Source: Clostridiaceae bacterium
GTDB taxonomy: Bacteria; Bacillota; Clostridia; Acetivibrionales; DUMB01
Direction of reading: 5' to 3'
Assembly (NCBI GenBank): GCA_012840535.1
Contig: DULF01000107.1
Coordinates: forward strand, 1-35,036
Length of the DNA: 35,036 bases
Shown piece after piece: positions 1-35,036 of this stretch. Position numbers and translations under genes: made by a program. The first letter of the stretch is position 1; each line of letters starts with the position of its first letter. The notes under the pieces are model-generated. The model did no database searches. It was given only the letters and a program-made list of their open reading frames with translations, and was not told where the DNA came from.

Positions 1-493
1 CGGGCTTAAACTTTTCCGCAAGGCGCCTTAGCCTGTTTCTTTCTTCTTCATTCTCAATTCTCCTGGATACCCCTGTATAATCTACATTGGGAAGGAATAC
101 AAGATATCTTCCAGGAAGAGTAATATTTGTAGTAACCCTTGGACCTTTCGTTCCGCCTTGTTCTTTTACCACCTGAACCGTGATTTCCTGCCCGACTTTC
201 AATATATCTTTGATATTGCTCTTTGCCTTATTATGCATATTTCCTTGTCCATCAGAAACCTTCCTGCCAAAAACAATGTCGCCGACATAAAGAAAAGCGT
301 TTCTGTCAACGCCTATATCTATGAAAGCAGCCTGCATACCGGGAAGAACACAGTTTACTTTTCCCCTATATATATTTCCTGCAAGTCTCTGCGCATTAGG
401 TCTTTCAATGTATATTTCCGCCAATTCCTTGTCTTCAAGCAGTGCCACTCGTGTTTCTCCTGGCGCTACATCAACTATTATTTCGTTTACCAT
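1..493 (-). CDS. rng: Ribonuclease G/E family, N-terminal part (cut by window edge)
   Basis: The minus-strand frame from ATG 493 runs open to the window edge (164 codons). It begins MVNEIIVDVAPGETRVALLE and continues with 'AEIYIERPNAQRLAGNIYRGKV' style S1-domain sequence, 'GMQAAFIDIGVDRNAFL', and 'VTTNITLPGRYLVFLPN'. These are hallmarks of the RNase E/G endoribonuclease family, which processes rRNA and mRNA. The S1-like RNA-binding segment is interrupted by an insert around 'FGRKVSDGQGNMHNKAKS', as is common in clostridial members. AGAAGGTGA lies 8-10 bases before the ATG. It is the last visible gene of a minus-strand run, directly after the DUF2344 gene (25-base gap), a neighbourhood widely seen in Clostridia. 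The catalytic DNase-I-like region is outside the window, so RNase G and RNase E cannot be told apart. Confidence 0.93.
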   Translation of the reverse strand, partial: MVNEIIVDVAPGETRVALLEDKELAEIYIERPNAQRLAGNIYRGKVNCVLPGMQAAFIDIGVDRNAFLYVGDIVFGRKVSDGQGNMHNKAKSNIKDILKVGQEITVQVVKEQGGTKGPRVTTNITLPGRYLVFLPNVDYTGVSRRIENEEERNRLRRLAEKFKP

Positions 494-518
494 AACAAAA
501 TTTCACCTTCTAGTCCTT

Positions 519-1223
519 TCATCCTTTTAATACATCTGGGTCCAAGGGATCGACCATCTTGCCTTTTCCCGATATAAAAAGGCCTGTCCTGTGGATCCCG
601 GCTAATCTGATATCAGGCATGGACTTTTCCTTTAGTGCCGAAAATAAAAGCTCAGGCTTTAAGTTTGCAGAGCTGCCGGCACTCAAAAAGGCAGAGATGC
701 AAACCGTTGATTTGCCTTTTTCATAGTTTGTGAGTTCAAGCCTATGAATCATAGGCTTGATATCAACATCCCTGACCTTGCTTTTACTCTCCTTTTTCAC
801 TACAACTGACTCACTTTTCATAAATTCATCAAGTTTTTCCTGAAGTTCTAATGCATCCAGACCGGTTTTAATAAATATGTCATATGATGCAAATGCAACA
901 GATGCCATTATATTTGACTTTGCTCTGCTTTCTTTAGCGTCGGTCACCTTTAAACCTTCCGGAAGCTGGGTGTTTAATTGCTGCAAAAAAACTGAAGGAG
1001 CAAGTTCTCCGTCAATTTCGATGTCTGCGTACTCTGCCTCGCTTGTAACCCCAACGGACAAAGGCAGCCCAAAAACAAGCTGGGGATGGGGGTTAAATCC
1101 CTGAGAGTATTTAACAGGTATATTTGCGCGTCTTATTGCCCTTTCAAATGTTTTCATCATGTCTAGGTGGGAAATATATTTTACCTGTTCCCCGCGGATA
1201 AACTTAAACCGTATCTTACCCAA
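519..1223 (-). CDS. DUF2344 / TIGR03936 radical-SAM-associated protein
   Basis: The product starts 'GKIRFKFIRGEQVKYISHLD', the typical opening of the DUF2344 family (TIGR03936). That family is a partner or fused C-terminal domain of a B12-binding radical SAM protein; its biochemical role is not established. I chose TTG 1223 as start: GGGAGG (1231-1236) sits 7 bases upstream and the family's N-terminus begins here, giving 234 residues. An in-frame ATG at 1295 would overlap the upstream radical SAM gene by about 40 bases, would add residues unlike the family, and has no good ribosome site. The gene lies between the radical SAM gene and RNase G/E, the usual clostridial order, and is probably co-transcribed with both. 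Confidence 0.88.
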   Translation of the reverse strand: MGKIRFKFIRGEQVKYISHLDMMKTFERAIRRANIPVKYSQGFNPHPQLVFGLPLSVGVTSEAEYADIEIDGELAPSVFLQQLNTQLPEGLKVTDAKESRAKSNIMASVAFASYDIFIKTGLDALELQEKLDEFMKSESVVVKKESKSKVRDVDIKPMIHRLELTNYEKGKSTVCISAFLSAGSSANLKPELLFSALKEKSMPDIRLAGIHRTGLFISGKGKMVDPLDPDVLKG

Positions 1224-1254
1224 AACAATGCCTCCCGGATCCTGTAAAGTTATA

Positions 1255-3090
1255 CTACGTTTTGCATAACGATTCTCCAAATGCTGCGGCTCCACAACCT
1301 GAGCAGTTTATTCTGCAGTTTGGAGTCAGTTCGCCTTTATAGGCTCTTTTGTTTTCACGCTCAAGAAACTTTCTTGATACTCCGATATCAATATGTTCCC
1401 AAGGAAATACTTCATCCATGGCTCTTTTCCTGTTTGCGTAAAAAGCGGGATCAATGCCGCATTCGTCAAATGCGTCAAGCCATTCCTTAAATTTGAAATG
1501 CTCGCCCCAGCTGTCGAACTTGCATCCTTTCTCCCATGCCTTAATAAGCACTTCACCGGTTTTCCTGTCTCCTCTTGCGAAGACCGCTTCAAGAAAGCTC
1601 AATTCCGGGTCGTGCCAATTATAGGTTATATACTTGCTCCTTATCTTGCTATTCAGGTACTTTTGCTTTTCTCGTAAAACCTCGATGGTATCCTGCGCTT
1701 CCCATTGGAATGGGGTAAAAGGCTTCGGAACAAAAGATGAAGTGCTGATTGTAACCCTCAATCCTTTCCCTCTCTTTTCCTTGGGTGTGTCCATATAAGC
1801 CTTCACCACTTTATTGCCCAGGTCGGCAATACCATCAATATCATCGTAGGTTTCAGTAGGCAATCCAATCATAAAATATAGTTTTACACCACTCCATCCG
1901 CCTTCAAAAGCAATTGACACGGAATTCAGAAGATCCTCTTCCGTAACCCCCTTGTTTATAACATTTCTAAGTCTCTGCGTGCCAGCTTCAGGAGCAAATG
2001 TGAGGCCGCTTTTTCTGACCTCCTGGGCTTTCTCCATTAATTCCAGTGAAAATGAATCAACCCTGAGGGACGGAAGAGAAAGATTAACTTTCTTTCTTCT
2101 CATATCATCAATCAAGCTCTCAGTTAATTCCTGTAATTGCGTATAATCACTCGTACTTAGCGATGTCAGTGAAATTTCCTCATAGCCTGTGCTTTCTACA
2201 AGCTTTTCCGCCAAACCGCGGAGCCTTTCAGCAGACTTCTCCCTTACGGGTCTGTAAATGAAGCCTGCCTGGCAAAACCTGCAACCTCGGATACAGCCTC
2301 TGAAAAGCTCAAGCATTATCCTGTCATGCACAATATCGGTAAATGGTACTATTATTTTTTCAGGATAAAAAACCTTATTAAGATCCTTAATTATTCTTTT
2401 TCTTATTTTCCCTGGATATCTGTCGTCCTTTGGTTTGATAGCCGCTATCGTTCCGTCCTGATTATATTCGGTTTTATAAAAACGAGGTACATAAACACCT
2501 TCAATACGTGATATATTGTCTAAAAACGCTTCCCGGGATGAGCCGCTGCTCTTCCATTTCATATATTCATCCAGTACCTCATTGATGACTTCCTCTCCTT
2601 CTCCAAGCACAAAAAAGTCAATTATATCCGCCAAAGGTTCAGGATTATAAGCGCAGGGACCACCTGCGCATACGAATGGATGCCCGGCAGTCCTGTCGCT
2701 TGATCTTATCGGCACGCCGGCGAGGTCAAGCATGTTAAGTATATTTGTATAACTCATCTCATATTGCAGGGTAAAACCAATAAAATCGAAATCCTTTATT
2801 GAGTCCTTGGATTCCAGAGCAAAGAGGGGTATACCGTTTTCCCTCATCCGCTGCTCCATGTCAACCCACGGAGCAAATACCCTTTCGCAATAAGTATCGT
2901 CCCTTTCATTGATAAGATGGTACAGTATGCGCATACCCAGGTGCGACATTCCCACCTCATATACATCGGGAAAACAAAAAGCAAACCTTATATTTATTCC
3001 CGAAAGATCCTTATTAACTTGATTCCACTCATTTCCTGTGTATCTTGAAGGTTTTTCAACACTTATAAGTATCTCGTCGCTGATTTTCAT
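1255..3090 (-). CDS. B12-binding-domain radical SAM protein (TIGR03960 family)
   Basis: This 611-residue protein has an N-terminal B12-binding-like fold region (about residues 30-200, 'FCFPDVYEVGMSHLGMRIL', 'CAGGPCAYNPEPLADIIDFF'). A radical SAM core follows, with the CX3CX2C iron-sulfur motif at C266, C270 and C273 ('FRGCIRGCRFCQAGF'). The C-terminus holds a second CX3CX2C set at C592, C596 and C599 ('NCRINCSGCGAAAFG'). This architecture matches TIGR03960. The family is usually next to, or fused with, DUF2344 and beside RNase G/E and ribosomal protein L21, so an RNA- or ribosome-related modification is plausible but unproven. Residues just after the second cluster end the protein, overlapping nothing once the downstream gene is given its TTG start. 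ATG 3090 agrees with the family start. Confidence 0.92.
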   Translation of the reverse strand: MKISDEILISVEKPSRYTGNEWNQVNKDLSGINIRFAFCFPDVYEVGMSHLGMRILYHLINERDDTYCERVFAPWVDMEQRMRENGIPLFALESKDSIKDFDFIGFTLQYEMSYTNILNMLDLAGVPIRSSDRTAGHPFVCAGGPCAYNPEPLADIIDFFVLGEGEEVINEVLDEYMKWKSSGSSREAFLDNISRIEGVYVPRFYKTEYNQDGTIAAIKPKDDRYPGKIRKRIIKDLNKVFYPEKIIVPFTDIVHDRIMLELFRGCIRGCRFCQAGFIYRPVREKSAERLRGLAEKLVESTGYEEISLTSLSTSDYTQLQELTESLIDDMRRKKVNLSLPSLRVDSFSLELMEKAQEVRKSGLTFAPEAGTQRLRNVINKGVTEEDLLNSVSIAFEGGWSGVKLYFMIGLPTETYDDIDGIADLGNKVVKAYMDTPKEKRGKGLRVTISTSSFVPKPFTPFQWEAQDTIEVLREKQKYLNSKIRSKYITYNWHDPELSFLEAVFARGDRKTGEVLIKAWEKGCKFDSWGEHFKFKEWLDAFDECGIDPAFYANRKRAMDEVFPWEHIDIGVSRKFLERENKRAYKGELTPNCRINCSGCGAAAFGESLCKT

Positions 3091-3100
3091 AAGTAATTAA

Positions 3101-3237
3101 GGTAGAGGGACATTCCTCTTCGAGGGCTATCCCTCTCTGAATGTCCTATATGACATTCCTCTTCGAGGGATGTCCCTCTTTGAATGTCCTGCCTGACATT
3201 CCTCTTCGAGGGACGTCCCTCTCTAATTACCTTTCCT
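3101..3237. repeat. Three tandem 43-bp palindromic repeats
   Basis: Copies start at 3109, 3152 and 3195, exactly 43 bases apart. Each begins GACATTCCTCTTCGAGGG and contains TCCCTCT; the first two close with GAATGTCC, so each can fold on itself (GGACATTC pairing with GAATGTCC, GAGGGA with TCCCTC). The third copy diverges after CCCTCTC. They lie between the pdxA stop and the start of the radical SAM gene. The core CTCCTCTTCGAGGGGTGTCA recurs at 23785-23804 with small changes. They may affect mRNA folding, termination or processing, but no function can be assigned. Confidence 0.9.
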
Positions 3238-3249
3238 GACACTCCTTCC

Positions 3250-4365
3250 TTAGGGTTTCTTCCTTTGATCGGTTTTTATCTGTTCTCTGGCTTCTGTTCT
3301 CTGTTCTCTATATTGGGCTGTCCCTCTTGAACGCCTCCTTTTAGTTTCATATCTGTTCTCTGATCTCTGTTCTCTATTCCCTGTACTATATTCCGCCGCG
3401 AGTCTTATCGCTTCTTCCATACTTACAGAGCTTGCAACGCCTTTTCCGGCAATGTCAAATGCCGTTCCGTGATCAACAGAAGTTCTTAAAAACGGCAATC
3501 CGATGGTAATCGATATGGTTCTTTCAAAATCCAGCGTTTTTGTTGCAATATGCCCCTGGTCATGATAAAGGGACAAAACAGCATCGTATTTACCCTTCAA
3601 GGCCTGGGCAAAAACGGAATCGGCAGGCACCGGACCAGTAACGTTAGCTCCCTTTTCCCTGGCCTCGAGAATTGCCGGCTCAATCTCATTTACTTCTTCA
3701 TCCCCAAAAAGCCCGTGTTCACCGTTATGCGGATTTAGCCCTGCAACAGCAATAAGTCCTCTTTTGAACCCAAGCCTTTTTAATGCGTCTTCACACCTTA
3801 TTATATAATCCACCAGTCTGTCCTTCTTCACCAAATCGCAAGCCTTTCTCAATGAGACATGCCTTGTCAGGAAAAACACCCTCAGGTTGTAAACCTGAAA
3901 CATTGTCAACGGGTCAACTGTATTTGTAAGGCTGGCGAGCATTTCAGTATGCCCTATAAAGTTTATATTTGCCGCCCTTATTGCCTCCTTGTTTATAGGC
4001 GTAGTGGCAATGGCATCAACTTTCCCTGAGTTAGCCAGCTCAACAGTTTTTACTATATACTGGTATGCAGCCCTTCCTGCCTGGGGTTGAACCTTGCCGT
4101 ACTCAAGCTCGTCTATGTTGACATTGTCAAGTGATATGAGATCGGCAGTCCCGGATATATATTTACCCTGTTCAGGCTGGCTGACAATATTGAAATCAAG
4201 TCCGGTTCCGGCTACGGAATCAATGGCCTTAAGAACATTGTAATCTCCTATTACAATGGGTTTGCATATATCGTATAATTTTTCATTTTTCAATGCCTTT
4301 AAAACTATTTCCGGTCCAATTCCCGCCGGATCCCCAATTGGTATTCCTATAACAGGTCTATGCAT
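3250..4365 (-). CDS. pdxA: 4-hydroxythreonine-4-phosphate dehydrogenase family (PdxA)
   Basis: The protein shows PdxA motifs in order: '[16 protein letters not shown]' at the start, 'FIGHTEMLA', '[16 protein letters not shown]', '[15 protein letters not shown]' and '[15 protein letters not shown]' near the end. PdxA oxidises 4-phosphohydroxy-L-threonine on the way to pyridoxal phosphate. Many Firmicutes make PLP by PdxS/PdxT, and PdxA-like paralogues can serve four-carbon sugar-acid catabolism, so the substrate is uncertain. I chose ATG 4365 (AGGGAG nine bases upstream) over an upstream in-frame TTG at 4386. The conserved part ends at '[10 protein letters not shown]' (about residue 327). The last 44 residues, rich in R/E/Q, are encoded by repetitive DNA and are not part of the family. 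It follows mgsA by 31 bases. Confidence 0.9.
3277..3384. repeat. Repeat units inserted in the 3' end of pdxA
   Basis: Two copies of a pyrimidine-rich unit (TATCTGTTCTCTG..TTCTCT) lie at about 3277-3312 and 3349-3384. They are separated by a segment containing GGGCTGTCCCTCTTGAAC (3315-3332), which resembles the other small dispersed repeats of this window. They are read in frame by pdxA and encode its R/E/Q-rich tail ('[11 protein letters not shown]' and '[12 protein letters not shown]'). Confidence 0.8.
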
Positions 4366-4396
4366 ATACCACAACTCCCTAAACAACTCACCTACA

Positions 4397-4843
4397 TTAT
4401 AACCTTATAGTAGCATTATAATTCATCACATCATCCCTGTCATACTCACTATTCATGAAAGCAGAATTCAACAAAAAATCTGCAGTAGAATGATTCATGG
4501 CAACAGGAATATCATATAAAACAGCTATTCGCAAAAGGGCCTTTACATCAGGGTCATGCGGTTGTGCAGTTAACGGATCCCAGAAAAATATCAATATATC
4601 AATATCGCCTTCAGCTATACGTGCACCGATTTGCTGGTCGCCTCCAAGCGGTCCGCTTTTATAGCCTTTTACAGGTAATTCGCATGATTCTGAGAGTATT
4701 CTAGCAGTAGTTCCAGTACCGCACAAAAAATGCCTACTTAGGGTTTCGCGGTTCCGCTTAACCCAGTCCACCAAATCCTGTTTCCTGTTGTCATGAGCTA
4801 TCAAAGCTATTCGCTTTTGCTTTTTCATTTTGGTCTTCTTCAT
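4397..4843 (-). CDS. mgsA: Methylglyoxal synthase
   Basis: This 148-residue protein converts dihydroxyacetone phosphate to methylglyoxal and phosphate in the cytoplasm. Visible family motifs are '[16 protein letters not shown]', the phosphate-binding 'GTGTTARIL', the catalytic-aspartate segment '[16 protein letters not shown]', '[19 protein letters not shown]' and '[14 protein letters not shown]'. The length is usual for the family. AAGGGGA lies five bases before ATG 4843; a second in-frame ATG at 4828 (MKKQKRIAL) is possible. It lies 12 bases after the membrane-protein gene and 31 bases before pdxA, so the three are likely one transcript. With the neighbouring sugar-epimerase-like gene this points to carbonyl or sugar-phosphate metabolism. 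Confidence 0.96.
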
Positions 4844-4855
4844 AAAAATCCCCTT

Positions 4856-5617
4856 TTACATATTGTCAGTCTCACTGTCCGTATTGCCAGTCTCTCTGTT
4901 ATCTTTTCCGTACTCCAGGTCAAAATACATGAGTGCCGTTACTCTTTGCTGCACAAGGCTGATTATTGATGACACAAATATGAACACAAAGGAATTGACC
5001 AGGCTGTTTTCTAAAAAAAGCAGAGAAAATGATATAAAAGCCAAAGGAATTGAAAGCAGAAAATATAGTGAAAACAATAATATAAATATCCTGCCTTTAA
5101 CTCCTTTTGTTAAACGCATACTCATTCTATAAGATTGAAATATGCCTTCTCCTTTATCTACTATGTAGCAAACATTGAACAAGAACATAAAGTACAAAAT
5201 TATCAATGGTATTGAAAGTATGGAAAACGCATATAATACAGCCTCAGGTGTAAGCAGAACCCCAATGAGCAAAGCTATTGACACCAGAAATGACACTGAT
5301 GCAAGGAAAATACCCGCAATATTTTCAAATACGCGCTTTACACAATCGCCTGAACTGTAAGCTACACCCTTAAGGTCCATGATGTATGCTGCAAGATAAA
5401 CTGTTGAAGCAATATGCATTACTACAACTCTTATACATCCTAATACTATTTGAGTATGTATGCTTCCAGCAGTCCAAAAGTCTAAAAGGCCGGTTAATAA
5501 TATTACCAAGAATATAATTCGTCCAAGTGATTCATCCTTTAGTTCATAAAATTTTAGTCCTTTCCCCAAATAATATCCAAAATTTCTTAATTTCCCCGGC
5601 CTCATGCCATTTCCCAT
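4856..5617 (-). CDS. Polytopic membrane protein of unknown function
   Basis: This 253-residue protein has about six hydrophobic segments, for example 'IIFLVILLTGLLDFW', 'IAGIFLASVSFLVSIALLIGV', 'IPLIILYFMFLFNVCYIV' and 'IFILLFSLYFLLSIPLAFI'. It also has a conserved-looking C-terminal stretch 'QQRVTALMYFDLEYG', similar in style to clostridial membrane proteins of the DUF975/YciC type. I cannot name its function. The short tail after 'DLEYG' is polar and T/D/N/E-rich. Start ATG 5617 is preceded by GGAGG with eight bases of spacing; the upstream TTG 5620 is less likely. It lies between the DUF4432 gene and mgsA in the same orientation. Confidence 0.75.
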   Translation of the reverse strand: MGNGMRPGKLRNFGYYLGKGLKFYELKDESLGRIIFLVILLTGLLDFWTAGSIHTQIVLGCIRVVVMHIASTVYLAAYIMDLKGVAYSSGDCVKRVFENIAGIFLASVSFLVSIALLIGVLLTPEAVLYAFSILSIPLIILYFMFLFNVCYIVDKGEGIFQSYRMSMRLTKGVKGRIFILLFSLYFLLSIPLAFISFSLLFLENSLVNSFVFIFVSSIISLVQQRVTALMYFDLEYGKDNRETGNTDSETDNM

Positions 5618-5674
5618 CAATAAGACCTCCGCCCAAGCAATTATACATGTTTATATAGATTACCGTACTTCCAG

Positions 5675-6721
5675 TTAAACCATGCTTTCAAGCTCTTTGA
5701 TTTTGCTTATCCCTTCAAGTATTTCTATTTCCAAATTAAATTTTTTTGTTTCTCCATGCTTTATAAACTCCAATAAACCTTCCTGACGAGCCTTTGCCCT
5801 TCCTCCGACAATGGAATTGCAAGGTTCAATTCCCACTACATATTCGCTTTCGCCCATTTGTTTCCATTGTGTAAAGTTTTTAAGCTGATTCTTATTAAAC
5901 CAGACAACAACTCCAAGCTCCTGTACGGGATTAACAAGCGCTGCAAACGTCCTCCCGTCGGCATCCGCTTTCAGATCATGATAGAATACCTGCTCATTGT
6001 AACCTGGTGTAGGTATCTGGAATTTATTGTACTCATTAATACCCTTTTCTGCTTCGCTGTCTCTCGGCACAACTTTTACAGATGGAGCAACCAGATACGA
6101 TTTGCTGGATAACAGCGGATATCCCAAATTTATATGATAAAGTATCATAAGAGGTTCTTCCCTATACCCCAGGTTTTCAACAGTATCGTTTATGTATACT
6201 TTATTTTCACCGTATTTACATATTATTTCCCTTTCAAGCAACAGGTTCTCAGAAAAAACTTTAGCTTCACGAACTTTTCCTTTTACTCTCATTACAGGTC
6301 CTTCTTCAGTCCAATCCGTACCGGCATACACCTCTTCGGCAGGCGTGTTGGAAATGCGTCCATGCAGTCCGAGTTCCTCGCCGTCATCAGTACACGGCGC
6401 TCCCATACTTCTAAGCCCGCATGTAGTCAAAAAGCCTGCATAAAAACTCCTCAAAAATTCAAGTCCTTTTTCATTATAATACTGTGGCGATACTATTCCC
6501 GTCTTTGATATGTAGCTGCAATTTACACCCTTGTATGAAAAATATGCAATATCCAGGCATCTATCCGGCAGAACTGTAAACTCAATGCCTGCGCCATTCT
6601 TTACGTCAACAGCTCTCACTCCGTCAGCCTTGCCGCCGTTAAAACGGTAATCCTTCACCCCAAAGAGTTGCGAAGCATCGCCGATGTATTTTAATATTTC
6701 CCTTTTACTTACACCACTCAT
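5675..6721 (-). CDS. DUF4432 / aldose-1-epimerase-like protein
   Basis: This 348-residue protein resembles DUF4432 members of the galactose-mutarotase fold. Supporting segments are 'FTVLPDRCLDIAYFSYKG', 'FLRSFYAGFLTTCGLRSMGAP', 'LGLHGRISNTPAEEV', 'MILYHINLGYPLL' and 'YVVGIEPCNSIVGGRAKARQ'. The conserved His in 'GLHGR' and 'LYHINLG' and the Glu in 'GIEPCNS' correspond to catalytic-type positions of the fold. It probably interconverts sugar anomers or a related sugar, but the substrate is unknown. AAGGAGGA precedes ATG 6721 with good spacing. It is the first gene of the minus-strand run that continues through mgsA and pdxA. Confidence 0.85.
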   Translation of the reverse strand: MSGVSKREILKYIGDASQLFGVKDYRFNGGKADGVRAVDVKNGAGIEFTVLPDRCLDIAYFSYKGVNCSYISKTGIVSPQYYNEKGLEFLRSFYAGFLTTCGLRSMGAPCTDDGEELGLHGRISNTPAEEVYAGTDWTEEGPVMRVKGKVREAKVFSENLLLEREIICKYGENKVYINDTVENLGYREEPLMILYHINLGYPLLSSKSYLVAPSVKVVPRDSEAEKGINEYNKFQIPTPGYNEQVFYHDLKADADGRTFAALVNPVQELGVVVWFNKNQLKNFTQWKQMGESEYVVGIEPCNSIVGGRAKARQEGLLEFIKHGETKKFNLEIEILEGISKIKELESMV

Positions 6722-6863
6722 GAATAATCCTCCTTCTATTAATTAATTTTATAAAAATTATATTATGGCTAAACTAATTATACATCAAAAAGTTCAAAAA
6801 ACAAAACATTAAGATGGCAGGCATACTGGTTATTGTATTATGGTAATTTATTTATACTTTTGT

Positions 6864-8465
6864 TCATAACCTGAAAATGTCCGACAATTCAATTTCTATC
6901 ATGCGGACAAGACGGTCATCCACGGATTTTTCAACTTGAGAATGGCTATAGTTCTCGGAACACTTTTCATCCGGCAATATAATCGTGAATGTGGAACCTA
7001 TGCCTTCTTCACTTTCAATTTCAATCTTTCCCTTCATGGCATTTACCAGCATCTTCACAAGGAAGAGTCCTATGCCGGTTCCCTCAGTATTTCGGACCAG
7101 GCTGCTGTCTACCTGTCCAAACATGCTAAAAATCAAGCTTTGTTTCTGTTTCGGGATTCCTACGCCTTCATCTTTCACTTCAATGCAAACCTGCTTTTCC
7201 TTACTATAAACACGCACAAAAATGTTTTTACCTGCAGGCGTAAATTTTATGGCATTTGATAAAAGGTTTAATAAAATACGGTCATATTTCTCGTCGTCAA
7301 TAGCTATTACTTTTTTCCCAAGAGAAGAGTGAAATGACAGGTTAATATTCTTTCCTCTGCTATATTGCAAAACAGATTCTATAATTTCTTTTGTTAATAA
7401 TACAATGTCAACATTCTTTTTATGAAGCTTTAAATATCCGTTTTCAGCCCTTGTTATTTCAAGAAGGTTGTTTACCAGCCGTAATTGCCTTAATGAGTTT
7501 TGCCTTATTTGCCTGATAAACTTCATAGCCTTTTCTGACAGCTCTTTTCCGCATACCAGTTCAAGTGCCTGTATTGCTGCGTTTATAATTGTTAGAGGTG
7601 TCTTAAACTCATGTGAGATAAATAAAAAAAACTCATCTTTTATTTTCATGAATCTTTTTATCTCTTCTTTTTCCATAATTTCACCGGTAACATCCATAGC
7701 TGCAATAATTAATTCTGCAATCTTCCCATGCATATTTAATATAGGCTGGCATATTGCATTATAATATGTCTTATTCCCGTTTTTCATAAGGCAAATAATG
7801 CTGTTTTGTATTGTGTTTCCTGCTTTTTGTATATTAAAAATACTTTTGTATCTACCATCTGAAAATAAGCCCGGCATTATATTATAAATACTTTCACCGG
7901 GCTTTAGCATTTCTTTGCTATTAGGTTTACAGATATCCAGACTAAGTAATTCTTTATACGCTTTTTGGTTAATCTCTATTATCCTAAGTTCTGGATAGGT
8001 TAAGCGGACTATCGGCAAATCAAGGTTGTCAAGCAGTTCACATATTTGATAGCATTGCTTTTTTACCGCTTCTCTGTATTTTATTTGTTCAGATGCATTT
8101 ATCAGCTTCTTTTGGTCTGCCATAATACTTCTCTTTTCTTCATCTGAAACACTTTTCTCTAAAAAAATAAAAATGCTCTCATTACCGGTTTTACTCTTTT
8201 GAATTAACATATAAATTTGTTTTTCCTGCAATGATTTTGTATAAATGTGGCATTCCTTCATTTCAAATGCACATTTCAGAATTTCCTCGTTAAAGCTTTC
8301 CCCAAAAAGCTGATAAAAAACTTCCGAAATATCTTTAGAAATAAAATCATCCTTACTGTACCCTGTCATGTCAAGAAATGAGCGGCTAATATCAATGACT
8401 CGTTGGTCGCATACAAATAGATATGGAAGATAGCTCATAATATTTAGAAGATTTCCTCTTTGCAT
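6864..8465 (-). CDS. PAS-domain sensor histidine kinase (orphan)
   Basis: This is a cytosolic-looking sensor kinase of about 533 residues with no membrane segment. Two PAS-like regions lie near residues 10-105 and 140-262. A HisKA domain follows with the phospho-acceptor His near residue 285 ('FISHEFKTPLTIINAA'). The HATPase_c domain shows an N box 'LLNLLSNAIKFTP', G1 'VKDEGVGIP' and G2 'GTGIGLFLVKML'. I chose ATG 8465 because TGGAGGGA lies eight bases upstream; the ATG at 8495 has no ribosome site. No response regulator is adjacent. Orphan PAS kinases of this shape in Clostridia often feed Spo0A, which would fit the sporulation genes elsewhere in the window, but that is inference. Confidence 0.93.
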   Translation of the reverse strand: MQRGNLLNIMSYLPYLFVCDQRVIDISRSFLDMTGYSKDDFISKDISEVFYQLFGESFNEEILKCAFEMKECHIYTKSLQEKQIYMLIQKSKTGNESIFIFLEKSVSDEEKRSIMADQKKLINASEQIKYREAVKKQCYQICELLDNLDLPIVRLTYPELRIIEINQKAYKELLSLDICKPNSKEMLKPGESIYNIMPGLFSDGRYKSIFNIQKAGNTIQNSIICLMKNGNKTYYNAICQPILNMHGKIAELIIAAMDVTGEIMEKEEIKRFMKIKDEFFLFISHEFKTPLTIINAAIQALELVCGKELSEKAMKFIRQIRQNSLRQLRLVNNLLEITRAENGYLKLHKKNVDIVLLTKEIIESVLQYSRGKNINLSFHSSLGKKVIAIDDEKYDRILLNLLSNAIKFTPAGKNIFVRVYSKEKQVCIEVKDEGVGIPKQKQSLIFSMFGQVDSSLVRNTEGTGIGLFLVKMLVNAMKGKIEIESEEGIGSTFTIILPDEKCSENYSHSQVEKSVDDRLVRMIEIELSDIFRL

Positions 8466-8721
8466 TGCTGTATCCCTCCACAGCTGACAAAACATAATTT
8501 TTAGAGGTTGTGTCCATAATTATTCAACCGTAGTCTTTTTGAAATTTTACAACTTGCTCTATGAATATTTTACTACTAAAACAAGCAAAATTCCAGAATT
8601 TATTACAAATATTGAGAATAATAGATTTTTTTTAGTTATTTTATATATTTTAGCTGATCGGACTTATACTCTATAATTTATGCAGAATTGCATACTTTTT
8701 CAAAGCACTTAATAAATACAA
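8466..8721. other. AT-rich intergenic region before the kinase gene
   Basis: About 255 bases between the tRNA terminator and the kinase start hold the kinase ribosome site (TGGAGGGA) and presumably its promoter. I see no ORF, repeat or structured RNA in it. Confidence 0.5.
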
Positions 8722-8754
8722 AAGCGCCTATAACACTAATTGCTATAGGCGCTT
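8722..8754 (-). terminator. Intrinsic terminator of tRNA-Leu
   Basis: A perfect 11-bp stem AAGCGCCTATA (8722-8732) pairs with TATAGGCGCTT (8744-8754). On the minus strand it is followed by TTTTGTATTTATT. It lies just 3' of the tRNA. Confidence 0.85.
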
Positions 8755-8761
8755 AATTAAA

Positions 8762-8845
8762 TGGTGCGGACAACAGGACTTGAACCTGCACGGGGTCACC
8801 ACTAGATCCTAAATCTAGCGCGTCTGCCAATTCCGCCATGTCCGC
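8762..8845 (-). tRNA. tRNA-Leu (anticodon UAG)
   Basis: Read on the minus strand, the gene begins GCGGACA and ends TGTCCGC-ACCA, with the CCA encoded. The anticodon stem CTAGA/TCTAG encloses the loop TTTAGGA, giving anticodon UAG, which reads CUA-type leucine codons. A longer variable arm (GGTGACCCCGTG) and the T loop GTTCAAGTC fit a class II leucine tRNA. It is a single isolated tRNA with its own promoter and terminator. Confidence 0.97.
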
Positions 8846-8858
8846 AAGACGCTATAAT

Positions 8859-8887
8859 ATGATAACATAAAGCTCAATTTAAATCAA
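8859..8887 (-). promoter_or_regulatory. Sigma-A-type promoter of tRNA-Leu
   Basis: On the minus strand TTGATT (8887-8882), a 17-base spacer and TATCAT (8864-8859) lie about 14 bases before the tRNA 5' end. This fits a vegetative promoter with start near 8852. Confidence 0.75.
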
Positions 8888-8970
8888 TAATTTTTCTTTA
8901 CAAAAAACTTAAATTACCAATAACTTACAGTCTATATTTTAAAAACATGAGTGAAGAATAGAATTTAAAA

Positions 8971-9013
8971 AAAAAAGCCTTGCGGAAATAAATTCATACT
9001 TTGCAAGGCTTTT
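8971..9013 (-). terminator. Intrinsic terminator after aspartase
   Basis: The stem AAAAGCCTTGC (8973-8983) pairs with GCAAGGCTTTT (9003-9013). On the minus strand it ends in a run of about ten T. It lies about 125 bases after the aspartase stop. Confidence 0.85.
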
Positions 9014-9019
9014 ATATTT

Positions 9020-9053
9020 CTTCCACCAGATCGTGGGCAAAGTATGGTGGAAG
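9020..9053. repeat. Inverted repeat in the aspartase 3' region
   Basis: CTTCCACCA (9020-9028) and TGGTGGAAG (9045-9053) form a perfect 9-bp stem immediately upstream, in transcription sense, of the terminator. It has no T-run of its own and may be a second 3'-end hairpin. Its function is unknown. Confidence 0.5.
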
Positions 9054-9137
9054 TCAGGGTACGCGCACCTTTTGCATTAAATTGCAAGAGTTAGGAGATA
9101 CAAAAACTTTATAATCTTTTATATAATTTTTTATTAA

Positions 9138-10586
9138 CTACTTGGCAATTAGATGTTTTGCCGGTATTCCAGGCTTTGTCATAGCCATCGGATCAAGTAT
9201 TTCATCTAATTCCGACTCATTTAAAACACCTTCCTGAATTGCAATTTCCCTTACAGGTTTACCGGTTTTTATTGCAATTTTTGCTACTTCAGCCGCTTTT
9301 TTATAGCCAACATGCGGGCATATTGCTGTTATTACGCCTACACTATTATCAACGAGTTCTTTACATCTTTCCCTATTTGCCGTTATACCTTTGACACAGT
9401 TTTCAACAAATGTGTTTACTCCTTTTGCCAATGTCTCAATAGATTCGAATAATTTATAGAATATAACAGGCTCAAAAGCATTCAATTCAAGTTGTCCTGC
9501 TTCTACGGCCATTGTAATCGTAACATCATTTCCTATAATATTGAATGCTACCTGATTCATTACTTCAGCTATCACTGGATTAACTTTTCCCGGCATTATC
9601 GAAGAACCGTTTTGCCTGGGTGGGAGGTTTATTTCCCCAAAACCTGCCCTGGGACCAGAAGACATAAGCCTTAAATCATTTGCAATCTTTGACAAACTTA
9701 TGGCGCATGTTTTAATAGCAGCGGATACTACTGCGAAACAATCAAGGTTTTGCGTTGCGTCAATCAGGTTATCTGACTGTTTTAAATCCAAATTAGTAAT
9801 GCTGTTAAGTATTGGTACTATTATTCTTAAGTATTCTTCGTCAGCATTTAAGCCTGTTCCTATTGCAGTACCGCCCATATTTACAACCTTCAACTCATCT
9901 TGCACCTTTTCAAGCCTTGAAATATCCCTTTTTACCACCGCGCTGTAAGCCTTAAACTCCTGGCCAAGTCTAATCGGCACGGCATCCTGCATTTGTGTCC
10001 TTCCCATTTTTATAACATCATCAAATTCTTCCGCTTTTGCTTCAAGTGCCTTATATAATTCCTTCAACTGTTTTATGGCTTTTGGAAGAAGTTTTAAAGC
10101 AGTAATTTTCCCTGCTGTTGGAATAACGTCATTTGTAGACTGGCCCATATTTACGTGGTCGTTAGGATGAACAATACTGTAATCTCCCTTTTTGCCGCCC
10201 AGGATTTCTATAGCTCTATTTGCGATAACTTCGTTTGCATTCATATTAACAGATGTACCGGCTCCGCCTTGTATGGCATCTACTATAAACTGGTCATGCA
10301 AATACCCTTCTATTATTTCATTACAAGCCTTAATTATTGCCGTTTCAATTCTCTTTTCCAGGAGCCCTGCCCGATTATTAGCTATGGCTGCCGCTTTTTT
10401 TATTTGCGCAAGGCTTTTTATAAAATCTCTATGTAACTTAAGCCCTGTTATGTCGAAATTTTCAGCTGCTCTTAAAGATTGAACCCCATAATATGCATCT
10501 TCAGGCACCTGCTTTGAACCTATAGAATCGCTTTCCATTCGAAAAAACTTGCGCTTTTCTTCTTTTCTGTCCACTATAGCGTTCAT
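9138..10586 (-). CDS. aspA: Aspartate ammonia-lyase (aspartase)
   Basis: This 482-residue member of the fumarase/aspartase superfamily probably cleaves L-aspartate to fumarate and ammonia. The lyase signature 'GSSIMPGKVNPVIAEVMNQ' contains the flexible SS loop with the catalytic serine. 'AYYGVQSLRAAENFDITGL', 'NMNANEVIANRA', 'VNMGQSTNDVIPTA' and 'MGRTQMQDAVPI' are the conserved substrate-binding regions. The 'YYGVQSLRAAENF' form favours aspartase over class II fumarase. Start ATG 10586 has AGGAGG ten bases upstream; an upstream frame to 10628 lacks a site and adds unrelated residues. A 3' terminator follows at 8971-9013, so it is probably monocistronic. Confidence 0.9.
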   Translation of the reverse strand: MNAIVDRKEEKRKFFRMESDSIGSKQVPEDAYYGVQSLRAAENFDITGLKLHRDFIKSLAQIKKAAAIANNRAGLLEKRIETAIIKACNEIIEGYLHDQFIVDAIQGGAGTSVNMNANEVIANRAIEILGGKKGDYSIVHPNDHVNMGQSTNDVIPTAGKITALKLLPKAIKQLKELYKALEAKAEEFDDVIKMGRTQMQDAVPIRLGQEFKAYSAVVKRDISRLEKVQDELKVVNMGGTAIGTGLNADEEYLRIIVPILNSITNLDLKQSDNLIDATQNLDCFAVVSAAIKTCAISLSKIANDLRLMSSGPRAGFGEINLPPRQNGSSIMPGKVNPVIAEVMNQVAFNIIGNDVTITMAVEAGQLELNAFEPVIFYKLFESIETLAKGVNTFVENCVKGITANRERCKELVDNSVGVITAICPHVGYKKAAEVAKIAIKTGKPVREIAIQEGVLNESELDEILDPMAMTKPGIPAKHLIAK

Positions 10587-10714
10587 ACGGAAGCCCCCTC
10601 CTGCGAAAAAATACTTGAATTCTAACATAGCTTTAACATGACTCTTTTGGATTTATCTGCAGCGAATTTTTCATATTTGAGCGCAAATAGATTACTAAAA
10701 GCTTTTACATATAT

Positions 10715-10743
10715 ATAATATATTATCCAAAAATGGTAGTAAA
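10715..10743 (-). promoter_or_regulatory. Possible aspartase promoter
   Basis: On the minus strand TTTACT (10743-10738), a 17-base spacer and TATTAT (10720-10715) lie about 130 bases before the start codon. The area is very AT-rich, so chance matches are easy. Confidence 0.35.
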
Positions 10744-10810
10744 CTGGTTTTCAAAAATTTTGTGTTTTTTAACTAAAAATGCCCTTTTGCTTAACAAAAT
10801 TTAACCAAGC

Positions 10811-10846
10811 AACCCTTTGACTTAAAAAAATATAACACGTTTTAGT
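10811..10846 (+). repeat. Copy A of a repeated AACCCTTTGACTT element
   Basis: AACCCTTTGACTT, seven A, then TATAACACGTTTTAG. The same element in slightly longer form lies at 11927-11965 as the promoter region of the Lrp gene. Between FAH terminator and aspartase promoter region there is no plus-strand gene for it to drive, so it may be an operator or a duplicated relic. Confidence 0.6.
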
Positions 10847-10852
10847 TAAAAC

Positions 10853-10898
10853 AAAACTCCTCCTTAACAATTCATTTATAAATTGTTAAGAAGGAGTT
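10853..10898 (-). terminator. Intrinsic terminator after the FAH-family gene
   Basis: The 18-base arms AACTCCTCCTTAACAATT (10855-10872) and AATTGTTAAGAAGGAGTT (10881-10898) pair almost perfectly. On the minus strand they are followed by TTTTGTTTT. It lies about 60 bases after the stop at 10961. The 10587-10960 gap otherwise holds only the aspartase upstream region and the repeated element. Confidence 0.85.
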
Positions 10899-10960
10899 AT
10901 TTCATTCATAAATGTATATATATTTAAAGATTTAAAGACACTTATGAGCTATTTTTTACG

Positions 10961-11800
10961 CTATTTCTCATTAATGAATACATTTCGCAAAACACCAATA
11001 TTTTTAATCTCTATTTCACAAACATCCCCTTCCCTAAGCCACACCTGGTCTTTTGCACCAAGTATTACTCCCTGAGGGGTTCCTGTGCTTATAATATCCC
11101 CGGGTTCCAATGTCATAATTTTAGATATGTATGATATCAGGTAAGGTATATTAAATATTAGCTCTCTTGTATTTGATTTTTGCCGCAATTCTCCGTTAAT
11201 TCTGCAAGATATATCAAGATTATGCGGATCTTTTATTTCATCAGCGGTCACTATAACAGGACCCATTGGCGCAAAAGTGTCGATGGCTTTTCCGCTTAGC
11301 CATTGGCTTACTCTGAACTGCAAGTCCCTTGCGCTTACATCGTTGCAGATGGTATAACCGAAAACATACTCCATAGCATTATCAATATCAACATTCTTTG
11401 CAGTCTTTCCGACAACAAATGCAAGTTCAGCCTCAAAGTCACATTTATTCACTACTCGCGGGATAATAACATTCTGATTGTTGCCTATGAGTGAATTGCT
11501 GAACTTTGCGAATAAAACCGGGAATTCCGGAACTGTACTGTTTGACTCTTTTATATGATCACGATAATTCAATCCGATAAATATCAACTTGCGCGGATTG
11601 GTTACAGGCGCCATAAAGGTGACTTCTTCAAAAGAAAAACTATTATATGCTTCTTTTAAATCACGTTCTATTTTATCTGGATTATATTTCTGAATGAGGT
11701 CAATCATATCTTTATAGCCTGATAACCGGTATATCTTATTATCTTTGACCAGGCCAACGCACTCCGTTCCCTCATAGCTTATAAAAGTACAGAGCTTCAT
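10961..11800 (-). CDS. Fumarylacetoacetate hydrolase family protein
   Basis: This 279-residue protein belongs to the FAH superfamily of metal-dependent hydrolases, decarboxylases and isomerases acting on 2-oxo acids. Visible features are 'FIGLNYRDHIKES', the metal-ligand region 'CDFEAELAFVVGK' with E-x-E, 'VFGYTICNDVSARDLQ', 'GKAIDTFAPMGPVIV' and the C-terminal 'LEPGDIISTGTPQGVILG'. The N-terminal segment is the usual small domain. The substrate cannot be told from sequence. AGGAAGG lies six bases before ATG 11800. It is transcribed divergently from the Lrp-type regulator and sits beside aspartase, so amino-acid or dicarboxylate metabolism under that regulator is a reasonable guess. Confidence 0.9.
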   Translation of the reverse strand: MKLCTFISYEGTECVGLVKDNKIYRLSGYKDMIDLIQKYNPDKIERDLKEAYNSFSFEEVTFMAPVTNPRKLIFIGLNYRDHIKESNSTVPEFPVLFAKFSNSLIGNNQNVIIPRVVNKCDFEAELAFVVGKTAKNVDIDNAMEYVFGYTICNDVSARDLQFRVSQWLSGKAIDTFAPMGPVIVTADEIKDPHNLDISCRINGELRQKSNTRELIFNIPYLISYISKIMTLEPGDIISTGTPQGVILGAKDQVWLREGDVCEIEIKNIGVLRNVFINEK

Positions 11801-11926
11801 ATTTTACCTTCCTTTCGATTTTATATTACAACTATGCAGCTATAATTTTAATTTTTATATTTCATTTTAATTTGTAATTATTATAGTATAATTTTTTTTA
11901 TTGCTACAAGTGAATTTTAATTACGT

Positions 11927-11965
11927 AACCCTTTGACTTTTAAAAAAAAATGTAATACGATTTAG
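11927..11965 (+). promoter_or_regulatory. Promoter of the Lrp-type gene (copy B of the repeated element)
   Basis: TTGACT (11933-11938), a 17-base spacer and TACGAT (11956-11961) form a good vegetative promoter about 50 bases before the start codon. The block AACCCTTTGACTT, an A-tract and TAATACGATTTAG match the element at 10811-10846. Confidence 0.7.
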
Positions 11966-12013
11966 ATATATGATCTGTAATTTTTTTGATAATGACATAA
12001 CGGGGGAAAAAAA

Positions 12014-12442
12014 ATGGACTCAATAGATTATCAGATCATCAAAATACTTCAGGACAATGGAAGAATTCCTGTAAAGAAGCTTGCTGAAATTGTTTCGTTA
12101 ACTCCTCCTGCTGTTGCCGAACGTATTAGAAAACTCGAAGATTCAGGAGTTATTATAGGATACAAGGCAATTGTTGATTACAAAAAGCTTGGAAAAAGCA
12201 TTAAAGCCATAATTATTGTTACTATGACCCCTGATAAGCGCAAAGAATTCATTGAATTCGCCCGTGAAAATGATTGCATATTGGAATGCCACCATGTCAC
12301 AGGCGGATTTTCAATGTCAATTAAAGCAGTGTTTAGAGATATGACAGAACTTGAAGCGCTGGTGGGAAAAATTCAGCAGTACGGTAATACACAAACGCTT
12401 ATTGTCCTCTCCAGCCCAATTGAGTTCAAGTCGATTATATAG
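12014..12442 (+). CDS. Lrp/AsnC-family transcriptional regulator
   Basis: This 142-residue protein has an N-terminal winged helix-turn-helix (residues 1-60: 'MDSIDYQIIKILQDNGRIPV', 'TPPAVAERIRKLEDSGVI'). A C-terminal RAM ligand-binding domain follows ('AIIIVTMTPDKRKEFIEFA', 'CILECHHVTGGFSMSIKAVF'). Such proteins form octamers and sense amino acids. GGGGG stands before ATG 12014. It is divergent from the FAH-family gene; local targets there, at its own promoter and possibly at aspartase are plausible because a similar DNA block occurs near both. Confidence 0.93.
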   Translation: MDSIDYQIIKILQDNGRIPVKKLAEIVSLTPPAVAERIRKLEDSGVIIGYKAIVDYKKLGKSIKAIIIVTMTPDKRKEFIEFARENDCILECHHVTGGFSMSIKAVFRDMTELEALVGKIQQYGNTQTLIVLSSPIEFKSII

Positions 12443-12521
12443 AGTACCCTTTGTGTGTCTTTAACGTATTATTCAGATCCGGATAACCTCGTATTTACGG
12501 ATATATATTGAGAATCTAGTA

Positions 12522-12549
12522 ACCTTTTATGGTAATCTAAAATACTATA
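12522..12549 (+). promoter_or_regulatory. Sigma-K-like promoter
   Basis: AC (12522-12523), exactly 17 bases, then AATACTATA (12541-12549). The sigma-K consensus is AC-N17-CATAnnnTA; only the first C of the -10 differs. It would give a leader of about 50 bases before ATG 12606. Mother-cell sporulation expression is inferred. Confidence 0.45.
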
Positions 12550-12605
12550 AGATTAGAGAATGAAAACCGGTAAAGATTGTTATGCCCAAAAATGGAGATT
12601 ACAAC

Positions 12606-13250
12606 ATGGCTGAAGGTAAAACCGGCCGGACTTTAAATTTTAGTTCGCACATGCTGCCTGATGAATTGGTATGTATACAGGCTCCAATAGTTTTACACCA
12701 ATTATCTGTAAGGAAAAACATAACAAGGAATATTGCGCTGACCCCAAAGCCTGATTTACTGCATCCTTTTTTTTCTTTTGAATGCATAAAAAACTTTCAT
12801 ATTTCAAATATAAAAATACTGTCTAAAACAGTTATAAATAAAGATGCTGCTTTGAAAAAAAACTATGAGTTATCAATAAGCACTATATATAATCTCGCAT
12901 ATTCAGACGGGAATAATCAATTATTGCAACCTGATGAATCAATTTTTAACCTAACACTAAACAACATATGCTGCCCACGTTTTAGATTAAAGTGCTACCC
13001 GAAGGAATATCCCTGTGTTTTTCCGACAGCAATTGATGAAGATGGAACAATTATTGAGGTGGACGCATTAGCCAAGGATCTCTGGAATATGTTATGTCCC
13101 TGCACCGGAGCATTAATTATTGAAATTGGTGTATTGTTTTTCATCAAATTTGTGTGTTATAAGCAGATTGTTGTTCCTTCTTATACAAAATTCCCCCCGG
13201 TACCAAGGCATGAGGATACCGAACAGCAAAAGCTTAAGGAAGGAGGTTGA
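12606..13250 (+). CDS. Hypothetical protein, possibly spore-envelope (weak SPOCS-like)
   Basis: I do not recognise this 214-residue protein with confidence. ATG 12606 has GGAG eight bases upstream; the in-frame ATG at 12582 has no ribosome site. The middle section ('ALKKNYELSISTIYNLAYSD', then 'ESIFNLTLNNICCP') is faintly like the strand pattern of SPOCS (DUF3794) domains of spore-coat and morphogenetic proteins, but this is only an impression. Cysteines cluster late ('NNICCPRFRLKCYPKEYPC', 'MLCPCTG'), and 'ALIIEIGVLFFIKFVCYKQIV' is hydrophobic. It is followed after three bases by the next gene, whose ribosome site overlaps its stop, so the two are translationally coupled. Confidence 0.6.
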   Translation: MAEGKTGRTLNFSSHMLPDELVCIQAPIVLHQLSVRKNITRNIALTPKPDLLHPFFSFECIKNFHISNIKILSKTVINKDAALKKNYELSISTIYNLAYSDGNNQLLQPDESIFNLTLNNICCPRFRLKCYPKEYPCVFPTAIDEDGTIIEVDALAKDLWNMLCPCTGALIIEIGVLFFIKFVCYKQIVVPSYTKFPPVPRHEDTEQQKLKEGG

Positions 13251-13253
13251 CAA

Positions 13254-14408
13254 ATGTCCTCCTTAAACATTTTAGATAATGGACAATCTCTAAATATTTC
13301 AACACAGGATACAACCAAGTTGGTTTTGATTTCTACGGCCCGTATGGAAACAGCTCTGTCAAAGCTTATTGGAACTATAGCGGACGGACTGTTGCTTACA
13401 TCGCAAGTATGCGGGTTTGATAAGCATTTTTTCCTCAGCAGTGTTCTAAATATGAACAAAGCTGTTGACGGGTTTTTAATAAATGCCATTAAGCTTCAAA
13501 TGCTTCTTCAATTAAGGATTGATTATATTCTTCGCGTTTTTGATACTATGCCCGGAATAAAAGCGGAGGACAGTCATGCTGCCGGCATACAGGCGACAGA
13601 GCATAATCCGCCATGTCCTGTATTGCCTGAACACCCAACCGAGGCCAAGGGAAAATGCAAATATTCCGAGGGAGATTACAAATACTCCAAGGGAAATTAT
13701 AATTATTCCGAGAAAGATTACAATTATTCCAAGGAAGATTACAAATATTCTTTAAAAGGAAGAGGAGTGGGACTTGTTTCTGCCCATTGTGACCCATTCT
13801 ACAAAGGCATAGCCATCATACAGGCTTATATTAACCACATTGATAAAAATTCAAAAGACAATTTTCTTTGCTATAGCGTACATAAAGGGAATACTATGTG
13901 GATATTTTCCGCTTTCCCCACCAGTGTGAAAATAAAACTCTTTTCGGGAGAAAAATCTAAAAAAGCTATAGTAGAAGGAACAGGATCAATCGTATACAAA
14001 GAACGGTACAGGTCCGACAACGTAGATACTGCAAGTTTTATATTAACTATCCGGTATGAAGACAATGAGTCCAAAGGGAGCAGCTTTCAAATTGCAATAA
14101 AACCGGACAAAAAACCTGATTTCTGTCATGATAGCGGAGAAATCAGTCTTGAATCTCCCAGTCTTATAATTGAGACTGCTGGCGGTAACAGTACAAATTC
14201 ATACCTGGGCTTTAATGCAAATGAAGAATTTAAATTAGCCAATGATATATGCGCTGAAGCGAAGAAAATCCAATCTGTTTTGGAAGAACTAAAAGATAAG
14301 GTTGGCAGCAAATATACAACGTCTTTGGAAGAGCTTATTAATTTACTTAAAAGAACCGGACAGATTATAAACCAGGCATTAATACAGGAAATGAATTTGG
14401 GAATATAG
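13254..14408 (+). CDS. Repeat-containing protein of unknown function (probable spore protein)
   Basis: This 384-residue protein has no family I can name. Residues about 20-95 are helical ('ARMETALSKLIGTIADG', 'NAIKLQMLLQLRIDYIL') and resemble the small protein at 18302-18613 ('AMEEAALSNILNSEGE', 'NVARLQMLIQFKLE'). Residues 136-169 are a Tyr/Ser-rich heptad repeat, KYSEGDY-KYSKGNY-NYSEKDY-NYSKEDY-KYSLKG. A mixed beta region follows, and a C-terminal coiled-coil-like helix ('AEAKKIQSVLEELKDKVG'). AGGAGG overlapping the previous stop gives ATG 13254. The link to spores comes from the shared module, the adjacent YheC/YheD operon and the sigma-K-like promoter. Confidence 0.7.
   Translation: MSSLNILDNGQSLNISTQDTTKLVLISTARMETALSKLIGTIADGLLLTSQVCGFDKHFFLSSVLNMNKAVDGFLINAIKLQMLLQLRIDYILRVFDTMPGIKAEDSHAAGIQATEHNPPCPVLPEHPTEAKGKCKYSEGDYKYSKGNYNYSEKDYNYSKEDYKYSLKGRGVGLVSAHCDPFYKGIAIIQAYINHIDKNSKDNFLCYSVHKGNTMWIFSAFPTSVKIKLFSGEKSKKAIVEGTGSIVYKERYRSDNVDTASFILTIRYEDNESKGSSFQIAIKPDKKPDFCHDSGEISLESPSLIIETAGGNSTNSYLGFNANEEFKLANDICAEAKKIQSVLEELKDKVGSKYTTSLEELINLLKRTGQIINQALIQEMNLGI
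13659..13760 (+). repeat. 21-bp in-frame tandem repeat (about 4.8 copies)
   Basis: Units start at 13659, 13680, 13701, 13722 and 13743 with consensus AAATATTCCRAGGRAGATTAC. They encode the heptad [KN]YS[EK]x[DN]Y. No spacers separate the copies, and the reading frame is kept throughout. Confidence 0.92.
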
Positions 14409-14425
14409 AGAAAAGGGGATAGTAA

Positions 14426-14483
14426 AAGGTAAGTGGACACCCCTGCTGATTAACTTATTGTTGCAGGAGTGTTCCTGTACCTT
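14426..14483. terminator. Imperfect hairpin between convergent genes
   Basis: AAGGTA..GGACAC.CCTGC and GCAGG.GTGTTCC..TACCTT form a long imperfect stem midway between the stops at 14408 (plus) and 14532 (minus). It probably ends transcription from both sides. It shares a GGACAC-type core with the other palindromic repeats of the window. Confidence 0.6.
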
Positions 14484-14531
14484 ATTTCTCCCTATGACTT
14501 ATTCCTTCTCTTTCCTTAATTACTCATTATC

Positions 14532-14747
14532 TTATCTTCCGCTGTTCTTCTTTCCGCTGAATCCGGCCAGTGATTTCGCATAATATAGTATTCCGGTTTT
14601 TAGAGAGTAATACAGCGGTTTATCGTGGATATCAAGGGCAATACTCGGGTCAGGATCGCGGTTGTTGACTTCGATAAGCCAGAGATGCCCTTCCCTGTCA
14701 ATACCAATGTCAACACCAAAGTTTCCGCAATTAACCCCCAAGCTCAT
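14532..14747 (-). CDS. YheC/YheD ATP-grasp protein, C-terminal part (frameshifted)
   Basis: This frame encodes the missing end of the gene that starts at 15888. 'GVNCGNFGVDIGIDREGHLW' and 'LIEVNNRDPDPS' are the final ATP-grasp strand with the metal-binding Glu and Asn, followed by the family's usual tail. The frame joins the upstream part at a run of five G on the minus strand (14739-14735): removing one G turns 'CTT GGG GGT TAA' into 'CTT GGG GTT AAT' and restores 'DELGVNCGNFG'. An ATG at 14747 is in this frame, but independent translation is doubtful. Confidence 0.8.
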   Translation of the reverse strand: MSLGVNCGNFGVDIGIDREGHLWLIEVNNRDPDPSIALDIHDKPLYYSLKTGILYYAKSLAGFSGKKNSGR

Positions 14748-15888
14748 CTAAAGCATTGCAAACCTTTATAGCAAAAAATTCAATTTTTTCTTTCAACGGA
14801 TATACAACCTTTTTATCCGCTGAAAATAACAGACTTAAAGCATCAATCGCGGGTAGGGCTGTACCTCCGCTTGAAATATTGCTTACAACGCTTCCCCTTT
14901 CTCCCCGCCGGCCAATGACAGCTTTACAAACCCAAACGCCGGCTTGATTTTTTTGCATTATACAGCGGAAGTCTATTTTTCCTCCCTTAAACTCAATAAG
15001 TTCAAGAGCCTGTTGAATCAGGTACCTCCCGTCGTAGAAACGCTTTTGCAAAAAGTCAATTGCTTCGCCTAAATCTTTTAACTCTATGCTATGGTTTACC
15101 CCATCTTCACGATATTTAAAAACGAATGTATCATCATTCTTGCTCACCTGGACAATGCCACGGCCTTGAAGTCCGTAAACAGGTTTGATATATATTTTCC
15201 CATACATTTCAACCAAATCAAGCACATCCTGGTATGACCTGTATAATGATGTACAAGGTAAGTGATGGCCTATTTCATTATTTTTTGAAAGCCACTGGTA
15301 CAAGTCCCACTTGCTGAAATAGCGGCTGTTGAAAATTTTGTCTCCTATAATGGATAAAAAATGGTTTTTCCATTTCCCGCTAAGGCCCACTGTACGGTAA
15401 ATTGACTGAGGATATGGAAATATGCCTCTTTGCCAGTTGTTTGTGTTTGGATTAAAACAGTAACCTTCTATTTGAAGGTTTGCAGTATCCACTTTATCCA
15501 GTGCAAACACGACAACAGCCCCATGAAGTTTTGAGTACTCCCTTACATAATCCAACATTTTGTTCAAACATGAAGTTGTTAAATATTTGCCTTCTTCTGC
15601 CACCAGAAGTCCAATAAACGGCCCTATTTTAATTTCGTTTTTGTCCACGGCAATTTCGTATATTGGGTAATCCGGAATATGCATTTTCTCTATAAGTCTC
15701 CGGGAAAGCATGATGTGTTCCTCGGGCACATCGTTGTCAATTTTTATGCTAACATAGTGTTTTTGGCTTCCAAAAGACAGAATTGCGAATTTTTTCTTCT
15801 CAAGATTGAGCATGACAGCTTTCCTGGGATTTATAACCAGCTCTGAATACTTGCCTGTACATCCTTTTATCAATACTGAATTATTCAT
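14731..15888 (-). CDS. YheC/YheD ATP-grasp protein, N-terminal and central part (frameshifted)
   Basis: Members of this family are annotated as endospore coat-associated proteins; by fold they are ATP-dependent carboxylate-amine ligases. The N-terminal region (about residues 1-110, ending 'IAVDKNEIKIGPFIGLLV') precedes the ATP-grasp core: 'IYIKPVYGLQGRGIVQV' (ATP lysine and glycine-rich loop), 'GRYLIQQALELIEF', 'DFRCIMQKNQAGVWVC' and 'VVSNISSGGTALP'. The frame stops prematurely at 14731; one G too many in a G5 run separates it from the rest of the catalytic site, and the repaired protein would be about 451 residues. Start ATG 15888 was chosen over TTG 15900. It is the last gene of the six-gene operon and a paralogue of the protein before it. 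Confidence 0.88.
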   Translation of the reverse strand: MNNSVLIKGCTGKYSELVINPRKAVMLNLEKKKFAILSFGSQKHYVSIKIDNDVPEEHIMLSRRLIEKMHIPDYPIYEIAVDKNEIKIGPFIGLLVAEEGKYLTTSCLNKMLDYVREYSKLHGAVVVFALDKVDTANLQIEGYCFNPNTNNWQRGIFPYPQSIYRTVGLSGKWKNHFLSIIGDKIFNSRYFSKWDLYQWLSKNNEIGHHLPCTSLYRSYQDVLDLVEMYGKIYIKPVYGLQGRGIVQVSKNDDTFVFKYREDGVNHSIELKDLGEAIDFLQKRFYDGRYLIQQALELIEFKGGKIDFRCIMQKNQAGVWVCKAVIGRRGERGSVVSNISSGGTALPAIDALSLLFSADKKVVYPLKEKIEFFAIKVCNALDELGG

Positions 15889-15924
15889 TTTAACCCCCAA
15901 CTCCTAGTCCTAATCTCTATATAC

Positions 15925-15983
15925 TATACCCCTCATCACTCTCCGAACCGTGTAAGAGAGAGGGCATAAAGGAGGGGTGTATA
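15925..15983 (-). repeat. Hairpin across the stop codon between the two YheC/YheD genes
   Basis: TATACCCCTC (15925-15934) can pair with GAGGGGTGTATA (15972-15983) with a two-base bulge, and CTCTC/GAGAG lies inside. It includes the stop of the upstream cistron. It could limit read-through or mark an RNA processing site, but this is inference only. Confidence 0.4.
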
Positions 15984-17270
15984 CCTTATGGAAAGGTATG
16001 TGTCTCTATCCATCTTTTTGAACCCTTTAAAGCTTGGAAAAACATTTGCTTCAATAAGCCATAAGTTATTATCAGTGTCAATTGCTATATCAATGCCAAA
16101 TTCCGCAAAATGTTCTCCTGAATCATCCATAAACAAACAAAACTTTAAACATAAGTCATTTATTTGTTTTGAAATTGTATTAAAGTCTCCTGAAAAGGCC
16201 CGATGCAAAGCCTCATTCAGTGATAATGCGTAACCTCCTCTTGATATATTGGTCAGGTGGCTTCTATTGCTGGAAATTCTGCATTCAATGCCGGTACATC
16301 CCCATGTTTTATCCTTTCCTTTTTGCATAACAACCCTTATATCAAAAAGCGAATTGCCGATTCTTGCCAGGGGCAAGTATTTTTGAATAATATATTTATT
16401 AAATAAATTTTGATTAATTGCAAAAAATTTCTCAAAAGATTCCTTGTCATAAAGGACTGTAACTATTGGATTCCTATACCTGTAATCAGTAATTTTATAA
16501 ATCGTGTCATTCTTTTCGATAACGCATATCCCCCTGCCCCTTGACAAATCAACCGGCTTAAATATTACCTTACTGTGGCGGTCAATAAATTCCCTGACCT
16601 GGTCAAAGTTAAGGGATAATTCAGTTGGAGGAATGTGTTTGCATAATTCACTGTCCGTTCTTAAGTATTCAAATAATTCATATTTTGAGAAGCGGTAGGA
16701 ATTAAAAAGCCTTCCGCCGGTAATTTCCATCAGCATTTTTATATAAGAGGGATTTGAATGGAAATCCCTCCTGTAAATCACTTCAGGGAGCGGAAAACAT
16801 CCATATTCCCAGGATGATGCGGCAATATTGTAATACAGCCCGTACGCAATTCTTTTTTTCCAGTCAACGGATTTAGGTGAAAATGCATATATCAGCCCTC
16901 CAACTTTGTTGTATATCCCAAACCTGTCAGAATACTTCTCCATATGCCTGGGAGTATAGCGGTGGGTATGAATGCCAAGCAAAAAGCCTATAACCGGACC
17001 TATTGCTACACTGGAATCTGTCACCTTTACCCGATAAACCAATGATTCAGGTATCATTAGTTTTTTCATTAGCTTATCGGAAATCCTTATCCTGCCGGGT
17101 TTTTCAAAAGAACCGTCTCCCATTGTCAGGTCTTTTGAATATTCAACGCTTGATCTGACCGACATATCTCCAAATACTACATTATCCTGTATATAACCGC
17201 TCTTCTTTAATTGTGAAGGCAAATAAATTATTTCATACTCAGAAGGAACAACTTCAATTTTAGCCCACAT
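15936..17270 (-). CDS. YheC/YheD-type ATP-grasp protein (intact)
   Basis: This 444-residue protein has the family's N-terminal region (to about residue 110, 'VTDSSVAIGPVIGFLLGIHT') and a complete ATP-grasp domain. Visible elements are 'VIFKPVDLSRGRGICVI' (lysine and glycine loop), 'KYIIQKYLPLARIGNSLFDI', 'RVVMQKGKDKTWG', 'LTNISRGGYALS' and the metal-binding end 'FGIDIAIDTDNNLWLIEAN'. It should activate a carboxylate with ATP and join it to an amine; the substrate is unknown. ATG 17270 has AGGAG seven bases upstream and leaves a 13-base gap; a longer frame to 17330 would overlap the gene before it. It is the best candidate active ligase of the operon. Confidence 0.92.
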   Translation of the reverse strand: MWAKIEVVPSEYEIIYLPSQLKKSGYIQDNVVFGDMSVRSSVEYSKDLTMGDGSFEKPGRIRISDKLMKKLMIPESLVYRVKVTDSSVAIGPVIGFLLGIHTHRYTPRHMEKYSDRFGIYNKVGGLIYAFSPKSVDWKKRIAYGLYYNIAASSWEYGCFPLPEVIYRRDFHSNPSYIKMLMEITGGRLFNSYRFSKYELFEYLRTDSELCKHIPPTELSLNFDQVREFIDRHSKVIFKPVDLSRGRGICVIEKNDTIYKITDYRYRNPIVTVLYDKESFEKFFAINQNLFNKYIIQKYLPLARIGNSLFDIRVVMQKGKDKTWGCTGIECRISSNRSHLTNISRGGYALSLNEALHRAFSGDFNTISKQINDLCLKFCLFMDDSGEHFAEFGIDIAIDTDNNLWLIEANVFPSFKGFKKMDRDTYLSIRYTPLLYALSLTRFGE

Positions 17271-17283
17271 AGTCCTACTCCTT

Positions 17284-18267
17284 TTAATTCCCGGGTAAGG
17301 TGGCAAATACACCGTTCTCTGATAGTACATTTGCGTATTTCATGATATTTTTGCACAGTTTTATACGTACACTTCTGTTTTGTTTTTTACTTAACAGCCT
17401 GTCATCCCACCCACCGAAGTTCAGAAGGTAGGGGTTAGCACGCATATCCAGTACAAAATCAATAAAACAAATGCCAATGTCAGGAATAAAGCAATTTATA
17501 CAATCAATTATTTGCAAGGAAGCAGTGTCTATTTTTTTTGCAAGATTGTCATTAACAGTTTCATTATGCGAGATTATTGTTTTCAAAACAATTTCCCATT
17601 CACTGTCAGGTTTTTTTTGCATATAAGCTCTTACAACAAAAATTTTATTTTTATATGTGATCAGGCCTGGTGTCTTTAAAAGCAGCCATTTCCCTTTATG
17701 CACAATTGAATGGATTGTATCTTGAATATCAAACTTATGGCAACTGCTGCAACCATATAAACTATATAATTCAAAACCGTAATCGACCTTTTTGCTGTAA
17801 ATGATCCTGGACAAACTTGGCCTGTTTTCAGGTTTCAGTATAAAACTGCTTTTTTCTGAGATGCCGGTGTATGCGTCTTCCCTGGAATAATTTATAAAGG
17901 GAAGCACAAATTTTTTGGTTTTGCTGTTTGAAAGCAGCATCTCCATTATTTGCAACTGGTTAAACTGGTTTGTTGCATTGATTAAGGTAACATTTTCAAC
18001 CTCTAATAAGCTTCTTAATTTTTTTATGTCCGATTTTCTTTTCTGTACTGCAAAATTAAAAATAAGCATGGGGAGTGAAACCTTTACAGTACTAATTTTT
18101 TCTTCCGAAACCAGGCTCCCGAATACTGTTCTTTGCAGAAGGTTTGTATTTGGCATAGAAAAGACTATAACAGGTATTCTCTTTTCCTTGGCTACATTCT
18201 TAAATATATTATGTAAATACCTGCCAATAGTCTTTTCACTTTTTCTGTTGCATAAAATGCCAATCAT
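17284..18267 (-). CDS. Degenerate YheC/YheD-like ATP-grasp protein
   Basis: This protein of about 327 residues keeps the outline of the neighbouring ATP-grasp proteins: 'SSFILKPENRPSLSRII' matches the ATP-lysine strand, 'IFVVRAYMQKKPDSEWEIV' matches 'FDIRVVMQKG', and 'GICFIDFVLDMRANPYLLN' matches the last strand. It lacks the GRGI glycine loop, and the metal-binding 'LIEAN' is replaced by 'LLNFG', so both usual ligands are gone. A CxxC ('YGCSSCHKF') stands where the loop would be. It also lacks the N-terminal barrel of its paralogues. It is probably a non-catalytic partner. Start ATG 18267 has GGAG nine bases upstream; an earlier ATG at 18327 overlaps the previous gene and lacks a site. Confidence 0.7.
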   Translation of the reverse strand: MIGILCNRKSEKTIGRYLHNIFKNVAKEKRIPVIVFSMPNTNLLQRTVFGSLVSEEKISTVKVSLPMLIFNFAVQKRKSDIKKLRSLLEVENVTLINATNQFNQLQIMEMLLSNSKTKKFVLPFINYSREDAYTGISEKSSFILKPENRPSLSRIIYSKKVDYGFELYSLYGCSSCHKFDIQDTIHSIVHKGKWLLLKTPGLITYKNKIFVVRAYMQKKPDSEWEIVLKTIISHNETVNDNLAKKIDTASLQIIDCINCFIPDIGICFIDFVLDMRANPYLLNFGGWDDRLLSKKQNRSVRIKLCKNIMKYANVLSENGVFATLPGN

Positions 18268-18301
18268 TTGCTTCATCTCCGATTTTAAAATAGTACTTGC
18301 A

Positions 18302-18613
18302 TTATTCTTCCAGATCTTCATCTTCATTAAAGTCCATTATTTTTTGAAGCAGTTTTTCTGCATCTTCAAGTTTGAATTGAATCAGCATCTGCAACCTGGC
18401 TACGTTTTTTATAATACTGTTCACCGATTCATTTACAGAAACCAACTCATCTACATCACATGCCACATTTTTTGTTTTCTGGATTATTTCACCCTCTGAA
18501 TTTAGAATATTTGATAAAGCAGCCTCTTCCATTGCAATGGAATTGATGATATCCGTGATTGCTTGTTCAAGGCTTACAGATAGAATTGGAATTTGAGACA
18601 TGGACATATGCAT
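18302..18613 (-). CDS. Small helical protein ('SIAxEEAALSNILNSEGE' family)
   Basis: This 103-residue, mostly helical protein contains 'IINSIAMEEAALSNILNSEG' followed by 'EIIQK'. The same pattern occurs in many spore-former proteins, alone or at the end of collagen-like and exosporium-type proteins. The second half ('VNSIIKNVARLQMLIQFKLE') resembles residues about 70-90 of the protein at 13254-14408. The tail is acidic. A structural or assembly role in the spore envelope is inferred from context. ATG 18613 has GGGGG nine bases upstream. It lies inside the operon between the DUF2156 and degenerate ATP-grasp genes. Confidence 0.75.
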   Translation of the reverse strand: MHMSMSQIPILSVSLEQAITDIINSIAMEEAALSNILNSEGEIIQKTKNVACDVDELVSVNESVNSIIKNVARLQMLIQFKLEDAEKLLQKIMDFNEDEDLEE

Positions 18614-18644
18614 TTTTAAATACCCCCATAAAAACATATCAATA

Positions 18645-18653
18645 TAGATTATG
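18645..18653 (-). promoter_or_regulatory. Possible internal sporulation -10 element
   Basis: The minus strand reads CATAATCTA, a perfect match to the sigma-K -10 (CATAnnnTA), about 30 bases before ATG 18613. No AC is at the expected -35 position (TC instead), so it is weaker than the operon promoter at 21089-21116. Confidence 0.3.
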
Positions 18654-18686
18654 CAGTGTTAACATAATATGATACACGTTATCTTA

Positions 18687-19658
18687 TTATCTTAACTGAA
18701 TTTCATATCTTTTTAAGTTTAGCACCGGCCTGAATTTATCTTTGAAAGCTCTTAGCCCTCCAGGTCCAAGATCACTTCCTGTGTTCATATATTCTATACG
18801 CGGATTAACCTTGTTTATTTTACGGGCAAACTCAACAATCAAAAATTCAGATAAACCATCATACCCATACATGAATTTTGACAGGCATCCCCATGACTGT
18901 CCTGTAGGTAATTCGCTGCCGGAAACCAGACCTATGATTTTGCCGCCATCCTCTACCAGCAGGATAATATGATTCAATTCTTTGTAGTGTTTGATTATCT
19001 CACGGAAATAGACTTTGTCAAATATTCTTGAGTATTTTTTGCCTGAAGTATTTCTCCAATGCTCGCCTAGCTGTATTACCTTTTCAAAGTCATCAGGCCT
19101 ATACTCTCTTACAGTTATATTGCGGTAAAGGTTGCGAAACCTATTTATTTTTTTCCTTACGCTTCTGAATTCTTTCCCTTCCAAAGCAACAAGTTTTTTG
19201 ACCGAAAAATGCTTTTCCAAACCTACCAAAGGAACCGCTTTGAAATGTTCATTATATAATGCCGATTTTTTTAAAAATTCCAGCTGCATGCTGTTTACCA
19301 TTCTTACAACTGACTTTGACTTATCGTGGTTATTCCACTTATAACAATACATCAGACATTTCATTAATACATTCACTACATCTTCAGGCTTTCCCTTGCC
19401 AAAAGGCAGGCACATCAGATATAGCGTACCCTTTCTTGAATATGCGAATGTAACCAACATTCCGTCAATGATTTTCCAAAGTATCTTTTTGCTGCTTGAC
19501 TGTCCCGACGCCCACAGGTATGCAAAGTTTGACGACCAGAGATTAGCCGGATAAGCGGTGTTTTTAATGAACTCATCATACATTCTAATATCTTCCAGTT
19601 TTATTTCGTTAAAGCTCCAACTGCCAAGTTGTATATTATTTGATGAAAACACGGACAA
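18687..19658 (-). CDS. DUF2156 / LPG-synthase-C-like acyltransferase
   Basis: This 323-residue protein matches the DUF2156 type, the doubled GNAT fold of the catalytic end of lysyl-phosphatidylglycerol synthases and related to Fem aminoacyl transferases. Visible points are 'LWSSNFAYLWASGQSSS' early, 'EGKEFRSVRKKINRFRNLY' (basic substrate-binding helix), 'IILLVEDGGKIIGLVSGSEL' and 'RIEYMNTGSDLGPGGLRAFK' near the end. Known relatives move an amino acid from aminoacyl-tRNA to a lipid or peptide; the acceptor here is unknown. No membrane part is present. The start is TTG 19658 with AAGGAG ten bases upstream, 14 bases after the MurF-like gene, clearly the same operon. Confidence 0.85.
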   Translation of the reverse strand: MSVFSSNNIQLGSWSFNEIKLEDIRMYDEFIKNTAYPANLWSSNFAYLWASGQSSSKKILWKIIDGMLVTFAYSRKGTLYLMCLPFGKGKPEDVVNVLMKCLMYCYKWNNHDKSKSVVRMVNSMQLEFLKKSALYNEHFKAVPLVGLEKHFSVKKLVALEGKEFRSVRKKINRFRNLYRNITVREYRPDDFEKVIQLGEHWRNTSGKKYSRIFDKVYFREIIKHYKELNHIILLVEDGGKIIGLVSGSELPTGQSWGCLSKFMYGYDGLSEFLIVEFARKINKVNPRIEYMNTGSDLGPGGLRAFKDKFRPVLNLKRYEIQLR

Positions 19659-19672
19659 GAATACCCATCTCC

Positions 19673-21055
19673 TTACTTTTTAATAGTTATTCTATCCATC
19701 AGGTCATTACAAGAAGCCAGCATTGATGTCTTAACAAGGGCAATGGACTTATCATCCAAGACCTTATTAAGAATTTCATATGCCTGTTCCGAATTTTTGC
19801 AGAAATATACATCCTGCTCTTTCATACCTTTTTCCAATGCCCCGCGGGCAATCTCTTCAGCTCCGTTACCTAACGCAACCAGCTTATTTATTCTCATACG
19901 GGCTGCTTTAGCTCCGATTTCGTAGTGAAATTCATTGCTGTGTTTACCAAGAAGAGACATTTTACCCAGAACCGCAATTGTTTTTTTGCCTCTCGAAAGG
20001 CGTTTAAGGAGTTTTAAGGCTGATTCCGCTGAGGTAGGATTGGTTGACCATGTATCATCTACTATTATGCTTCCGTTAATACCCTCGTTGAATTCGAAAT
20101 GCTTTTCAACATTTTCGAAAGATTCAAGCCTGCGTCCTGCCTCTTCTATATCAAAACCAACAGCATATGCCGCAGCAATGGCAGCAGCAGCATTATACAC
20201 GTTGAACTCAGCGTGGCCGGGAATAACAAAATTGTAAACTTTATCATTATGCTGCATTGAAAACTTTATACCTTTTTTGACATGTCTGGTTTTAATAATT
20301 TTAAAATGCGATTTGTCACTATAGCCAAAATAAATAATGTTGCCTTTGAATTTGCTAAAATCTATCTTTTTTATATTTTCGTCATCCGCATTTAAAATAA
20401 TAGTCCCTTTATAACCAAGCCCCTCAAGGAATTCGGCTTTTCCTTTAATATATGCATCTAGGCTTCCAAAACCTTGCAGGTGATCAATCCCTATATTGGT
20501 TATAACGCCTACCTGAGGTTTAAAATACCTGGAAGATAATAATAAATCTCCAGGATAAGCAACTCCCATTTCAAATACTGCTGCCTGCGTATCATCGTCC
20601 ATGCTAAGTAAATATCCTAAATGGCGGAATGCAGAATTGTAGCTCTTGTAGGTTGCGTTAACCTTTAAACGCCCTGAGAGGATGTGCTTGATCATTTCTT
20701 TTGTGGTTGTTTTTCCGCAAGTACCTGTAACACCAATAACAGGGATATCAAAAAGATTTCTATAGAATTCAACAAACTTCCAGTAAGCTTTACTTATATC
20801 AGGTACCCGGATGACTGTAATATTACTGCCGATAAAAGCAAAATCAAAAGGCTTTTCCGTTACCACTGCGCACCGGCAATTTTTTAGTTTTATGCCCGGA
20901 TTTATATCATCATTATGGTATAAGTCAAAAAGCAGAACACCCCGGCCTAATCTCCTTCGCTTTGTAGCGAAATTGTCAACTGTTATATCTTTAGTGCCTT
21001 GAAAAACTTCTCCGCCTATTTCACTAATAATTGTCTTCAAAGGCAAACTCTTCAT
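19673..21055 (-). CDS. MurF-like Mur ligase (divergent paralogue)
   Basis: This 460-residue ATP-dependent peptide ligase carries the Mur P-loop 'GVTGTCGKTTTKEMI', 'VFEMGVAYPGDLLL', 'VGVITNIGIDHLQGFGSLDA' and 'ILNADDEN'. The C-terminal domain has 'IVDDTWSTNPTSAESALKLL' and 'IAVLGKMSLLGKHSNEFH'. Standard MurF adds D-Ala-D-Ala to UDP-MurNAc-tripeptide. Here the N-terminal nucleotide-sugar-binding region is unusual ('ITVDNFATKRRRLGRGVLLF' instead of the DSR..LFVAL..G..DGH pattern), and the 'DDxYNANPxS' motif reads 'DDTWSTNPTS'. A different substrate is therefore likely. It heads a six-gene operon with ATP-grasp and DUF2156 genes behind a sigma-K-like promoter. AAAGGAG precedes ATG 21055. Confidence 0.88.
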   Translation of the reverse strand: MKSLPLKTIISEIGGEVFQGTKDITVDNFATKRRRLGRGVLLFDLYHNDDINPGIKLKNCRCAVVTEKPFDFAFIGSNITVIRVPDISKAYWKFVEFYRNLFDIPVIGVTGTCGKTTTKEMIKHILSGRLKVNATYKSYNSAFRHLGYLLSMDDDTQAAVFEMGVAYPGDLLLSSRYFKPQVGVITNIGIDHLQGFGSLDAYIKGKAEFLEGLGYKGTIILNADDENIKKIDFSKFKGNIIYFGYSDKSHFKIIKTRHVKKGIKFSMQHNDKVYNFVIPGHAEFNVYNAAAAIAAAYAVGFDIEEAGRRLESFENVEKHFEFNEGINGSIIVDDTWSTNPTSAESALKLLKRLSRGKKTIAVLGKMSLLGKHSNEFHYEIGAKAARMRINKLVALGNGAEEIARGALEKGMKEQDVYFCKNSEQAYEILNKVLDDKSIALVKTSMLASCNDLMDRITIKK

Positions 21056-21088
21056 TGCATTACTTACTCTCCTTTGAAAATCTAGTAT

Positions 21089-21116
21089 TATATTATGTAA
21101 ATCCTAAATGAAATGT
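21089..21116 (-). promoter_or_regulatory. Sigma-K-like promoter of the MurF/ATP-grasp operon
   Basis: On the minus strand AC (21116-21115), exactly 17 bases, then CATAATATA (21097-21089). This is a full match to AC-N17-CATAnnnTA. The start would be near 21082, about 27 bases before ATG 21055. It supports late mother-cell expression, though sigma-E has a similar -10 sequence. Confidence 0.55.
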
Positions 21117-21130
21117 GTTATGGAAAAAAG

Positions 21131-21195
21131 AATTGGGGCAACCCTGCTCTTTACAGAGCAGGACTGTCCCTATACCATTACAGCAGGATTGTTTC
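21131..21195. repeat. Palindromic intergenic repeat
   Basis: CTGCTCT-TTAC-AGAGCAG (21144-21161) is a perfect hairpin. Outer arms CAACCCTGCT (21139-21148) and AGCAGGATTG (21182-21191) can pair instead, nearly perfectly. The element also has the GGACTGTCCC motif seen in other repeats of the window. It sits between the citrate synthase terminator and the operon promoter. Confidence 0.6.
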
Positions 21196-21201
21196 TAAAT
21201 G

Positions 21202-21239
21202 AAAAAAGTGGAGGGCTGTCACTCCTCAAGTCCCTCCAC
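21202..21239 (-). terminator. Intrinsic terminator after citrate synthase
   Basis: GTGGAGGG (21208-21215) pairs with CCCTCCAC (21232-21239). On the minus strand the stem is followed by six T. It lies 35 bases after the citrate synthase stop. Confidence 0.85.
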
Positions 21240-21274
21240 CATTAACTTAACTGCATACTTTAACGGAAATTGTG

Positions 21275-22639
21275 CTACCTTTCATTCAATGGAACATATT
21301 TGCGTCTGGGTGCAATGCTCTTATACGCCGGCCTGATAATTTTACCGCTGTTTACAATCTCTTCAATGCGATGGGCGCTCCAGCCTGCTATTCTTGCAAC
21401 AGCAAAAATCGGCGTAAACAGTTCTGCCGGGATATTAAGCATTCTGTATACAAAACCGGAATAAAAGTCTACATTTGCGCTTACTCCCTTGTACATTTTG
21501 CGTTCCTTCGCTATTACCTGGGGAGCCAGTCTTTCCACCCTTGAATATAAATTAAACTCATCCTCCAATCCCTTGCTTTTTGCAAGCTGAGCAACATGTT
21601 CCTTAAATATTACGGCACGAGGATCAGATATCGAGTATACGGCATGCCCTATTCCATAAATCAGCCCGCTACGGTCAAAAGCTTGCTTGTTGAGGATTTT
21701 ATGCAGATAGTTTGCTATTTCTTCTTCATCATTCCAGTCTTTCACATTTTCTTTTATATCTTCGAACATCTGGACAACTTTAATATTCGCCCCGCCGTGT
21801 CTGGGTCCTTTAAGGGAACCTAACGCTGCAGAAATTACTGAATACGTGTCAGTTCCTGATGATGTAACTACATGAGTTGTAAAGGTTGAGTTGTTGCCGC
21901 CGCCGTGCTCAGCATGGAGCACAAGAGCAAGGTCAAGCAATGTTGCTTCCAGTTTTGTAAATGTACTGTCGGGTCTTAACATGTGCAGAATATTTTCCGC
22001 AGTGCTCAAATCTGCTCTCGGGCTATGTATGAAAAGGCTTTTTCCTTTATGATAATGTGCATAAGCCTGGTAGCCATAGACCGCAAGTAAGGGAAAGCTT
22101 GCAATCAATTGCAGGCACTGTCTCAATACATTTTTTACTGAGATGTCGTCAGCTTTATCGTCGTAACTGTACAGGGCTAATACACTTCTTGACAACACAT
22201 TCATCATATCTTTGCTGGGCGCCTTCATAATTATGTCGCGAACAAAACTTTTCGGCAGACTTCTGTAGCTTGCAAGCATTTGTCCGAAACTCTCCAAAGC
22301 ATTTCTGTCCGGAAGCTCCCCGAACAGAAGTAAATAGCAAGTCTCTTCAAAACCAGGACGTCCATCATCCAGAAAACCTTTCACAATATCTTCTATATCA
22401 ATTCCTCTATAAAACAATTTACCTGGTACCGGAATCATTTCGTTCTCATCAATAATATATGAATGAACTTCACCAATTTCAGTCAATCCGGCAAGCACTC
22501 CCCTGCCACTTATATCGCGAAGCCCTCTTTTTACATCATATTTTTTATATAACTCAGGATCAATATAGCTGCACTTTTCCGCCTTGCTGCTTAATTTATC
22601 GAGCATATTGTTCAAATTTTCGCAAAAATCTTTTTCCAT
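21275..22639 (-). CDS. gltA: Citrate synthase
   Basis: This 454-residue protein is a (Si)-type citrate/methylcitrate synthase joining oxaloacetate and acetyl-CoA. Catalytic regions are visible: 'LVLHAEHGGGNNSTFT' (first His), 'LGSLKGPRHGGANIKV', 'SGLIYGIGHAVYSISDPRA' (second His and CoA contact) and 'NVDFYSGFVYRMLNIP' (Asp). The N-terminal extension of about 60 residues and total length are as in many clostridial homologues. The genomic neighbours give no clue to citrate versus methylcitrate preference. GGGGTG precedes ATG 22639; a terminator follows the stop. It is divergent from the LysM/SleB gene and probably monocistronic. Confidence 0.93.
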   Translation of the reverse strand: MEKDFCENLNNMLDKLSSKAEKCSYIDPELYKKYDVKRGLRDISGRGVLAGLTEIGEVHSYIIDENEMIPVPGKLFYRGIDIEDIVKGFLDDGRPGFEETCYLLLFGELPDRNALESFGQMLASYRSLPKSFVRDIIMKAPSKDMMNVLSRSVLALYSYDDKADDISVKNVLRQCLQLIASFPLLAVYGYQAYAHYHKGKSLFIHSPRADLSTAENILHMLRPDSTFTKLEATLLDLALVLHAEHGGGNNSTFTTHVVTSSGTDTYSVISAALGSLKGPRHGGANIKVVQMFEDIKENVKDWNDEEEIANYLHKILNKQAFDRSGLIYGIGHAVYSISDPRAVIFKEHVAQLAKSKGLEDEFNLYSRVERLAPQVIAKERKMYKGVSANVDFYSGFVYRMLNIPAELFTPIFAVARIAGWSAHRIEEIVNSGKIIRPAYKSIAPRRKYVPLNER

Positions 22640-22784
22640 ATAATTACACCCCGCAGAAAATCTTTTTAATTCTTTTTTCTATAATAGATTCTCCAAATAA
22701 TAAAAAAATCCTACTGATTTTTAAAATAATGTTTAATGGGGTTATTACCATTTATTTCAGGTAGATTTAAACATTAATCGTTGT

Positions 22785-22790
22785 TATAAT
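22785..22790 (+). promoter_or_regulatory. -10 element upstream of the riboswitch
   Basis: A perfect TATAAT lies about ten bases before the riboswitch begins. The matching -35 region is weak (TAGATT at 22762-22767). Confidence 0.45.
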
Positions 22791-22794
22791 AGCA

Positions 22795-22920
22795 TGCGAC
22801 AAAAAAAGCCGAATCTCCCGCAAGGGAGTACGGGGGATGAATTTCCAGGGGTGAATCTCCATAATAACAGGAGTAGGGATTCCTCATCCCGAACCCGTCA
22901 ACTAACCCCGGAGGCTAAAG
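22795..22920 (+). promoter_or_regulatory. c-di-AMP riboswitch (ydaO/yuaA type)
   Basis: The leader contains the ydaO-yuaA hallmarks in order: GCCGAATC (22808-22815), GGGGTGAATC (22849-22858), then CCGAACCCGTCAACTAACC followed by CGGAGGCT before the gene. These elements bind cyclic di-AMP and usually lie ahead of cell-wall hydrolase or potassium transport genes, normally turning expression off. Its 3' end almost touches the ribosome site GGGGG (22920-22924), and CCCC (22906-22909) could pair with it. No separate terminator is seen, so translational control is likely here. Confidence 0.9.
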
Positions 22921-22932
22921 GGGGAATGTATT

Positions 22933-23715
22933 ATGTTGAGGTTTAATTTTAAAAAAATTAAAGCTTATTTATTAGTATTGCCTTTAACGGTATTATTTTT
23001 TTCACAGGCAGCTTTCGCAGCAAGCTACACAGTAGTCAGCGGGGATTCTCTATACAAAATCAGCAACAAGTTCAATACAACGGTAAGTTACATTAAGCAA
23101 ATCAACAAGCTTACAAGTGACACAATTTATCCAGGACAGGTATTGGACGTACCTGCAAAAGTTTATACAGTAAAAAGCGGCGATACACTGTTTTTAATCA
23201 GCAAAAGCCACAATATATCGCTTTCGGCGCTGCGAGCTACAAACAACAAATGGGATGATCTGATTTTCCCTGGCCAGAAGCTTTTGATACCTAATGCCTC
23301 TTCGACCGGTGGAAATCAGTCCGGAACGTCGAATAAGGCTGTTATACCATACAGTTCATATGAATTCGATCTTCTGGCAAGATTGATAACAGCTGAAGCT
23401 GAAGGTGAGCCATATCAAGCTCAGGTCGCAGTGGGCGCTGTTATTGTAAACAGGGTAAAAGATCCTCGTTTTCCTAATACAATCAGCGGAGTAATTTATG
23501 AAGTGTCCGGCGGATACTACCAGTTCACTCCCGTGCTAAACGGCCGGATTAACATGCCCGCAACACAGTCAGCCAAAAATGCGGCTTATGAGGCGCTTCA
23601 CGGAGCTGACCCATCTAACGGGGCGTTATATTTCTTTGATGTTACCGCAACAAACAAATGGTTATGGTCAAAGCCCATAACCGCAAAAATAGGCAAAATG
23701 GTTTTTGTGGTGTAA
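22933..23715 (+). CDS. LysM-repeat cell-wall hydrolase (SleB/CwlJ-type)
   Basis: This 260-residue secreted protein has a signal peptide (about residues 1-30, hydrophobic 'AYLLVLPLTVLFFSQAAFAA'). Two LysM peptidoglycan-binding domains follow (about 31-74 and 77-120, both with 'SGDxLxxIS' and 'IxPGQxLxxP'), then a short S/G/N linker and a Hydrolase_2 domain (about 150-258). 'RLITAEAEGEPYQAQVAVGA' carries the likely catalytic Glu of the SleB lytic-transglycosylase type. It would cut glycan strands of peptidoglycan. The c-di-AMP riboswitch links it to cell-wall and osmotic homeostasis rather than strictly to germination. Start ATG 22933 has GGGGG eight bases upstream. Confidence 0.94.
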   Translation: MLRFNFKKIKAYLLVLPLTVLFFSQAAFAASYTVVSGDSLYKISNKFNTTVSYIKQINKLTSDTIYPGQVLDVPAKVYTVKSGDTLFLISKSHNISLSALRATNNKWDDLIFPGQKLLIPNASSTGGNQSGTSNKAVIPYSSYEFDLLARLITAEAEGEPYQAQVAVGAVIVNRVKDPRFPNTISGVIYEVSGGYYQFTPVLNGRINMPATQSAKNAAYEALHGADPSNGALYFFDVTATNKWLWSKPITAKIGKMVFVV

Positions 23716-23721
23716 GGTCAA

Positions 23722-23806
23722 GGGACACTCTTTTCCTGCCGAAAGACTAAACGTCAAGGAGTGTCCCGTTCAAGGTTGAGTGACACTCCTCTTCGAGGGG
23801 TGTCAC
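23722..23806. repeat. Two palindromic hairpins between convergent genes
   Basis: The first pairs GGGACACTC (23722-23730) with GAGTGTCCC (23759-23767). The second pairs GTGACACTCC (23780-23789) with GGGGTGTCAC (23797-23806) around a CTTCGAG loop region. The second is a close relative of the 43-bp repeats at 3109-3237. Lying between the stops at 23715 (plus) and 23809 (minus), they may end transcription in both directions, though T-runs are poor. Confidence 0.7.
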
Positions 23807-23808
23807 GT

Positions 23809-24666
23809 CTAATCTCTACTCTCCAGGAGTTCCTTTACGTAATTCGGCAATGCAAAGCTTCCTACGTGAATATCAGTGTTATAGTACTTGGTTTTTAAAC
23901 CCAGACTGTTCCAGGCCTCTGCATTGATATCACGAACAGGGTCAAATACCTTTGACGCAAAGCCGAAAAGCCAGTGGCCTGACGGATAAGTCGGAATATG
24001 TGCCTGATACACTTTGCAAATTGGGAAAAATTCCCGTATGCGCACATGGGCCCGCTTCATGGATTTTGCATACTCGCTATAATATGGGTTTTCGTGCTGA
24101 TTAACAAGAATTCCGTTGTCTTTCAATGCCTTAAAGCAATTGCCGTAAAATTCCTTAGTAAAAAGGCCTTCCCCCGGTCCGAAAGGGTCGGTCGAGTCTA
24201 CTATGATAAGGTCGTATTCATTTTCCTTTCTGCGGACAAACTTTAGCCCGTCCTCAAAATAAAGGCGCACTCTTTCATCATCAAGCTTGCAGGCTGTTTG
24301 CGGAAGATACTCCCTGCAAACATCAACAACCAGTTTGTCTATTTCAACCATGTCAATTTTTTCAACAGAAGAGTATCTGGTCAGTTCACGTACTGTACCA
24401 CCATCCCCTCCGCCAATAACAAGCACATTTTTAATGGAAGGATTTGTCGCCATGGGCACATGCACAATCATATCATGATAAATAAATTCATCCTTTTCGG
24501 TAACCATCATAAGGCCATCCAAAGTCAGAAATCTGCCAAATTCCTTCGACTCAAAAACATCAATCCTCTGGAACTCACTCTGCCCGGAGTACAAATGTTT
24601 ATTGACTTTTATCTCAAAACGCACATTTTTAGTATGCTGTTCTGTATACCACAATTCCAATTCCAT
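23809..24666 (-). CDS. speE: Spermidine synthase (polyamine aminopropyltransferase)
   Basis: This 285-residue enzyme transfers aminopropyl from decarboxylated SAM to putrescine or a related amine. Seen are the N-terminal beta domain ('LELWYTEQHTKNVRFEIKV'), the SAM-type loop 'VLVIGGGDGGTVRELTRY', 'DMVEIDKLVVDVCREYLP' and 'YDLIIVDSTDPFGPGEGLFT' with the catalytic Asp. TGGAGGA lies eight bases before ATG 24666. The start overlaps nothing and lies four bases after the speA stop, so the gene is the third cistron of the polyamine operon. Confidence 0.95.
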   Translation of the reverse strand: MELELWYTEQHTKNVRFEIKVNKHLYSGQSEFQRIDVFESKEFGRFLTLDGLMMVTEKDEFIYHDMIVHVPMATNPSIKNVLVIGGGDGGTVRELTRYSSVEKIDMVEIDKLVVDVCREYLPQTACKLDDERVRLYFEDGLKFVRRKENEYDLIIVDSTDPFGPGEGLFTKEFYGNCFKALKDNGILVNQHENPYYSEYAKSMKRAHVRIREFFPICKVYQAHIPTYPSGHWLFGFASKVFDPVRDINAEAWNSLGLKTKYYNTDIHVGSFALPNYVKELLESRD

Positions 24667-24670
24667 AAGA

Positions 24671-26122
24671 CTATTCCTCCACAATGTTTATTTTTTCTAT
24701 TTTCATGTCTTCTGTTCCTGTAAGGAAACTTCCCTTTTCTTTAGCATAGAATATATATTCAAGCGCTTCCCGTGTAATTTTCTCTCCCGGCGCAAGTACC
24801 GGTATTCCTGGCGGATAGCACATTACAAACTCCGCGCATACTTGCCCTTCGCTCTCTTCTATCGGTATAGATCTCTTGCTGCTGTAAAATGCCTGTTTCG
24901 GTGTCAAAACCACAACAGGATCAATGTATTCGTATTCCAGCATTCCTGTTTTATCTCTGGAGTAAAGGCGCTTTATCTCAGAAAGTGCAGATACAAGCCT
25001 CTCCAGTGCAAGTTCCCTGTCACCTACCGAAATTATTGCAAGAATATTTCCAACGTCCCCAAACTCAATTTGTATTCCGTACTCATCCCGTAGTATATCA
25101 TAAACCTCAACACCGGCAAGCCCAATGTCCCTGGTATGGATAGATAGCTTTGTCCGGTCAAAATTAAAAAAATCATCACCGTTTATAAGTTCCGTTGAAA
25201 AAGCATAGTAGCCCCCGATTTTGTTAATTTCCTCCCTGGCATACTGTGCAAGGCGGCTTACCCTTTCAAATATTTCTTTTCCTCTAAGCGCTAGGTTCCG
25301 TCTTGAAATATCAAGAGAAGACATTAAAAGATATGACCCGCTTGTTGTCTGGGTCAGATTTATAATCTGCCTTACATACCCGGCATTAAGCCTTTCGCCA
25401 ATTAACAAAATTGAACTTTGTGTCAAAGACCCGCCTGTTTTATGCATACTTACCGCTGCCATGTCCGCTCCTGCCTTCATGGCTGCAACAGGCATGCCGT
25501 CTCCAAAATAAAAATGAGTGCCATGAGCCTCATCGACCAGTACTGCCATATTGGCTTCATGCGCAAGTTCCGTTATTGTTTTTAAATCAGAGCACACCCC
25601 ATAATAGGTAGGGTTATTGACAAATACCGCCTTTGCATCCGGATTCTCCATGATGGCCTTTCTGACATCGGCAATGGACATTCCAAGGGGTATTCCAAGC
25701 CTCTTGTTCAAGCCGGGATTTACATAGACCGGAATTGCACCGCTTAAAATCAGGGCATTAATAGCGCTACGGTGCACATTTCTTGGCATGATTATTTTGT
25801 CTCCCTGTTTGCAAACGCTCAGAATCATTGCCTGGACAGCCGATGTAGTCCCATTTACCATAAAAAAGGCATGGCTTGCGCCAAAGGCTTCTGCAGCGAG
25901 CTTCTCGGCTTCACTGATTACAGAAACTGGATGGCACAAATTATCCAAAGGCTTCATTGAGTTTACATCAACAGAAAGGCACTTTTCACCGAGAAATTCC
26001 CTAAGCTCAGGATTTCCTCTTCCCTGTTTGTGCCCAGGCACATCAAAAGGCACAATCCTTCGCGATTTATATTCCAAAAGAGCCTCATAAATAGGAGCTC
26101 TCGATTGTGAAAGTTCCCCCAT
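24671..26122 (-). CDS. speA: Orn/Lys/Arg decarboxylase (probable arginine decarboxylase)
   Basis: This PLP-dependent decarboxylase of about 483 residues is of the Orn/Lys/Arg fold-I type found in Firmicutes. The PLP lysine lies in 'AAVSMHKTGGSLTQSS' (about K228), the cofactor aspartate in 'MAVLVDEAHGTHFYFGDG', and 'PFDVPGHKQGRGNPE' marks the N-terminus. In B. subtilis the homologous SpeA decarboxylates arginine to agmatine; lysine or ornithine cannot be excluded, and no agmatinase is in view. It sits between speD and speE. Start ATG 26122 ('MGELSQSRAPIYEALLEY') matches the family and has a GGGCGG site; an in-frame ATG at 26152 would overlap speD. Confidence 0.92.
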   Translation of the reverse strand: MGELSQSRAPIYEALLEYKSRRIVPFDVPGHKQGRGNPELREFLGEKCLSVDVNSMKPLDNLCHPVSVISEAEKLAAEAFGASHAFFMVNGTTSAVQAMILSVCKQGDKIIMPRNVHRSAINALILSGAIPVYVNPGLNKRLGIPLGMSIADVRKAIMENPDAKAVFVNNPTYYGVCSDLKTITELAHEANMAVLVDEAHGTHFYFGDGMPVAAMKAGADMAAVSMHKTGGSLTQSSILLIGERLNAGYVRQIINLTQTTSGSYLLMSSLDISRRNLALRGKEIFERVSRLAQYAREEINKIGGYYAFSTELINGDDFFNFDRTKLSIHTRDIGLAGVEVYDILRDEYGIQIEFGDVGNILAIISVGDRELALERLVSALSEIKRLYSRDKTGMLEYEYIDPVVVLTPKQAFYSSKRSIPIEESEGQVCAEFVMCYPPGIPVLAPGEKITREALEYIFYAKEKGSFLTGTEDMKIEKINIVEE

Positions 26123-26141
26123 TTTACACCGCCCTTCACAA

Positions 26142-26957
26142 TCAATAGACATTCATGCCGCTAAATATCTCAATCATCTCTTTACGGAGGCTCTCTATAA
26201 TCGCAAGTCTGTGCTTTGGCGGCAATTCATATACATCCTTGTTGAAAAGATAATTCTGCAGTTCTATTTCTTTTATCAGCATTTTTGTGTGGAAAATATT
26301 CGCCTGATATACATTAATATCAAGCGCATCATATTTTTTCAGGGTTTCTTCGTCTATATAATCTTGTATAGATGTTATCTCGTGATCTATAAAGCACTTT
26401 TTCCCGTTAACGTCCCTGGTAAATCCTCTGACACGGTAGTCTATGGTTATTATGTCGGAGTCAAAACTGTCGATAAGGTAATCAAGAGCATTAAGTGGTG
26501 AAATTGTGCCACATGTAGATACATCAATATCTACACGAAAAGTTGCAATAGCGTTGTCCGGATGGTATTCCGGATAAGTATGAACTGTGACGTGACTTTT
26601 ATCAAGATGTCCCACAATTACATCACGGTTTTTTAAAAATGCAAATTCACCACGATTGCATGACTTATCTATTTGCTCGGGTGGCAAAGCTGTTTCAGCT
26701 ATCAACAGCGTAACACTTGCTCCCTGAGGGTCATAGTCCTGCTTTGAAATGTTGAGAACGTGTGCACCTATTATATTTGTCACATCGCACAGGATTTTTG
26801 TCAATCTTTCGGAATTGTATTGCTCGTCAATGTACGCGATATAATCCTTTTGATCCCGCTCATCTTCTGCATAACATACATCATAAATGTTGAAGCTAAG
26901 TGTTTTTGTGAGGTTGTTAAAGCCGTATAATTTCAGCTTATTTGCCAACCCTAACAT
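26142..26957 (-). CDS. speD: S-adenosylmethionine decarboxylase proenzyme
   Basis: This 271-residue SpeD of the E. coli type closely matches '[20 protein letters not shown]' and '[13 protein letters not shown]'. Self-cleavage before Ser in '[16 protein letters not shown]' (about S121) makes the pyruvoyl cofactor. The product, decarboxylated SAM, feeds speE two genes downstream. The first codon could be GTG 26960 or ATG 26957; the ribosome site AAAAGGAA serves either. It is the first gene of the speD-speA-speE operon and has a consensus promoter immediately upstream. Confidence 0.95.
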
Positions 26958-26994
26958 CACTTCCTTTTTATATTAAATAAATTGTCAACTCGAA

Positions 26995-27023
26995 ATTATA
27001 CGGTAAAGACATGGGAATGTCAA
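26995..27023 (-). promoter_or_regulatory. Consensus vegetative promoter of the speDAE operon
   Basis: On the minus strand TTGACA (27023-27018), a 17-base spacer and TATAAT (27000-26995) form a perfect sigma-A consensus. The start would be near 26988, about 30 bases before speD. Confidence 0.88.
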
Positions 27024-27061
27024 TATATATAATTGAATTATCTCCAAAAAAATCCGTCTTT

Positions 27062-27098
27062 AAAAAAGCGGCCATGGCATAAACCACAACCGCTTTTA
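27062..27098 (-). terminator. Intrinsic terminator after the S-layer-type protein gene
   Basis: AAAAGCGG (27064-27071) pairs with CCGCTTTT (27090-27097), followed on the minus strand by a T-run. It lies between the stop at 27152 and the speD promoter. Confidence 0.8.
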
Positions 27099-27151
27099 CC
27101 TGCAATCCGGGCTGCTGAATATTTTTCAGGAGCTATTTTCGCAATTCATTA

Positions 27152-30100
27152 TTAATTTATAAATTTCAAGTACTGCAACATTCTTTCTATTATTGCTGCA
27201 GCTTCAGCTCGCGTAGCGTTGGCATGTGGATCAAAGTCCCCTTTATCTCTACCTATAATTATGCCTGTATTAGTACAGACCGCAGCAGCATGTTTTGCAT
27301 AATCATCAATCATTTCAGCATCACTGAACTTTGACAGGCAAGCCTCTACATCTTCTATTTCTACATCTATTCCTACGAAAGTCAAAGCGTTGTAAATCAT
27401 AATTGCCATATCCTGCCTCAGAATATATTTCTGAGGATAAAATCTTCCATCACCTGAACCATTGATCAGGCCTGCTTTAAAGGCTGTTCTTATATCTTCT
27501 GCAAACCATTCATCGTTAACATCTTCAAAGTCCTCTGTGCCCTCTTCTTCCGTAATTCCTAATGCTCTGGTTATCATAACTGCAAATTCGGCTCTTGTGA
27601 CATACTCATCAGGATGATAGTTACCGTTTCCCTTTCCGAAAACAATTTGCCTTGTAGCAAGTTTTTCAACGTTTTTCCTGGACCAATGATTCTGAATGTC
27701 TTCAAAGGTTAAACACAAGTAAATTACTGTAAACTTCCCGTTGCCGCGATATTTTATAATTGCTTTGTTGCCGTCTCCCGACTTCTCAAATATGGATGGC
27801 GCGAAAGTTAGTACCTTGGAATTGTCAATGTATTTCATTGCCGTAGTGCTGTAAGGGTCAATTTTGTCAAGTTTATTTATAGTTCGTGTCACATAACAGT
27901 CATAGGCATTTATATATTTGCTTCCGCCAGAATCTGAATCGACTCCGACTCTGAAATCAAAAGTGCCGCATAGTATGCTTGCTCCTAAATCCTCAGCAGC
28001 TTTGCCAACTTCAGACAGAATGTCTTTATCCATAACTTTTTCAATCAGTATAAATACCTTGCTGTTCCACATGGTTGTATTTAATTCTTTTATTATTTCC
28101 TTAACATCTACACATTTCAGAGGAAGTTGATAGGAAGCCAAATCCCATTCAAATACCAATAATCCTTCGGGATACTTTTCCCTGATCTCATCAAAGAAAC
28201 TTCCTCTGAGCCACAATTTCGCATTGTTCCCAACTTCTGAAGTTTTAAAAACAAAGGTGCCGTTTTCATCTTTTACGTCTTCCCTGTATATTGTCTGAAC
28301 AACCTTATCATCTACAATTATTTCTCCAATAGGAGTTCTTACCGGTGTTATTATTGGTGGAGGTATTACTTTTGCAGTTACGTTTATTGTTGCACTGGCA
28401 GGGGGTATATCTCCCGGCCAAATTTCACTCTGGTCCCCATTTACACCAGCCGGCATGAGTTCTGCAATTGGTGGGAATCCAGCATAGACAGTTGTCGTAC
28501 CTTCTTTCAGTCCCGTGATTAAACCATTTTCATCAACCGCTGCAAGTTCAGGGTCGTCGACCCAATAATAGACTTCATCAGTAACTATTGTTTCATCAGG
28601 AACGCCATCATCATCGACATCATAATTTAGCAGCTTTACACAAGCTTGCTTTGATTCTCCGACTTTTACATTATATATATCGGGATCAAATACCAGCCTG
28701 GGTTGTTCTGGTTCGACGGTCAGGAAAATAACTTTTGTGCCGATATTACTATATATCTCAGGATCACATCCACCACTTCCGGTAAATTCAAGCATTTCCC
28801 GTTCTATCTCTTCAAATGCAACCAGGAAACTGGGATTGTTTGAGTTGTAAGCTATACAGGGATTATACTCATTCTTGTCCGATTCAGTAAGCTTTGTTTT
28901 TGTACCTGCCGGTTTTCTTTCAGAAGCGTCAATAAGTTGATAGAATATGGCAATTTCCGGCATATCATTAATAAACACATGCTCTTCCCATACAACTAAA
29001 AAATATCCGCTCCCATATGCGACAGCCGGCATTGCACAATAATCAAAATCTACGCCATTAGTTTCACCAACCACAGTTTCCACGGTAGTAACAGCAACTG
29101 GATTACCCGTAATGTCTATAATACTTACATATGCGCCAAATATTTTGCCGTATTCCTCATCACCTGAATCGGCCTGCCATACAACAAGGAAGTTCCCATT
29201 TCCATCACCGGCAACTGAGGGGTACAGCTTGAATACATCATCTTTTTCACTGCTACCGATAACGAATTTATCACCTATGGTTTTACCTACTGCAGTATAA
29301 TCTACAAGTTGGCCATAAATATTTGTGCCCTGATAATAGCCTTCTGATGTGAAATAATCATTTTCATACCATACAACAAGAAAACAGCCGCTTTTTTCAT
29401 CAAACGCCAAATCAGGGTAATACTTGTAGTCTTTTTCATCTTCATCACTACTACCTATGGTAAAAATACTAGACATCTCACCATTATTTGCATTGATAAA
29501 ACGTCCGCATAAAATGGGGTGTATCTGATACCCTTCCTCGATGTCTTCAACCCATACTACAAGGAATACATTGTTTTTGCTGTCATATGCCACACGGGGA
29601 GCATAAATTAAAACATCGCAATCTCCGCTTGAAATTATCAATTTGGACCCATTAAGGCTTCCGTCAGAATTAATCTTTTGCCCAAGCACGCAGAATTTGT
29701 AGCCTTTTCCTTCAACATTTATTTCATCAATCCATACTGCAAAATATCCATTCTCTTCTTCCTCATTGCCTGCTTTCCAATATACGCTTGAAAGTTTCTC
29801 TAAGTTATAGAAATAATAACAGTCAGATATTAATTTTTCCCCGGATATCGGATATCCATTTTCATTATAAAATCTCCCATACCGTCCCATATATGACGGC
29901 CAGTATTCTATATTTGAATTTGCGGTAAACTCCCAACCATATTCAATATCCTTGGAATAGGTAATAAAATAATTATCCTGCACGGGATCAAAGGAAGCAC
30001 ATGGACTTCTCAGATAGTAGCGTGAGAGACTAGCAGTTCCATAAGCCTCAATGATCAGGGAAATATTATCTGTCCCGGAGTTAAAAATATCTATGTCCAG

Positions 30101-30250
30101 TTCAGATAACGGAATTTTGAATTCATATGTTTTGTGCTGGTATTCCACCTTATCAGTGTAAATAAATGCAGTCTGGCCCCATTTATTCTCATTGGCAGAT
30201 ACTTTGTATTCTTTAATATCTTTTGCTGTTTTAATATAGACCTTTTGCAT
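27152..30250 (-). CDS. S-layer-homology surface protein, main C-terminal part (frameshifted)
   Basis: About 1030 residues. Six segments with 'xFLVVWxE'-type cores (for example 'NVFLVVWVEDIEEGYQI', 'NFLVVWQADSGDEEYG') recur every 58-64 residues, like blades of a beta-propeller. A Big_2-like Ig domain follows ('VYYWVDDPELAAVDENGLIT'), then a mixed region, and three SLH domains at the C-terminus ('FEDIQNHWSRKNVEKLA', 'FEDVNDEWFAEDIRTAF', 'KFSDAEMIDDYAKHAAA'). SLH domains tether proteins to secondary cell-wall polymer. The frame lacks a signal peptide because it is the continuation of the fragment starting at 31022; one extra A in 30243-30246 separates them. The apparent start at 30250 is not a true start. 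Confidence 0.88.
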   Translation of the reverse strand: MQKVYIKTAKDIKEYKVSANENKWGQTAFIYTDKVEYQHKTYEFKIPLSELDIDIFNSGTDNISLIIEAYGTASLSRYYLRSPCASFDPVQDNYFITYSKDIEYGWEFTANSNIEYWPSYMGRYGRFYNENGYPISGEKLISDCYYFYNLEKLSSVYWKAGNEEEENGYFAVWIDEINVEGKGYKFCVLGQKINSDGSLNGSKLIISSGDCDVLIYAPRVAYDSKNNVFLVVWVEDIEEGYQIHPILCGRFINANNGEMSSIFTIGSSDEDEKDYKYYPDLAFDEKSGCFLVVWYENDYFTSEGYYQGTNIYGQLVDYTAVGKTIGDKFVIGSSEKDDVFKLYPSVAGDGNGNFLVVWQADSGDEEYGKIFGAYVSIIDITGNPVAVTTVETVVGETNGVDFDYCAMPAVAYGSGYFLVVWEEHVFINDMPEIAIFYQLIDASERKPAGTKTKLTESDKNEYNPCIAYNSNNPSFLVAFEEIEREMLEFTGSGGCDPEIYSNIGTKVIFLTVEPEQPRLVFDPDIYNVKVGESKQACVKLLNYDVDDDGVPDETIVTDEVYYWVDDPELAAVDENGLITGLKEGTTTVYAGFPPIAELMPAGVNGDQSEIWPGDIPPASATINVTAKVIPPPIITPVRTPIGEIIVDDKVVQTIYREDVKDENGTFVFKTSEVGNNAKLWLRGSFFDEIREKYPEGLLVFEWDLASYQLPLKCVDVKEIIKELNTTMWNSKVFILIEKVMDKDILSEVGKAAEDLGASILCGTFDFRVGVDSDSGGSKYINAYDCYVTRTINKLDKIDPYSTTAMKYIDNSKVLTFAPSIFEKSGDGNKAIIKYRGNGKFTVIYLCLTFEDIQNHWSRKNVEKLATRQIVFGKGNGNYHPDEYVTRAEFAVMITRALGITEEEGTEDFEDVNDEWFAEDIRTAFKAGLINGSGDGRFYPQKYILRQDMAIMIYNALTFVGIDVEIEDVEACLSKFSDAEMIDDYAKHAAAVCTNTGIIIGRDKGDFDPHANATRAEAAAIIERMLQYLKFIN

Positions 30251-31022
30251 AGTCCAAATTCCCATCAAAGGTATTATCAGGAGTAAAATCCAAAGATATA
30301 TACAGGTAACTGTCATCATTCGATACCCATCCATATGTATACCCCTGCGGATGCCCGGAACCCGGCACGCAATATTCCATAAAGAAAGGCTTTTTGTTTT
30401 TTACCTCATCCGGAATTCCGTCTATTGTAAGGCTATACCTTTCAGAATTGATTTTATAGGAATAAAAAAATGAGTTAACATTGATGTCCTTATAATTGTT
30501 TGCACTGGGGAACCGGAAGGGAATTTTACTGATTACGGTTTCTTCAATCCTGGCAGTTACATTAAGTATCTTATTTCCGCTTACTGAGTTAAAACTTACT
30601 ACAATACCATCTGTATCAACCGGAATAACATCAAAATCATCAGCTGACAGTTTATCAACCGGTAAGCCATCTTCTCCGTTTACAAAATCAGGAGATGATC
30701 CCCCTAGGATAAGTGAATCAATATGTGCCGCCCCGCCTCCGTTCTTAACTATGCGGATCTTTACAGAAGAATTATCTGAAATCCAGGGATTTAAGTCGAG
30801 ATTTCCTGATCTTAAAAACCTGTCATATTCCAATTCTCCTGCTTTCTTCCATTCGCCGTCCTTTTCGATCGAGATTTCCAGTACGCCATTTGGTGTAAAG
30901 TTCTTTGGATCTTTTGAATAAATTTCATTTTGTATGTTTACTGTGTTTTCAGCAGCTGCCCTCATTGGAACCAAAGAAATAAAAAGCAGAACTATCAGCA
31001 TCCAAGCTGTCCACCTTTTCAT
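30231..31022 (-). CDS. S-layer-homology surface protein, N-terminal part with signal peptide (frameshifted)
   Basis: ATG 31022 has a perfect AAGGAGGT six bases upstream. A signal peptide follows ('WTAWMLIVLLFISLVPMRAAA'), then a secreted beta-rich region ('GVLEISIEKDGEWKKAGELE', 'ARIEETVISKIPFRFPSANN') and a module 'GWVSNDDSYLYISLDFTPDN' that continues in the other frame ('VYIKTAKDIKEYKVSANENK'). Removing one A from the AAAA at 30246-30243 joins 'NLDYAK' to 'VYIKTA' and gives one protein of about 1290 residues from 31022 to 27152. As written, this piece would be secreted but not anchored. Confidence 0.85.
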   Translation of the reverse strand: MKRWTAWMLIVLLFISLVPMRAAAENTVNIQNEIYSKDPKNFTPNGVLEISIEKDGEWKKAGELEYDRFLRSGNLDLNPWISDNSSVKIRIVKNGGGAAHIDSLILGGSSPDFVNGEDGLPVDKLSADDFDVIPVDTDGIVVSFNSVSGNKILNVTARIEETVISKIPFRFPSANNYKDINVNSFFYSYKINSERYSLTIDGIPDEVKNKKPFFMEYCVPGSGHPQGYTYGWVSNDDSYLYISLDFTPDNTFDGNLDYAKGLY

Positions 31023-31198
31023 AATACACCTCCTTAAAATTATTTCATTGACCAGTATTAATGGCACAATGACTAAATTTATACTATTGATATAACTTAT
31101 AATAATATATTTCCCATTTTTTCCAAATATATGTATTATTTATAAATTTATTAAATTATGAAACTTTATTCCTATATCATATGCAAAAATTTCCTGAC

Positions 31199-31231
31199 AA
31201 AAAAGCCCTGGAATAAATCCAAGGCTTTTTT
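31199..31231 (-). terminator. Intrinsic terminator after the chromate transporter genes
   Basis: AAAAAAGCC-CTGG and CCA-AGGCTTTTTT pair around a short loop. On the minus strand six T follow. It lies about 60 bases after the stop at 31292. The rest of the 31023-31291 gap is AT-rich and holds only the surface-protein upstream region. Confidence 0.85.
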
Positions 31232-31291
31232 ATACCAAGCACCCTAAATATATTTTTCCGATTATTATTTTAAAACCAGAACATTATACTT

Positions 31292-31855
31292 TTAAAACTT
31301 GAACAATATACCGGCTATTGCCGCAAATGCAATATAAACTATCGGATGCTTTTTATATTTGTTAGAAAAATATAAAATAACTGCAAATAAAGTGAGAGAC
31401 TTAATATTAATCAGATCCGTAACAGCTTTTGTTTCAAAGAATTTATTGATATTAAATAGTGATATTTTTACAACTTCAAATCCCGCAGCTCCTATTAATC
31501 CGACAACAGCAGGCCTTAGCCCGTAGAATGCAGACTTTACAAGGGGTTTTTCACTAAACTTCATGTAGTAATGCGCAATCAGCACTATTACTATTATTGA
31601 CGGTGCGACAATACCTGCGACAGCGATTGCCCCTCCAGGTATCCCTGCTGTTTTAAAGCCCACATAGGTTGCCATGTTTATCCCGATAGGCCCCGGTGTG
31701 GATTCGGAAACTGCAATCATATCAACGAGCTCCTGTGAAGTAAACCAATCGGTTTTATCGGAAAGGTCCTGGAGAAACGGTATAGTAGCCAGACCTCCGC
31801 CTACCGCAAACAGGCCGATTTTGAAAAACTCAAAAAACAAAAGGATGTATATCAT
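31292..31855 (-). CDS. Chromate transporter, half-size subunit (second)
   Basis: This 187-residue membrane protein is one half of a split CHR-family transporter. Family marks are 'FEFFKIGLFAVGGGLATIPF', 'ESTPGPIGINMATYVGFKTA' and 'GLRPAVVGLIGAAGFEVV'. It has about five to six hydrophobic helices. CHR proteins expel chromate or move sulfate-like anions; the native substrate in anaerobes is uncertain. Its ATG overlaps the stop of the other half (ATGA, 31852-31855), so the two are translated together and probably form a heterodimer. Confidence 0.92.
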   Translation of the reverse strand: MIYILLFFEFFKIGLFAVGGGLATIPFLQDLSDKTDWFTSQELVDMIAVSESTPGPIGINMATYVGFKTAGIPGGAIAVAGIVAPSIIVIVLIAHYYMKFSEKPLVKSAFYGLRPAVVGLIGAAGFEVVKISLFNINKFFETKAVTDLINIKSLTLFAVILYFSNKYKKHPIVYIAFAAIAGILFKF

Positions 31856-32394
31856 TTTGCTTCAATCCTTTTAATATTGATAATTATACCGAAAGCTGCT
31901 GATGCAACTATAACAATAACCGGTGAAATATTTGTAAAAGCCGTAACGGCAAAAGCCACACAAAATACAGTTATACCTTTCCAGTCCTTCACCGAATTCT
32001 TCCACATTTTTATAATAGCATTTAGTATAAGAACTGCCACAGCTACTCTTATGCCGGAAAATGCATGTTTTACAATGGCATAATCCTGGAAATTTCTGAA
32101 AAACGCCGCTATCAGTGTAATTATAACCAACGAAGGAAATACCATTCCAGCCGTTGCCACAATCGCACCTATTATCCCTTTACGTTTATATCCTATGAAA
32201 GTTGCCGTGTTTACAGCAATTATCCCTGGCGTAGACTGTCCAATTGCATAATAATCAAGTATTTCCTCATCTGTAGCCCAGTTTCTTTTTTCCACTATCT
32301 CTTTCTGTATCATAGGGAGCATCGCATACCCGCCCCCAAATGTAAAGCCACCTATACGGCAAAAAATAATAAAAAGCTGCCACAGTTCCTTCAT
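31852..32394 (-). CDS. Chromate transporter, half-size subunit (first)
   Basis: This 180-residue partner of the following gene has the same plan: 'FCRIGGFTFGGGYAMLPMIQ', 'GQSTPGIIAVNTATFIGYK' and 'FSGIRVAVAVLILNAIIKMW'. It lies about 120 bases after the antiporter stop in the same direction. Short-chain CHR genes typically occur as such adjacent, non-identical pairs whose products adopt opposite membrane topologies. Confidence 0.92.
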   Translation of the reverse strand: MKELWQLFIIFCRIGGFTFGGGYAMLPMIQKEIVEKRNWATDEEILDYYAIGQSTPGIIAVNTATFIGYKRKGIIGAIVATAGMVFPSLVIITLIAAFFRNFQDYAIVKHAFSGIRVAVAVLILNAIIKMWKNSVKDWKGITVFCVAFAVTAFTNISPVIVIVASAAFGIIINIKRIEAK

Positions 32395-32514
32395 TCAACT
32401 TCATCCTCGTTTCAAACAATCAACAATATGCAAAAAAATTATCTCGGCATGGAACATAATCAACTCAATAATAGTCCCTGCCATCAATTATTATAATTAT
32501 AACCGGATTAATCT

Positions 32515-33690
32515 TTAAATTTTAATTTCCCCGGCTTTCTGCAACCCTATTTTTGTAAAAGCAGGACCAGTCAACTCATAAATCAGGGTAGCGCTTAAAA
32601 CCACAGCCCTTATTGTCTGACCAAACTCCGGGAGAGCCCTCGAAGCTATAAGGGAAAGACCTATGGCTACACCGGCCTGTGGTACTAAAGTAAAACCAAT
32701 ATATTTTTTTACCGTTGACGGAGCTTTCATAATAACAGCACCAATTGAAGCTCCAAAAACTTTCCCCGCAACTCTGAAGATAATATAAAGGATACCGATT
32801 AATCCTACTTTCGGTAATATGGTAATATCAAGTTCAGCCCCTGAAACGACAAAAAACATTAAGAATATGGGTGCCGTAACACTGTCCACAATCCTGAAAA
32901 TAGAATCAGATGCATCGCTTACGTTAACAAGCGTTGCGCCCATACACATGCACAGCAGCAATGGAGACAATTCCAGTAAAGAGGCAAGGGCTGAACCCAA
33001 AAAAATAAATCCTGTGCTTATTATCAATCTGTTGGAGTCTTTCTTGAAAAAACGCAACGGAACATTGAAAAGCAACCCAAGTATAATGCCCAATATAACC
33101 GAACCTGCAATTTCTATTACAGGTGAAATTATTGACATTATGCCCGGACTTTGTCCGGGGTTCTTCAACATATTAACTATCGCCATGGATACACCAAAAG
33201 CAATCAGCGCCACAGCATCGTCCAGCGCAACCACGCTTAACAGGGTCTCAGTTACAGGTCCTCTTGCTTTATACTGTTTTACTACCATGATAGTAGCTGC
33301 CGGTGCTGTAGCTGATGCAATAGCACCAAGGAGCAGAGATATTTCAACTCCGAAGCCAAAAATGGCCAATACTGCAGTTACAAATACAGAAGCAATCAAA
33401 GCTTCAAATATGGCAATTATTACAGGTGTTATTCCCATTCTCTTCAGGTAAGAAAATTTAAACTCTGCACCAATGGTAAAAGCTATAAAGGCAAGAGCCA
33501 TTTCGGAAATAAGTTCAAATTTTACAACAGTCTCCAAAGGAATAAGTTTTAAACAATATGGACCGATAAGCAGTCCCGCAATTAAATAACCTGTAACATT
33601 CGGAAGTTTTACCTGCTTGACGGCACGACCTGAAATAAGCCCTGAAAAAAGCATCAGCGCTAAATATAATAATGTAATTGTTGTTGTCAT
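32515..33690 (-). CDS. Cation:proton antiporter (CPA2/KefB-like)
   Basis: This 391-residue membrane protein has about 11-13 helices of the Na+/H+ exchanger fold. 'KLPNVTGYLIAGLLIGP' early and 'LLSVVALDDAVALIAFGVSM' with the paired acidic residues of the ion site are visible, as are 'ATAPAATIMVVKQYKARGP' and 'TLVPQAGVAIGLSLIAS'. It exchanges a cation (Na+ or K+) for protons. No RCK/TrkA domain is attached; instead a PII-like protein is encoded immediately upstream (two-base gap), which may be its regulator. Confidence 0.93.
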   Translation of the reverse strand: MTTTITLLYLALMLFSGLISGRAVKQVKLPNVTGYLIAGLLIGPYCLKLIPLETVVKFELISEMALAFIAFTIGAEFKFSYLKRMGITPVIIAIFEALIASVFVTAVLAIFGFGVEISLLLGAIASATAPAATIMVVKQYKARGPVTETLLSVVALDDAVALIAFGVSMAIVNMLKNPGQSPGIMSIISPVIEIAGSVILGIILGLLFNVPLRFFKKDSNRLIISTGFIFLGSALASLLELSPLLLCMCMGATLVNVSDASDSIFRIVDSVTAPIFLMFFVVSGAELDITILPKVGLIGILYIIFRVAGKVFGASIGAVIMKAPSTVKKYIGFTLVPQAGVAIGLSLIASRALPEFGQTIRAVVLSATLIYELTGPAFTKIGLQKAGEIKI

Positions 33691-33692
33691 CG

Positions 33693-34031
33693 TTAGAAGC
33701 CGACCCCCTCAGCGGAAAGTACCGGTAATGTGAACATTATTGCCGTGTCCGGTTGGGACAAATCACCAACTACTTCTCTTACCACTTTTTTTACCAGATC
33801 AACCTGCTCATCTTTAAGCACCATAAAAATGGTCTTGCTCTCTTTACGGTCAGGATTTATAAGAAAGCGAATAGATCCGAATATGGGATAATCTTCGATG
33901 TGTTTTGCAAGTTCCCTTGCCATGCCTGTACTACTCAGTATAGTTGCGCCCCCAATTCCTTTTTCCATTAATTTTTCAAGTAAGCTGTCAAGTTTTTCAA
34001 CCTTGTTAAGTACAATTACCAATAACTGCAT
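33693..34031 (-). CDS. PII-like signalling protein next to antiporter
   Basis: This 112-residue protein has a ferredoxin-like PII fold pattern: 'MQLLVIVLNKVEKLDSLLEK', 'GGATILSSTGMARELAKH', 'FGSIRFLINPDRKESKTIFM' and 'VDLVKKVVREVVG'. The T-loop tyrosine of GlnB and its uridylylation motif are absent, so it is a PII-like protein rather than GlnB. Related short PII-like proteins often pair with transporters and bind small nucleotides or anions. It is co-transcribed with the CPA2 antiporter behind a clear promoter. GGAG lies ten bases before ATG 34031. Confidence 0.8.
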   Translation of the reverse strand: MQLLVIVLNKVEKLDSLLEKLMEKGIGGATILSSTGMARELAKHIEDYPIFGSIRFLINPDRKESKTIFMVLKDEQVDLVKKVVREVVGDLSQPDTAIMFTLPVLSAEGVGF

Positions 34032-34120
34032 TATATTTCATCTCCATTTTTTACTTAGTGAGACTGTAAATAAACCACATGTAATAACAACTTACCTCAC
34101 TGACAAAAACATCAAATGCT

Positions 34121-34149
34121 ATTCTATCACCAGGGTATTTGATTGTCAA
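34121..34149 (-). promoter_or_regulatory. Promoter of the PII-like/antiporter operon
   Basis: On the minus strand TTGACA (34149-34144), a 17-base spacer and TAGAAT (34126-34121) lie 90 bases before ATG 34031. This is a near-consensus vegetative promoter. Confidence 0.78.
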
Positions 34150-34177
34150 CAATTGGCACTGTACGGGCTTATGTTTA

Positions 34178-34954
34178 TCATGATCCCGTTGATTTATAAT
34201 GCCTGAGCCCTATTCTGAAAAAAGCATAGCTTGGCACCAGAAACAATAATCCAATAAGAGGAATAAACATAAAAAATACATTTTGCTCCCTGTCCAGCAG
34301 GTACAGAAGGGGATAATACTGAAACAGTGCCAGCGGAACTACAAATGTAAGAAACATCAAAACATTCTTACCATATATTGAAAAGGGATAACGCCCAAAC
34401 TCCCGGCCGCCGTCTGTAAAGATATTCATAAATTCCAAACCCTCGACTGTGAAAAACGAAAATCCCGCATATATAAGGAACAAGCTGAAGAATATCAAAC
34501 TGCCGCAGCCAACCATCAGGAAAAGGGTTAATACTTTATCCCAGGTCCACATAACGCCGCTGTTAGGAATTGCATAGCAGAATATCAGGACAGATTGAAA
34601 CAATCTGCCAAGCAGTGTGAAATCCATCTTTGACGCCAGGACTTGAAAAATTATATTCTTTGGTCTTACAAGAACCCTGTCAAACTCACCGTTACCGAGC
34701 ATGTGTGGAAACAAATCGAATCCGCGCCCAAATGTTTCCGCGATTGAAAACGCCATCAGCACCACAGCGAAGCATAGAAGCGTCTGCTCAAACACAAAAC
34801 CCTCAACTGAATTAAACCGCAGAAACATAAAATACAAACTGACGAATACTGTAAATGACACAATAAACTGCCCAAGCAATGTCAGGAAAAAAGATAATTT
34901 ATACTGCATGTGGCTTTTTAAATGCATTGAGAAAAACTTCATATAAAGCCGCAT
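34178..34954 (-). CDS. ABC-2 family transporter permease (COG3694-like)
   Basis: This 258-residue protein has six hydrophobic segments and the features of the uncharacterised ABC-2 permeases ('LSFFLTLLGQFIVSFTVFVS', 'ETFGRGFDLFPHMLGNGEFD', 'RVLVRPKNIIFQVLASKMD', 'GREFGRYPFSIYGKNVLMFL'). In this group two different permeases and one ATPase form an exporter, often for lipids or antibiotics. GGAGG inside the end of the upstream gene precedes ATG 34954. The partner permease is cut by the window edge and the ATPase would lie further upstream. Substrate unknown. Confidence 0.88.
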   Translation of the reverse strand: MRLYMKFFSMHLKSHMQYKLSFFLTLLGQFIVSFTVFVSLYFMFLRFNSVEGFVFEQTLLCFAVVLMAFSIAETFGRGFDLFPHMLGNGEFDRVLVRPKNIIFQVLASKMDFTLLGRLFQSVLIFCYAIPNSGVMWTWDKVLTLFLMVGCGSLIFFSLFLIYAGFSFFTVEGLEFMNIFTDGGREFGRYPFSIYGKNVLMFLTFVVPLALFQYYPLLYLLDREQNVFFMFIPLIGLLFLVPSYAFFRIGLRHYKSTGS

Positions 34955-34957
34955 TAT

Positions 34958-35036
34958 TTAACCTCCCTGCACAATGACTCTTCTGAGTGCCCGGCTCATC
35001 ATAAAACGCCCGGTAAGCAAAAGAACCACAAGCCAG
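34958..35036 (-). CDS. ABC-2 family permease partner, C-terminal end (cut by window edge)
   Basis: The minus strand from the edge reads 'WLVVLLLTGRFMMSRALRR' then 'VIVQGG' and stops at 34958. This ending is typical of the partner permease (COG4587 type) found before COG3694-like genes. Only 25 residues are visible. It ends three bases before the next start codon, so the two are in one operon. Confidence 0.75.
   Translation of the reverse strand, partial: WLVVLLLTGRFMMSRALRRVIVQGG

Follow-up and report, generated by a model that had tools for sequence, protein, structure and literature searches.

We propose that a six-gene block on the minus strand of the window (the whole 35,036-nt stretch of Clostridiaceae DNA that was analysed) and a gene pair that converges on it form a late-sporulation mother-cell locus for spore-surface proteins and for amide-bond enzymes that would act on these proteins or on their layer; we put the probability of this reading at about 40%. 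Judged from its promoter sequences, the block seems to be co-expressed with stalk proteins of the spore surface. The enzyme folds of the block, as assigned by Pfam and by the predicted fold of its DUF2156 protein, suit amide-bond formation, in agreement with the chemistry suggested by a sequence-only reading of this DNA.

In the order of the block, the genes encode a MurF-like ligase (19673..21055; Mur_ligase_M/C, PF08245 and PF02875), a DUF2156 tandem-GNAT protein (18687..19658; LPG_synthase_C, PF09924), a 103-residue SIA-only protein (18302..18613, with 18613 as the likely start; recognised in a 23-sequence family alignment), a YheC/YheD-like pseudo-ATP-grasp (17284..18267, likely start 18267), and two active-type ATP-grasp ligases, YheCD1 (15936..17270, likely start 17270) and YheCD2 (14532..15888, likely start 15888). 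All three ATP-grasps matched ATPgrasp_YheCD (PF14398), the third in two pieces. The claim of six genes on one strand with short gaps held: all six ORFs were found on the minus strand, and the gaps from the MurF-like gene to YheCD2 are about 14, 73, 34, 13, and 47 nt. YheCD2 is split into two overlapping ORFs, one from 15888 to 14731 and a remainder at 14747-14532, with a frameshift near 14731-14747. The last gene is thus frameshifted in this assembly, as had been described, but the ortholog in a distant relative from another family (G003) is an intact protein of 450 residues with 58% identity. Because the G003 frame is continuous, a programmed frameshift is unlikely. The converging pair on the plus strand consists of a partner protein (12582..13250; ELVCIQAPxVLxQ family), for which no Pfam family was matched, and an SIA-stalk protein (13254..14408).

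G003 carries the same six genes and the same two converging genes in the same order, with 41-71% identity to the window from the partner protein to the MurF-like protein and none of the flanking genes shared. Of the 58 genomes of the order, 2 have the complete set, the window's own genome (G000) and G003, which are also the only two among these 58 with the MurF-like protein and a close DUF2156 relative. A third genome (G019) keeps the ATP-grasp trio alone, without SIA, MurF-like, or DUF2156 genes; the co-conservation expected by the sequence-only reading is therefore weak for the six genes as a set and reaches further for the trio. In a class-wide search of 392 genomes, the sole strong match to the pseudo-ATP-grasp was the window's own, and a class-wide search with a DUF2156 subfamily profile gave a high score in the window only, the other matches being distant members. 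A scan of 84,980 species with DUF2156 patterns, which are narrow, matched two records of Neobacillus niacini, one of Paenibacillus, and nothing else, and the remaining genes of the block were absent from all three. SIA and YheCD genes occur together in five genomes of the order compared with 1.2 expected (p = 0.001), and they adjoin in G000, G003, and G042. By contrast, no SIA genes adjoin the YheCD genes of G005, G028, and G048, no YheCD gene was found anywhere in G018 and G040, which have BclA-like clusters, and SIA is missing from every strong-YheCD genome that the class sample contains outside the order. SIA surfaces therefore do not need these enzymes.

A sigma-K-type promoter, ACA-N16-CATAATATA, lies on the minus strand at 21089..21116, 33 nt before the start of the MurF-like gene, and G003 has the same element at the same position. 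Upstream of the converging pair, on the plus strand at 12522..12549, ACC-N16-AATACTATA forms a sigma-K-like promoter that departs from the pattern at one position, again as in G003. The MurF-like operon has the sigma-K pattern AC-N16/17-CATAnnnTA upstream in both genomes. Matches to a sigma-K pattern were enriched before SIA and MurF genes (7/20 versus 9/217, p = 7e-5), as was ACATAATATA (9/20 versus 2/217, p = 1.5e-9). When the spacer was fixed at 16 nt, separate SIA genes were still enriched (3/14 versus 10/390, p = 0.008); in both genomes a sigma-K-type promoter with this spacer precedes the MurF-like gene, and many SIA genes have one too. A terminator-like hairpin followed by a T run (21120..21195, minus strand, z = -2.84) separates the operon from citrate synthase, with a second hairpin at 21190-21250 (z = -1.79), and a bidirectional terminator-like hairpin lies between the converging operons (14425..14485, both strands, z = -5.5 and -5.0). 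Transcription of the block as one unit had been suggested, and its genes do share a strand, with short gaps and these flanking hairpins. However, the SIA-only gene has its own mother-cell promoter-like element (18643..18675, minus strand; GTATCATATTATGTTAACACTGCATAATCTATA compared with GTATCATCTTATGTTAACGCTGCATACCTTATA), which is conserved with G003, so that there may be two nested transcripts instead of one.

Proteins with collagen repeats and a BclA_C domain (PF18573, 6.7e-43) carry SIA at their N terminus, and so do mucin-like stalk proteins with (TTTS)n repeats and a multicopper-oxidase fusion; a collagen-like protein of Bacillus velezensis has the domain as well. The SIA-stalk protein of the converging pair combines an SIA domain (profile 1.1e-26) with Tyr-Ser-rich 7-residue repeats, encoded by 21-nt repeats at 13645-13749, and a beta-rich C-terminal domain. 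Its orthologs occur in L059, L061, L064, and L067, where homologs of the partner protein adjoin them. The SIA-only protein, whose gene is within the ligase operon in both genomes, has neither collagen repeats nor a BclA_C head and was modeled as a helical hairpin of two long helices (pLDDT 74). The spore-envelope link drawn earlier is supported by the sigma-K-type promoter, by this domain common to BclA-type proteins, and by the presence of sigK and spoIVA in the genome. SpoIVA was found in 13/13 SIA genomes (p = 0.022) and in 7/7 strong-YheCD genomes (p = 0.13), counts that are consistent with restriction to spore-formers but are weak evidence for it, because 75% of the sample is SpoIVA-positive.

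The MurF-like protein scored 263.8 bits against TIGR01143, under the curated cut-off of 288.6 bits and therefore not a MurF by score, and the canonical MurF of the same genome, encoded by an intact and separate murF on contig C71, scored 460 bits. The Mur catalytic core is present, with the P-loop GTCGKTTTKE (GTxGKT), the lysine of AKAE/GKAE, and the histidine of DHL, and identity to the G003 ortholog is 63%. Both UDP-MurNAc-binding motifs, DSRK and (D/N)GHDFI (the DGH of the UDP-binding domain), are missing in the window and in G003, and KGSRGM and the DxYNASP pattern are also gone. By these motifs, the protein is a second, divergent paralog that has lost the UDP-MurNAc motifs and retained the catalytic core; it had been called divergent, which applies to its sequence and not to its orientation, as all six genes point in the same direction. 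A pathway dedicated to the peptides of spore peptidoglycan (cortex) and acting on UDP-MurNAc substrates, one form of the role originally suggested, would account for the MurF homology, and the mother cell is where cortex precursors are synthesized. Action through UDP-MurNAc is unsupported, however, because the UDP-substrate motifs are lost; with a canonical murF elsewhere, no cortex genes in the block, and a promoter of the late mother-cell type, we consider this pathway very improbable. The ATP-grasps raise a different question, namely whether they are mainly structural components of the spore coat that were recruited from enzymes, with catalysis secondary. All of them exceed the curated cut-off of PF14398 (26.8 bits), with 213 bits for YheCD1, 179 bits for YheCD2 (plus 41 for its second piece), and 40.7 bits for the pseudo-ATP-grasp. 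In the alignment, the last, which had been called degenerate, has neither the metal-binding E and N nor the glycine-rich loop; with orthologs at 49% (G003) and 41% (G019) identity, it is, on this alignment, a conserved pseudoenzyme. That one of the three is a pseudoenzyme favors a structural role, as does YheD of Bacillus subtilis, which forms a shell coating the spore and self-associates strongly (PMC7911427). Against it, the catalytic residues (lysine, D/R, and E-x-N) are present in YheCD1, including the motif WLIEANVFPS, and in the second piece of YheCD2 and its orthologs, and both ligases retain them across genomes; catalytic or fold features are likewise kept in the MurF-like and DUF2156 proteins. 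A mainly structural function thus seems quite unlikely.

The DUF2156 protein matched PF09924 above the cut-off (4.9e-20, 72.2 bits), and its predicted structure (pLDDT 84.7) has a tandem-GNAT fold, for which a fold search returned one uncharacterised protein first, followed by MprF, L-PGS/A-PGS, FemX, and Sbb17/Sba18. According to this model, it is probably an aminoacyl-tRNA-dependent transferase. Close relatives stand alone in Neobacillus, and those in Paenibacillus thermotolerans belong to a cluster that looks biosynthetic and also encodes an aminotransferase IV and another ATP-grasp. The latter arrangement would suit a mother cell whose product is soluble, either a non-ribosomal peptide or a conjugate of amino acids (for instance a pigment, protectant, or signal), with the SIA genes adjoining only through a common sporulation regulon, and the combination of ATP-grasp, Mur, and GNAT-fold ligases is typical of peptide metabolite clusters (PMC2922099). 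We regard a soluble product as rather unlikely, however, since the block contains no transporter, tailoring enzyme, or carrier and the SIA-only gene is inside the operon in both genomes. A special case that overlaps our main reading is that the SIA-only protein serves as a carrier, its acidic C terminus, EDEDLEE, being extended with amino acids. Such carriers have models in LysW, on which LysX builds amino acids, and in ribosomal protein S6, the corresponding substrate of RimK. Both operon-encoded SIA-only proteins end in LEE, compared with 0/7 of the other SIA-only proteins checked, and the best PDB sequence match of YheCD1 is the tubulin polyglutamylase TTLL6, although weak (E = 0.024). The shared ending comes from two sequences only, the tails of other SIA-only proteins are varied and often acidic, and the block has no protease or release enzyme; a carrier is accordingly improbable.

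Under our preferred reading of enzymes acting on the spore surface, sigma-K RNA polymerase would transcribe both converging operons, and the SIA helical hairpin would position proteins on the spore surface. In the order of reactions that we infer, YheCD1 and YheCD2 would activate a carboxylate as an acyl-phosphate for ligation to an amine, the MurF-like ligase would add a further unit onto a non-UDP substrate, and the DUF2156 protein would move an amino acid off aminoacyl-tRNA; no amino-acid-supplying enzyme was found within the block, which counts against this reading. The pseudo-ATP-grasp may be a non-catalytic partner or a substrate holder, and a pseudoenzyme among the ATP-grasps is also compatible with a structural role. 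A protein or polymer of the spore surface would then probably carry a short decoration of amino acids or peptide. The gene set, its synteny, the promoters, the tie between SIA and BclA, and the lost and retained motifs are read directly from sequence, whereas expression, localisation, the reactions with their order, the acceptor, and the product are inferred. In a bolder form that we hold to be unlikely, the SIA surface protein itself would be covalently extended or decorated with a non-ribosomal peptide in late sporulation, by a relay of ATP-grasps, repurposed Mur ligase, and aminoacyl-tRNA transferase, to give a peptide-tagged exosporium.

In the two decades since the YheC/YheD ATP-grasps were first linked to spores, neither a reaction nor a substrate has, to our knowledge, been assigned to them; spore-wall roles for ligases of this type were reportedly first predicted by Iyer in 2009. 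The locus connects these ATP-grasps physically, and probably also through their regulation, with a family of surface proteins; it thereby offers a definite candidate for the acceptor and a set of enzymes that can be tested. Since SIA is an N-terminal domain common to BclA-like proteins of Clostridia and Bacillus, it also bears on how filaments attach to spores without the anchoring motif of Bacillus anthracis, as in Clostridium sporogenes, whose BclA and BclB are reported to lack that exosporium-targeting motif (PMC4942563).

Compared with known systems, the locus shares single features with several. SIA is the N-terminal part of collagen-repeat and BclA_C proteins, as in the BclA/BclB exosporium filament proteins, whereas the SIA-only protein of the operon has no stalk or head. 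Like MurF, CapB, and the Mur ligases of cyanophycin synthetase, the MurF-like protein has the P-loop and Mur catalytic core, but it is without the UDP-MurNAc and D-Ala-D-Ala-side motifs. The DUF2156 protein resembles MprF, FemX, and the aminoacyl-tRNA-dependent peptide synthases Sbb17 and Sba18 in predicted fold, although it has no membrane domain and its sequence identity to them is about 11-17%. With LysW-LysX, RimK-S6, TTLL, and PEARL, the locus would share the principle of attaching amino acids to a protein, but not sequence membership, the profile match to TTL/RimK-like enzymes being weak. The block and the spore-associated YheC/YheD system of B. subtilis share the ATP-grasp family and its presence in more than one copy, which in the block stand in tandem. 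The block further encodes a pseudo-ATP-grasp, the MurF-like ligase, the DUF2156 transferase, and surface proteins with SIA, and it carries a sigma-K-type promoter, whereas yheC and yheD of B. subtilis belong to the sigma-E genes and are activated by SpoIIID (PMC517825).

All six genes named by the sequence-only reading, namely, those for the MurF-like ligase, the DUF2156 protein, a small protein with the helical SIA domain alone (SIA-only), a degenerate ATP-grasp (hereafter pseudo-ATP-grasp) and two YheC/YheD ATP-grasps (YheCD1 and YheCD2), were found on the minus strand, with families as stated and short gaps. Between citrate synthase and the operon, upstream of the MurF-like gene, stand a pair of hairpins, each with a T run behind it. 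A strong hairpin that can be read from either strand sets YheCD2 apart from a converging pair (12582-14408) encoding a partner protein (12582-13250) and SIA-stalk, which carries the SIA domain and repeats (13254-14408). YheCD2 is split, as had been noticed, into two overlapping frames, each half still matching the family. Because G003, a genome from another family of the same order, has this gene unbroken (450 amino acids, 58% identical), either the copy in the window was damaged recently or the assembly is in error at this point. Upstream of the block lie a polyamine set (23809-26960; S-adenosylmethionine decarboxylase, Orn/Lys/Arg decarboxylase, and spermidine synthase) and, between the two, a LysM cell-wall hydrolase (PF07486; 22933-23715).

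G003 keeps every gene of the block, with the partner protein at one end and MurF at the other, in unchanged order, with YheCD2 through MurF-like converging on the partner/SIA-stalk pair as in the window, plus one more SIA-only gene. Identities were 45% for the partner and 41% for SIA-stalk (C-terminal part), and 58%, 69%, 49%, 52%, 71%, and 63% for YheCD2, YheCD1, pseudo-ATP-grasp, SIA-only, DUF2156, and MurF-like, respectively. The order is the same and no flanking gene common to the two blocks was found; the block therefore behaves as a unit. It is also rare: a close DUF2156 and the MurF-like paralog each occurred in only 2 of the 58 genomes of the order (the window's own and G003), many of these genomes being drafts whose gaps can hide genes. 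In G019, a row of four genes comprises the pseudo-ATP-grasp, YheCD1, YheCD2, and an additional YheCD; the rest of the block is missing there. YheCD1 and YheCD2 orthologs lie at separate places in G005 and G028; in the latter, YheCD1 has comEC-region genes on one side and the DNA polymerase III delta gene on the other, with YheCD2 following sugar-nucleotide genes. The partner family (ELVCIQxxKVLDQ), which matched no Pfam family, recurs next to SIA-stalk genes in loci L059, L061, L064, and L067.

The canonical MurF gene of this genome lies on contig C71; the MurF-like protein represents a second copy. Compared with four canonical MurFs, it lacks the UDP-binding-domain motifs DSRK and GHDFI and the KGSRGM motif, and Y-N-A-S-P has become W-S-T-N-P; GTCGKTTTKE and the central Lys and His are kept. 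These motifs make it likely to be an active ligase whose substrate differs from that of MurF. Elsewhere in this genome (contig C167, 28558-29421), a putative Mur-ligase match lies within an 884-residue frame that resembles a cyanophycin synthetase in length. Fold comparison of the DUF2156 model (pLDDT 84.7) put one uncharacterised structure first, followed by MprF, L-PGS/A-PGS, FemX, and Sbb17/Sba18, which are aminoacyl-tRNA-dependent synthases; acetyl-CoA enzymes ranked below these. Paenibacillus thermotolerans has three DUF2156 relatives adjoining another ATP-grasp and an aminotransferase (class IV; L073, 9073-16688), possibly an aminoacyl-conjugate biosynthetic cluster. In three genera, the pseudo-ATP-grasp has other residues at the metal-binding E and N positions of the family and no glycine-rich loop; YheCD1, which is weakly similar to tubulin-tyrosine-ligase-type enzymes, and YheCD2 retain the residues lost. 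In B. subtilis, yheC/yheD are controlled by sigma-E and SpoIIID (PMC517825), and YheD forms a shell (PMC7911427).

The SIA domain (~95 residues; alignment of 23 sequences) is predicted to form a two-helix hairpin (pLDDT 74), and no Pfam or NCBIfam model scored above cut-off on it. It is present in SIA-stalk and is N-terminal in collagen-repeat proteins carrying the BclA C-terminal domain, in threonine/serine stalk proteins, and in a multicopper oxidase (L069, 8570-10435) that could be a laccase of the spore surface; in other proteins it is C-terminal. Such BclA-like and mucin-like proteins occur at L063 6789-11063, L066 4956-12404, L067 8750-11544, L181 7151-10679, and L215 6001-8082, and Bacillus velezensis has a collagen-like protein with the domain. 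The domain, N-terminal in these proteins of Clostridia and B. velezensis, may be a general spore-surface anchor. In G018 (L063), a citrate synthase (3221-4576) 64% identical to that flanking the window's operon lies ~2 kb from the BclA-like cluster (6789-11063). Within the class, the domain occurred in 13 of 293 genomes, all 13 with SpoIVA, a modest excess over the background of 220/293 (p = 0.022). Within the order, SIA occurred in 10 genomes, strong YheCD in seven, and both in five (p = 0.001, genomes counted as independent). The genes adjoin in G000 (the window's genome), G003, and G042; in G042 (L062, 8889-14089), the neighbors of two SIA genes are a pair of YheCD genes and a radical SAM gene of lysine-2,3-aminomutase-like type, and the ligase substrate there could be a beta-amino acid.

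A published sigma-K pattern (AC, 15-18 nt, CATAnnnTA; ≤160 nt upstream) preceded 7/20 MurF-like/SIA genes versus 9/217 of the remaining leading genes (p = 7e-5; related genomes and genes are counted as independent in all tests here), and a 16-nt spacer can be read in all seven matches. The exact string ACATAATATA, picked after being seen, preceded 9/20 versus 2/217 (p = 1.5e-9). Among 14 further SIA genes, the 16-nt form preceded three, versus 10/390 (p = 0.008); promoter support outside the order is therefore real, but weaker. No such site was found upstream of the B. velezensis SIA gene. In both the window and G003, the MurF-like promoter lies 33 nt from the start and ACC-N16-AATACTATA precedes the converging pair. 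The window's genome has sigK and spoIVA.

Several lines, namely, the promoter, the shared SIA domain, the co-occurrence, and the B. subtilis precedent, thus link the block to the spore. We tentatively favor a surface-directed amide-ligation role (probability approximately 0.4), with the reaction predicted from the folds. That the enzymes make a soluble product seems unlikely, and a mainly structural role is less likely still. The idea of a carrier, which overlaps the surface-directed reading, is improbable, and a role in peptidoglycan very improbable.

The Pfam entry and Iyer in 2009 reportedly put forward a part for YheC/YheD ligases in modifying the spore wall; new here are the way the genes are combined, the presence of a pseudoenzyme, a repurposed MurF, and the connection to SIA.
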